From assembly GCA_917880885.1 (NCBI GenBank), contig OU862930.1, positions 32,618,040-32,682,039 of the forward strand: 64,000 bases of DNA. The letters are read 5' to 3'. This DNA comes from Limnephilus marmoratus. Its lineage: Eukaryota; Arthropoda; Insecta; Trichoptera; Limnephilidae. The notes under the pieces were generated by a model. That model was not told the DNA's origin, ran no database searches, and was given only the letters and a program-made list of their open reading frames with translations. This document shows positions 1 through 64,000 of this stretch, piece after piece (position 1 is the first letter of the stretch; every line of letters begins with the position of its first letter). The position numbers and the translations under genes are program-made.

Positions 1-145
1 AAACTCACAACGAGACAGAACCCGGCCACCCCTGCTAAGTCACCAAACGTAGCGAACCACTTGGGGTGACCTATGGCAGAGGTGTTGGTTATCCAATAAA
101 TGGTTCCCGGATCGGCGGTACCCATACCCGCCTCTCAAATAATAA
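1..145 (-). repeat. Interspersed repeat family A, cut by window edge
   Basis: This is one of about a dozen copies in the window of a roughly 350-450 bp repeat, named family A here. Its shared blocks include TTATTGGATAACCAACAC, GGTGACTTAGCAGGGGTG and a CCTGAGG..CCTCAGGGCC segment, and forward copies end in a short A tract. The A tail suggests a retroposed element (a SINE, or the 3' end of a LINE). No convincing RNA polymerase III boxes were seen, so the class is open. Confidence 0.75.
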
Positions 146-805
146 CTAATAAACGTAGGACCTATATGATGACTTACGGTTGACGACTAGCAGCCAACAA
201 TAAAACACGCCTGAAACATTATTTAATAAGCATAATTGTCTGAAAACGTACGTTTTCATTGATGATTTTACGATGTTATTATTTAACAAAAAATTACTCT
301 TGAAACTTGTTTCCCAACCAAGAAACAAATTATTTCTAAAAAATTGTCGAATGTTATAAGAAACTATTTAAAAATCACACCCGATATTTAGGTCTCACTG
401 CGAAAACATAGGACACATAATAAGTACCTATCAAAGTTCAATGAATTGAAATGCTTTCCGATCTCCCTGTAATACCAAGCACGTTAGATAAAGTAACTTA
501 ACGCAAGAGTACGCGCTCTTGTCTAACATCCAGTGTCCTTTGTCCAATATCCAACTTTCGCAAACAAGAATTCGTCACTTTGGCCAACATCCAAATTAAA
601 AACGTGTTTTCTGCGTAATTTTATACATTTAGAACATTTTGTACTTAAAAAAAAACACTTTGTAATACTATAAAACATTATAGTAGACTTACAATTTAGC
701 TAATTTCATTTAATATGCCTTTTTCGTAAAAAAAACTTTAAAGCGCTGTTTCTCATGATTTACGTTTTGGTCTGTTGGAGTAAAACGAACTAAAGCGACG
801 AAAAA
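146..805. other. AT-rich sequence without recognised feature
   Basis: No coding pattern, terminal repeat or RNA gene was recognised here. The short open reading frames lack any family motif. Confidence 0.4.
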
Positions 806-955
806 TCTATCGTAACACCCGTTTTCAAATCAGGCAGCCCTGAAGAAATATCAAATTATCGACCCATATCTCTTGTCTCAAACATTGCAAAAATTTTTGA
901 AAAGATCGTAAAAAAGCAACTCATGTACTACATTGAAAATAATAAAATAATGGGG
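806..955 (+). pseudogene. Non-LTR reverse transcriptase relic (N-terminal RT block)
   Basis: One reading frame spells a classic early RT-domain block of LINE ORF2: TPVFKSG, then NYRPISLV, then KIFEKIVKKQL. Established knowledge: this block lies just before the fingers region in Jockey/CR1-type reverse transcriptases. Only about 50 codons remain, and both sides run into unrelated sequence, so it is a dead fragment. Confidence 0.85.
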
Positions 956-1339
956 GTATGCCACGACATCTTCTTTCATCGTTTTTGTGGATTCGGGCTG
1001 AAAAAGGAGGTGTGCTCTATTTTCGGTTGGTAATGCTGATTTTCGTACAGATTGGTGGCGGTACTTTTGACATCTGTCAAACTCATCTGTCACTGTCATT
1101 TACGTGTTGTAACATTTTTAGGGATTGGTGTATTTATGCATTTTTATAAGACGGATAGAAACGAGGCTTTGAAAGCTATTGCTTTGGCATCTGCGGCAGT
1201 TTTACCGGCGCTGCAGTGATTTAAAAAAGGCGAGTGACTCACAAATTAGATCGGAAGTTGTAGAGAGAACCATGGCTTCTCCGGCGTAACGAACACGGCG
1301 CACTAAATATGCTCGAAACAATGAACTTCGTCTAAAAAA
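956..1339. other. Unassigned spacer
   Basis: A GGTATGCCACGACATCTTC block recurs in inverted form near 14860-14893, which suggests an uncharacterised repeat. Nothing else was recognised. Confidence 0.3.
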
Positions 1340-1535
1340 TCGTCCGGTTTCTTTAAAAATATGTATTTGAGAATGCCAGACACGGTGTTCGCTGGAGATC
1401 GCCAAAAAAAATCAATTAAAATTGAATTTCCCAAGCTGTCTGGATGCTCTAGATGGGAAGCACATTGTCTTCAGGGCCAAAAGATGTGATGGCTCTTACT
1501 TTTTAATAATAAAGGCCAACACAGCATTGTTTTAA
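1340..1535 (+). pseudogene. PIF/Harbinger (HARBI1-like) transposase relic
   Basis: Frames here read FKNMYLRMP, then ALDGKHI, then KGQHSIVL. In the Harbinger/DDE_Tnp_4 family the first catalytic Asp lies in the LDGKH motif, and the order of the three blocks matches the family. At least two small frameshifts separate them. The relic is cut at TTAA (1532-1535) by the piggyBac-like element. Joining the two flanks across the element restores KGQHSIVLMA, which supports both the family call and the insertion point. Confidence 0.75.
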
Positions 1536-2360
1536 CCCGCCCAAATCCACGATGCGATAATAGTTTACAACGCTCTTTAAAACGTCAATAACTCCTCAAA
1601 TGCTTCAATCATTAAATCAAGATTTTAGGTATTCCTAAAAAATATATTTTTGCATCCGTAAAAAATATTTTAAAAATTGTGACGTTTCTGTATAAAATAA
1701 TAAAAAATGTTTTCCTAAAAGTCAACACATTTCTATGTCAGTTGAGACAACAAATTTTAAATTTCTATGGGAATAACAGAGAAGACAAAACATTAATTCA
1801 TTTCAACCTCATTAACCTACGTCCAATATTACGATCTCCTTTTAGTTATGTATGACAAAAAGAGATGTAAAATAAAACGTTAAAACCTTTTGCCTATCTG
1901 TAGAGATTATTTTACTTCTCGAAGTTGACATCATAATACGTTTGTCGTCGCTTTCTAGTGCATTAATTTGAAATGTCTGAAAACAGAGATGACAATATTA
2001 ATTATCTTGCTGCAAAAAAACTTGGGTTGCTTGACATTCCGTTTTCATTTTAAAAAGAGCCACAAAAAAAATGAGGAACCACATCGGAAGGTTCGGCCAA
2101 CCGACCACCTGATCCTCAAACCAGAGTCATTTTTAAATTCCTTTCTGCGTATTTCCTTAAAATTAACGACAAAATGTTACGATTGTAGACAATCAGATGA
2201 CGGGGGATGTTTTTTGTTTAGTTTTATGGGTTTTGGGTTATTTGCAGGGTCATGCCACATTTATGCCAAGTAATAAATGTTTATTTAATTTCATTTTATT
2301 TTTATCAAATAATCTTTTCGTGGAAGACTTGATTAAGACAATGACAATGCAGTGCTTTTT

Positions 2361-2782
2361 TTTACAATAGCTCCACACAGGAGGCCCTGAGAAAAATAAT
2401 TCCCCCCAGGGCCTATGACATCTTGGGGATGATGTGTGAAGGGTCTTTTTAGGAAAGGAAGGTTAGGAAGTTCTGAGAAGGAAAAGGATGTAAGGGGTGG
2501 GTAGGAATCTGGGTGTCATTGTGTCCAAGAGTGACGGACGTATGAATCCATCTCTTCCACTGCGGTGTAAGGCGATGTTCTGAGAGAGTACAGCTGGAGA
2601 AGTAATAAATATATAAATATATAATAATAAAGCAAAACCCGGACAAATCTCTGCCCACGAACCCGGGCACCCCTACTAAGTTACGAAACGTAGCTAACTA
2701 CTTGGAATGACCTTTGGCAGAAGTGTTGGTTATCCAATAAATGGTTCCCGGGGCGGCGGCACCCATACTTGCCTCCCAAATT
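2361..2782 (-). repeat. Family A repeat nested in piggyBac-like copy 1
   Basis: A near-complete minus-strand copy. Its counterpart in the second piggyBac-like element (48411-49277) is split by a 433-bp insertion. Confidence 0.75.
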
Positions 2783-3399
2783 GAAAAGTAAGGCATTGCT
2801 CTATAATTGAGATTCCTGATATGTATGTGTTGTAAAACCATATAGTTACATTATAGGTAGAGCCATGTTAATTTGTGGAGATCTGGATGGGATACAAGGC
2901 CGATAAAAATTATAATAATTTCCACCTTTTTATAGCGCCGTTTAGTGATAAAGTCACGTCAAGTGTACTTGATGGATGGGATTAAAAGGTACGCTTAATT
3001 AGTTAGGGCATTCAAAAAGGAAGATGCATAACAATACTTCATCCAAAATACGATTGTAAACATTACTGCACCACCATAAAACTCTTTTGTGAGGGTTGGG
3101 TGCAATATTTAGAATCTTACCTAAAACTACCCCCATAAAATAATTATTTTAAAAAGGGACTTTCTTTCCATTGAAACAGTAGCAAAGTGACGTCTTTACA
3201 AATGATTACATGGAAGGAAGTAGCAATAAATATAAATGGTTAGGTTTCAATGAATTGAAGGTACAATTTGCAATGATGTTAGGATTTTAAAAATATATAT
3301 TTTTTTGAATTATTTATTATTTTTACTATTTTAGAACGCTCACTGTCTTTGTGTAACTTGCTATTTCGATCATCTTCTAAAATGCATATTTTTCATAAT

Positions 3400-3712
3400 A
3401 ACGGCATGCCGCCGCCTCGATAACCATTTATTGGACAACCAACACTTCTGCCATAAGTGACTTCAAGTAGTTTGTTACGTTTGGTGACGTAGCAGGGGTG
3501 ACCAGGTTCATGGGGTAGGTTTGGTTCCGGATCTTGGCGGCGGGTACGTCTGCCTAGCAACTGGCTTTGTGTGGCTGGCCGGATCGGGAGAGACTGGTTG
3601 AGGGAGACCTTTTGACCTCTCCAGCAGGAAGACCTCTCCCCAAAGATGACATAGGCCCTGAAGCGAATTATTTTCCTCAGGGCCTCATGTGTGAAGCTAA
3701 TGTAAAAAAAAT
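3400..3712 (+). repeat. Family A repeat nested in piggyBac-like copy 1
   Basis: A plus-strand copy ending in an A tract near 3705-3712. It matches 49926-50238 in the second element. Confidence 0.75.
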
Positions 3713-4261
3713 ACTGTATGTCTGCACTACAGTATCCACAGCTTAAGTTCTTATAGTTTCGTATAGTACTAGATGACGTGTGGTCGCCATTTTACGATTT
3801 AATATAGATTTACTATAAACGAATGCATTACATAATTTATGTAGGTAAATATAATAACAAAGTCTTTGTTTTGCTTTTTTGGAAAAATCTTTTACATCTA
3901 CATTTTTATTTATATTTTATTATGATAAACACGTTGGATTAATGTTTAAATGAGAATTTACCTAATAGGTTTTTGTCGTTATGTTCCTGTGAAATAAATA
4001 TTTTAATTTGCTATGTAAACTATTTCCACTCATAAAAGTAAAATTTATCCTAAAGGTTATCTCTAAATTTCGGAAAAATGTTAAAACATATAAGTGAGTA
4101 TTATACATATAAGTGAGTATTATACATATAGTGAGTATAAAAAATACTAGTGTGCAGTTCACACCGGTAGAAGCGAAACCTTCAGAAAAAAGAGTCGGAA
4201 GGCTACGAAGCACCGCATAAAGAGGAGACCGATTATTCTAACCCATTCTCTATAAATGCTA

Positions 4262-4835
4262 TAGATGAATGTGTTTGTCTCCTTTTAGTGTCGCTTTTTC
4301 GTTTCATCCAGTTTCAAATCACAACGGTGCGAAAGAAATTTTCACTTCAAAGTAATTATAAAATTATTTTTTCGTGGTTTGCTTATTGTTTGTGGTTTGC
4401 TTTTTAGTGTCGCTTTTTAGTTTCAACTAGTTTCAAATCACAACGGTGCTAAAGAAGTTTTCACTTCAAAGTAATTATAACATTATATTTTTCTTGGTTT
4501 GTTTATTGTTTTTTTGTCGCTTTTTCGTTTCATCCAGTTTCAAATCACAACGGTGCTAAATAAGTTTTTCACTTCAAAATAATTATAAAATTATTTTTTT
4601 CGTGGTTTGCTTATTCTTTCTTTTAGTGTGGCTTTTTCGTTTCATCCAGTTTCAAATCACAACGGTGCTAAAGAAGTTTTCATTTCAAAGTAATTATAAC
4701 ATATTTTTTTCGTGGTTTGCTTACCGTTTTTTTAGTGTCGCTTTTTCGTTTCATCCAGTTTCAAATCACAACGGTGCTAAAGAAGTTTTTCACTTCAAAA
4801 TAATTATAATTTATATTTTCGTGGTTTGCTTTTGC
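4262..4835. repeat. Minisatellite, about 113-bp unit, 5 copies
   Basis: Five head-to-tail units each contain GTCGCTTTTTCGTTTCATCC, CACAACGGTGC and TTCACTTCAAAGTAATTATAA blocks. The unit cores start near 4289, 4402, 4516, 4628 and 4737. The homologous array at 50765-51655 has eight units. Confidence 0.9.
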
Positions 4836-5330
4836 GTAAAACTATAAAAAAAAATAAAATTCGAGTGTTCTTTAAGTATTGTTAAAACCATTCAATCTGG
4901 TATTAACTTAGATCAGCAAACATATTTTTTGTAAATGTATTTAAAAAATGATAGTAGGTCGGTGTCAGCCCTTACTAGTACCTAGCGCATTCCACATGTG
5001 GCTTTCTGAAACAATGATGCTCTTCTCGAGGCTAACGTGACTCTAGGCGGTCGCTGTCACAGCCGCCCGCCTTGTTGGGCGTTTCAAATAATATTTGATT
5101 ATTTATTATGAATGATTATTTTTTTAATATTTCAGTTTTAGGGCACAAAATCAATATGTTTTTCTTACAATAAATTCATATAAGCCAAATAAAAAATATT
5201 CACAACAATATTTTTACAAAAAACCCGAAATAATTTCCAAATCCCATAGAGTAACGCTGTGTAACAAGACGGTTTGTCGAGGGTATTTTTAGCATGGTAT
5301 GGGAAAGGTTAATGGCGCCTAGTAATTTAG

Positions 5331-5392
5331 TGACGCTATACCCCACCAACAGTCTTGCATTGGTGCAAGACTGTTGGTGAGGTATACCGTCA
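5331..5392. repeat. Near-perfect 29-bp hairpin
   Basis: Bases 5331-5359 pair with 5364-5392 around a 4-base TTGG loop, with two mismatches in 29. The core is CACCAACAGTCTTGCA. It lies 18 bases outside the right TTAA of the piggyBac-like element, in old host sequence. Confidence 0.85.
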
Positions 5393-5862
5393 ATGCTCAC
5401 TGAATCTCGCTACAACAATTATTGTCTAACTATTATGAAACAACAGGCGCAGATATGTTTGCCCCCTGAAAGTGGATTTTCAATTACCATCTAGGCAGAC
5501 CAAGATGCGTGCTTGAAAATGCCTGGGATTGGGATTTTGGCAAACAGGTTAAGAATCCTAGCTCCAATCAACTTTGGCATGGGTAAAGTTGAATCCATTA
5601 CGTGGACAATTTGTGCGCTTCACAACTTTCTTATTAGAAGAGAAAATAGCAGCATGCGTGGAAATTGATGGAGCGAGAGCACCAAACTAATTGGGATTCG
5701 TTGTTGAACGTTGGGCAGCAGGCAGCGACAGACTCCAGCAAGTGCTTCGCACTTGTGGGATCTTTTCATAGATTTCTTCACACTGTTCCCTAGCAGATGT
5801 TAAATAATGTCTATGTGCCTACAAGTCTAACTGTTAAAGCACTACTTATTTTAGTTGTAATC
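5393..5862. other. Unassigned spacer
   Basis: No gene, terminal repeat or RNA gene was recognised. Confidence 0.35.
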
Positions 5863-6315
5863 AATTTAGGAGGTGGATATGGGTACCGCTGCCCCGGGAA
5901 CTATTTATTGGATAACAACACCTTTGCCATAGGTCACCCCAAGTGGTTATCTACGTTTGGTAACTTAGCAGGGGTGCCCGGGTTAGTCTGTGTCTTGGCA
6001 GTGAATGCATCTGCCCACTGGCTGCCTGGCAGGGCGGATTGAGAGAAAATGATTGAGGGAGTCCCTTTGACTTCTCCAACCATACTTTCTCGGAACATCA
6101 CCTTGCACCGCAGTGGGAGGGATGAATTCACAAGTCTGTCACTCCTGGATACACTGACACCCAGATTCACCCACCCCTAATACCCTTTTCCTTCCCAGAA
6201 CTTTCTCTCCTTCCTTTCCTAAAAAGACCCTCCATACAGCATCCCCAAAGATGACATAGGCCCTGAGGGCAATTATTTTCCTCGGGACCTCCAGTGTGGA
6301 GCTAATGTAAAAAAA
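5863..6315 (+). repeat. Family A repeat, one of the fullest copies
   Basis: It runs from GGAGGTGGATATGGGTACCG to a 3' A tract after GAGCTAATGT. It is among the longest copies in the window, about 450 bp. Confidence 0.8.
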
Positions 6316-7048
6316 GTATATGTTGTGGGTAAGATATAATAAGTTTCAATCCTTTGCCCCATTAATCCAAATAGTTAGTCAGCGTCCTTGAGTAAAGTTA
6401 TAGTATTGATACAGGGATGGGATACTGTCAGGATTCATATTCCAGGTGTTAAAGGATAAATGGCTAAAGCGCCAAGCAGCTGGAAAGGAAGAGTGACTCA
6501 AGAAACCTATAGCTGTATGGCGCTTGAGCCATTTTTACCTATGCAACTGTGCGACGCTTTAGCCTTTGTCCTTTCCAGCGTCAATATTATAAAATAAAGT
6601 CCTCCGCCGATATTTTTAAAACATTTTTCTTTGAACATAACAATTTTGTGAAATTCTTATTTTAATTTATCATAAAAACAAAAAATTTTGTGATTTCAAA
6701 AAATTTTATGAATTTAAAATATTATAATTAAAAAAAAAAAAACTGCAATATGAAATATTATAATCAATTAGAAATTTGTAAACTTTAATGTACAAATTAC
6801 TAAAATAAAATTCAAATAATAATTTGGAAGGTATAACAACTGTTTTCATGAAATTCATAATGAATACCAACATACTTAATTTTTCTTTACTTTATCAATT
6901 ATCAATATTAAACAATCAATATAAAAATACAATAAGTACATATATTATATATTTAAATACATATTAGGAATAGTCAACATTTTCAGAAGTCTTGCCGCAG
7001 CAGTATTGATATGAAATCTTTAGGCAACTGGAGCGGCGAATCCTTCCT
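6316..7048. other. AT-rich sequence downstream of the ADI1-like locus
   Basis: Mostly AT-rich sequence with an imperfect inverted pair around 6460-6590 (GGCTAAAGCG against CGCTTTAGCC). It would hold the 3' UTR of the ADI1-like gene on the minus strand. Nothing else was recognised. Confidence 0.35.
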
Positions 7049-7450
7049 TTAGCTCCTCCACATATAATCTTCGACCTCCTTCCGGCCGGGCTGAGGCATA
7101 TCATCCGCCGGGCTGTTGTGGGGAATCCACACCCCCTCTCCCACAAATAATCTTTTAGCAACTATGAAATTCTGAAACAAAGAAGATGATACCCTTTATC
7201 TTTCACGCACTTAATGGCTGTATTAAAAGTATTTAAGTGTTTTTTCACAGGGAAGTTCTTAGATATTTCATTCCTGCCAGTGAAGTATAATTTTTTTAAC
7301 ATTTAGTTAGAAAGATTATTCCATAATAACAATACTAGGTAGAAACCAGGTTATCCTTAAAGTTCCTGTCTTCCTGGACAGATTTTTTTAAAATGAGACT
7401 TCACTAGTAATTTATTTTTATTTTTTATTAGTTTTTATATACATACACAT

Positions 7451-9975
7451 CAGTGGCGTAGCGTGGGTTTCGGCCGCCCGGGGCGGAGGAAAATTTTGCC
7501 GCCCCCCCCCCTAACTTCTAAAGGTACTTTTTCCCCAGATTTTCAAGCGCTGACCGGGGGGGGGGTACATATCCTATTTTTTATGCCGGCTTTTAGAATC
7601 CTATGTGCCGAGTACTCTTCCAATAAAATCACGCTTATGAATTCTACAAAAAAATTTACATATAACTGCTCTCAGAAATCGAGAATGGTATGCCTGTAAT
7701 AGAATTTCGCATCTTCATCACGCATACGTATGGAATGCAACTCAAATGCAAAGCTTCACTCGGTACACGATGAATCGGCAACTTATTGATATATTGATAA
7801 CACAAAACTGGTTTAAATTAAAATAAATTAAAACTGGTTTAAATTAAATTTAAAATAATAGGTTTATCAAAACTACACTCAGAACATAAAATGGTTTTAC
7901 TTTGATACTAGCGGCACTTATAATCAGAACGCAAAACTGGTCTTAATTACATCTGTATGTGGTGAATTAAAGCTACACTCAGAACATGAAAATGGTTTGT
8001 CTTTAATTCTGCTGGCAATTACATTCTGAACAAAAAACTGGTTTTAATTAAATCTGTACGCGGTGAATTAAAACTGCACTTAAAACATGAAAAGGGTTTT
8101 TCTTTGATTCTGCCGGCATTTACATTCTGAACACAAAACTGGTTTAAATTAAATCTGTTTGTGGTGAATTAAAACTACACTCAAAACATCGGGGCGGAGG
8201 AAAATTTTGCCGCCCCCTTATTTGGGAACTTCAAGCGGTGGGGGGGGGGGGGGGGGTTATATCTGGAATATTTATTATTAGGACCTATTTATATACGAGC
8301 CGGATTTTTTAAATAATCACTTTTGACGAGTATTCTTTCAACGAAAATCATGTTTATAAATTCTACTCCAAAGTTGATTGATTGATACTGCGTTAGAGTC
8401 CCCAAACAATAGTTACACACGCAACAATCAATTTCTCAGAATTTTTCAGCATTATGTAACTCAAATGTAAAGCTTCATTCGATGCAGGATGAATCTGCAA
8501 CTCGTTATTTAATTTATCTTTGTATTCTGAACACAAAACCAATTTGTATGCGGTGAATTAAATCTACACTCAGAATATGAAAATGGTTTTTCTTTGATTC
8601 TGGCAGCACATACATAGTCTGCAAATAGAATATTATAACTGAACTTCGAATAAGAGGATGTTTTCCTTCGAAGTGTGTCAACAGATGAATCCACAACTGG
8701 AAATTTACATTCTCAACATAAAATTGGTTTGAATTAAGTCTATATGCGGCGAATTAAAAGTACACTCAGAACACGAATATGGTTTCTCTTTGATTCTGGC
8801 AGCACATACAGAGTCTGCAACTAGAATTTAATAACTGAACTTCGAATAAGATAATGTTTTCCTTTGAATTGTGTCACCAGATGAATTCTCAAATGGAATT
8901 TTACATCCTGAAAACTGGTTTAACCCTTCGAATAATAAGAAAAAAAATATCTATAAACTTTTGCCTGTCAATGTTTGCGCACAAAATTTCCAGTTCTTCC
9001 CATGCAATGTTCATTTTTATTAAAACAAAACTGTTCTTAAATCTAGATAAAGTAATTTTTCCGACGTGCTTATTAAAACATTATTGTTTCTAAACATTAA
9101 AATTTTCATATTGGAAATGTGAATTGGCTCAAAAATACACGCCTGCGAATATTCGAATTAAAGTACATAAAATAGAATAAACTTAAAATTTTAAATACAG
9201 ATTCCTTTTCTTAAAAAAATGTTATAAAACTGTATCTTAACTTTTTATCGCAATCACAAATTTATGATTTTTTTATTTATTAAATTTCAGAAAAATATTT
9301 TGTATAAGAATTTGAGTAGACCGACAAAGCTGTCATATAGCAGCTTGTCTGCAGGTTCTAACAATTTACACATTCTTAATATAATATATAAGAAAATATT
9401 TAAATGTGTGGGAAATAATTTCACAATTTTATTTTAAAATTAAATGTGTGAGATAATTTGCGTCTCCTGTGATTAGACGGGTTAAATTAAATTTGTATTT
9501 GCCGAATTAAAACTACACTCAGAAAATGAAAATGGTTTCTCTTTGATTCTGGCAGCACATACATAGTCTACAACCAGAATTTCATAACTGCACTTCGAAT
9601 AAAATAATGGTCTCTTTTGAAATGTATCAGCAGACGAACACAACTGAAATTCATTCGTGAATACATTCTGAACACATGCCTGGTTTTAATTAAGAGTGAA
9701 TCTGTTTGCGAGTTATCGGCTTTAATTAGTATTACTCTCATAATATGCGTACGGTTTGCTTAAAAAAAATACCTAGTTATTGATATTTTTAATGAATTAA
9801 AAAAAAGAGTTGGATCCGTAAAGGAAAGGATCATAGAACATGTTCTAATAATGATTTGAAATGGTTTAAAATTTTCCAAGGTAATGTTATTATTTATTGT
9901 GAAAATTTGCCGCCCCCCTTAAAAGTGCCGCCCGGGGCGGGCCGCCCCCCCCGCCCCCCCCACGCTACGCCTCTG
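7451..9975. mobile_element. hAT-type element carrying a decayed zinc-finger array
   Basis: The ends are CAGTGGCGTAGCGTGGG and its inverse CCCACGCTACGCCTCTG. An exact 8-bp duplication ATACACAT flanks them (7443-7450 and 9976-9983). Eight-base duplications with CAG-starting ends are typical of hAT. The terminal CGGGGCGGAGGAAAATTTTG block is repeated inside at about 8187, so the left end is partly duplicated. Much of the interior (about 7800-9650) is a minus-strand tandem array in which frames spell KEKPFSCSEC and KPVLCSEC, meaning eroded C2H2 zinc fingers. No transposase was recognised. It lies in intron 2 of the ADI1-like locus. Confidence 0.85.
7800..9650 (-). pseudogene. Eroded C2H2 zinc-finger array inside the hAT element
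   Basis: On the minus strand the recurring unit contains GAAAAACCATTTTCATGTTC, which reads EKPFSC, followed by SEC. Between these, other frames give KPVLCSEC. The spacing suggests finger pairs in two frames broken by indels. Longest open pieces are about 60 codons (8509-8696). The second half of most fingers (the His pair) is no longer clear. The array differs from the KPFSCSDCNYSCS type at 17 kb, 38 kb and 62 kb. Confidence 0.55.
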
Positions 9976-10212
9976 ATACACATGTAACTCATGAGTAATT
10001 AAACATTCAACGTTGATTAAAAAACTGTAAAAACACATACATGTATACGATATATAACCTTTACGAGAGTGCAATTACTCGTGTGTAAAGGCAAGAACAA
10101 AAAGGAGTTTTTTTTTTTATTAAAAATAAAATAAAAAATTATAACACAAAAATATGTATATGTGCATAAATAATAATGAAGTTCCACATGCTCCTACTAC
10201 ACCACAATATAA

Positions 10213-10476
10213 TGTTGCCTATGTCATCTTTGAGGATGCTGTGTGGAGGGTCTTTTTAGGAAAAGGAAGGAGAGGAAGTTCTGGGAAGGAAAGAAGGTAT
10301 GAGGGGAGGGTAGGAATCTGGAGTCGATATATGCCAAGATCCGGACAAACCTTACCCCATGAACCCGGGCACCTCTGCCATATCACCAAATGTAGCGAAC
10401 AACTTGGGTGACCTATGGCAGAGGTGTTGGTCATCCAACAAATGGGGCGGTACTCATACCCGCCTCCCAAATTGAA
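10213..10476 (-). repeat. Family A repeat in ADI1-like intron 2
   Basis: A minus-strand copy without the terminal A tract. It begins with the CTATGTCATCTTTGAGGATG block and ends at CGCCTCCCAAATTG. Confidence 0.75.
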
Positions 10477-11049
10477 TATAGAAAGAAACCATTCGTAGAA
10501 GCATGCACTCACTTGAAAAAATAAATGGTTACTTACTTTTGTGTCAAGAGTAAAGCGGTGATAGATTCCACTTAGTAATATTCATGTCTCCGGCAACCAC
10601 CTCAATCCTGATCCAGTCATCCTTTCCATATCTCACATCAAAGTAGACTGATCCATCCAAGACAAAATTGATCTCTTCATCCGTGTGCAAATGTTCTTTG
10701 AAGAATGACTTCTCCTCGTAATTTGGCAGACACTCCTTGGAGCAAGTTATATGATCCTCATATGTATACCCACGATCACTCTTATCTTTTATCAAGAACT
10801 CCATCAGTTTTGTAAGTATCGCAGTTGATCTGTGGAAAAAATATGGTGACAGCTTAAAATTGGAAAAGAATAATGTTAATAGGTATTATATTTTATGTAC
10901 AAATTAATACAAGCTATTGTATTACCTTGAAATATTCAAGTCCTGTCTGTAAACTTCATCAAGGTTTAGGAATTCAGGAGGGTTCCTCTGGTGATCCAAC
11001 CGCTGGGAGTTTACAAAACTATCCGTCAACCAAGCGCGCACCATTTTTG

Positions 11050-11724
11050 CTTTTTATTATAACTCAATTGCCTCATTTGATCAAGTTTTAGAGCAAGACA
11101 TTATGATAATGGTCCAAAAAACCAACGATTTACGATATAAAGACAACAAACTGCGCACAGAAACTGCAAATTATGGTGTTGTTTAATGCTGTCACAATAT
11201 TTTGACAGTGATGACATTTTTAAAAGGTGTTGCCATTTTTTGACGGTTTACCGTCTCAAAATATTATTACTTTTTCTCCAACGGCAACTAGCTGCATGAT
11301 GAAAAAATGAACGAAAATTCGGCACTACCAACCACCGGTGGTTGGTAGTGCCGAATTTCGTAGTTTTTTCATCCCGAAGGCATAGACAAACTATGAATAT
11401 CATAGAACTACTCAACCACCAATGGTTGCCACGTTGGTAGTGATGATTTTTCGTACTGTTTGGTATTTATATTTCGGCGGTATTTTTGAAATCTGACATC
11501 TGATTCGTATTGTACTAACTTGTAACGCAATCTAAAATTATTCAAGGCAATAAAAAATGTTAATCATTGCCGTATATTGTCCAATAACTTGTTCAAACTT
11601 TTTACATGATGTCAAGATAAATAACTTACAATCCAACATGAACAAATGTCACATATGAGGTTTTGCTGAATAATGAATCCATTTTCATTATTCCATTAGT
11701 AATATTTCGTTTATTAGAGGAATG
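11050..11724. other. Upstream flank of the ADI1-like locus, with a long palindrome
   Basis: Bases 11299-11375 form an almost perfect palindrome centred between 11336 and 11337 (core ACCACCGGTGGT, 22 perfect base pairs per side). Related GGTTGCCACGTTGGTAGTG text follows near 11420. This looks like a small fold-back repeat. No gene was recognised. Confidence 0.5.
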
Positions 11725-12120
11725 AGAGAGCACTGGACGTTTTAGAAAGGAAAATTTTGAGGCGTATCTTCGGACTTGGTTTAGAAAATGGATTTTGGCG
11801 CAGACGTTACAACAATGAGCTATATACTCTGTGGACCTAAACGTCTCAAAATTTATAAAACTAGGAAGACTTTGGTGGCTGGGTCATATGAAGAGAATGA
11901 CCAAGCATCAAGCACCAAAGTCCCTGCTGAACTCCAGACCGACAAGGCGAAGGAGCCTGGGAAGACCAAGATTAAGATGGAGCGACAATGTCCTCAAAGA
12001 TATATCTACCTTAGAGATTCTAAACTGGAGAGAGCTGGCACAAAACCGAGATGAGTGGAGGAAGACTCTTGAGGATGCCAAGACCCACCACGGGTTGTAG
12101 AGTCAAGAATGATGATGATG
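11725..12120 (+). pseudogene. 3' end of an RTE-like LINE
   Basis: Frames read ERKILRRIFG, then KLGRLWWLGHMKRM, then GRPRLRWSDNV, then NWRELAQNRDEWR, and end AKTHHGL-stop. The sequence stops in a short (GAT)n tract. This C-terminal signature and microsatellite tail are characteristic of the endonuclease/reverse-transcriptase elements often annotated as RTE-like in insects. Only the last ~120 codons remain, and one frameshift separates the first block. Confidence 0.85.
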
Positions 12121-13169
12121 AATATTTCGATAGTTTCTGTATTGGAAATTAATGAGTTGGGCGTACGGTTTTATTCCAAAAATAGTTCAGATATACATTC
12201 AGTTCAACAATATTACAATACAAGCTGGCTTCTTTACGTTTTTGTCATTGAATACAGCTGATTTATATAGAGAAATTGTTTAACTCTGGATGTGCAAAAG
12301 AGCGTTGATAAAATATGATTAAAAGGCTGATAATTTTTTTAAAATTCTGTCAATCATTCTCGTTATTTATATTTGTACGTATCTGCTGTAATGTAATGTA
12401 TCTTTTCATACTTGATATACTGTTATTATACTTACATACTGTAAATGTGGAATTCCGTGTAAAAGCGTGATAGGGTGTTAATAAATTAATAAGTTTAATG
12501 ATATATTACATTGATGGGAATAACCTTCAAATGTTATAAAGAGATTTTTTCTTATAATTTTGTTTTTATAAGTTTTAGATATAAAGATAAAGCATATTTT
12601 AAAGTTCCTTTGAGGTGATAAATGGCCTTATGGAATTTTATTTGTAATGTAAATAAATAAAAGAAAAAGTGTGTAATCAACCAGGCTATAATAATTAGCA
12701 AATTTGTAAAGATGCATAAATGTACAAAAGTAATAACTTATTACGCTGCTGTGTTTGGCCGCAGCTGGTCTAGGATTATGTTATATGGCATCTGATAATC
12801 TACATTCCACCTGATTCCTAAAAAAAAGATTACAAGTTAGAAACATTATAATGTTATGTGTATAAACCATAGTTGAAGAGGGCCTTAATAGGCTGAAACC
12901 GTTTACAGTCAGAAATAAATTAAGTGGAAAAAAATTTTAAATTGTTTTAATATAATATTGTTGTGATAAATAGTATGCAATTTAAGAATTCAATTTAAAA
13001 TACCAGAATATGTACATATGTTGCTGTGTGGCTGCCTGGCTGCAGCTGGTTTAGGATTGTGATGGTCCATTGCAACCTATTGCTGATGGCTTAATGGCCT
13101 ATGTTCCACTGAATCCTGAAAAAAAGATGAAAAGTGTTGGCATGACTAAGAACGTTGTATCTAGTACAC
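12121..13169. other. AT-rich spacer with a diverged duplicated block
   Basis: Two similar blocks occur at about 12745-12825 and 13020-13125 (CTGCAGCTGGT..TAGGATT, CATTCCAC..TGATTCCT), each followed by AAAAAAGAT. They look like two degenerate copies of one repeat. No gene was recognised. Confidence 0.35.
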
Positions 13170-13975
13170 CCCAGAGTAACTAACCATCACCGTTTCGCCG
13201 ATAGGCAGAAAGGATGGACCGCCAAACAACTCGGTCTTGAAACACACTCCTTGCTTCACGGTAGTGCCATGTCTTCCTCGGGCATCTCCGACCTCTTCTA
13301 CCATTCACATTTGCGCCATATATTCTTCTTAAACTCCTTACCTCGTTCATCGTTCATTCGCACTACATGCTATAATAATTATATATACTATACTATACTA
13401 TACTATACTTATAATCTTACTCATAATATTACAATAAAAACACATAAATTTGTTTAAGACCACTTTTATTTTTATCATAATATTACACTTACAGCAGCCT
13501 TGCATTCTTTGCGGATCTCCACGTTTCTTACACAATCATACATGGTTTTTACACACATTCGCAGGAATCTCATTTTTACAGCGTTCAGTCTACTTGCATC
13601 CTTCCTCTGCCAGTTCCATGCCTCTGCCAGGTACAGGTAATCTCCTCAGGGCAGGTACCAGCACTCCATTGTGGACTGCCAGCTTCGCTTCTTTGGAGTT
13701 GTTTGTTAGCGCCAACGGTGTTCAGTCCTCCATTAATGGAGTTACCTGCATTTACCCATCTCCCGTAAACAAACTTCCCAGATGCACAAACTCATCCACC
13801 TACTATATTAAACACTGTTTTTTTACTCTCTCTTTCAAACACCATCACTTTAGACTTACATTCATCATTATTATTATCATTAACTCATTCTTCATACATA
13901 TTTGTTCATCCTAGACACGAGAGACTGTAGATCTTCCATACAAATCAGCAAGGCATCGTCAGCATACGACGGGCA
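13170..13975 (-). pseudogene. RTE-like LINE fragment (YADD box to C terminus)
   Basis: Read on the minus strand, 13975 downward gives SYADDALLICMEDLQSLVSR. Next come VDEFVHLGSLFTGDG and AKLAVHNGVLVPAL, and near 13180-13330 GRGRPRKTWHYREARSVFQDR. The order fits the RT palm YADD box followed by the C-terminal region. There are stops, frameshifts and a deletion between blocks. A short (TATAC)n run interrupts it near 13385-13410. Confidence 0.8.
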
Positions 13976-15604
13976 ACATACTTTCAGATTACTCAATTAG
14001 AGTAGATCGTGACAATACTGTTTAACCAACTCAGCCCAAAGTAGATTGTGATAAAATTGTTGAAATGCATGTAATTAATTTCATTAAATATATAATAATA
14101 ATTTAAATTACCAGTATTTTCCCAGATAATCTCACTATCAGCGTAAATCAAGCACTGCGAATTTGCCTGAATTTCCATTTCTATGTTGGAGGTAGTCGCC
14201 CTAAATTATATAGGTTTGAAGTAGAAGTTGGTAGCAGGTGTGACCACAGCTTCCTAAAATATATACAATAAAGATTTATGAAACAGTTTTTAAATTATGT
14301 AATTAAGTTCATACCTAGAATGTATTTCCAACATAATTGTTTATACGCAGTTAAAAGTGAGAATAGATGTTTAGGTACTGGTTTGTCTTCTAAATTTCTA
14401 TTTTAATAAATATTGCACTCGAAATTAAAATATTTAATATTTTCACTCACGTTTGACGTGGAAGCTCTTGAATATTTTCTTTCAATGTTCTGTTGTGCAA
14501 ACAGACCACAAATATTACATTTTTTCGTCACTTGAGCTGCGCATTGTATTTCCGATGTTATTTGAGCACTGTACAAATTTTTCATTGTCTGAGAACTGAC
14601 GCGTCTCAAGTCTATTGCCTCAATTCAGCATGCATTCATCCATTCATCATTATGAGGGTTCAAATGCAAACGAACAACAACTGACAACATAAATAAACCA
14701 ATTCCTCTCAATGGTTCGCGATATAAAATCCTCGTGACAGGTGACAGCTGATAATGCATTGATAATGTGTGTTGTTTGCAGTGATGCCAACTGTAATATT
14801 GATGAAAATAGAGATCGTGTATTGCGAAAAATTTGGTCCCTGGTCTCGGTACGGGAATCGGGCTGAAAAAAGATGTCGTGGCATACGCCCTAACTCAAAG
14901 AAATCAAAAAGTAAAATTAAATAACTCACTAAGTGTAGATGAAACTTTAGAATTTGGAATTCCCCAGTGGACTGTTATTGGACACGGACATATGAATATA
15001 TCTGGACCTGCCCTAAGTGATAAAAACGTATTATTTCCCCCTCGCCATGGAACCGGCTGGAGCTCCTCCTTGGCGCCAGTTCGCCCCATGTGGAGGGGAT
15101 AGAGAATCGCTTGAATCTAAAATGTGTGACGTCATCATTCTTGCCGTGGGCAGCGCGAAGCTAACATCTATACATTTAACGAAAAAATAACACGCCAAAA
15201 CAGTAGCTTGTGCTATACAACATACCTACATATCAGTGTGCACATAAATGTGGGCGGTTCCTTAGTGTGCTCGTCGCTGGTTACAGGGGTAAGTAAATTA
15301 TGAAACATTTGTAAAAGTGTCTTAACTAAACACGGCAAAAAAATATTGCTATGTGAAAACGGGCGAATCTTTTTGGGGTGTACATTTGGCCTACGCAAAT
15401 ATTTTATTATCGTGGCAAGCAATTCGCGCTCCCATGTAAAAAGGTCTATTCATTCAAAGCAGATTTTGCTTTTAAGAACTAAATGATGATATTATAATGC
15501 GAGATGCCTATATACTGTCAGATTAATTTTTCAACCAATGACAGTCATCTTCCCCTCTTCGTACCGCCATAGTTGATTTTTCCCCTCACCTGTTATTTCT
15601 GGTC
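13976..15604. other. Mostly unassigned; possible short minus-strand exons
   Basis: On the minus strand 14403-14609 has a 68-codon frame beginning MRRVSSQTMKNLYSAQ and containing KKCNICGLF. It includes a good donor (TCAAAC|GTGAGT near 14452). An acceptor-like TATATTTTAG lies near 14253 and a donor AATACTG|GTAATT near 14110. No family was recognised, and the frames do not join cleanly, so this is only a weak hint of a spliced gene. Confidence 0.25.
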
Positions 15605-15674
15605 TATTGAATTTGGATGTCTATGGTTATTGGACCAATTTTATTTATAATATACGTAAACCAAATGTTTAAAT
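15605..15674 (+). pseudogene. Left half of a LINE reverse transcriptase split by the ISL2EU-like element
   Basis: The frame ends VIGPILFIIYVNQMFK, the RT motif that normally follows PQGS, and stops at the left end of the ISL2EU-like element. The matching continuation (FNGKLISFADDTAI) starts right after the element's other end at 30986. One missing base at the junction puts the halves out of frame. Sequence upstream of about 15605 is no longer recognisable as RT. Confidence 0.8.
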
Positions 15675-16363
15675 AGGGTATTTCCACAAACGAGGGATTC
15701 TGTTGAAAATGTACGGAATATTTAAAGAATTTTTTTCTGATTTTAAACATTATACTAAAAAAGTTTGTTTTTTATGTTTTCATTCAATATTTTTGATTTA
15801 AAAAACAGTCCAAGACCGACAAAATGAAAACGGTCCGTGATTGGCTATCGAATTGTGACGTCACAAGTGACTCTCGGCTTTGCCAGTTGACAGCAGTGTT
15901 ACCGAAGCTCCCGATTTCGCGGGAGATCTCCCGATTTTTCACTTCATCTCCCGATCTACCGGAATGGCATCAAAATCTCCCGATTTTTCAAAGTTCCCAG
16001 CGATTTGTCGTTTCTCGTCAATTCTTTGTTTATGGTCCGCTCAAAAGGCAAATTATTGTCTGTGGTTAAAAAAAAATATTCCCCGGATTCGGGTATTGAC
16101 CAGAATAATTACAAAATTCTGCAATCTAAGCATATCTCTATTATAGACCAATACAAACCGATCATCGATCATTTATGAATTATGAGCTGGAAATTATAAT
16201 TTATTACGTAACGGAGGGGTGTCAAAGTGGATTTTTAAGGGCGATTTATAAGATTTTGCGTGTGTAAGCGGGCCAGTCTCAAAATTAAAACCCATGCTCA
16301 ATTGTTTAAATCTTTATTTAGTTAGATATGTAAGTACCTAGTTATTATAAATTTTCATTCAAG

Positions 16364-16570
16364 TCAAAAAAGAGGGTAATATGGTAAATTATCTTGAGCC
16401 AGACACCTGACTTCTCTTATTTTTTTAAGTCGGGTGTCATATTCGTGGTAAGTAGTTATTTTCAGAATCAATAATTGGAGATGCTCATCCGTAAACCTTG
16501 AGCGATGTTTGTTCTTATTTATTTTCAAAACGGAAAACATCCGCTCGCTTAAATAGGTACTACCGAACAC
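16364..16570 (-). pseudogene. hAT transposase C-terminal (dimerisation) segment
   Basis: The 68-codon frame begins MFGSTYLSERMFSVLKINKN and continues KHRSRFTDEHLQLLILK. This matches the C-terminal block of hAT transposases and of domesticated relatives, where the pattern is STYLCEQ.FS..K..K.K.RSRLTDEHL. It agrees with the hAT call made from the ends and 8-bp duplication. The rest of the transposase is absent. The copy-2 equivalent near 37490-37670 has small indels. Confidence 0.8.
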
Positions 16571-16613
16571 TCAAAGAATAAGTGCTGGATGCTTACTTAT
16601 ATTTGGATATAAC

Positions 16614-16946
16614 AATTTGGGAGGTGGGAATGGGTACCGCTGCCCCGGGAACCTTTATTGGATAACCAACACCTCTGCCATAGGTTACCCCGAGTGGTTC
16701 GCTACGTTTGGTGATTTAGCAGGGGTGCCCGGGTTCATGGGATGAGGTTTGTCTAGGCCTGATGACCAGGACACACTAAACCCCAGATTCCTACCCACCC
16801 CTTACACCCTTTTCCTTCCCAGAACTCTCCTCTCCTTCCTTTCCCTAAAAAAACCCTCCACACAGCATCCCCAAAGATGACATAGGCCCTCAGGGAAATT
16901 ATTTTCCTCAGGGCCTCCTGTGTGGACTTCATGTAAAAAAAAAATA
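16614..16946 (+). repeat. Family A repeat inside hAT copy 1
   Basis: The copy has an A tract at its 3' end. It sits at the same internal position in hAT copy 2 (37707-38039), so it was in the element before both copies moved. Confidence 0.8.
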
Positions 16947-16999
16947 TTAACAACATATTTAAAGCAATTTTTTTAGGTTAACATTTTGGCAAGGATTAA

Positions 17000-17880
17000 A
17001 TTTCAAATATTCATTAAAAAAGGTTTTTTCCCCTGTGAGACGGCTTGCGGACTTTTAAATGTTCCGTTTGAGAACATGAATAGTTGCAGTCGGAATATGA
17101 AAAAGGTTATTTTCACTGTGAGACGGCTTGTGGTCTTCTAAATGTTCCTTTTGAGAATATGAATAGTTGCAGTCGGAACATAAGAAAGGTTTTTCTCCAC
17201 AGTGAGTGAGCATGTGGATTTTAAATTGTCACTTTCGAGAACATGAATAGTTGCAGACGGAACATGTAAAAGGTTTTCTCCACTGTGAGACGGCTTGTGG
17301 ACTTTGAAATATTCCTTTTGAGAACGTGAATAGTTGCGGTCGGAACATGAAAATGGTTTTTCTCCACTATGAGTTCACTTGTGAGTTTTTAAAGTCTCCT
17401 TTTTAGCACATAAATAATTGCAATCGGAACATACAAAAGGTTTTTTTCCACTGCGAGACGGCTTGTTGATAATATAAAAATTGTCACTTTCGAGGACATG
17501 AATAGTTGCAGTCGGAACATGTAAAAGGTTTTCTCTACTGTGAGACGGCTTGTGGATTTTAAATTGTCACTTTATAGAACATGAATAGTTGCAGTCGGAA
17601 CATGTAAAAGGTTTTCTCCACTGTGAGACGGCTTGTGAACTATTAAATGTTCCTTTTGAGATCATAAATAGTTGCAATCGGAACATAAAAAAGGTTTTTC
17701 TCCACATTGAATTGTGAATATTAAATTGTGATTTTCAAGAACATGAATAGTTGCAGTCAGAACACGAAAAGGGTTTTTCTCCACTATGACACGGCTTGTG
17801 GACTTTTAAATGTTCCTTTTAAGAAAAAGAATAGTTGCAGTCGGAACATGAAAATGTTTAATAGTTAAATTTTAATCTAA
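17000..17880 (-). pseudogene. Tandem C2H2 zinc-finger array in hAT copy 1
   Basis: About ten tandem units of roughly 84 bp. On the minus strand a typical unit reads KPFSCSDCNYSCSQKEHL, then KVHKPSHSGE. This is C-x2-C-x12-H-x3-H with an SGEKPF-like linker, a canonical DNA-binding C2H2 repeat. Frame breaks and lost His residues (for example missing bases before KPFTC) mean no long frame survives. It lies on the same strand as the hAT C-terminal segment, upstream of it in the reading direction, as though once part of one transposase-like protein. Confidence 0.8.
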
Positions 17881-18612
17881 TATAACTCCTAAGTATTTCA
17901 TAACAGTAATAATTTCAATAACAATTTTAATATGGTCCATGCACTTTCTTTTTGTTTTTAGTCATTAGACTGAGATATTAGTAGATATTTCGATAAAGGA
18001 TTACTAAACAGTGTATCGTTATCAAGTATCTGTCGCCAGGTGAGAGGTGTTTTGAAAAAGCCCATGAGGTGGTTTATTGGTTCCTTAATAAAATTAAAAT
18101 TATTACTTATTGATTAAAATATTGTTACTTTCACTTTTAAAAGAAAGTAGGTATTAAATGAATTTGGCGTATCGTTAAGTGACGGGTGACAGTTCACAAA
18201 ATTTCGTGCTGAGTTGCCAGACGTGAAATAAGTTCCCGTTGAACGTTAGGGAAAATTGCGTTATTCCACAGGCAACATCTACAGGATTGACGGCGCTGCT
18301 TATGGGTTTTTCGTTTGTTGTTAAGGTTCTGCTTCGCAATAATAAAAGGGATTCGAATTATTGACAAGGGAGAAGTTTTACTAAAATAATTCTAGTCATC
18401 TCCCGATTTCTTCAAATTTTTTCCGTTTTCTCCCGATTTCTCCCGATTTTTAGGCGAAAATTCTCCCGATTTTGAAGTTTTGGTTTCGGTAACACTGGTT
18501 GACAGCTCCCAGAAGATTCCTTTGTGAATTGACAACACGCGTTTGTGTCCGTGATTTTTACCGTATATTTTCTTATTTTCGAAGATAATTGTGATATTTT
18601 GTTAACTTTGTC

Positions 18613-18889
18613 ATATATTTTTTTTTTTTTTTTTTTTTTTTTATTTCATACAATTTTTGAAAATACACTTTTATGTTTTTTTCTTGATTACCATACTAGG
18701 CTAATGCCCGTGTTAAGGTAATCATACATGATATAAATTATACAATGTGTGAACTAGAACAAAATATAGGTTTGAAATAGAAATTATAAGATATTAGAAA
18801 CAAGAGAAAAAAAAAAGATAAAAATATTTAAGGTAAAATATAACAAGATATATGTATATGTATGCACATACAAATACATACAAACACAC

Positions 18890-18923
<34 letters not shown>

Positions 18924-19875
18924 ATACACTTACATACACATACACATATATACATATATATATAATTATAAAAAAGAAAATGTTTGAAAGAAGTTAAAAA
19001 TAAAATACTATATAAAATATACATAAAAAATAAAATACTAAAATATACACTTATAACTATATAAAATACTAAAATATAACTATATAAAAATATAAAATAC
19101 TAAGAAGTAAGATTTAAATATGTTAATCTATCTATAATTTTTTTTTTTTTTTTATGAAAGCTAAATTTTTTTTCTGGAGGTTTGTCAAGGTAGGTAATTA
19201 ATCACCTAGAAGAGTATATATTTAGGTTAGATTAGATTTCAGTGAAGTCAGGTTAGAAAAAGATGTGAAGTATGATATTTTATTTAGTTAATTTAATTAT
19301 TTTCTTATCCTTTATAATGGTTAGGAAGTCAGATATTCTTTAAAGAAATCTCGTCCCCTTTCGAATATCCAATTTTGAACACGAATAGTAAAAAGAGGTA
19401 TGGTAATACTTGATTTTATATCGGTGCTCAATGCATTGTATATTTTGGGGGCAATGAACCAAAATTGTCGGTGAGCGAATGTGGTTCTAGTTTTTGGAAC
19501 CATGCATCCCAGATTTGATGAAAAGCGGGTTTTGGCTTGATGTTGTGGAGCCACCAGTAGGTTATTTTTCCGTACGTAGGATAGGCTTGTCTTAGTGAAT
19601 AGTTGGCGAATATCTAAGACCTTAAATTTAGTAAATAGCACATTAGAGGGGTGGGTAGGTTGGCATTTAAATATGATTCTCAGTATTAGTTTTTGAACTG
19701 TAATTATTGGATTAATGACGGATTCTGTGCAACCACCCCATCCCAAAATACCGTAAGTTGCAATGGATTGAAAAAGGGCAAAATATACGCTTCTAAGGGT
19801 TTTTAGGTCTAAGATGGATCTAAGAGAGCAGAATATATGGCAAATATATTGAACATCATTATCATGACTGACAGT
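18613..19875 (-). pseudogene. 5'-truncated LINE with reverse-transcriptase C terminus
   Basis: The minus-strand frame 19321-19746 encodes the tail of a Jockey/CR1-like ORF2 (GWGGCTESVINPIITVQKLI, then RQFWFIAPKIYNAL). Upstream in another frame LRSILDLKTLRSVYFALFQS continues it. The T run at 18613-18642 is its poly(A) tail. The 3' part contains an AT/GT-rich microsatellite (18840-18965). It sits in the 5' region of the YqaJ gene of the ISL2EU-like element. Confidence 0.8.
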
Positions 19876-22800
19876 GGTTTTGTAAGAGGACAGGCTGATA
19901 ACTTGCCTAGAATAGACGTTCTAATGATGGGTTCTTTTTTCATTGACAATGCTAATTTTGTTAGTGCTGAATTTAAAGGATGGAAAGCAGCAAGGTAAGA
20001 AAAAATATGGGTGAAATGCAGATCCGGGCACAGTTTGGAAATTTAATAAAAAGGCACTTTCTAGATGAGAAAAGTGTGGAGAAGATGAATAAAAAATAAA
20101 TTAAGGCGCGCTCGGCAAAATTGAGGGAGATACAACCGTTCAAAGTATTTAAAAATTCACTTCGCGAACTGATATTGACAGTTCGTTCGCCATGTTTTCA
20201 TTGCTTATGTTGGATCCCAGACCTAATACAGAATTAATAGTACGCCAAAATCACAAACCATATTACACAAACCTAGCGTAGCCGCTAAACCACTTGAAAA
20301 CTGGGATGTTTTTTTGCCGTGACGCGAGCAGGCGCTACGAAGGGGGCACTTTCTTTTCTATCACAAACCATGTTTAGCGTATTAGGTTATAAAAAAAATG
20401 GCGGGCGGACGCGGGCGAACTGTCAATATCAGTTTGTAAAGTGAAATTTTAAATACTTTGAACGGTTGTATCTCCCTCAATTTTGCCGAGCGCGCTTTAA
20501 TTTTTGTTTTATTCAGCTTTTCCACACTTTTCTCATCTACAAAGTGCCTTTTTATTAAATTTCCAAACTGTGCCCGGATCTGCATTCCTCCCAAAAATAT
20601 TGTATACTCTCTCATAATATATAATTTTCAGCATGTAGTTACATGCACTCAAATTATTTGTTTTTTTTTTTTAAATTATTTTACGTAAATTCAATCGAAG
20701 TGTCTGTCACATATAGGGTTGCCATCTTCTAAAATAAAAAAGCCTGACTCTGCGCTCGGTAAGGCCGGACATTTTGCCCTAAAAGCCGGACGTACGTACA
20801 TAATTTTGGACATAACTTTTATACATAATAATAAAAAATCTGTTATAAGTTACAGTTGTTTATTAATCACGTATTAACCAATTTAATAACAACAATCATT
20901 AATCAGTCTTATCCTTGTCATCAGTAGACATTTGTATAGAATATATGTCAATAACAAAATAAAAAATATTGAGTCTTCCGTCTGTAGACATACTCGTAAA
21001 TACTAAACTTATAAAACAAACAAACAAAACATAATTTTTTTCTGGTTAAACAGTTGACTAATATTTTTCGTTAAATAGATTTAAATTGAAACATATTTAT
21101 CTTTGTGGACAAAAAACGAAAAACATAAATTAAAATGAAATCTCAACTTCTCCAAATTATTCAAAAATTAAAGAAATCTACCATTTTGTATATATACGGC
21201 GTTTTCACCTACTTTATCCAAAACGTCGTTTTCTTTGGAAATCATTTAATAAAATCCTTGACATGTCATTTTTAAATTATACAATATGTACACCATATTA
21301 GCAATTGTTTGTAATTTATTTCATTCCTTGGTCCACTGGCTGTTTATTAAAGAGAAAACTATTTAATATTTAAGGGTTTTGTCTTTAATATTCCGCCAAT
21401 TTCAGAAGTTCGGAAGACAAAACCCGCGCGAACCAAAAAAGCCTAACAAAAGCCGGACAGGCCGGACATATAAATATTTAGCCGGACACGACCTAAAAAA
21501 GCCAAACATGTCCGGCTAAAGCCGGACAGATGGCAACCCTAGTCACATAACCTGTTTCTCACAACAGGGTCTTTACTGTCACCATAATAAAAAGTATTAT
21601 GTATTGACTTTAAAAATGTAGTAATTTATTACTAATATAGAAATCATTTAATCTGTGTTCATGGCATATAATGTCATTTCTAGCCTAAAAATACACATAA
21701 ATAATGTTAACAGGTGAATTTATTCAAATGTCAAAACTGCAAAAAAACAACAATGCTTGTGGGTTGTCTGATGCCTAATAATACTCTGCATCCGTCCATG
21801 AATATTTTGATCAATCATTATTTCTGTTGTCTATATTACAGATCAGCTAGAGAAAATTATGGAGACAGCGCTGTAGGCTATGTCCAAGTCAAGCGAACCG
21901 GCGACATTTGTACGGTAAAGGCTAGGCTAACTCCTGAGCATAGAATTAGAACGAAAGCTTACGCAGTCATCCTAATTTGCAATGAAGCCCTACAAGTTAT
22001 ACATTCATGCAAATGTGAAGATTGTCCCGCATCTCAAGGTAACCCTCTAATTTGTTTTTACTCATTATTTCATTTTTCTTAATTAATAACATGCTAATTA
22101 TATACATACCGACAGACCCGAACACGCATTGCTGTGGCTAACGAAACCTTTTTAACTAACGCCATCTGTTAAATCAAGTCCACACCGCTCGTTTGTCAGC
22201 CCACAGCCCGCTGCCCGCTGCCGCTTGGCCAAATATATTATGTATTTCAACCTATTTACACAAAACCTTGACAAATTATATACCTTAAAACCTTCCACAT
22301 GAATCACTCTATCTATTGGTGAAAACAGCATGAAAATTCATTGTGTAGTTTAAAAGATTTAAGCGCGCACACAGCATTGGTGAAAACAGCATGAAAATTC
22401 ATTGTGTAGTTTAAAAGATTTAAGCGCGCACACAGCGTGAGCGACTTCATTTTATACTTAGTATATAATAATATAATATAATTAAGAGTAAAGATAAGCC
22501 CAGTTTAAATTAATTATTTTTTTCATTGACTCAGTGACAACGATGATGCAAGTTTGGTCGCATAACCTAGACAGATTGCCTGATTTATATTTTTTGATTA
22601 CTATTATGGTATAGTATCTTCATAAAAGCTTGAATGAGTCAATTTATAGTGTATTTTCATATCTGATCGTATATTGCTGGTAGGTTGTTTTCATATTTGT
22701 TTTGACATTTAAAAATAACTTTGTATTTTTTTATTATTCCAGGTGGCTGTAAACATGCACTTGCATTCCTTTCGTGGCTCCACAGGCGCAGTGAAGAACC

Positions 22801-23707
22801 TCCAAAGACCTCAACAGAGTGCTACTGGAAAAAATCGAAGATGGCTGGGATAGGAACAAGCCTTAAATTCATCAAGGCAGAAGATATGGGAACAGTACCA
22901 CATGTAAATTATCCCAACGATGATGGTACTTTCTTTAATGAGTTGATTGAGAAGAGTATCTCATGTAAATCTGAAATACTTAAATTCTATGTTGACTCAA
23001 CACCCATCGAAAACCTTTCAATTCACAATATGATTTGCAATTTTTTCAATAATGATGTAGGATCTCTCCCGGAGGAATTTATTGACTTTTGTCAATCCTC
23101 AATGACGGCAAAAGCCTGTCAGGGGGCATTTGATGAGACGGTGGATCAGGCGGACTGTCCGTTATGGCACAACCTTAGATATGCTCGAGTGACCGCCTCA
23201 AATTTGTACGAGGCGGCTCACTGTAAAACGACAGACGGGTCACTTGTAGAGAAAATATTAGGTGCTAAATTATATGGGACCAAAGCCATGGAACGGGGTA
23301 AAACTCTAGAACCAAAAGTATTGAAAGTAGTCGAGGCTGCAAGCAAAATTAAATTTAAAAAGTGTGGGTTAATTCTATCAAACGAATTCCCAATTTTTGG
23401 CGCTTCACCAGATGCCTTGGGAGGAGACTTCATCGTAGAAGTCAAATGTCCTATGAAAGACTCGACGATGATAAATTATTTAACGGCTACTGGAGAACCC
23501 ACTCCAAAAGTTATGGCGCAAATACAATTGCAAATGTATTTTGCCCAGAAGACAGCTGCACTGTATTGTGTGGCCAATCCAGACTTAGAGACATCAAAAA
23601 AAGTTACTCAATGTCATGTCAGGTTTGATGAAGACCTATGTAAGGAGCTTATGATTAAATCTACACAATTTTGGTGTAATGCTGTCTTTTCTAGGCTAAA
23701 ATATTAA
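19876..23707 (+). CDS. SWIM zinc-finger/YqaJ-type exonuclease gene of the ISL2EU-like transposon
   Basis: Three exons are visible. Exon 1 ends at 19994 (its start is uncertain, open from about 19876) and reads NLPRIDVLMMG..SAEFKGWKAAR. Exon 2 is 21842-22038 (SARENYGDSAVGYVQVKR). Exon 3 is 22743-23707. Splice sites AAG|GTAAGA, TTACAG|ATC, CAAG|GTAACC and TTCCAG|GTG keep phase. The exon 2/3 junction builds a SWIM finger (CKCEDC..GGCKHA), then RRSEEPP. The YqaJ/lambda-exonuclease fold follows with RYARVTASN, ERGKTLEPK, FGASPDALGG, the catalytic EVKCP, and AQIQLQMYF. Stop is at 23705. All expected nuclease residues are present in an open 300-plus codon exon. Intron 1 hosts two MITEs. The first exon(s) and promoter are displaced by the LINE and hAT insertions, so expression is doubtful. 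Confidence 0.85.
20009..20592. mobile_element. Fold-back MITE with ~200-bp inverted arms
   Basis: Long arms start at AATGCAGATCCGGGCACAG on the left and end with its inverse on the right. The ends are GGG..CCC, flanked by the 8-bp duplication AAAAATAT (20001-20008 and 20593-20600). The insertion is only six bases past the exon-1 donor of the YqaJ gene and leaves GTAAGA intact. The centre (CAAACCTAGCGTAGCCGCTA) resembles the centre of the fold-back element at 42973-43533. Confidence 0.85.
20714..21541. mobile_element. hAT-like MITE with TAGGGTTGCCA ends
   Basis: It starts TAGGGTTGCCATCT and ends AGATGGCAACCCTA, flanked by the 8-bp duplication GTCACATA (20706-20713 and 21542-21549). Subterminal GCCGGAC repeats occur at both ends. 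There is no coding capacity. It lies in intron 1 of the YqaJ gene. Confidence 0.85.
22315..22436. repeat. 61-bp perfect tandem duplication in YqaJ intron 2
   Basis: Units 22315-22375 and 22376-22436 are identical by eye, beginning ATTGGTGAAAACAGCATG. Confidence 0.9.
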
Positions 23708-23876
23708 ATACATGTGTGTAAAACATGAATAATTAATCTTTTAATTATCTTATTGACCTCTCTTTTCAAATTTTCATAATACATATACAAATAAATAAAT
23801 ATCTAACGCAATGCATTCAAATAATAAAAATATAAAAATAAAACAATATGTGTTTTCTTATTTTATTTTAATTACA

Positions 23877-24213
23877 ATTAAAACATATGTATGTTACAAT
23901 TATTATGTTTACATGTAACAGTGGTGACAAAAAATATTTCCGAAGGTTTTTAATAAATTTTTTTATACATATACATATGGAAAAAGGATTAATTAAAACA
24001 TATGTATGTTACAATTATTATGTTTACATGTAACAGTGGTGACAAAAAGTATTTCCGAAGGTTTTTAATAAATTTTTTTATACATATGGAAAAAGGATCA
24101 ATTAAAACATATGTATGTTACAATTATTATGTTTACATGTAACAGTGGTGACAAAAAGTATTTCCGAAGGTTTTTAATAAATTTTTTTATACATATACAT
24201 ATGGAAAAAGGAT
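23877..24213. repeat. Three ~110-bp tandem repeats between the convergent genes
   Basis: Units at 23877, 23991 and 24100 start AATTAAAACATATGTATG and contain ACATGTAACAGTGGTGAC. They sit in the short 3'-to-3' spacer between the YqaJ and transposase stop codons, where polyadenylation signals for both genes would be expected. Confidence 0.85.
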
Positions 24214-24437
24214 AGATTTATGTATACAACAACATTATTATATTACATTACATGTAATATTTTGACCCACAAAACTAGGCGATGCCTGTTTTCTGATGGT
24301 TAGGAAGAATAAAGACTAATATTGATAATAATAATATATAACATAATCAACAAAATGACAGCTTGAGCACAATAAGATTTAGATATATATTTTTTTAGTA
24401 TGTTTATTCAGTTTTTTTTTTTAATTTTAAATGTGGG

Positions 24438-25676
24438 CTATACTTTAATAATGCTATCTTGTAGATTAATGAGACTACAAACTACTCTAACAATTTGATT
24501 CATGATAGGAACATGATTATGGTGTATGAATGCATGCATCTTGCACATCCCAAATTCACGTATCCTACTTATAACCCGTTCTACGTGAATTCGCAGGGCA
24601 GCAATCCTTTTTGCTTGGATAACTTCCTCTGGAGTGAAAATGACATTAGCATATACACTGGGAGGACGAACTAGCTCACATTGCCGAATGTGAAGCAAAT
24701 TGGTTATGTTTTTAAACCCCCCGTCTGCCATGATGCACGTACCCGGCTTCAAGATGTCAAGATATCCGCAATCTTCAACTATAACAGTGTCCGAAGCACG
24801 TCCACCATAACCTGAAGAAATAAAACTAATCACTCCGTTTGGGGTGCACGACACCAGATATTTAAGCGTATTGCAACTTTTATATTCCGACCAGGTTAAA
24901 GATTGGTGTATCGGGTTAATAGGCTTATTGATTTGGATTTCTAAGCAGTCAATAATGCTCTGCACACTGGAGTATCTCGCTCTGAAGCTTATGGGCAAGT
25001 GAAGTCTTATTTTATTAGAAGATGGCCATACAATAAGACTTTTCATAATATGGTCCATTAATAATACAGTTCTACTAAAAATTCTACTCATTGATGTAAC
25101 TGATATACCAAACTGTAGAGCGAGTATCGCAAATTTATCGTTGAGGCGAATTTTTTTTAAGGTAATTAAAATATCGGTTACCTCACAAGGAATTTTCTTG
25201 GTTAATGTGGAAATGACGTGGTACATTTCTTTGGGGATTCCTAGGCATAGCCTAGGACTCCTTTCAAGCGCCATCAGGTTGCATTGGCGCATCTGTAAAT
25301 TAAAATCGACTTCCTCCACGTTGTCACCTAAATAGTCGGGTGTGTTTGGGCGATATAGTGAATTCTCCGATACATCTGATGAATAATCTGATGATTCTGG
25401 TTCCACACTTATCGCAACAACTTTTTTAAGCGGTGTACATTGTCTGCTTATGTCATCAAACTTCAAAGGTGAACAAGCCATATCCATTTGTTTTGTCGAT
25501 GTTGATGTGGCCTTACTGCGCACATGACGCTTCACATTTGCTTGAACAGCCTTGTCGTCATTGGCAGGTGAATATGTTTGAGTTGCAACATGATGCGGTC
25601 CCAATTGGTTCACTGCCGAAGTAGAAGGCTGTGGCTCCGGTTCATTCACAATATCAGATCGAGCCTTAATAAACAT
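24438..25676 (-). CDS. DDE transposase main exon (THAP/DDE_Tnp_4 type) of the ISL2EU-like element
   Basis: A 412-codon frame. Its probable true start is the splice acceptor TTTATTAAG|GCT at 25664 rather than the Met at 25676. Residues 1-130 are Ser/Thr/Pro-rich linker. Residues 150-235 fit the helix-turn-helix of DDE_Tnp_4 proteins. The catalytic core follows: SIIDCLEI (Asp about 243), LTWSEYKSCNTLKYLVSCTP, GYGGRASD, MADGGF (Asp about 318; the usual form is MADRGF) and RIHVERVISRI (Glu about 366). The DDE triad is intact. The N-terminal THAP exons lie about 5 kb away at 30181-30692 because a LINE has landed in the preceding exon, so the gene as a whole is broken. Confidence 0.85.
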   Translation of the reverse strand: MFIKARSDIVNEPEPQPSTSAVNQLGPHHVATQTYSPANDDKAVQANVKRHVRSKATSTSTKQMDMACSPLKFDDISRQCTPLKKVVAISVEPESSDYSSDVSENSLYRPNTPDYLGDNVEEVDFNLQMRQCNLMALERSPRLCLGIPKEMYHVISTLTKKIPCEVTDILITLKKIRLNDKFAILALQFGISVTSMSRIFSRTVLLMDHIMKSLIVWPSSNKIRLHLPISFRARYSSVQSIIDCLEIQINKPINPIHQSLTWSEYKSCNTLKYLVSCTPNGVISFISSGYGGRASDTVIVEDCGYLDILKPGTCIMADGGFKNITNLLHIRQCELVRPPSVYANVIFTPEEVIQAKRIAALRIHVERVISRIREFGMCKMHAFIHHNHVPIMNQIVRVVCSLINLQDSIIKV

Positions 25677-25887
25677 TGTAAGTAGTAAAAATTATAAATC
25701 GTGCCTGAGAAATACTATTCCTTAATACAATAGTATAACAACCATATAACAATAATATAACCATATAACAACCATACAACCACCTACTCGCTGTTACTTC
25801 TTGATAAACGTGATTCGTGAAAAAGTGCAGTAAAAGAGAGTTAATCATATATGTGTGATACATCATTTTATGCAGAAATATTTGATT

Positions 25888-25897
25888 ATTCTCCTGC
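25888..25897. repeat. Left target-site duplication of the full-length LINE
   Basis: ATTCTCCTGC here corresponds to ATTCTCTGC directly after the poly(A) tail at 30181. They differ by one base in length. The duplicated target lies in the transposase coding exon. Confidence 0.65.
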
Positions 25898-26128
25898 GAA
25901 AATTAGTTTTTCATTATCTTAAATAAACTTCGCGAGTTTTAAGTTCTAAAGTGATTTTGACAGTTAAGTTAACCATAGACACTTGTTGAAATAGACGGTA
26001 GAGTCGAGCTGAGAATAACGGAAATTTTTTGCAAGCTGAGTTTACCGTAGTACGAAATTGTAAGCTGCCATAATTACAGCTATTGCTCCTATAATGCACA
26101 GTACATAAGTTAGTGTGAAGTAACAAAA

Positions 26129-27262
26129 ATGTCTACCAACCAGAATACCACCACTACGCGCGCCACCAGGGCAAATATGACGCAAGAGGCATCTGAAAAA
26201 AACCTATCTGACAACATTAAAACAATGTTAAGAAAGGAATTTGAAATAATTAAAACTTTCTTTGAAAATAAAGTAGACGAACAGTCTAAAATGTATGAAG
26301 GTAAAATAGAGGAAGTATTACAGAAAAATTTGACAATCTTAAAAGAAATGGAAATTTTGTCTAAAAAATACGACCAACTCAATATAAAATGCGAAAAAAT
26401 AATTATTGAGAATAAATGTCTCTCTGAAAATATAAAAAATAAAAACGATGACCTAAAAAATGATATTAAAAAAATAACTTTAAATGAATCTTATGCTGAA
26501 AAAGTTAAAAAACACGAGCCTATGGTAATGATTAAACCGAAAAATAAACAAGAAAATGTCAAAACTACAACTGAAATAAAAAATAATATTGATCCCATAA
26601 ACTGCGGTGTGACGGGTGTAAGAAACACAAAAGATGGTGGAATAATTGTTGAATGTAAAAATGCATCGAATATAGACAAGATGTGTGAAGAGGTAAAGGG
26701 AAAATTAGGAGACAAATACGATATTAAAAAAATTAAAGCGAAGAAACCAAGTATCAAAATTGTTGGAATAACTCAGAAACAAGACAGGGAGGAAATTGAA
26801 ACAAAAATAAAATCACAAAATGAAGACATTTTCGAAACAAGCTCAAATATTGAGGTTACTTACATAAAAGAGTTTAAAAATAAAAGAGACCAGATAAATT
26901 ACACAGTATATGCGGAAGTCGACGGCAACACGTACCAACGAATAATTAAGGCTGAAAAGATATATTTAGGATGGGACAGATGCCGTGTTTATGACAATGT
27001 AAATATTTTGAGATGTTTTAACTGTAACGGGTTTAACCACAAGGCGATACATTGTAAAAATGAGATATCATGTCCAAGATGTGCAAAATCCCATGATATT
27101 AAAAACTGTAATGAAGGATACGATGCCTGCATCAATTGCAAAAAAGCAAATGAAAGACTAAAATTAAATTTAAAAATTGATCACCCTGTATGGAGCAAAG
27201 ACTGTCCAGTATACTGTCGAAAAATTGAACAGGAGAACAGAATGGTAAATTTTTTAGATTAA
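26129..27262 (+). CDS. LINE ORF1, gag-like RNA-binding protein
   Basis: The 377-aa product is Lys-rich. The N-terminal half (about residues 20-130) is predicted to be helical or coiled-coil. A basic region with an RRM-like fold is possible at about 150-280. The C terminus has three zinc knuckles: CFNCNGFNHKAIHC (CCHC), then CPRCAKSHDIKNC, then CINC..HPVWSKDC. Jockey-clade ORF1 proteins have this arrangement and act as nucleic-acid chaperones in the retrotransposition particle. The start is the first Met after the 5' UTR. The frame ends 71 bases before the first ORF2 Met, but the ORF2 frame is open across the ORF1 stop. Confidence 0.9.
   Translation: MSTNQNTTTTRATRANMTQEASEKNLSDNIKTMLRKEFEIIKTFFENKVDEQSKMYEGKIEEVLQKNLTILKEMEILSKKYDQLNIKCEKIIIENKCLSENIKNKNDDLKNDIKKITLNESYAEKVKKHEPMVMIKPKNKQENVKTTTEIKNNIDPINCGVTGVRNTKDGGIIVECKNASNIDKMCEEVKGKLGDKYDIKKIKAKKPSIKIVGITQKQDREEIETKIKSQNEDIFETSSNIEVTYIKEFKNKRDQINYTVYAEVDGNTYQRIIKAEKIYLGWDRCRVYDNVNILRCFNCNGFNHKAIHCKNEISCPRCAKSHDIKNCNEGYDACINCKKANERLKLNLKIDHPVWSKDCPVYCRKIEQENRMVNFLD
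27247..27256 (+). promoter_or_regulatory. Candidate -1 frameshift slippery site at the ORF1/ORF2 junction
   Basis: The sequence AAATTTTTTA contains two overlapping slippery heptamers in the right phase for ORF1: A AAT TTT and T TTT TTA. ORF1 stops four bases later at 27260-27262, and ORF2 lies in the -1 frame, open from 27229. The ORF2 frame reads IYSLNISSLLAHIEE before its first Met. A -1 slip would fuse the two products. The alternative is stop-and-restart, as in several other LINEs. No downstream structure was assessed. Confidence 0.5.
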
Positions 27263-27333
27263 ACCGAAACTTCATAACAATATACTCCTTAAACATCTCT
27301 AGTTTACTAGCACATATCGAAGAAGTTGAAGAC

Positions 27334-30072
27334 ATGCTAAGAGAATACAAACCGCACATGGTAATGATGAGTGAAACTTGTGTTACCGAAGAAATCAAAC
27401 TACACGAAATAACATTTCAGGGCTATTCGACAATCAGATGCGACTCATTTAGCAGGCATACGGGGGGAGTTATAATATTAATTCAAAATAATATCTCTTA
27501 CAAAGTTACAACAAATATGGTTCTAGATAAAAATAATACCTGGATGCTTGCTATTGAAATTCAAAAGGATTTTAAGAGGGGAACCTACGTAGCTATTTAT
27601 CATTCCCCAAATCAAAATGATACAAAATTCTTAGATTTTTTTGATGAATGGTGTCGTAAACAAATAAATACAAGAGATTTAATAATAATCTGCGGAGATC
27701 TTAATATCGATATGATGAAACCCAATGCAAAAAGCACAAGACTACAAAGCATCATAAATTGCCTAGGCTGGAAGCAACTTGTCAACAATTATACAAGAAT
27801 AGGAAAAACCTCTAAAACCATGATTGATTTAGTAATTTCGAATGACTTTTATGCGGAAGTTAATGCTGTAGAAGAACTCAAAATATCTGATCACGAAACA
27901 ATTGTTACAAAAATTAAATATAGTAGTCCGAAGCCACAGGAAATACGAAAGATAACGTATAGGAATAAAAAGAACTATGATAAGGATAAGTTGTGTACGG
28001 CATTAAAAAACAAAAAGTGGGTTTGCGATAACCAAGGAAATTTGGAGGAAAAAGCTGATGAACTAGTAGGACATCTGAAAACAGTAGTAAACGAGCTAAT
28101 GCCTATAACTAATATTATATTAAAAGATACAAATAATTGGTATACGAAATCTTTACATCTTCTACAAAAACAAAGGGATACAGCTTATAAAGCCTGTAAA
28201 ATGCAATTTACGGAAGAAAGATGGGAAACCTATAAGAAACTTAGAAACATGTATAGCACAGAAATAAAACAAACCAAAAATTCGTATATTAGACAAAAAA
28301 TAATAACCTCTCAAAGTGATTCAAGGAAAATGTGGACTACACTCAAAGAAATTATAAGCGGTAAACAGAAGGGAGACACTAAGGAAGTTCTGTTCCCCGA
28401 TGGAGTTGAAGATGATAAACCTAAAATAGCCCAAAAATTTAATACAAATTTTATACTCAGTGTCGAAAACATAAATAAGAGCATTCCATTAGTCACAGAC
28501 ACATTTTCTCAATCAATGGAAAGAAGAGAGAATAATAATATTTTCAGGTTTAATAAAATAAACATGGAGTATTTAATGAAAATTCTTAATGCAATGAAAC
28601 TAAAATCGTCCACGGATGGAATTACGATAGGCATAATCAAAGATGCACTGCCAGCTATAGGAGACAGATTAGTTGCACTAATAAATGAATCTCTGTTAGA
28701 GGGAATTTTTCCACAGTCATGGAAAACTTCCATAATAACACCAGTACCCAAAATCATAAATGCTAAAAATTTCGAAGACTTCAGACCAATAAATGGATTA
28801 CCCAAATATGAACAATTACTAGAATCGATAGTTAAAGAACAGATAAACAATTTTATTGAAAAAAATAACTTTCTTGCAAAACAACAATCTGGATTTAGAA
28901 ATAAATATTCCTGTGAAACAGCAATTAATTATGTCATAAATGAATGGAAAACAAGTATGGATCAGAAGAAAATCATCATAGCAGTATTCTTAGACTTTAG
29001 ACGTGCTTTCGAAACGATAGACAGAGAAAGACTTATAATGAAATTGAAGGACATGGGAATTCATGGTAAAGAATTGCAGTGGTTTACTGATTACCTAAAA
29101 AACAGAAAACAAAGAACCAAATTTGGAGATGCTATCTCTGAAGAGCAAAAAGTTAACCTTGGAGTTCCGCAAGGATCGGTCTTGGGACCACTACTTTTTA
29201 TTATATATATTAATGATATAGTGAAGTGTCTAAAGTACTGTTCCATTAAACTGTTTGCTGATGACACACTTTTATATATCATAGCAAATAATATTGAAGA
29301 TGCATTGTCAAAAATACAAAGTGAACTTCATGAAATATCTAAATGGTTATGCATAAATAAACTCAAATTAAATGTAAATAAAAGTAAATTCATGGTATTA
29401 GGGAAAAAACAAAATGAACTTATCACCCTAAATATAGACAATCAAAATATTGAAGAGGTAGAAGAAATTAAATATTTGGGAATCATTATCGATAATAAGT
29501 CAAAACTTAACTCTAACTTCGAAATGCTAACTAAAAAAATTGCCAAAAAGATTAATTTCTTAAGTAGGATAAAGGGAAAATTAGACATTAAAACTAGAAA
29601 ATTGGTCTATAACACAACTGTAGCATCCCATCTGAATTATTGCTCAAGTGTAATCTTTCTGAGCAATAAAACACAAATTAAAAGAATGGAAATAATTCAG
29701 AACAGAGGCTTGAGATCTATATTGTGCTGTAGCAGATATACAAGGATAAAAACCATGCAACGCCAACTCAATATATTAAGTGTGTGGCAAAGATTAGTTT
29801 TCAATACCCTAGTTTTTATTTATAAGTTAAAAAATAAAATGTTACCTGATTATATGTTGAATAATGTAAGAATCAACAGTACAGTTCATTGTTATCCTAC
29901 GAGAAACTGCAACGATTTTAGGCTTCCGAAAACAAATTTATCGGGAACACAAAATAATATTTATTATAAAGGTTTTAAAATGTTCAATGAACTCCCTGTA
30001 AATGTTAAGGAGGCTAAAAGTCTTGCAGTTTTTCGTGGATTATGTCTTAATGTTGTAAAGTCCAAATTTTAG
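27334..30072 (+). CDS. LINE ORF2, endonuclease/reverse transcriptase
   Basis: 912 codons from the first Met. The true N terminus probably includes about 30 more codons (open from 27229), because the endonuclease's first motif (SLNISSLLAHI) lies there. Residues 1-215 form an APE-type endonuclease: MSETCV, GGVIILI, ICGDLNIDM and ISDHETIV. The reverse transcriptase spans about 440-700, with DFRPINGLP, FLDFRRAF, GVPQGSVLGPLLF and the catalytic FADDT at about 641. The C-terminal region (HLNYCSSVIFL, YPTRNCNDFRLP) matches the LINE relics elsewhere in the window. No stop or frameshift was seen, so the product should be active if expressed. Confidence 0.95.
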   Translation: MLREYKPHMVMMSETCVTEEIKLHEITFQGYSTIRCDSFSRHTGGVIILIQNNISYKVTTNMVLDKNNTWMLAIEIQKDFKRGTYVAIYHSPNQNDTKFLDFFDEWCRKQINTRDLIIICGDLNIDMMKPNAKSTRLQSIINCLGWKQLVNNYTRIGKTSKTMIDLVISNDFYAEVNAVEELKISDHETIVTKIKYSSPKPQEIRKITYRNKKNYDKDKLCTALKNKKWVCDNQGNLEEKADELVGHLKTVVNELMPITNIILKDTNNWYTKSLHLLQKQRDTAYKACKMQFTEERWETYKKLRNMYSTEIKQTKNSYIRQKIITSQSDSRKMWTTLKEIISGKQKGDTKEVLFPDGVEDDKPKIAQKFNTNFILSVENINKSIPLVTDTFSQSMERRENNNIFRFNKINMEYLMKILNAMKLKSSTDGITIGIIKDALPAIGDRLVALINESLLEGIFPQSWKTSIITPVPKIINAKNFEDFRPINGLPKYEQLLESIVKEQINNFIEKNNFLAKQQSGFRNKYSCETAINYVINEWKTSMDQKKIIIAVFLDFRRAFETIDRERLIMKLKDMGIHGKELQWFTDYLKNRKQRTKFGDAISEEQKVNLGVPQGSVLGPLLFIIYINDIVKCLKYCSIKLFADDTLLYIIANNIEDALSKIQSELHEISKWLCINKLKLNVNKSKFMVLGKKQNELITLNIDNQNIEEVEEIKYLGIIIDNKSKLNSNFEMLTKKIAKKINFLSRIKGKLDIKTRKLVYNTTVASHLNYCSSVIFLSNKTQIKRMEIIQNRGLRSILCCSRYTRIKTMQRQLNILSVWQRLVFNTLVFIYKLKNKMLPDYMLNNVRINSTVHCYPTRNCNDFRLPKTNLSGTQNNIYYKGFKMFNELPVNVKEAKSLAVFRGLCLNVVKSKF

Positions 30073-30180
30073 TCAGTAGGTAGTAAATAATATTGTAGTA
30101 GTCATAGAAAAGATAACATTAGATATAAGATGTCAAATTTTATATCTAAATAAAATATACAATAAAAAAAAAAAAAAAAA

Positions 30181-30692
30181 AATTCTCTGCCATTGAACTT
30201 GCAATGACTTCAAGGCGTCTTCTCTTTAATCCTGTCAGTCTTGGAGTAGGAAGGGTTTTTTTTTTGACAGTCAAATTTGTGTGGAATGATAGTCTTTTTT
30301 AAATACACTCTACCACCCATTAATTTGAACCTCGTGTAATTTTCGACGTCTTCGTCAAGCTAAAAATAATATAAAGAAATCAGTCACATTTTAAAATAAA
30401 TTGTCGTATAGTAATAGAATTTTATATTGAATTGAATAATAGTAATAAAACAGAAACTTACATTAAAATGATCTTCGCAACAATGAAGGTTGCTTTTGAG
30501 AGAAATGGTTTTGTTTTTAACCGGGTCTCTTTTCATGGAAACACACCATTTTTCCCTCATTTTAATGTCCTTCGGAAAGCACAAGAACAGTTTATTAGGG
30601 GTTGTGTGTGTCGTATTTGAACACATGGGAACCATACAATATTTGTATCTCAAATGGGCAGACATCGGAAGAATTATGACGAATAAAACCAA
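30181..30692 (-). pseudogene. THAP-domain exons of the ISL2EU-like transposase
   Basis: Exon 1 (30462-30692) encodes YKYCMVPMCSN..KLFLCFP and CCEDHF, the C2CH zinc-binding core of a THAP DNA-binding domain. It ends at AAT|GTAAGT. Exon 2 begins at TTTTTAG|CTT (30359) and gives DEDVENYTRFKLMGG, then IPHKFDC, completing the domain. A run of ten A (ten T at 30256-30265 on the plus strand) then shifts the frame. With one base fewer the exon would continue PTPRLTGLKRRRLEVIASSM up to the LINE insertion at 30181. THAP domains direct transposases to element ends. The gene is broken by the frameshift and by the LINE. Several in-frame Met codons make the start uncertain. Confidence 0.8.
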
Positions 30693-30983
30693 ACAAATAC
30701 GCAGTCAACAAACAACGGCTGTCAGTCTTCTCCCGCTTCTCCGTCAGAATAAATTGATAATGAACACTGTCAACTGTCAGCGCGCCCAGCGCCCGTCGTC
30801 ACTCATGACGTCACACGATAGCCCCGCCCCAAAATATCGTTTTGGCGGTAATTCAAAAATGGGAAACTTTGACTCGCTGTAGAAAATTTATTCGTTAACA
30901 TAAAAATAAAATAAAAATGCTTTAATTATCGTAATTTTTTGCTTAATTTTTTAAAGCAATAAAAAAAAACGTGAAAATACCCT
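30693..30983. promoter_or_regulatory. Right subterminal region of the ISL2EU-like element
   Basis: Upstream of the THAP exon, this segment holds a GC-rich patch with CATGACGTCACACG and then the AT-rich terminal repeat. It mirrors the left end (GTGACGTCAC near 15856). It is the likely transposase promoter and binding region; that function is inferred. Confidence 0.5.
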
Positions 30984-30985
30984 AT

Positions 30986-32213
30986 TGTCACTTTTAATGG
31001 TAAACTTATATCTTTTGCTGACGACACTGCAATAATTATCGAAAAAAAGACGTGGAACGATATTACCAATGCAGCCAATCAAGACATGAAGGTTATAAAA
31101 AATTGGTTCGATAACAATTTATTATCACTCAACACAGAAAAAACTTATTATATTCCATTCTCTCTACAAGAAGATGTGCCAAATAATTTAATTAACATAA
31201 CAATTCATTCCAAAAATTGTGCAAATGACGGTACATGTAATACGGACTGCGCTAAGCTAAATCATAAATCTAATATAAAATATCTTGGAATCTTAATAGA
31301 TAAAAATGTTAAATGGAAAGATCATATCAATCTCACTGTGGAAAGAATAAGAAAACTTATCTATGTTTTTTATAACATACGTAATATTTTAAACAGGAAA
31401 ATTATACAAATTGTCTATTATGCATTAATTCAGTCCTTATTACAGTATGGCATTATTGGGTGGGGAGGGGCCTTTAAGGCTTCCTTACAGCCCATAATTA
31501 TAATGCAAAGAATAATTATAAAAATCATCCTTAAGAAACCATACGACTTCCCTACTACAGAGATATTTCGGGAATTCAATGTAGCAACTATCACAGAATT
31601 GTATAAGAGAAACGCCTTATGCCAAATTTATAAAGAATATTTTATTCACAAAATTCACCCCTCAGATAGCATAAGCAATAGATTCAAAACTAATGGCTTA
31701 ATAGCCATCCCTATGCTAAGAACAACCACGGCTCAGCACCACTATTTGTGTTTAGGTGTAAGATGGTACAATATATTATTATCCAAAAACAAAATAAACA
31801 TAACAGAAACGCTGAAATATGAATTATTCAAAAAACAAATTAAGTCTCTGAAATTGGATAGTGATATATTGTACCCTTAATGTAAATTACCCCTACTGAA
31901 AATTGTAATATTTAATATTTAAAAAAAAAATGTATTGTTATTGTCCTTCATTAACTATATTTTTTTCTTAATTGTGTACTTATTTAAAATAATGTTGAAC
32001 TTTTATTTCATAAGTTCTTTGATAATTGTTTACACTCATTGGAACATCATTATTTTTATTTGCATGTAAATACTCCTCCCATAAACACGAGCTCCTAGAG
32101 CTCAATTTATGGAGTAGTAGAATAAAATGTGAAATATTTTATAACCTACCATATGTAACCATTTGAAATATGTAAACAAAAAAAAATCTTGAAATAAATA
32201 AAAAAAAAAAAAA
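30986..32213 (+). pseudogene. Right half of the LINE split by the ISL2EU-like element
   Basis: Immediately after the element the frame reads FNGKLISFADDTAIIIE, the catalytic RT box. A 264-codon frame (31086-31880) then carries the thumb and C-terminal region (KYLGILIDKNVKWKDHI, LLQYGIIGWGG). The 3' UTR ends in poly(A) near 32197-32213. The left half is at 15605-15674. The element is 5'-truncated as well as interrupted, and the C-terminal frame is well preserved. Confidence 0.85.
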
Positions 32214-33583
32214 AGTAGAACCGGAATCGCTCCACAGTTTTAGAAATTTTATGGAGAAGCAGAACGTACCCGAGAGACTTTAACCAATTCTTGAGGTTAT
32301 TTGGATTAAAAAATGTAGATATTCTTTACTGTCTGGTGACATATTTTTAATTTAAAAACAAATCACTCGTCAGTTGAAATCTGTCGGGTATATCTATGCT
32401 TTTTTTATTTAATTATTTTTTTTACACTAATTCATCAAATAAAATCAAGACATATATAAAGGGTGTAACTTTTCCAAGTGACCTGGCGGTAGCTCTCACA
32501 CTCGTTTTTTTTAAAAAGACAATCGCCAGGAGCCCTATACTCTCTGAATCTATTGAATAAACATAAAACTACAGTGCTATTTAATTATTTTAGGAAAAAC
32601 TCTTTTTGCAAGTTATACTTTAAAATAATACAACGAATTGTTTGTTTGTGCCCGTACCATGATTTAAAATATAGGTTACGAGACAATGCGGGTGGTTTCG
32701 CCGAACTAGGTCCATTAGAAGAGTTTTTTTAAAATTATTATTCTATTCATTGTAATCCACAGCACTTTTATAACCTCTAACAACCAATAGAAATTTAGTT
32801 ATAAATTTAAAAATCTTATAAGAATATAACCTCAAATTTGTACCTTGCATTTCCCCTGTGTTGAGCGAACAAACACCAAATTGGGCGAACAAACACCATA
32901 CAAAAACTAAACACTGACGTATGGTATATGGCTTACGAAAGACGCTTACACTGACACCGTAAAATAACAAATCCAACAAATCTAATAAATATTAATTATA
33001 CATTTAACGAACTTCAAATAATATGTCAAATCAATGATGAAACTGTCAACACGTTGCAACCTGCAAATCCTGCAAACCGTGCGATGCTTTTGTGAATGGA
33101 ATTTACTGAAGATTTCATAAGAAAATGGTCTTTAACTACCTTCTCCTAGAGACTTAAATCGTACAAAATAAATCAATAGCGTATGGACGACACACTAACT
33201 AAAATTGTAAGCATTTTGAAAGGCGCAAGTCGGTTTGTTTGATTCACTAGAACAAAAATTCCGCGCTGTGATTGGTTATTGAATTTGGATCGCACCCATT
33301 CATCGTAAAAGACGGTAAAAGATATATGGAAAAATAGATCTTAGGTTTAAACTAAATATATGGAATTTGTAAAAAAATTCTAACTGACTATATATTCTTC
33401 GTAAACCGTTGATACCAACATTCTGTTTCTTTGGAAAGTGTTGCTAGAGCGTAATAATTATTTCGTACTGTGGGTAATTTTTAAACGATTCAGGGAATAT
33501 TATAACTAAATTTTAATACAATATTTATTTTCTCACGGCGCCCCTTCGGAGTTGGCGCCAGGTTTTTGCTCGTTTTTTAACGT
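32214..33583. other. AT-rich spacer without recognised gene
   Basis: No domain, terminal repeat or RNA gene was recognised. A 78-codon minus-strand frame (32743-32979) has no family signature. Confidence 0.35.
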
Positions 33584-34621
33584 ATGGCAGATCCGGCGCT
33601 GGATATAATCTTAATACTTATTCACTCACCATATACAAATTGTCAGGATAAAGAATTGCATATAAAAAGTCATTCATATGATTGTTTACACACAAAAAAC
33701 CAATCCCTGCAGTGTAATTGCCCAAATATTGAAAAAGTGTACCAATATACATACCTTGGTCTTACAATAGATGTCAATTTTAACTGGTCAAATCATATTG
33801 AAAATGTATGTAATAGATTAAGATCCATATTAGGGAAATTTTATCACCTAAAAAACTTTGTTGATAAAAATATATTATACTGTATATACAACGCATTAGC
33901 AGAATCAATTATAGGATACGGAATAAATAGTTACGGATTAACGTACAAAACGTACTTAAATAAAATAGAACAATTACAAATCCGTTTCCTAAAATTGATA
34001 TCAGGCAAAAAAAAAGTTCAATTATGTGAAGGCGATTATAAAAAAATTTTCTCCTTGTGTAATGTCCTCTCTATACACAGTAAGGTAGATTATCAATTAA
34101 CGCTAGATGAATTCTGGAATACAGAATTCAAAAAACCTGTAAACCACAACTACCCTACTAGGCATAGAGAAGCACAAATGCTTATTATTAATAAATCTCA
34201 AAATGTATACGGTGATAGAACAAAGAGGCATAGAATTCCGAAAATATTTAACGCATTACCTGAAAATATTAAAAATGAGACATCTTATTCAAATATCAAA
34301 AAAAATGTTAAATCATTCTATCTCCGTAGAACATAAAAGCAAATAATATTGTATACAAATACCCAAATCGAATACTGATCAAATACCTGGAAATTACTAT
34401 CACCCACAGACTGTATTCGTAATTAGTAGTTTATAATAATTAGTATTGTAAATTTTACACAGTTTTTACAATGTAAAACATAAAAGTACAATAGTATTAA
34501 TTAAATAGGAAAAATGAGAGATTTCTTACAATCAAACTGATCGATCAGTTTTGTAAGATTTTAAAGATAAATATTGTAAAATTAAAAAAACTGAATAAAC
34601 ATACTTAAAAAAAAAAAAAAA
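33584..34621 (+). pseudogene. 5'-truncated LINE, RT C terminus plus poly(A)
   Basis: The frame 33584-34336 covers the thumb and C-terminal region: YTYLGLTIDVNFNWSNHIE, SIIGYGINSYG, then NYPTRHREA and IPKIFNALPENIK. No FADD box is present, so the copy begins after it. A poly(A) tail lies at about 34606-34621. The first ~15 codons may be host sequence read through at the truncation point. Confidence 0.85.
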
Positions 34622-35264
34622 AATACCGGAAATAATAAACTTAAAATCGAGAAACAAAGCAAAACATATTATTCTGCAACAATGATTCTGGAACCAACTG
34701 CCAATTTCATTCAGCTATTTCTCGACTTCACACACTGGGAAACAAATTCTCAAATATCGATATATTTAATACAAGTTTACTATAATTTAAGAAATAATGG
34801 AATGATATTTTTATGTAGAATATTTTGATATAAAGAGCACCACATAGGGGCTATTGCAAATATTTGTGTATTTCTATATTAATCTACAATGTAAAAACTT
34901 GTTCACGTTTTCTTTTTATATTATTTTATTTTTATGCATTTTGTCACGTATCACAATAGTCAGTCACCTGTAAATTTTGTAATTATTAATTGTTACTAAT
35001 TTACCTACTAGTTTATTTCTATGTCATTCGCAACTTAGAAACTTTCTCTTTTATTGTAAAGTGTCGTTCAGACATCGAATATAACCGCGAGCAGGTATCT
35101 GTTGAACCGCGTGCGCTTACGTGCCGTTCACACGAGGCAGATCAAATATTTCTTCCTATGGTAGGAGAGGGGGTCAGATGAATTAGCGAGCGGCCACGGA
35201 GTGCGCATTTTTTGTACTGAATCTGTCAACTTGACATCTGTCATCCACCGGTCCAGGCTAGCGA
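34622..35264. other. AT-rich spacer
   Basis: No gene or repeat boundary was recognised. Confidence 0.35.
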
Positions 35265-35768
35265 TGTGTCAGTTCAGCTGGAATGGGCTCATGTGATCCG
35301 CTCCTTTGCGGGAAGCGGTTCCTACTCCCACTCCTTTTTCAAATCGACTACTCCAAGAGAACCCTGTCCCGGAACTCGGGCTCATTCCCAAACCCGAAAA
35401 ACTCGGATGCCTCCACCGGCCGGCGGGTGTCCCCGTATTCGCCGCGAGGCGAGGTACTCCGGTACTAGTGAGTCTAGTGACTGAGTAGTAGTAACCGTCC
35501 GGTGTCCCCGAAGCGCTACACTCTCCACTCCACTCACGAGTCGCGAGTCTCGGCGAGTGTCGGGTTCTTGGAACTGCGTGAATCGTGAAACACTCGAGCT
35601 ACTCAACGCCGCAGCGCGAAGCCGCGGCGCAGATTCGAATTACAAGTCCCGAGATCGCCGATTACGCTCAATACAAACCCATGCATCTTGGTCCGAGCGA
35701 CGTGAGTCGTGAACCGCGACAAACACCCGCCACTCTTGTCACTCCCTCCCACTCCCGCGACTCACGAA
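35265..35768. repeat. GC-rich repeat family C, copy 1, and flank
   Basis: Unlike its AT-rich surroundings, this stretch is GC-rich, with AGAGAACCC, CCCGGAACTCGG and CCCGAAAAACTCGGA blocks. Related text occurs at 40560-40830 and 53510-53835. Three short frames overlap it, but none shows a domain. The nature of family C is unknown. Confidence 0.5.
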
Positions 35769-36949
35769 CAGGGATGTTCTGCCCAAAAAAATTATTTCCC
35801 TAGATTTCGAGGTGAAATTTCCCTAGAATTTCCCTAGATTTCGGGGGTACCAAACTGACAATAAAAACTCGCGTCGGGGGGGGGGGGGGGGGGGGACGAC
35901 GACGACGACAACGACTTAAAAAGTGGTATTCCTTTTATTTATACAATAAACTTCTATTGTATTTGTTGGGAATTAACAAAATTAACAGTTTTTTCTTTTT
36001 TTCTTCAATTTTTATTTTATTTTTGAAATTTAAAAAACAAAAACAAAAAAAATGAGAAAAAATAAATAAAAATTATTAAAAAAAATAAAACTTTTCAAAA
36101 CAAAATACATAATAAACGTTTGTTGTAAGTATATGTTATAACATTGTAAGCAGTCAAATTATTCAAATAATCACATTTACGCAAGTACGTAATCACCTGA
36201 CTGTGTAACATTAATGGTGTAAGACCACCATTCAGAATTGAAACGTTGCTTGAAAATGGCTTTAGCCGTGTTTAGTGACCAGATCTGAATAGCCAGGTAT
36301 TTCCCAACCTTTATCTTCCCCACCTCCTTCCCCTCCCCACTACCTTCAGCCTCACAACATACCCCAATTGGGGATGCCATAGTCTCACTGGCTCCAGACG
36401 GGAGCAGTTGAGATTCTTGTGCGGTATTCACTGTAAAAAAAAAAAAAAAAAAAATTAATCCTAATGTTTATTAATTTGAAAGATATCGGAACTTAGTAGA
36501 TGTACTTATAATACTGTGCTTTTCCAAATAAAACACTTTTTGCTAAGTGAAATAATAATTTCAAAGTATGTGTAATCATCATAAAAACGGAACTTGAAAC
36601 TTAAATAAAAAAAAATTCAGAGGTCTGCATTTCTCTTTTTAGATACATAATATCATTTTGAGTTGTCAGTGTTAAAAATAACATTTTTGCTTGATAACAT
36701 TCATAAATATACCAAACCACCCACATAACATTGCATGTAAATACATCAACACTATTTAAGATTCATTGAAATTCCAATAAAAATCTGTTATACCAGTAAT
36801 ATTGTCATATATAATAAAATTTTGCCAGAGTTCGAAATTTCCCTAGATTTTGTGCTAATTTCCCTAGATTTTGTGCTAATTTCCCTTTTCCCTAAAAAAT
36901 ATTTTTCTCCCCTAGATCTAGGGAAATTTCCCTAGACATACCATCACTG
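35769..36949. mobile_element. hAT MITE with CCCTAGA subterminal repeats
   Basis: The ends are CAGGGATGTTCTG on the left and, inverted, CAGTGATGGTATG on the right. An exact 8-bp duplication CTCACGAA flanks them (35761-35768 and 36950-36957). TTTCCCTAGA repeats cluster at both ends, and a run of about 20 G lies at 35877-35895. A SINE copy is nested inside. No transposase is present. Confidence 0.85.
36200..36454 (+). repeat. tRNA-derived SINE (family B), 5'-truncated, nested in the hAT MITE
   Basis: It shares the 3' body of the SINE at 54005-54432 (GGTGTAAGACCACCATTCAG, CATAGTCTCACTGGCTCCAG, GTGCGGTATTCAC) and ends in about 20 A. The tRNA-like head is missing. Confidence 0.75.
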
Positions 36950-37706
36950 CTCACGAACCACGATACATTCCTCATTCAGTCATTCCTGCCCAGTGTTACC
37001 GAAGCTCCCGATTTCGCGGGAGATCTCCCGAGTTTTCACTTCATCTCCCGATCTACCGGAATGGCATCAAAATCTCCCGATTTTTCAAAGTTCCCAGCGA
37101 TTTGTCGTTTCTCGTCAATTCTTTGTTTATGGTCCGCTCAAAAGGCAAATTATTGTCTGTGGTTAAAAAAAAAATATTCCCCGGATTCGGGTATTGACCA
37201 GAATAATTACAAAAATTCTGCAATCTAAGCATATCTCTATTATAGACCCAAACAAACCGATCATCGATCATTTATGAATTATGAGCTGGAAATTATAATT
37301 TATTACGTAACGGAGGGGTATCAAAGTGGATTTTTAAGGGCGATTTATAAGATTTTGCATGTGTAAGCGGGCCAGTCTCAAAATTAAAACCCATGCTCAA
37401 TTGTTTAAATCTTTATTTAGTTAGACATGTAAGTACCTAGTTATTATAAATTTTCATTCAAGTCAAAAAGGAGGGTAAAATGGTAAATTATCTTGAGCCA
37501 GACACCTGACTTCTCTTATTTTTTAATTCGGGTGTCATATTCGTGGTAAGTAGTTATTTTAAGAATCAATTGGAGATGCTCATCCGTAAACCTTGAGCGA
37601 TGTTTGTTCTTATTTATTTTCAAAACGGAAAACATCCGCTCGCTTAAGTAGGTACTACCGAACACTCACAGAATACGTGCTGGATGCTTACTTATATTTG
37701 GATAAA

Positions 37707-38039
37707 ACAATTTGGGAGGCGGGAATGGGTACCGCCGCCCCGGGAACCTTTATTGGATAACCAACACCTCTGCCATAGGTCACCCCAAGTGGTTCGCTAC
37801 GTTTGGTGATTTAGCAGGGGTGCCCGGGTTCATGGGATGAGGTTTGTCTAGGCCTGATGACCAGGACACACTAAACCCCAGATTCCTACCCACCCCTTAC
37901 ACCCTTTTCCTTCCCAGAACTCTCCTCTCCTTCCTTTCCCTAAAAAAACCCTCCACACAGCATCCCCAAAGATGACATAGGCCCTCAGGGAAATTATTTT
38001 CCTCAGGGCCTCCTGTGTGGACTTCATGTAAAAAAAAAA
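37707..38039 (+). repeat. Family A repeat inside hAT copy 2
   Basis: At the same internal position as the family A copy in hAT copy 1, with a 3' A tract. Confidence 0.8.
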
Positions 38040-38094
38040 TATTAACAACATATTTAAAGCAATTTTTTTAGGTTAACATTTCGGCAAGGATTAA

Positions 38095-38880
38095 ATTTCA
38101 AACATTCATTAAAAAAGGATTTTTTCCCCTGTGAGACGGCTTGCGGACTTTTAAATGTTCCTTTTGAGAAGATGAATAGTTGCAGTCGGAACATAAGAAA
38201 GGTTTTTCTCCACAGTGAGTCAGCGTGTGGATTTTAAATTGTCACTTTCGAGAACATGAATAGTTGCAGACGGAACATGTAAAAGGTTTTCTCCACTGTC
38301 AGACGGCTTGTGGACTTTTAAATATTCCTTTTGAGAACGTGAATAGTTGCAGTCGGAACATGAAAATGGTTTTTCTCCACTATGAGTTCACTTTTGAGTT
38401 TTTAAAGTCTCCTTTTTAGCACATAAATAATTGCAATCGGAACATACAAATGGTTTTTTTCCACTGCGAGACGGCTTGTTGATGATATAAAAATTGTCAC
38501 TTTCGAGGACATGAATAGTTGCAGTCGGAACATGTAAAAGGTTTTCTCCACTCTGAAACGGCTTGTGGATTTTAAATTGTCACTTTATAGAACATGAATA
38601 GTTGCAGTCGGAACATGTAAAAGGTTTTCTCCACTGTGAGACGGCTTGTGAACTATTAAATGTTCCTTTTGAGAACATAAATAGTTGCAATCGGAACATA
38701 AAAAAAGGTTTTTCTCCACATTGAATTGTGAATATTAAATTGTGACTTTCAAGAACATGAATTGCAGTCAGAACACGAAAAGGGTTTTTCTCCACTATGA
38801 CACGGCTTGTGGACTTTTAAATGTTCCTTTTAAGAAAAAGAATAGTTGCAGTCGGAACACGAAAATGTTTAATGGTTAAA
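38095..38880 (-). pseudogene. Tandem C2H2 zinc-finger array in hAT copy 2
   Basis: The same array as 17000-17880 on the same strand, with one finger fewer by eye. It includes minus-strand frames such as KPFTCSDCNYSCSIK. C-x2-C pairs are mostly kept while the frame shifts at KPF linkers, so it is not a working protein. Confidence 0.8.
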
Positions 38881-38903
38881 TTTTATTCTAATATAACTCC
38901 TAA

Positions 38904-39664
38904 AGGCGGCGGTTCGCGCCGCGACCGCGACCGGAGACCGAGACGGGAGACAGAGGCAGGCGACAGCGACAAGTCTCGGTCTCTTCGGCACTACTGTGGG
39001 TAGAGACCGAGACGGCGAGACCGCGACCGCCTTCACCTTCAGTATAGCGCAGTCTGTCGATGAGGTCGGTATTGTTGTACTGTTATTAATTTACACTAAT
39101 GGAAACCCAAGTAGAGTTACTAATGGAGGAAGAAGAAGACGATGATTTGTACATATTTTAGGCGATTTTTAGTTTACCTATCACCTATTGTTTGACAATA
39201 ATATGTTCAGGACTTATTTTAGAATGAATAAAACATAGTTACAAAAAGACAATGTCTACAAAAGGAAGAATATCATTGAAAATAAATTTAATTTAATTTA
39301 ATTTAAAAATTAATAATTTATTATTTTTTTTAATTTGTTAATTTAATTAATTAATTTTTTTCGGAATCTAATTGTGCATTGTATATGCTGTCTGATCAGT
39401 TCAATCAGCTTCTCACAGTATTAGTCAGAAAAAGCGGTCATTTTTTACAACAACCACACATACTTATCAAGCGCGACGCGAGACACTACTTGTCCAGGGC
39501 AGCGACCGTCTCGCTGTCTCCCGTCTCCCGTCTCTGTCTGCTGTCTCGGTCGCGCGCACCAACTGGCCCCCATACAAAGCTAAAGGACAAGTACCCGTTG
39601 CGGTCGCCTGCCTCTGTCTCCCGTCTCGGTCTCCGGTCTCGGTCGCGGCGCGCAACCGCCGCCT
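38904..39664. mobile_element. TAA-flanked GC-rich MITE (PIF/Harbinger-like)
   Basis: The ends are AGGCGGCGGTT and the inverse AACCGCCGCCT, with long GC-rich arms full of GAGACCGAGACGG text. TAA flanks both sides (38901-38903 and 39665-39667). The empty site CTCCTAAGTATTTC is present once in hAT copy 1 (about 17887), proving the boundaries. The central part is AT-rich. A 3-bp TAA duplication is typical of PIF/Harbinger. Confidence 0.9.
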
Positions 39665-40300
39665 TAAGTATTTCATAACAGTAATAAATGGTCCATGCAC
39701 TTTCTTTTTGTTTTTGGTATTAAGTTATATTATATTATATTTGGACTGAGATATTAGTAGGTATTTCGATAAAGGATTACTAAACAGTGTATCGTTATCA
39801 AGTATCTGTCGCCAGGTGAGAGGTGTTTTGAAAAAGCCCATGAGGTGGTTTATTGGTTCCTTAATAAAATTTAAATTATTACTTATTGATTAAAAGATTG
39901 TTACTTATATGAATGTTGTTCACTTTTAAAAGAAAGTAGGTATTAAATGAATTTGGCGTATCGTTAAGTGACGGGTGACAGTTCACAAAATTTCGTGCTG
40001 AGTTGCCAGACGTGAAATAAGTCCCCGTTGAACGTTAGGGAAAATTGCGTTATTTCACAGGCAACATCTACAGTAATCGGATTGACGGCGCTGCTTATGG
40101 GTTTTTCGTTTGTTGTTAAGGTTCTGCTTCGCAATAATAAAAGGGATTCGAATTATTGACAAGGGAGAAGTTTTACTAAAATAATTCTAGTCATCTCCCG
40201 ATTTCTTCAAATTTTTTCCGTTTTCTCCCGATTTCTCCCGATTTTTAGGCGAAAATTCTCCCGATTTTGAAGTTTTGGTTTCGGTAACGCTGTTCCTGCC

Positions 40301-40909
40301 CCGGCCGGCAATCAACACGCACGTGCCTGACCGCTTGGCGTAACAGTATACTGCTGCCTAACGTCATCGCGGAATTGTTTAGAATATTCGACTAGACACG
40401 GAGTCATTTTCAATTAGAGCGTATATTGGTATTGTTACTCAACGGGTGAAGTGCATTATAAAATAATAGTTTATAATAAAGCATTACATCTAATTTACTT
40501 ATTTAAATTCTCAATAAAAGCCCGTGCAATGTAGGTCCATTGAATGTACCTACATTGCACGGGTGATGGGTCCGAGCCCTCGTGTGGGTCTTGTCCTGCT
40601 CCAGGGTTCTGAGTTGTCGTGCGGGTTCTACGAGTAGGTCCTGGCTCCAAGTTCTTTGAACCCGTGCGTCCCGGTTCGGTGCACCGCAACAACATTCAGT
40701 GCTCAGTCCGCAGTGTCCGCACCTAAGAACTCGGACCCGGGACCTGCTGCTAGAACCCGTGGACTTTTAAGAGGAGGCAAGTCTCGGAGGCTTCCGGTAA
40801 AATGCAGAACTTACCCACCTCTAGTCCAGGCAGCTCCGTTATTAAAATGACCCCCTCTCCTATTTTCGTCGGAGTGGGGGGCGCTTAACTGTTGGCATAT
40901 CGCCTCAAG
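40301..40909. repeat. Flank containing GC-rich repeat family C, copy 2
   Basis: Bases 40560-40830 share AACTCGGACCCGGGACCTGC and GAACCCGTG blocks with 53510-53835. A 20-bp inverted pair of TGCAATGTAGGTCCATTGAA type lies at about 40525-40562. No gene was recognised. Confidence 0.5.
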
Positions 40910-41342
40910 GGAGGCGTCTACTAATATCTACAGGAATTCCAAAAACTGAAAAAATCTAACTAATATCTATGAGAACCAAAGTGTTGACGAATATCTACAG
41001 CTCAAACTGTTGACTAATATCTATGAGAATCAAAGTGTTGACGAATATCTACAGCACTGGCAGAGGTTGGATTTGCAATTATGTATAATGTATAGCATAT
41101 TGGAATAACGTAATATTGCGTATACAGTTAAAAACTTAATTTATGTAAGGATGTATGGAAAAATCCCTAATATCGGACAAATGGACACATTTAGCTGATT
41201 ACTCCAACCTATGCTCTGTAGATATTAGTTCAACCTAAGCTCTGTAGATATTAATCAACACTCTGAAGTTCGTAGATATTAGTTCAACATATGAGCTGCA
41301 GATATTCGTCAGACATACAGGCTGTAGATATAGTATCTGGAG
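40910..41342. mobile_element. 433-bp MITE with ten subterminal repeats and a 10-bp duplication
   Basis: It is flanked by direct repeats TCGCCTCAAG (40900-40909 and 41343-41352). The left part carries five copies of a TAATATCTACAG-type motif and the right part five inverted copies (CTGTAGATATTA). A 9-10 bp duplication suggests a Mutator-like element. There is no coding capacity. Confidence 0.75.
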
Positions 41343-41699
41343 TCGCCTCAAGAGCGGTTACGGCGTAAGATGTGCATTGTCTATGGTTGATGTGCGCATA
41401 AAGCGCGTAGGTGTGAACGGTCTGAAGGGATTGTATGGAGAGCGATATTTGGCGTGCTATGATCTTTTATATTTATATGCTCAATCTGAACAGGCCTTAA
41501 TAATGCATTATCTTTACCTAAACTTATCTGTATACCTACCTTTCATACGATGTTTACTAGTTATATTTTTATAGTTTATCTTTTTTATTTAAAAATGTCT
41601 CTTTATTATAAACTTGTCATGTATATCGCCCATCAGGGCGTTGAAAATTAATAAATAAAAAAATACCGATGTATTTTGAATTGTTTTAGCGTTAGTTTG

Positions 41700-44600
41700 T
41701 TATCGCAATAATTTAAATAGGGATGTCAATAACATACAGAGATCAGCTGATACACATTCTCCAGCGCCGTTGATCCTAAGGTACGATTCAATACACTCGC
41801 AGCGCGGCTCGCAATAGTAGTTGTCTGGAGGGGGTGTGCACACTATCTGCCAACCATCCATGTAGGATTCACAAATGTGTTCAAATGTGCAGTACCCGGG
41901 ACAGTTGTTCAACACCTCATTAATGCCGCAAACAGGTTTAGCTGGAATCAGGACAACGATGTTATGAATTATGAACAATATTATTCTAGTATTCTACTTT
42001 TGCCCGTTGCAGGCAACTAATTGGTAAAAGTATTAAGCGATTTGATGTTTGATTTGGATGAAGCATGACTGACTACAATATATACATTTTAAAATTAAAT
42101 ATTTGAAGAAAACACGATATTTGAACTTGGACGAAGCCAGGAATGCGCCTACATAAAGGGCCCAGGGAGTTAACCGCTCAATTTTACACACCTGCCACTG
42201 AGTCACTTAGGTCGCCCGGGTCAAGGCGTTCGATACTGGTCTTTTCTCATAAAAGGGAGCAAGGAGCTTACTGTTTTTTTCACTATGCCATTCGGGTTGT
42301 GTAGGTTGATACGTGTGGTTTGATACCCATATCGCCTACTTTCATGTTCCAAAGAGACTCCTACCACTGAGCCATTTTGGTCGACGGCAATCTTAAAATG
42401 GCTTAGGGAGCTTACTGCGAATTTCATAACATTTGGTACTGAGCCACTCCAGTCGCCCGGCTCAAGGCGTTCAGTATTTGAGATGTGTAGATGCAAAGGC
42501 AGCTATCTCCAAAATATCGAAAAAAAAGTTATGAATGCAGTTCCATAGAGATTCAAATTGTGCACCTAATAAATTCATTGGTTATTTACAAACTCAACTT
42601 ATTCCCATCAAAATCCGAGTTTGAAAATACGTATTAAAAGCAAAGGCAGCAATCTCCATGTTCTTTTCAAAGCAAATGTAGCATTCTCCATTTCGGCCAA
42701 TCAAATTCGTAGGAAGTGTCACGTGACAAGATGGCCGCTCCATACTAAAGTAGCATTTGGTGCTGATTTTTCTATGTGAGTTTTTGATGTTTGGAATAAA
42801 TATTTTCGGTAATTATTGAAGATGGATTATCACCCGACCCCAGTGTTATCAAAAGACGTCCGCAAACCTATTATTAAGTCTGAAAATTAGAAACGAAATG
42901 TTACAAAAATATCATGGAATATAGCTGTCAGATTTTATTTTGGCTTGGAGGAAAGCATTATAGGTAGCTCTCAAAAATTTTGGTAATTTTTGGGGATTGG
43001 TGTCCATGGCTATTACGAATAATTTTTAGAAAAAAACTTTAGATTTGCCTTAATCACTATAAAAGGAAACTTATTGCATCACGGCTGGCGGAAAATAATG
43101 AATTTTAATTTTCAATGTCGTTAAATAAAATTTCACTTCCGAACTACGACAGCCCGCCCGCTGCCGCCCGCCATTTGTCACATACACAAGCCCGCTACAC
43201 AAACCCTGCGTAGCCAAACAAACCATTCAAAAACGTAGGCTATTTTTTAAAGTAAAGATAACATACACAAGCCCGCTACACAAACCCTGCGTAGCCAAAC
43301 AAACCATTAAAAACCGTATTTTGACAGCGACAAAATGGCGGGCGGGCTGTCATAGTTTCGGTTCGCGAAGTGAAATTTTAGTTAACGACATTGAAAATTA
43401 AAATGCATTATTTTCCGCCAGCCGTGATGCAATAAGTTTCCTTTTATAGTGATCAAGGCGAATCTAAAGTTTTTTTCTAAAAATTATTCGTAATAGCCAT
43501 GGACACCAATCCCCAAAATTTACCAAAATTTTTAAGATAATCTATTTATTTTTCACTTTTGCACTTTTTATTTCAAAAATACACATAGTAGGTATCAGTT
43601 AGATAATAGTTTCCGAAAATGGAAAATAATATATTTTAGTAGCCATTACATTAAAAATCAAACAATTTGACATCTTTTCTTCACGCCATGTTTGATGTAA
43701 TATTACAATCTAATGGAAGTGTTTATGATGTCTGTGTGCCTGGTACCTAAGAGATGGCCATCGGACGCATTGTGACGCCTTTGTGGATGGATTGGAATCT
43801 CGGCTCCTTCACTGTGTCATGGACATGCGAAGCGGCAGCTCTGGGGCTCTTCTCCAGCTATCTGGAGCCCTTGTCCCTGAGGTTAGAAGAGGTGCGCCAT
43901 TTTAACTATGGCAAGCTACGAATGATCATTTGGAGTGGATTCTACTAAAATAACTGAATTATCTCTCTCTCTCTCTCTCTACATTTTTTTGAGTTTACAA
44001 AGGTATTTATGTAGATTATGTTTTTGCTTGTCAATAATAACAAGTACATTTTGTTTAATGTGAGTTCTTTTATTTACATCAGATAGTAGCTTTCTTTTTA
44101 TCCCACGCAGGACCCTGAGATGATGATGAGAGCTCATGCAAACGGAATTTCTCTGCTAACTGAGAAAGGTACGTGTCACCGTCTTTCATATTTCAAACAG
44201 ATCGAAATTATTTACATTATTGAATGAAAGATGGCGCTACGTCCGCCTCATCGTACTTACATTTACACATGCACAAGACATTCACGAGAAGCGTCGCGTT
44301 ATTTTGATATTTCATTCGTATACTCAATTGCTCTTCGAAAGTCATATTGATTTTCTTTATTTTATTTGCTTACTTTAGTGGTATTTTTAATTATTTTTAT
44401 CGGCGGTCATCAGCTACATCGTTCCATTCCTTTTTCTGTCATAGATCCCATCTCCACACCCTTACAATACATTCGTTATTTTTCATTTAAAACCAAAATA
44501 TTCACTAGAAATAATTTATATGGCAGAACAGTGTTTGTTGGGTCAGCTAGCGTAGTATATATTTTTTTACATATGCTCTACGCAGGAGGCTCTGAGAAAA

Positions 44601-46543
44601 ATAATTTTCCTTAAGGTCTATGTCATCTTTGGAGATGCTGTGTGGAGGGTTTTTTTAAGGAAAGGAAGGAAAGTACCTTCAGCCTCACAACATACCCCAA
44701 CAGGGGATTCCATAGTCTCGCTAGCTCCAGACTGGAGCAGTTGGTGACTCTTGTGCGGTATTCACATAAAAAAATAAAAAATAAATGTTTTGACATGATA
44801 ATATTAAACTAATTTTTCAGGATAGTTTTTTTTCTTCCTCCTATTACACTATTTTCTTTCTCATATTTTTGTTTCACTGTCTGAATTATTAATTATTCAG
44901 AATATTATGTATCATCTTTTCTCATATTTTTTGCTCCTCGCATAATAACACCCGTTTCTGGAAAAAATGTTCAATAATATCTAAATAGTTTATTTTTTGC
45001 AAATTACCCCTTATTGAGTTATAAAGTATTCCTTGAAGCCAATCAACACAAAACAAAGATGGCGGTTTTTTGAGAAGGTTTGTAGCAAACACAGCAATCT
45101 CCAATGTTGTATGTAGCAAAAGCAGCAATCTCCGGATTAAAAAGTTATTTATCTTTTTATAGGCTTGCATTTAAAAAAATCTGATGATGCAAATAATCCA
45201 TGATATCAAACAGCTATTTAATGTAATTTTTTCAATGTTCTGTGAAATCCCATTTAATATTTACAAGTTTTTTGCCTTTTTCTCAAAAACACATAAGTGG
45301 GAGATTGCTGCCTTTGCATCTACACACCTCATTTATTTATTTTTATTTGGAAAACCACCAGAGCTTTATCTCGCAAAAAGAGGCCTAGGAGCCTACTGCT
45401 CAACTTTTTTACTGAGCCCTTCACTTTTACTTGCGCTTGATAAACAAACCAACCTGCGACTGACCTTTTCACAATCGATTTTTGTCACCCACTGAAAAGT
45501 CGAAAGCTAGAGCACTTTGCGGCCTGTCGAAACAACTATTTATGGGGTCGCAGTCTAAATCCCGCATTACGCAGCAGCTGTGGGGTAACCATCGTCAAAA
45601 TCTGAACAAACCTCACCCCGGGCATCCCTGCCAAGTCGCAAAACGTATGGTAAAGGTGTTGGTTATCCAAAAATGGTTCACAGAGCTGCAGTACCCACAC
45701 CCGCCTCCATAATCGGTGATGTAAATAATAAATTGCGGTGAGTAGAGTTCCCAAAAAATATACCTACTACAAAAATTTTAGAGCAATTCCATCAATTTGG
45801 ATGTCTATGATGAAGATGGTGTACCTATACAAAACTAAACACAGTTGGGTTAGTATTTTTGAATCCCCGTCACATTAAATCCACAATCAGCTTTCCTATT
45901 TCTTTAATTTACTTGGAAAATATTTGCTATCGATAGTACGATTAGTACAAAAGGGCTGAGTTTAAATAATAATGTTAAATGGTTTTAATCGTCTAATAAG
46001 TCTAATTAAGATAATCCTAGAATAATATAATAAACCATTTTCACTGCCTTATTTAGGTGTAAAGAGTTTAGTGTAAATTTGTGAAGAGTTTAAGAGATTT
46101 CGATGGAGCCTTGATTTAAATTCTTACGGCAATGTTTCGCTTCGATGCATTTAGAGTTTTCGTGGCCATCCTTTCTGATGAACCCGGGCAGGCACTGGCA
46201 ACCGTAATCCTTGCAGGTCTTACGACAAGGAACAAACGTGTGGTTCTTCATGGTGACACAGGAGAGGGGGCACGGCTCTGGGCATTGTACGTACTCGGCG
46301 TTACAATCGTGGCAATGGTCTGCAAAAAAGATTGTCAATGTTATCCTTTTTTTTCTTTATGACATTTAAAACCTACTTACCCATACTTGTTGCGGCGGGG
46401 AGCAAATATTCCCTCCCATATTGAGGGATCAAATGTTGCAGCGTTTTGTGGACTGTAAAATTGATGATTGCGGTTCTTATCTATTTTATTATATCTGGAG
46501 TTGACTTACCAATATCTCCAAACTGCTGTATACCCTCCATGCA
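41700..46543 (-). CDS. Secreted-type TIL-domain (trypsin-inhibitor-like) cysteine-rich protein gene
   Basis: The last exons of a minus-strand gene. Exon 46128-46319 encodes one TIL domain (CNAEYVQCPEPC.., ending CIEAKHC). Exon 41700-41941 encodes a second (CGINEVLNNCPGYC.., ending SADLC), each with the ten-Cys pattern. Both junctions are phase 1, and splicing joins KHC-P-KPVCGINE. Upstream small exons 46381-46452 (HKTLQHLIPQYGREYLLPAA) and 46510-46543 (MEGIQQFGDI) have consensus sites (ATATTG|GTAAGT, TTTACAG|TCC, TATGG|GTAAGT). TIL domains inhibit serine or metalloproteases, commonly in haemolymph. No signal peptide is seen, so 5' exons probably lie further right. The 4.2-kb intron between the TIL exons holds repeats. 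Stop TAA is at 41700. Confidence 0.8.
42160..42479. repeat. Diverged short tandem repeats in the TIL intron
   Basis: GGTCGCCCGGGTCAAGGCGT at about 42212 recurs as AGTCGCCCGGCTCAAGGCGT at about 42451. GGGAGCTTACTG and CACTGAGCCA blocks recur between them and again near 45385. The class is unknown. Confidence 0.5.
42973..43533. mobile_element. Fold-back MITE with ~190-bp inverted arms
   Basis: The left arm begins AAAAATTTTGGTAATTTTTG and passes GGTGTCCATGGCTATTACG; the right arm is its inverse. The centre has two direct copies of CTACACAAACCCTGCGTAGC (about 43197 and 43273). It resembles the centre of the element at 20009-20592, suggesting one superfamily. The flanking duplication is unclear. 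Confidence 0.75.
43754..44168 (+). other. Possible coding exons of unknown identity in the TIL intron
   Basis: Bases 44111-44168 form a neat exon-like unit: ATCCCACGCAG|GAC..AAAG|GTACGTG, encoding DPEMMMRAHANGISLLTEK in phase 0 to 1. A more GC-rich 64-codon frame at 43754-43948 (MAIGRIVTPLWMDWN..) precedes it. Neither was recognised, and the frames were not shown to join. They may be fragments captured by the surrounding candidate element. Confidence 0.3.
44565..44790. repeat. Fused fragments of family A (minus) and SINE family B (plus)
   Basis: Bases 44565-44674 match the 3' part of family A on the minus strand. Bases 44675-44790 match the 3' part of SINE family B on the plus strand, ending in an A-rich tract after GTGCGGTATTCAC. 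The abrupt switch at the shared AGGAAAG-type text suggests a template-switch chimera. Confidence 0.65.
45590..45713 (-). repeat. Family A fragment
   Basis: Contains CCCCGGGCATCCCTGCCAAG and GGTGTTGGTTATCCAA blocks, with small deletions. Confidence 0.7.
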
Positions 46544-48410
46544 CTGAGTTTATGTCACCGAGAAGGTAATTGTTAGTTTTATTTTATTTATTTTTTTTAT
46601 TGAGTTAGTTTATACTACATGAATATAAACTAATAAGCACAATGTAACATTTCATTTAATAAAATTAAATATTTTTACAGTAAGCATAACATTTATTTTT
46701 AAATACATTCATTCTTTCTTCATTCTTCATTCTTTCAGGCATTTCATCATACATCTTTAGTCCTCTGTACATTAGGCAGTTCTGTGATTTTGATTTCTTC
46801 ATGTGTGGCAATCGAAATCTGTTTATATTTCTTGTTTCGTAATTATGAATGTCTCTATTAAAAACAATTTCATCCTTAAAGTATTTTGACATGTGGTTTT
46901 TCATACTTTTATGCACAAAAATTAACACATTAAATAGTAGTCTATTTTTTATTGGAATCCAATTTAGCTCCTCTCTCATTTGATTAATCCTTCCGTATTT
47001 GCCTTTCCCCAGTATACCTACATCCAGGGCCGGATTAACCATGTCGGGGCCCCTAGGCAATGCACGTATTGGGGCCCCTTTACCAATGGCGGACTAACAG
47101 GGGGGGGGAGGGGTGAAGGGGCCTCCAAACGTTGTTCTCTTGATCAAATCCTTAACAAGGCTTTAAGGAGGGGGGGGTAAGGTTTTTTTTATCATTTTAT
47201 ATTAGCAAATTCACCGAAATTTTTTAGCAAAAATCGCGTATTTTACTTCAAAATGCTGCCAAAAATAAATAAAAAATCGAAAAAAAACTCTCTTTGACAA
47301 CCTAGGAAAACATATTACCTTTTAAACGCATTCCGATTTTATGTTTCAAATGATCCGGTGACGAGTTATGGAGTTCACCGTATAACAACTTTTTTTCGAG
47401 GTGCCTCCGGAGATTCACTCTCACGGACTTATTTATTGATATTTTTAATTGAATTTTTTTTCAAAGATACTTCAGATGTAATAATATAAAGTGTGTATGA
47501 AATAAATAAAACCAACATTATTCATATCTCAAAAAAATCATGACAATATGCTTTATTTCACCTTTAAAACCTTACTCCCCTTAACCCGCCCAAATCCACG
47601 ATGCGATTATAGTTTACAACGCTCTTTAAAACGTCAATAACTCCTCAAATGCTTCAATCATTAAATCAAGATTTTAGGTATTCCTAAAAAATATATTTTT
47701 GCATCCGTAAAAAATATTTTAAAAATTGTGACGATTCTGTATAAAATAATAAAAAATGTTTTCCTAAAAGTCAACACATTTCTATGTCAGTTGAGACAAC
47801 AAATTTTAAATTTCTATGGGAATAACAGAGAAGACAAAACATTAATTCATTTCAACCTCATTAACCTACGTCCAATATTACGATCTCCTTTTAGTTATGT
47901 ATGACAAAAAGAGATGTAAAATAAAACGTTAAAACCTTTTGCCTATCTGTAGAGATTATTTTACTTCTCGAAGTTGACATCATAATACGTTTGTCGTCGC
48001 TTTCTAGTGCATTAATTTGAAATGTCTGAAAACAGAGATGACAATATTAATTATCTTGCTACAAAAAAACTTGGGTTGCTTGACATTCCGTTTTCATTTT
48101 AGAAAGAGCCACAAAAAAATGAGGAACCACATCGGAAGGTTCGGCCAACCGACCACCTGATCCTCAAACCAGAGTCATTTTTTAATTCCTTTCTGCGTAT
48201 TTCCTTAAAATTAACGACAAAATGTTACGATTGTAGACAATCAGATGACGGGGGATGTTTTTTGTTTAGTTTTATGGGTTTTGGGTTATTTGCAGGGTCA
48301 TGCCACATTAGTTCAGAAGTAATAAATGTTTATTTAATTTCATTTTATTTTTATCAAATAATCTTTTCGTGGAAGACTTGATTAAGACAATGACAATGCA
48401 GTGCTTTTTT

Positions 48411-49277
48411 TTACAATAGCTCCACACAGGAGGCCCTGAGGAAAATTATTCCCCCCAGGGCCTATGACATCTTGGAGATGATGTGTGAAGGGTCTTTTTA
48501 GGAAAGGAAGGTTAGGAAGTTCTGAGAAGGAAAAGGATGTAAGGGGTGGGTAGGAATCTGGGTGTCATTGTGTCCAAGAGTGACGGACGTATGAATCCAT
48601 CTCTTCCACTGCGGTGTAAGGCGATGTTCCGAGAGAGTACAGCTGGAGAAGTAATAAATATATAAATATATATAATCGTATTTTTCTTGTGATTTTGATG
48701 ACATTCAATTAAAACACAATTGAGTTTCTCTGTAAAGAAAGAGGAGGTTTATTTTGTTAATCTCACAAGATTTACATAAATAAAAGTATCTAGTAACAAA
48801 ACAAACCTGTAAAGAAAGAAACGACATTTAATGTTATTAATTGCAATGTCGATCCCTTGATCACAATATCACAATCACGATAGTAATCACTTTTAATTAT
48901 TGAAATCAATCTTATCAATTTGCTAAATTTGCTTTATCATGGCCATAGATTATTTTTACTATATTTTCAATTATCCATAGATTATAAAACATTGAGTCGA
49001 CTGTTAAGTAGGAACTGAGGCACATACCAGTGTCAGTCTATGGTACATACACAATGACCAGTCAAGATCGGCATTGTGTTAAATTAAAGAAAATTATATT
49101 TTTCTTTACATATATAATAATAAAGCAAAACCCGGACAAATCTCTGCCCACGAACCCGGGCACCCCTACTAAGTTACGAAACGTAGCTAACTACTTGGAA
49201 TGACCTTTGGCAGAAGTGTTGGTTATCCAATAAATGGTTCCCGGGGCGGCGGCACCCATACTTGCCTCCCAAATTGA
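48411..49277 (-). repeat. Family A repeat in piggyBac-like copy 2, split by an insertion
   Basis: The counterpart of 2361-2782, separated into 48411-48676 and 49110-49277 by a 433-bp insert. Confidence 0.75.
48677..49109. mobile_element. 433-bp insertion defined by an empty site
   Basis: The insert is flanked by ATATATAAT on both sides (48668-48676 and 49110-49118); the same 9 bases occur once in piggyBac-like copy 1 (about 2611-2630). There is no A tail and no clear terminal inverted repeat. A minus-strand AATAAA in an LTR-like layout is compatible with a solo LTR, but this is unproven. The AT-rich target makes the duplication length uncertain. Confidence 0.65.
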
Positions 49278-49925
49278 AAAGTAAGGCATTGAACTGGCAA
49301 AGGAAAGATAATTGTTGAAATGCTCTATAATTGAGATTCCTGATATGTATGTGTTGTAAAACCATATAGTTACATTATAGGTAGAGCCATGTTAATTTGT
49401 GGAGATCTGGATGGGTCACAAGGCCGATAAAAATTATAATAATTTCCACCTTTTTATAGCGCCGTTTAGTGATAAAGTCACGTCAAGTGTACTTGATGGA
49501 TGGGATTAAAAGGTACGCTTAATTAGTTAGGGCATTCAAAAAGGAAGATACATAACAATACTTCATCCAAAATACGATTGTAAACATTACTGCACCACCA
49601 TAAAACTCTTTTGTGAGGGTTGGGTGCAATATTTAGAATCTTACCTAAAACTACCCCCATAAAATAATTATTTTAAAAAGGGACTTTCTTTCCATTGAAA
49701 CAGTAGCAAAGTGACGTCTTTACAAATGATTATTACATGGAAGGAAGTAGCAATAAATATAAATGGTTAGGTTTCAATGAATTGAAGGTACAATTTGCAA
49801 TGATGTTAGGATTTTAAAAATATATATTTTTTCGAATTATTTATTATTTTTACTATTTTAGAACGCTCACTGTCTTTGTGTAACTTGCTATTTCGATCAT
49901 CTTCTAAAATGCATATTTTTCATAA

Positions 49926-50238
49926 TAACGGCATGCCGCCGCCTCGACAACCATTTATTGGACAACCAACACTTCTGCCATAAGTGACTTCAAGTAGTTT
50001 GTTACGTTTGGTGACTTAGCAGGGGTGACCAGGTTCATGGGGTAGGTTTGGTTCCGGATCTTGGCGGCGGGTACGTCTGCCTAGCAACTGGCTTTGTGTG
50101 GCTGGCCGGGTCGGGAGAGACTGGTTGAGGGAGACCTTTTGACCTCTCCAGCAGGAAGACCTCTCCCCAAAGATGACATAGGCCCTGAAGCCAATTATTT
50201 TCCTCAGGGCCTCATGTGTGAAGCTAATGTAAAAAAAA
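49926..50238 (+). repeat. Family A repeat nested in piggyBac-like copy 2
   Basis: The counterpart of 3400-3712. Confidence 0.75.
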
Positions 50239-50764
50239 TACTGTATGTCTGCACTACAGTATCCACAGCTTAAGTTCTTATAGTTTCGTATAGTACTAGA
50301 TGACGTGTGGTCGCCATTTTACGATTTAAAATAGATTTACTATAAACGAATGCATTACATAATATGTAGGTAAATATAATAACAAAGTCTTTGTTTTGCT
50401 TTTTTGAAAAAATCTTTTACATCTACATTTTTACTTATATTTTATTATGATAAACACGTCGGATTAATGTTTAAATGAGAATTTACCTAATAGGTTTTTG
50501 TCGTTATGTTCCTGTGAAATAAATATTTTAATTTGCCATGTAAACTATTTCCACTCATAAAAGTAAAATTTATCCTAAAGGTTATCTCTAAATTTCGGAA
50601 AAATGTTAAAACATATAAGTGAGTATTATAAAAAATACTAGTATGCAGTTCACACCGGTAGAAGCGAAACCTTCAGAAAAAAGAGTCGGAAGGCTACGAA
50701 GCACCGCATAAAGAGGAGACCGATTATTCTAACCCATTCTCTATAAATGCTATAGATGAATGTG

Positions 50765-51655
50765 TTTGTCTCCTTTTAGTGTCGCTTTTTCGTTTCATCC
50801 AGTTTCAAATCACAACGGTGCGAAAGAAATTTTCACTTCAAAGTAATTATAAAATTATTTTTTCGTGGTTTGCTTATTGTTTGTGGTTTGCTTTTTAGTG
50901 TCGCTTTTTAGTTTCAACTAGTTTCAAGTCACAACGGTGCTAAAGAAGTTTTCACTTCAAAGTAATTATAACATTATATTTTTCTTGGTTTGTTTATTGT
51001 TTTTTTTGTCGCTTTTTCGTTTCATCCAGTTTCAAATAACAACGGTGCTAAATAAGTTTTTCACTTCAAAATAATTATAAAATTATTTTTTCGTGGTTTG
51101 CTTATTCTTTCTTTTAGTGTGGCTTTTTCGTTTCATCCAGTTTCAAATCACAACGGTGCGAAAGAAATTTTCACTTCAAAGTAATTATAAAATTATTTTT
51201 TCGTGGTTTGCTTATTGTTTGTGGTTTGCTTTTTAGTGTCGCTTTTTAGTTTCAACTAGTTTCAAGTCACAACGGTGCTAAAGAAGTTTTCACTTCAAAG
51301 TAATTATAACATTATATTTTTCTTGGTTTGTTTATTGTTTTTTTTGTCGCTTTTTCGTTTCATCCAGTTTCAAATAACAACGGTGCTAAATAAGTTTTTC
51401 ACTTCAAAATAATTATAAAATTATTTTTTCGTGGTTTGCTTATTCTTTCTTTTAGTGTGGCTTTTTCGTTTCATCCAGTTTCAAATCACAACGGTGCTAA
51501 AGAAGTTTTCATTTCAAAGTAATTATAACATATTTTTTTCGTGGTTTGCTTACCGTTTTTTTAGTGTCGCTTTTTCGTTTCATCCAGTTTCAAATCACAA
51601 CGGTGCTAAAGAAGTTTTTCACTTCAAAATAATTATAATTTATATTTCCTTGTTT
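50765..51655. repeat. Minisatellite, about 113-bp unit, 8 copies
   Basis: Unit cores start near 50784, 50898, 51008, 51119, 51239, 51346, 51458 and 51566. Units 4 to 6 duplicate the first three almost exactly, explaining the gain over the five-unit array in copy 1. Confidence 0.85.
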
Positions 51656-52990
51656 TCGTGTTTTGCTTTTGCGTAAAACTGTAAAAAAAATAAAATTCGA
51701 GTGTTCTTTAAGTATTGTTAAAACCATTCAATCTGGTATTAACTTAGATCGGCAAACATATTTTTTGTAAATGTATTTAAAAAATGATAGTAGGTCGGTG
51801 TCAGCCCTTACTAGTACCTAGCGCATTCCACATGTGGCTTTCTGAAACAATGATGCTCTTCTCGAGGCTAACGTGACCCTAGGCGGTCGCTGTCACAGCC
51901 GCCCGCCTTGTTGGGCGTTTCAAATAATATTTGATTATTTATTATGAATGATTATTTTTTTAATATTTCAGTTTTAGGGCACCAAATCAATATTTTTTTC
52001 TTACAATAAATTCATATAAGCCAAATAAAAAATATTCACAAAAATATTTTTACAAAAAACCCGAAATAATTTCCAAATCCCATAGAGTAACGCTGTGTAA
52101 CAAGACGGTTTGTCGAGGGTATTTTTAGCATGGTATGGGAAAGGTTAAGGCACCAGGACACTGTAAAAAATACTTTGTAATTTTATATTATTTATTTCAT
52201 TTTCTGAAAGATGCATTTGTTAAAAATGCTCTCACCAAATGTTTTAAAGAAATTCGAAAAATTGACGGAGATACAGAATTTTATTTGAAACCATTTGAAA
52301 AAGTTTGTATGTTGAATTATCCTTCAGTAAAACTTTGAATGCATTTTTCTCGAAACTTTTTTAACACGTTTTTCAACCGTTGACAACATATTAAAAAAAA
52401 ACTATACATTCGATTTGCATGCACCAAGTCTTACGAGAATCTACTGTCTATGTCATAGGGGAAATTTGATACCAAAAAAAAATAAAAAATGGCGGACAAG
52501 CGAATTTTATTTTCGATTTTTTATGGAAAGTTTTCATTGTTCATAAAAAAATAGACCTTCGTAGTTATAAACTAATTATTATAATTTGTTGTTTTCTTTA
52601 ATGCTTGTACCTAATGTTATTAACTTGTAAATGTTCCTAATAAAAAAATTAAAACATCTTGAAAGCTGACTTTTTCCGAAACTTCGTTGCTCACTAATTG
52701 AAGCATGTCATTTTTTCTCGGGACGCGGGGCCCCTAGCCGATGCGGGGCCCCTAGGCAGTTGCCTACTCTGCCTTAGGGATAATCCGGTACTGCCTACAT
52801 CTCGTAGCTTTGTTTTGTATAACTTCAAGTTTGTTCAAATTTCCTTCATTGGCCAAATATAACATCGTAGAGCAATAGTTCAAATGTGGAGCAAAGATAG
52901 TTTTATAAATAAGCTCCGTAGTGTTTCTATTTAATTTACGTCTTACTCTTCTAAGAAAATTTACTTTTTTGATACCTTTTTTAGCACATA

Positions 52991-53509
52991 TTCAAAGTTT
53001 TGGAAAGCTGAGGAAGGGAAATTGGTGATATTTGCTTCGTGGAGTTAATGGTGTACGCTAATGGTAAGCAAGCGATATTTTAGCGTATTAAACGATTTGT
53101 GAAGTAGCGCATAGAACGGCGAGATTCACGCGTAGACATTTGCGGTGCGGTTAACGAATTCTGTCTTATTGAGCGGCGTGATTATAACAACTGTAAATTA
53201 TAGCGGTTGTGGGACCTTCTGTCCCGTGCGGTGATTTTATTAGAACTGAACAAATTATGGCACAATAGGTATTTTCGAAAGAACCACATGTAACAATAAA
53301 GGCGTGAACACTACTTTTGTAATTTGTTAGCAAATTCACACACTGACAACATTTTATATAATACTAGCGAGTATCCGGCATGCGTTGCTATACCACTCAA
53401 AGAAAGAAAGTGTTTGTTTTAATCCTGTTGAAGTACTTTTGGATACACAATATTGTTTGTTTTTCTTGGGAGCAGGCCGTGTAAAACTTGTTTATGCCGT
53501 GTAGGTTTA
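52991..53509. other. Unassigned spacer
   Basis: No gene, RNA gene or terminal repeat was recognised. Confidence 0.35.
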
Positions 53510-53835
53510 GCTGGAGTAGGCTCTTGAACCGGGTTCTTCGTTGAAGTGGATCCTACTCCCAGAGAACCCGTCCAGGTCTCGGGCCCCAACCCGGAACTCG
53601 GAGCCGGACTCGGAGCCGGAACCCGAATGCTTCGTCCGAGACCCTCGCGAGTCGGGAGCAGGTCCCGGGTTAGAGTTTTTTTGCGGGTTCCGGCTCCGAG
53701 GTCTGGCTCCGGCCGAACCCGTGCATTTCGGTCAACAGCACCCAGTACCTATTCCGCACCCAAAAACTCGGACCCGGGACCTGCTCCTTGAACTCGAGTA
53801 CTTTTAAAAGGAAGTACGTAGTTCAGCTCGTCAGA
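53510..53835 (+). repeat. GC-rich repeat family C, copy 3
   Basis: Contains CCCAGAGAACCCG, CCCGGAACTCGGAGCCGG and AACTCGGACCCGGGACCTGC, shared with copies at 35265 and 40560. It ends near GTACTTTTAAAAGGAAG. Two overlapping short frames (81 and 88 codons) exist only because the DNA is GC-rich and show no domain. Confidence 0.5.
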
Positions 53836-54004
53836 GCTATGTCATCGGTCGACCGATGGTATGTTTGGCATCATTTCCAGCTTTTTATAATATTTTAACA
53901 GATAATTTTAATTGTCATTTTCAAAATTTGTATTATAATATTTATCGATTTTTCACGGCCCTGCGCTAGTTTATAATAATAATAATGGCAAATTGGCAGA
54001 TACA

Positions 54005-54432
54005 GATTTAATTACTATTTTTTTTATGTGAATACCGCTCAAGAGTCCCAACTGCTCCCTGCTTCGCCTGGAGCCAGTGAGACTATGGCACCCCCGATTT
54101 GGGGTACGTTGTGATGAAGGTGAGTGGTGGAGGAAGAAGATGGGAAAGAGGAAGGTGGGGAAGAACCTCAATATTTATATCTAGTCACCAAATACGGCTA
54201 AAAGTAATTTCAGGCAATATTTCAATTCTGAGTGGTGGGCTCACACCAGGGCTATACTGAGAGTACTTATATTTTACTCTGGAATGCGCCGCAAATGTAC
54301 CTTATATTATTTTTAATGATACAATTGTGAAAACCAAAACAAATAAATAAAATTTACTTGCGCAGGCCTGGATTTGAACCCGCGACCTCCGGATCGCGTT
54401 CACGGAGGCATCTGGCGAGGCTAAGACGACTA
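54005..54432 (-). repeat. tRNA-derived SINE (family B), fullest copy
   Basis: On the minus strand, the head near 54365-54432 contains GCGGGTTCAAATCC, a perfect fit to the RNA polymerase III B box. TTAGCCTCGCCAGATG upstream is a plausible A box. The body shares CACCACTCAGAATTG and CATAGTCTCACTGGCTCCAG with the copies at 36200 and 44675. The tail is the T run at 54017-54026 on the plus strand. No intact tRNA was folded. Confidence 0.8.
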
Positions 54433-54942
54433 TTCAAAAATAAATTTTAATAAATATTGAATTCTTCTTTCTCATAAACCTTCGGTAATAGGCCTATTTC
54501 AAATGTCTCCATTTATTCCGATTATTTTGTATGTGTCATGTATGTATGTGTCAAATGTAGATCTTCGCGGAATGACTGGTTTATCTTAGGTTTGACCAAA
54601 GCCTTCGGGCTAATCCCGAAATAAATACCAATTTCGGGCTTTGACTAAAGTATTTTTAGTCAAACCTAGAAGTTCCTAACTTTTCAGTCAAACATTGAAA
54701 TTAAAATAATCTGTTTCGGGCTTTGCCTAGTCGATCCCAGAAGCGACTGGCAGACTCAGTCAAAAGTCGACTGTACTTGTAACACGTTTAAACAAGTTTA
54801 TACTTGCGGTGTTCATGCAACCAAGTTTATGCTTTCTCTGTAAATTATTTTTCGACAACGGACGAGAATTTGCCAACCATGTCGTAGAAGAGTTAAAAGT
54901 TATGTGGTCCGAATTGTCCATAGTGCATGGAAAATAGGTTAG
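54433..54942. other. Unassigned spacer
   Basis: Repeated CGGGCTTTG(A/C)CTA text near 54600-54730 suggests a small repeat. No gene was recognised. Confidence 0.35.
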
Positions 54943-54944
54943 GT

Positions 54945-55790
54945 TTTATTTATTTATTTTATTTTTATATTCTTCATTTTAAACACCCGCTAAACTGCCA
55001 AAGCAGTTTGTCAGCAGGTCAATTTAACAATATTAATATAACATTAAATCACAAATATAACAAGAAACCACAATATACAAAATAGATACAGAAGAATAAC
55101 TTTTAAATAGCTACAATACAAAGACACAAAATATACAGATAGACAGGTATAACACAGGCAAATTACTCTTAATAAAACAATATCAGTATAAAAAGTTTTG
55201 ATCCATTAGCCATTTTTTAATTTTTTTTTGAAATCGGTGGTGCAATTTGATTCGATTTTTATGTTCACTGGTATCTTATTAAATATGGTAGGGACAAGAT
55301 AAGTGAATGTCCGTTGTCCGTATTTATTTATAATTTTCGGAACGGATAAACCCTCATTTTTACTAAATCTAGTGCCATGTGCATGGTCAACTTTTTCTTT
55401 ATATGTTGAATCCGACAAAAGGTTTTGGCATACAATTTTAAAGCATAATATCCCTCGAACAGGTAATATATTAACTGACTCATATAATAATTTTATGTCT
55501 CTTCTTTGTGCATAAATACTTTTGTTTACCAAGAGCTTAGTCAAAGAGTTTTGAATTGTTTGAATGTAACCTATATTTGTCTTGTACGAGTTTCCCCAAG
55601 ACGTTATTCCATATCTGATAGTAGATTCCGCTAATGACAAATAAATTATTTTTAACGTACTTATGGGCATGAAATATTTAATTTTGTAAATTCGCCCAGC
55701 AATAGCTCGAAGGCGTTTGCAGACGTTTGTTAGTGATATATTCGATGGAGAGCCAAAATGTAATGAGAATATTTGATAGAGAGCACGTTG
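54945..55790 (-). pseudogene. 5'-truncated LINE, RT C terminus
   Basis: The minus-strand frame 55206-55670 encodes IIYLSLAESTIRYGITSWGN, then VPKIINKYGQRTFTYLVPTI, the region after the RT palm in Jockey/CR1-like ORF2. In-frame sequence upstream (NVCKRLRAIAGRIYKIKYF) extends it to about 55770. The A/T-rich stretch at 54945-54970 is the probable 3' tail. Confidence 0.8.
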
Positions 55791-58700
55791 GCGCCATTTT
55801 GTTACGGGCGTAACACGGCCCGGTTTGTAACATTTTGTAACATTATGTTTTTGTGGTATGCAGGTGAGTTTTTAATGAGGAAGGTGATGCAATCTATTTG
55901 CAATCGTCCATCCAACTTTGTAACTTCCCAGCTACGCGCCAAATCTTGTCACTTTGGTGACAAGATATGTTGGGGGGACGAAAACCATCCGTAGAGCAAA
56001 TATGAGATCTCTTTTCAAGGAACATGGGCACAATACTTTAAATTGCAATGACATAGGGTATGACGGGAAACTTTAAATAAAAGAGTTGCGTTTTGAAATT
56101 AACAGCATAACATCTATATTTGAATTTTGGACAAAATTATGGTGATTAATTTACGTGTTAAGACTCACCCCAGGTTCAGACCGTTATAAAGCTACTAATC
56201 CTAACTAAATCTCACTGACGTGCATAAGGATGGCCGACGGCGAAGTTCTTCGGAGACATCTGGACGGAGCCATCCCAAGGCCTCCGGTCCACGGGTGCTG
56301 CAGGAACTCGTCAATGCCCGCCAGGGCGTAGCCGGCCCAAGTCAAGGAGGGCCCGTCACGGTTGTTGTCCAGGTAGTCCGTAGGATTGGTTTATTTATGG
56401 CCCTTACCCAAGGGAAGTTCGGTACCAGTCAACGTGGCAATGTGAGTGGGACGCAAATAACAGGCTAGTCCCAACTAAAATCCTTATATTCGTAATTTAA
56501 CAGGCTTTGGTCGCGGAGCGAGCGAGGATTCGCGTGTCGCTAACGGATTAGTCAATTTAAGGCCGACAGGCTATAATATCACATGCGCGTACATCATGAA
56601 TCGCGACTTTAATTAACACGGAAGCCACCACGGCATTCACTCAAGATTGATCCTTGATCTTTAAAATTCCAGATTGGTAAAAATATTCCGACAAACTGTC
56701 ATCCCGCGATCGTTTCACAATTATTATTTTAAAAACTTAAAAACATGGCGCTGTCACGTCCCGGTAAGGTCTCCTGCCCTCTGGAGGCCCTACCGGAAAG
56801 TGAAGCCAATCCAAAAACGGAAATCATTCCTCCCAACCTGTTGCACCCAAAGTGTGGTTGTTAAAAGAAACCATAGACAAAAATAAAAAAAAATATGCGC
56901 CGTACTTATTTTCATAACAATACCCCGCTCGCTCCAAACGTGTTTGCCCTCAAACACAACTAAAAAGCTAAAAAAACTGCTGTACTAACTATCTACCTTG
57001 GTCTGAAGGGGGAACAAATATACATCATTATAGAGAAGGCATTGCCATAATAAAAATATTCAGAAAAATAAGCAAATGATGCGAATAAATAGCTTGCAAA
57101 TGATTGCGTCGCAACATCAATCGCGCCCACCATACGTAAGGCATGGTGGATGAGTTTGCGACGCACTCATCTGAAGTGCTGACAATAGAAAAGTCATAAC
57201 TTAGAATACTAAAACTAAAAATATAAACAAAATCAATAAGGTGTTACGTGGACGGGGTCCGCAAGCACCCACAGCATCTAATACGCTGGGTGTTGTAATA
57301 CTGACTCTCGTCGAGGACAACCGTAGACGTATCATCTGTAACAGGATAATATTGCTTAATTAAATTAGTTATATTTACTTAAACTAGAATACATCATAAA
57401 TTAATACCAAAACAACACCTTAAAATGCAACAAAACCTTGTTTATGCCTAAAGCATCACAGTTCGAACACACTGTTTTTTTTTTTTTTTATTAATATTTT
57501 TTTTTATAAATAGCCAAAATAGGCAACACTGATGATGGCGTACCATCCACACTTTCACTGACTCTACTTCTTTTTAGGAAAAAAAAAAAAAAATATTCTT
57601 CCTTTGAAGAATACACCTAACTATACTCCCTAACCTCGGTCTTTTGGGGGATATTATTATAAAACCAAAAATATAGTTCAAATAACATATTAGTTTTATT
57701 TTAGTATTGTAAAAGATAATCATGATTTTGATCATTTTTTAATGTACACAATGAAAACAACCATCGCCTTTGAATGGTGCCAAATAAGATGTCAACTACC
57801 ATCGCCAATGAATGGTGCCAAATAAAATGTAAGCAAACGCCTGTTAAAGGGTGCAATTGGAAAGGTAATATGTTTGTTATAAACAATTATTGAGGTTTCA
57901 CACAACCTATTTATGTATAAAACTAGATTATTATGCGCCGCTTAAGACGCTTATTAATTAACAACAGTATAATATCCCGGACAGGGAAAAAATGAAAGAT
58001 TCTTATGTACTATTATTTTTAAAACTATCTTTGAGGTAATAGCAGATTTGGTTAACAAACTTTTTGTGACATAATAAATTGTGGAAATTATTTTGAGTAG
58101 TACTCACATATGCAACTGGGCATGCTGCATATATGATACATGACAAAATCAAAAAATGCTTAAAATAACATATTTTAACTTGGAACATAGAGAAATAATG
58201 GGCTGGTATTTCTGTATGTTCGGGTTATAATTTCACGAGGTTTACAACACAAAAAAAAAATATGAACACAGGTCATATTATAATTTGCTTGGAATACAAG
58301 AGGGTATGTTTTTCAATATTATATCGTCGTATATTCCAAGTTTACATATGCTTAAAATCTAACAAAAAAAAATAAAAAATACCATGTTTAAGTTTTTAAA
58401 TATGAGTATGTTTCCATGTGCAAACGTCCACGAATTCATTTACAAGGGTATGTAAAAAATAAATTAATTAATCTGCGATTAATGTTTTTATACTACTCGA
58501 GTCTTGAACTGGAGTAAAACCATTAAATATAATTATCTTTAGAAGGCAATACAGTGTAAGATAATTAAGATTTGATTTAATGTTGAAATACTGGTCTAAC
58601 CAATTCGATTGATCCGGTCGTTTCAACTTGGTTGATCATACCAGATTGAAATAAAATTACACGTCAAGTGTACGACATTATGATACTGATTTAGTGTTTT

Positions 58701-58832
58701 TATTTTTTCTTATTTCGTTAATGATTATATGGGCTTGACAAATAATTGGCTCTTTTATGAGTCTAATATAATATAATGTATAGGATTGGATTATGTATGT
58801 TTTGACTTGTTTTTTGAGAATGTTCTAGTGAT
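55791..58832. other. Spacer of ~3 kb without recognised genes
   Basis: Two moderately GC-rich patches (56210-56520 and 57110-57340) have short frames but no domain. The ATGGTGCCAAATAA block occurs twice near 57772-57830. No RNA gene or element ends were recognised. Confidence 0.3.
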
Positions 58833-59072
58833 TTAATTATCACTTGTAGTAAGTTCAATGATGATCAGCGTGACAACGGCCCTTCTGTCTTCTGCAGGGA
58901 AAACATCCGCAGACAACAGATCCTCCGTCTTCACTCTGGTCGGTTCCGAAACGTCAGGCAACGGCCCTGCTATGGCACAGACTCTCATATCAATCTGTCC
59001 ATAGTTACTCCGTCTCCTGGAATGAAGATGAACGATCGAAGAATTCGAAACGTTACGAGTAGGTAGCGGCAT
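58833..59072 (-). other. 79-codon open frame with raised GC, possible exon
   Basis: The frame contains MRVCAIAGPLPDVSEPTRVK and EDLLSADVFPAEDRRAVV. Its base composition is more coding-like than the AT-rich flanks. No family was recognised. It could be an exon, a 5' UTR of a mobile element, or a chance frame. Confidence 0.25.
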
Positions 59073-60114
59073 ACACTACTCTCATCTCTTCGGAACTTGT
59101 AAACAAACATGGAAAAGTATCAATCTCCGAATTGTACTCCCAATAATTTTTATAATGATGTGTTAACTGAGTGTATAAAATGTTTCTCGCGGTACCTAAA
59201 GCACGGCAGGAAAAAAAAATACCCTAATTAACTACATCGACGTCCTCCATAAAAAAAAATTTGTAATTACTAAATTTTCAATTCTCCAAGTCCACCAATT
59301 TTCCTAAAAAACATTATGCCCTTTTTTGAAAATATTGAATATTTAACAAATTTATAAAAAAAAAAAAAAATCACGATTGACAATAAGATTTTTAATTTAT
59401 TTATATTATGTATATGGGTATACAATCGATTATTCCCACCGTTCTCGAATTCTGTGGTGATAGGCCCACCACCACAAAAAACTAGACAGAAAGAAACTTT
59501 CTGACCAGCATGGGCACCCCTGAAATGTCTGCATTCCCTGCGCAAGGAATGAGAACAAATCAAGTGACTCCATTCTAGCTATATGTATGCCTTTATTTAA
59601 ATTTTGTTTGTATACTAAATCTTTACTAGATTTGTTAATGATAATTTTTATAAAATTGAACATCGTGCAGAAAAAATTATATTTGAGAATATTATTTATA
59701 AAAAATATTAAAATTGTTATTAATATTGTTGTTGTTGTTTTTATTGTTGTTGTTATTGTTGACATTGTTAAAAAAAAAAAATTTTTTTTCAAATTATGGA
59801 AGCAAAAAAAAATTTTGGCAACCCTGATTTTTGGAAAAAAAAAAAATGATTTGAAGCGATCTTGTTTTTAAGTTAAAAAAAATCTTAGTGGCAACCCTGC
59901 CTTTATGTTTGTAATAATTACAAAAGTAATTCATATCTGAAAAGTTTAAAAAAAATAATAATTTAGTATATAATGACGTAGCTGCTAGTAAAAAAAAATG
60001 ATAATATGTACCGACTTATCCAAAGTATTTAAATTCCAATACCGTTTTTTAAAATGTAAATAGACCGACCGCTACCCATCTATAGTATTCTCGAAATCAA
60101 ATTTGACATAATAA
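59073..60114. other. AT-rich spacer with simple repeats
   Basis: Several A and T runs and a GTT/ATT-rich microsatellite (59715-59770). A more complex patch at 59435-59580 may be a repeat. No gene was recognised. Confidence 0.35.
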
Positions 60115-60983
60115 GAGCCCGTTCACACTTCCGTCGTAAAAACGGAGAGGGGTTCCGTCGTCACGACGGAAGCCCTAGGCCCCTGTTCACACTTCCGTTT
60201 TCAAGACGGATCCGTCTTGAAAACGGACCCTACTCTACGAAAACAACGACCAAAACATTTTATCATTCTTTTAACTTTCCCTTGAGGCTGCCATAAATAG
60301 TTGCTATAATGCCATAATAGGTGCTATTTGAAATGTACAAATACCTACTTAAAAATAAAACAATTTAAATAATAAACTTTTTCTTCGAATTCGGTAAGGG
60401 AATGTATTGATATAATTCCAGCCATAAAATTACTTCAGGGGTCGGACCTTATTTGTTCAAACCGTGGGAGAATATTGTGTTTGCATACTTGAAAAGGAGA
60501 AAGTACGCGAAAATCATTCAGCAATTATTATAACTAAAATCACTAAAAAACATGAATGATATGACTAAATATTTTCTTGAGATTAAATAGAAAAAATCGC
60601 ATTCTGGAACGAACATATATATTATATAATAATATTACAAAACGCCAAACGCGCGCCCCATAAAAACACAAATTGCCTGCCGCCTTGCGTCTGGGAGCGG
60701 GCGGTGGTGAAGTGTGAAGCGGGGTGTGGCGGGTTCAAAACGGATCCGTCGTCCCGCCGTGTAGTGTGAACAGCTCCATTGAAATGTATGAGCCAGCGCG
60801 TTCCCTTCCGGCTTCACGACGGACGCTCTGCGTAGGCGAACTCTCCGGCGAAAAAAAACGGATCCGTCTTCGCGCCGGATCCGACAAGTGTGAACAGCTC
60901 CATAGAGCCACTACAGCGGCTAGGGCTTCCGTCGTGACGACGGAACCCCTCTCCGTTTTTACGACGGAAGTGTGAACGGGCTC
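60115..60983. mobile_element. TAA-flanked MITE with long TIRs (PIF/Harbinger-like)
   Basis: It starts GAGCCCGTTCACACTTCCG and ends with the inverse CGGAAGTGTGAACGGGCTC, flanked by TAA (60112-60114 and 60984-60986). The arms are about 65 bp, followed by subterminal GTTCACACTTCCG and GACGGATCCGTC repeats. There is no coding capacity. The arms are unrelated in sequence to the TAA-flanked MITE at 38904. Confidence 0.9.
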
Positions 60984-62035
60984 TAAGGTAAACAACCGAC
61001 AATGGGATGATTTATTTATGACAGATGCCATCTGTAATTAAAATAAAATTCGTGTCTCGTAGCTATTTAAAAGTACAAATTGATAATATATCATATAAGT
61101 GTTCACTTCATATAATTGTTTTTTTTTTCGTAATTACTTAATAATCACGGATACTTTGTATGCATTGAATTCAACACGTCAGATGTATATTTGACCGGCG
61201 GTACAGGCAATTATGCTAGAATACATTTGAACCAGAACAAATCGTTTGTTTTGATGATAATTAAAATATAAAATTTTAAATTATTATTTACTTTGTGTTG
61301 GTATGTAAGTACATAATTTAATTATCATGCGTAAAATATTTGATAGCAAAAACACAACACTTGATTTTGACGTTTGTGTCAAAGATAAATTTGTACAAGA
61401 TAATTTATCATAGATAATTTTTAGATAAACGTTACCCGCTGTTGATTGTTGTCGAATAAATCAGTTCCTAACACATTGTCTACTACCGTTACGTTATTTC
61501 TGAGCATTGAGCATACAAATTTTGAGGTTATGAAAATATAATTACAGTACTGCCTATTTGAAACAGTAAATAATACCGTTACCGCACTGTGATCCTTGTA
61601 TCAGGAAGTATATTTAGGGAGCGTTCAAGTATTACGTAACGCAATTTTTGAAGATTTTTGACCCCCCCTCCCCCCCATGTAACGCGCCGTAACATTTTTC
61701 TGTTCAAACCCCCCCCCCCCCCCCCCCCCCCTAAGCGTTACGTAACACCCAAGTAACAATTTTTACCTGAAAGTCACAATTAAGTTGCGCAACGTACTGA
61801 AATGTCGCTTAAATACCCTTTTTCTTGATTTTATCGCGTTTGCGGTAATAAATAAAACAAGAGATTTCTAACTCGCGATACATTATATACATTTTATTTA
61901 TTCATATTGTCATTTATGAAAAAAAATTGAGAATATTATTATTTTTAGCGGCCTTGTATTCCTTCCAGATCTCCACAATTTAACACTGTCTTACATAGAA
62001 TAAACCTACATGGTTTTACAACACGTACTTTCTTT
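60984..62035. other. AT-rich spacer with a palindromic poly-C element
   Basis: Near 61624-61750, TATTACGTAACGC and the inverse GCGTTACGTAACA surround C-rich sequence including a run of more than 20 C. It resembles a small fold-back element. Otherwise nothing was recognised. Confidence 0.4.
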
Positions 62036-62095
62036 TACATTAGCTTTAGTGAGGAGGCCCCGAGGAAAGTAATTTCCCTAAGTTTTCCCTGTGGA
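62036..62095 (-). repeat. Family A fragment beside the zinc-finger array
   Basis: A short piece of the 3' part (GAGGAGGCCCCGAGGAAAGT) directly before the finger array. It is degraded. Confidence 0.5.
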
Positions 62096-62099
62096 GCAA

Positions 62100-64000
62100 C
62101 ACTTTACTCCACTATGATTAACAAGCTGACTCATAGTGGAGTTAAACCCTTTCCACGTCCCGAATGCAGTTATACAAGTTCTCAAAGGGAAGATTTAAAA
62201 ATCAACAGTATGATTCACAGAAGATAAAAACCATTTTCATGTCCTGACTGCAACTATTCGTGTTCTCTAAAGAGATATCTAAGAAGTCACTTGCTGACTC
62301 ACGGTGTAGAAAAACCGTTTTCATGTTGCAACTATTGCAACATGCAACTATTCATGTACTACGAAGAGAAATCTAAAAATTACCCATGTTCACCCACAGT
62401 GGAGAAAAATCTATTTCATGTCCTGACTGCAACTATTCTACTTCTCGAAAAAAAATAACGAAAACGGCACTTGCTAACTCACAGTGACGAAAAACCTTTT
62501 TCTTGTCCCAATTGCGACTATTCATGCGCTACACAACGATATCCAAAAGTTCACGTGTTGAACCACACTGGACAAAAACCTTTTTCATGTCCCGACTGCA
62601 ATTATTCATGTAGTGCAAAGGAACTTCTTAGAAATCATTTGCTTACTCAAAGTGATACAAAACCTTTTACATGTTTCTACTGCACTATTCATGTTCTACA
62701 AAGAGTCACCAAAAATCACATGTTAACGCACAGTGGACAAAAAACATTTTCCTGTCCAGAATGCAGTTATACAAGTTCTCAAAAGGACAATTTATAAATC
62801 CACCGTGCGATTTACAGAAGAGAAAACCTTTTACATGTCCTGACTGTAACTATTTGTGTTCTTAAAAGGGATATCCAAGAATTCTTTTGCTGACTCTACT
62901 CATTGTGAAGAAAAGCATTTTTCATGTTCCGACTGAAACTATTCAGAGAAATCAAAAAATCACATGTTTACTCACAGTGATGAAAAACCCATTTCATGCC
63001 CTGACTGCAACTATTCTTCTTCTCGAAAAAAACTAAAACGGCACTTCCTAATTCACAGTGATGAAAAACCTTTTACTTGCTCCGAGTGCAAATATTCAGG
63101 CGCTACAAAACGGTATCTAAAAATTCACATGTTTACCCACTCTGGACCAAAACCTTTTTCGTGTCCCGACTGCAATTATTTATGTTGTACAAAAGATCTT
63201 CTTAGAAATCATTTGCTGACTCACAGTGCTACAAAACCACTTACATGTTTCTACTGCAACTATTCGTGTTCTACAAAGAGGCACGAAAAATCACATGTTT
63301 ACCTTCAGCAGACAAAACTATTTTTTTGTCCCAGCGTGGTTTTTCAAGTTCTCGAAAGGGAGATTAAAAAATCCACAGAACGATTCAAAGTGAAGAAAAC
63401 CTTTTTCATGTTCTGACTGCAACTATTCATGTTCTAGAAAGTCACAATTTAATATTCACAATTCAATGTGGAGAAAAACCTTTTTTATGTTCCGATTGCA
63501 ACTATTTATGTTCTCAAAAGGAACATTTAATAGTTCACAAGCCGTCTCACAGTGGAGAAAACCTTTTACATGTTCCGACTGCAACTATTCATGTCCTCGA
63601 AAGTGACAATTTTTATATCATCAACAAGCCGTCTCGCAGTGGAAAAAAACCTTTTGTATGTTCCGAATGCAATTATTTTTGTGCTAAAAAGGAGACTTTA
63701 AAAACTCACAAGTGAACTCATAGTGGAGAAAAACCATTTTCATGTTCCGACTGCAACTATTCACGTTCTCAAAAGGAATATTTAAAAGTCCACAAGCCGT
63801 CTCACAGTGGAGAAAACCTTTTACATGTTCCGTCTGCAACTATTCATGTTCTCGAAAGTGACAATTTAAAATCCACATGCTGACTCACTGTGGAGAAAAA
63901 CCTTTCTTATGTTCCGACTGCAACTATTCATCTTCTCAAAAGGAACATTTAGAAGTCCACAAGCCGTCTTACAGTGAAAATAACCTTTTTCATATTCCGA
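62100..64000 (+). pseudogene. Long C2H2 zinc-finger array, runs off the window
   Basis: More than 20 tandem C2H2 units of about 84 bp on the plus strand, of the KPFSCPDCNYSCS..HMLTHSG type with C-x2-C-x12-H-x3-H spacing. Two stretches stay open: 62471-62797 (three to four fingers) and 62964-63416 (about five). Stops and indels between units break the array elsewhere. Sequence from about 63420 onward closely matches the inverse of the arrays at 17000-17880 and 38095-38880. Linkers are SDEKP, SGPKP or SGEKP rather than TGEKP. This could be the parental locus, or a third, inverted copy of the hAT element whose end lies outside the window. Confidence 0.75.

What the first reader, a model, noticed from the sequence alone, without database searches (positions are those of the whole stretch)
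15675..30983. Two-gene ISL2EU-like transposon pairing a SWIM-YqaJ exonuclease with a THAP-DDE transposase
Seen: matching AGGGTATTT(C/T)CAC ends with AT on both outer sides, and two convergent genes whose products combine SWIM finger plus YqaJ nuclease, and THAP finger plus DDE core. Known: YqaJ is a lambda-exonuclease/RecE-type fold involved in strand resection and recombination, and ISL2EU/IS4EU elements carry such a second protein. Inference: the exonuclease processes transposon ends or gaps after excision. The role of this second protein is poorly understood, which makes a copy with intact nuclease motifs worth study.
Basis: partly seen in the sequence, partly recalled or inferred. Interest (0 to 1): 0.85.

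Follow-up and report, generated by a model that had tools for sequence, protein, structure and literature searches.

The report
ISL2EU transposon with a built-in exonuclease
This is a mobile DNA element of a known animal family (ISL2EU) that carries its own cut-and-paste enzyme plus a lambda-exonuclease-like enzyme of unknown role; in this copy the cut-and-paste gene is broken by later insertions, but the nuclease gene still reads through and near-identical sister copies lie elsewhere in the same genome.

Summary
Window 15675-30983 is an ISL2EU transposon: 13-bp ends, A|AT|T target, inserted in a LINE, with a SWIM-like/YqaJ nuclease gene facing a THAP/HTH/DDE transposase gene, as ISL2EU is defined in print (PMC4482050). 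Corrections: the nuclease gene has three GT-AG exons (430 aa, no stop); its finger is Cx2Cx6CxH, not canonical SWIM; this copy's transposase is broken (4.5-kb LINE inside its exon, a frame break, Arg-to-Gly beside the second catalytic Asp).

Linkage was tested in the host genome: 26 of 34 ISL2EU-type nuclease places have a transposase within 20 kb, 25 of 26 convergent; all five elements whose ends were read carry both genes between the same ends. The nuclease's catalytic D/E/K are kept in the 120 listed of 347 relatives. The same genome has over 100 matches to the nuclease half of a TTAA-flanked transposase-YqaJ fusion that fits KolobokE, a known lineage.

Likely mechanism, inferred and untested: the nuclease resects DNA ends made by transposition, favouring templated repair. 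New member of a known kind, with a directly testable question about an unexplained second protein.

The parts
15673..15674 (.). left AT target duplication (A|AT context)
15675..15687 (+). left terminal inverted repeat AGGGTATTTCCAC
   Evidence: same end in sister copies
19864..19994 (+). nuclease gene exon 1 (MTDSGFV...), donor GTAAGA
21842..22038 (+). nuclease gene exon 2 (first two Cys of the finger at 22014-22016 and 22023-22025)
22743..23707 (+). nuclease gene exon 3: last Cys and His of the finger (22748-22750, 22754-22756) and YqaJ core; catalytic D 23411-23413, E 23438-23440, K 23444-23446
24438..25647 (-). transposase HTH/DDE part of exon 2; D 24948-24950, D 24723-24725, E 24579-24581 present; Gly at 24720-24722 where 119 of 120 listed relatives have Arg and one Lys
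25648..30182 (+). LINE (ORF1 26114-27262, ORF2 27229-30072 with endonuclease and RT, poly-A end 30164-30182) inserted inside transposase exon 2; left border set by comparison with sister copies, about 3-4 bp TTC/ATTC duplication
30183..30359 (-). transposase exon 2, 5' part (end of THAP domain); frame broken in a homopolymer run at 30256-30265
30462..30665 (-). transposase exon 1, THAP finger, donor GTAAGT
30971..30983 (-). right terminal inverted repeat AGGGTATTTTCAC
   Evidence: same end in sister copies
30984..30985 (.). right AT target duplication (AT|T context)
15894..18497 (.). later hAT-type insertion, 8-bp duplication GTTGACAG, carrying a decayed C2H2 array 17015-17854 (not part of the ISL2EU element)
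18620..19843 (-). later LINE fragment, borders approximate, 7-bp duplication ATATATT, ends 13-20 bases before the nuclease start codon (not part of the element)
20008..20593 (.). later MITE-like insertion with 183-nt inverted repeats in nuclease intron 1
20714..21541 (.). later element with 8-bp duplication GTCACATA in nuclease intron 1

Best explanation
It is an interrupted copy of a two-gene ISL2EU transposon. Shown: ends, A|AT|T target, both genes, convergent layout, linkage in the host genome, lambda-exonuclease fold and catalytic residues. Inferred: the THAP finger of the transposase binds the ends, its DDE core cuts and rejoins DNA, and the second protein is a 5'-to-3' double-strand-end exonuclease that acts on DNA ends made by transposition (chiefly the donor gap), leaving 3' single strands and so favouring templated or annealing repair over direct joining; this can restore the element at the donor site and raise copy number. 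The Cx2Cx6CxH SWIM-like domain is its docking part (to DNA, to the transposase or to a host recombination factor). Identity as ISL2EU about 0.97; the resection role about 0.4. The confidence given is for the whole statement.
Against: No activity has been measured. Spy, reported as the sister group of ISL2EU, has one gene only and transposes well (PMC4482050; PMC11304231, abstract start in listing and two passages), so cutting and joining as such need no nuclease. The finger spacing is not the canonical SWIM one and the fold match to ZSWIM8 is only just above the level the tool calls common. Catalytic conservation is measured on predicted proteins in databases, which favours intact ones. 8 of 34 nuclease and 9 of 35 transposase places are unlinked.
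Confidence: 0.5

Rival explanations
1. The second protein is mainly a DNA-binding and import helper, like the Myb-like protein of Harbinger elements; nuclease activity is secondary.
For: Harbinger's second protein is reported to aid nuclear import of the transposase and to bind the ends (PMC9179366, passages); the SWIM-like finger could bind DNA or protein.
Against: Catalytic D, E and K are kept in 120 of 120 listed relatives; the transposase already has its own THAP and HTH domains.
Confidence: 0.2
2. The nuclease trims or resects transposon or target ends during integration rather than the donor gap.
For: Its linkage and co-inheritance with the transposase; ISL2EU makes a 2-bp duplication, Spy none, Harbinger 3 bp.
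Against: Ends in five of five elements are exact, without trimming; target and duplication also differ among groups that have no YqaJ gene.
Confidence: 0.15
3. The nuclease acts against the host (for example RNA shut-off), as herpesvirus SOX does with a similar fold.
Confidence: 0.08
4. Two unrelated mobile genes lie together by chance or nested insertion.
For: The locus is full of nested insertions.
Against: 26 of 34 nuclease places linked, 25 of 26 in one arrangement, five of five read elements with both genes between the same ends, one of them 5,250 bp long.
Confidence: 0.01

Closest known systems
[quoted passage not shown]
   Same: AT duplication in A|AT|T, THAP-HTH-DDE transposase, second gene with YqaJ domain, about 5 kb without inserts (PMC4482050; sister copy of 5,250 bp)
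   Different: Termini begin AGGG (published: usually GG); the transposase of this copy is broken. Repbase was not at hand, so whether this family already has a name there is not known. A library search for YqaJ with SWIM gave one paper, off topic by its listing
KolobokE (Kolobok lineage with a PD-(D/E)XK lambda-exonuclease-like nuclease)
   Same: DDE-type transposase plus lambda-exonuclease-type nuclease; a family that fits it lies in the same genome
   Different: One fused protein with a Mutator-like (PF20700) transposase and TTAA duplications; its nuclease does not fall inside the ISL2EU nuclease group
Lambda exonuclease / LHK-Exo (YqaJ-type 5'-3' exonucleases)
   Same: fold and catalytic residues
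   Different: The transposon protein has about 200 further N-terminal residues with the finger; the phage enzyme works with an annealing protein (recalled; 6m9k is its complex with Red beta), of which the transposon shows no gene among the two described
Spy transposons
   Same: reported sister group by transposase (PMC11304231, passage)
   Different: one gene, no YqaJ, no target duplication (PMC4482050)

Membership tests
ISL2EU | AT target duplication in A|AT|T | tested here: met
   AAT|element|ATT in the window and in four further copies with both ends read; 7 of 8 further single ends (L081-L088) also, one not
ISL2EU | transposase with THAP, HTH and DDE_Tnp_4 domains | tested here: met
   profile hits above Pfam cut-offs
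ISL2EU | second gene with YqaJ exonuclease domain | tested here: met
   (47.9 bits, cut-off 22); linkage in the host genome
ISL2EU | terminal inverted repeats, first two bases usually GG | tested here: inconclusive
   13-bp inverted repeats with one difference are there, but they start AG(GG); the paper says 'usually'
ISL2EU | transposase groups with the ISL2EU clade in a tree | not tested
   no named ISL2EU reference sequences were at hand
SWIM zinc finger | CxC...CxH ligands (recalled definition) | tested here: not met
   family pattern is Cx2Cx6CxH; a Cys at the place that would make CxC in 6 of 120 listed relatives; Pfam SWIM in 3 of 50 at E up to 1, best 0.066
SWIM zinc finger | SWIM-like fold | tested here: inconclusive
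lambda-exonuclease/YqaJ nucleases | fold and D-ExK catalytic residues | tested here: met
lambda-exonuclease/YqaJ nucleases | 5'-3' exonuclease activity on double-strand ends | not testable with these tools
   needs an assay

The most novel reading that the evidence does not exclude
ISL2EU carries its own end-resection enzyme so that an excision is often repaired by copying from the sister or homologue, turning cut-and-paste into net gain; two different transposase lineages in this one genome (ISL2EU as a separate gene, a Kolobok-type element as a fusion) use the same nuclease type for this, while the sister group Spy does without.
Probability: 0.3. Interest if true: 0.7.

Novelty: new member of a known kind. 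Interest (0 to 1): 0.35.

Why it matters
[quoted passage not shown] This genome holds recent copies (nuclease exon 3 of three others differs from the window at 4, 4 and 7 of 965 bases) and facing pairs of the same ends under 3 kb apart that look like short derivatives (not read); the one-gene sister group is reported active; and a second transposon superfamily carries the same nuclease type as a fusion. That makes one question directly testable: does a transposon-borne exonuclease change how the donor site is repaired?

Tried and rejected
Chance neighbours: rejected. A canonical SWIM motif: the first Cys of the window's CKC is not conserved. Nuclease relatives in viral contigs: 284 confirmed, the best 80 kept, best segments 21-30% identical, all over the nuclease core; I did not look in them for a transposase gene. 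A tree of 49 nuclease cores (20 ISL2EU rows, 28 of the 80 viral loci as picked by me, 1 Kolobok-type) puts the ISL2EU rows together (100/98) with the Kolobok-type row outside on a long branch; the root is unknown, so separate capture is not shown. A link of the SWIM-like domain to RAD51 through Sws1 was considered from a search listing only and stays speculation. Selection on the nuclease of this copy was considered because that gene alone is intact; there are too few lesions to tell, and no dN/dS was run. Before the linkage count 71 of the 126 rows were set aside: they match only part of the nuclease core at 29-39% identity, in frames of 206-891 aa; many recur among the places of the Kolobok-type fusion, but I did not read each one. 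ZNF arrays inside the element turned out to belong to a later hAT-type insertion.

Full report
1. What is there. The two 13-bp ends at 15675-15687 and 30971-30983 are inverted copies with one difference and are far above chance. Both outer sides read AAT / ATT, the A|AT|T target published for ISL2EU (PMC4482050, parts 1-3 of 4 read). When the flanks are joined without the element, LINE reverse-transcriptase residues appear on both sides of the junction (VIGPILFIIYVNQMFK, then FADDTAII; the two pieces are in different frames), so the element sits inside an older LINE and its borders are right.

3. Transposase. THAP exon 1 is 30665-30462 and exon 2 starts at 30359. Two near-identical copies elsewhere in the genome (loci L120, L121) read exon 2 straight from the THAP end into the DDE core in a 460-residue frame. 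By comparison the window copy has (a) a 4.5-kb LINE at about 25648-30182 inside that exon, (b) a frame break in a homopolymer run at 30256-30265, and (c) Gly beside the second catalytic Asp where 119 of 120 listed relatives have Arg and one Lys, and where the three sister copies that cover this part have Arg (L120, L121, L123). The catalytic D, D and E are present in the window and complete in 117 of 120 listed (of 431) relatives. This copy's transposase is therefore very probably dead. Of the 54 and 56 nearly invariant positions of nuclease and transposase the window departs at one each.

4. Nested insertions. A hAT-type element (15894-18497, duplication GTTGACAG), a LINE fragment (about 18620-19843, duplication ATATATT, 13-20 bases before the nuclease start), a MITE-like element (20008-20593) and another element (20714-21541, duplication GTCACATA) explain much of the 15.3 kb. 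Subtracting them and the big LINE leaves about 5.5 kb (my arithmetic), close to the 5,250-bp sister element at C4:48091824-48097073 and to the published mean of about 4,840 bp.

5. Linkage. In the 1.63-Gb genome the exact 13-bp end occurs 467 times against 131 for the pattern read backwards. Of 126 nuclease rows, 55 were kept as ISL2EU-type and fell into 34 places (rows of one strand under 20 kb apart joined); 71 rows were set aside (section 6). Of the 34, 26 have a transposase match within 20 kb and 25 of these 26 are convergent, the exception being a weak pair of fragments on C29; 8 nuclease and 9 of 35 transposase places stand alone. Counting by eye only nuclease rows that cover 299 or more of 321 residues without stops, 11 of 12 are linked; the exception is C12:50983492, 41% identical. 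Ends were read for five elements (window; C2:7.32 Mb; C4:59.09 Mb; C4:48.09 Mb; C2:35.02 Mb), four of them chosen because both ends were among the 100 listed end matches: all five have the same ends, A|AT|T flanks and both genes inside, though not all genes are intact. Ends of the other 21 linked places were not read. Among other species, 10 of 119 nuclease rows share an exact contig length of 2.5 kb or more with one of 120 transposase rows, against a mean of 0.29 (most 2) for 100 length offsets. Two of the ten have consecutive locus tags (Spodoptera exigua HW555_009698/009699; Pyrocoelia pectoralis RI129_001184/001185), four lie on contigs of 3.7-4.5 kb, and four share only a chromosome-size contig, which is weak. 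One more equal-length pair (1,587 bp) is too short for both genes and was dropped. Distances of the two proteins correlate over the ten pairs plus the window (r 0.86, p 1.5e-4), less so without two close pairs (r 0.52, p 0.003).

6. A second transposase with the same nuclease type. One of the 71 rows, followed up, is an 829-residue frame: a Mutator-like transposase (PF20700, 180 bits) followed by YqaJ (73.5 bits) (on 605 residues of it). Three copies compared show an element that begins at TTAA in all three and ends at TTAA in two; the third copy's other end was not reached by the alignment. In the first copy it is 6.8 kb with GAGGAAATAC/GAGGTAATAC inverted ends. The nuclease half of this fusion gives 121 rows in this genome, most of them 97-99% identical; the transposase half was not checked in each. 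[quoted passage not shown] no tree of its transposase was made. That paper also reports RecQ helicase and DEDDh exonuclease in other Kolobok lineages.

7. Mechanism. Shown: which parts exist, that they travel together, and that the nuclease site is kept. Inferred: because Spy transposes with one gene, the nuclease is not needed for cutting and joining as such; a 5'-3' exonuclease of this fold makes 3' single strands from double-strand ends (established for lambda exonuclease; recalled); the natural such ends are those left by excision. Resection there would favour templated repair. The recurrence of end-processing enzymes in Kolobok lineages supports this. It has not been tested.

8. Novelty. 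The element is an ISL2EU transposon, a known kind; the defining paper calls the role of the extra ORFs unknown. In the held open-access library, searches for YqaJ with SWIM gave one paper, off topic by its listing, and YqaJ with gap repair and transposon or with Kolobok gave none; subscription papers and Repbase could not be searched.

Noticed in passing
window 15894-18497 and 36991-40292: Two copies (about 90-96% identical by stretch) of a hAT-type element, ends CAGTGTTACCGAA, with different 8-bp duplications (GTTGACAG; TTCCTGCC), each carrying a decayed C2H2 zinc-finger array (17015-17854; 38110-38870); a longer decayed array at 62113-64000 is up to 92% identical, so the element may have picked up a piece of a host-type zinc-finger gene.
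   Followed up: partly
G000 genome, e.g. C14:15265587-15272431 (L156-L158, L161): TTAA-flanked element encoding a Mutator-like transposase fused to a YqaJ nuclease; 121 rows match its nuclease half, most 97-99% identical, which suggests a recent burst.
   Followed up: partly
G000, pairs of ends such as C2:2400930/2402862 and C4:3926997/3928966: Among the 100 listed of 467 end matches, 14 facing pairs lie under 3 kb apart, many near 1.9-2.2 kb, which suggests a non-autonomous ISL2EU derivative moved in trans (counted by eye; not read).
   Followed up: no
window 16613-16942 and other places (e.g. 10217-10474, 2356-2783, 48405-49276): Short repeat present many times in the window, one copy lying inside the hAT-type element.
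   Followed up: no
window 22315-22436 and 23875-24218: An exact 61-bp tandem duplication in nuclease intron 2, and a threefold repeat of about 109 bp between the two genes.
   Followed up: no
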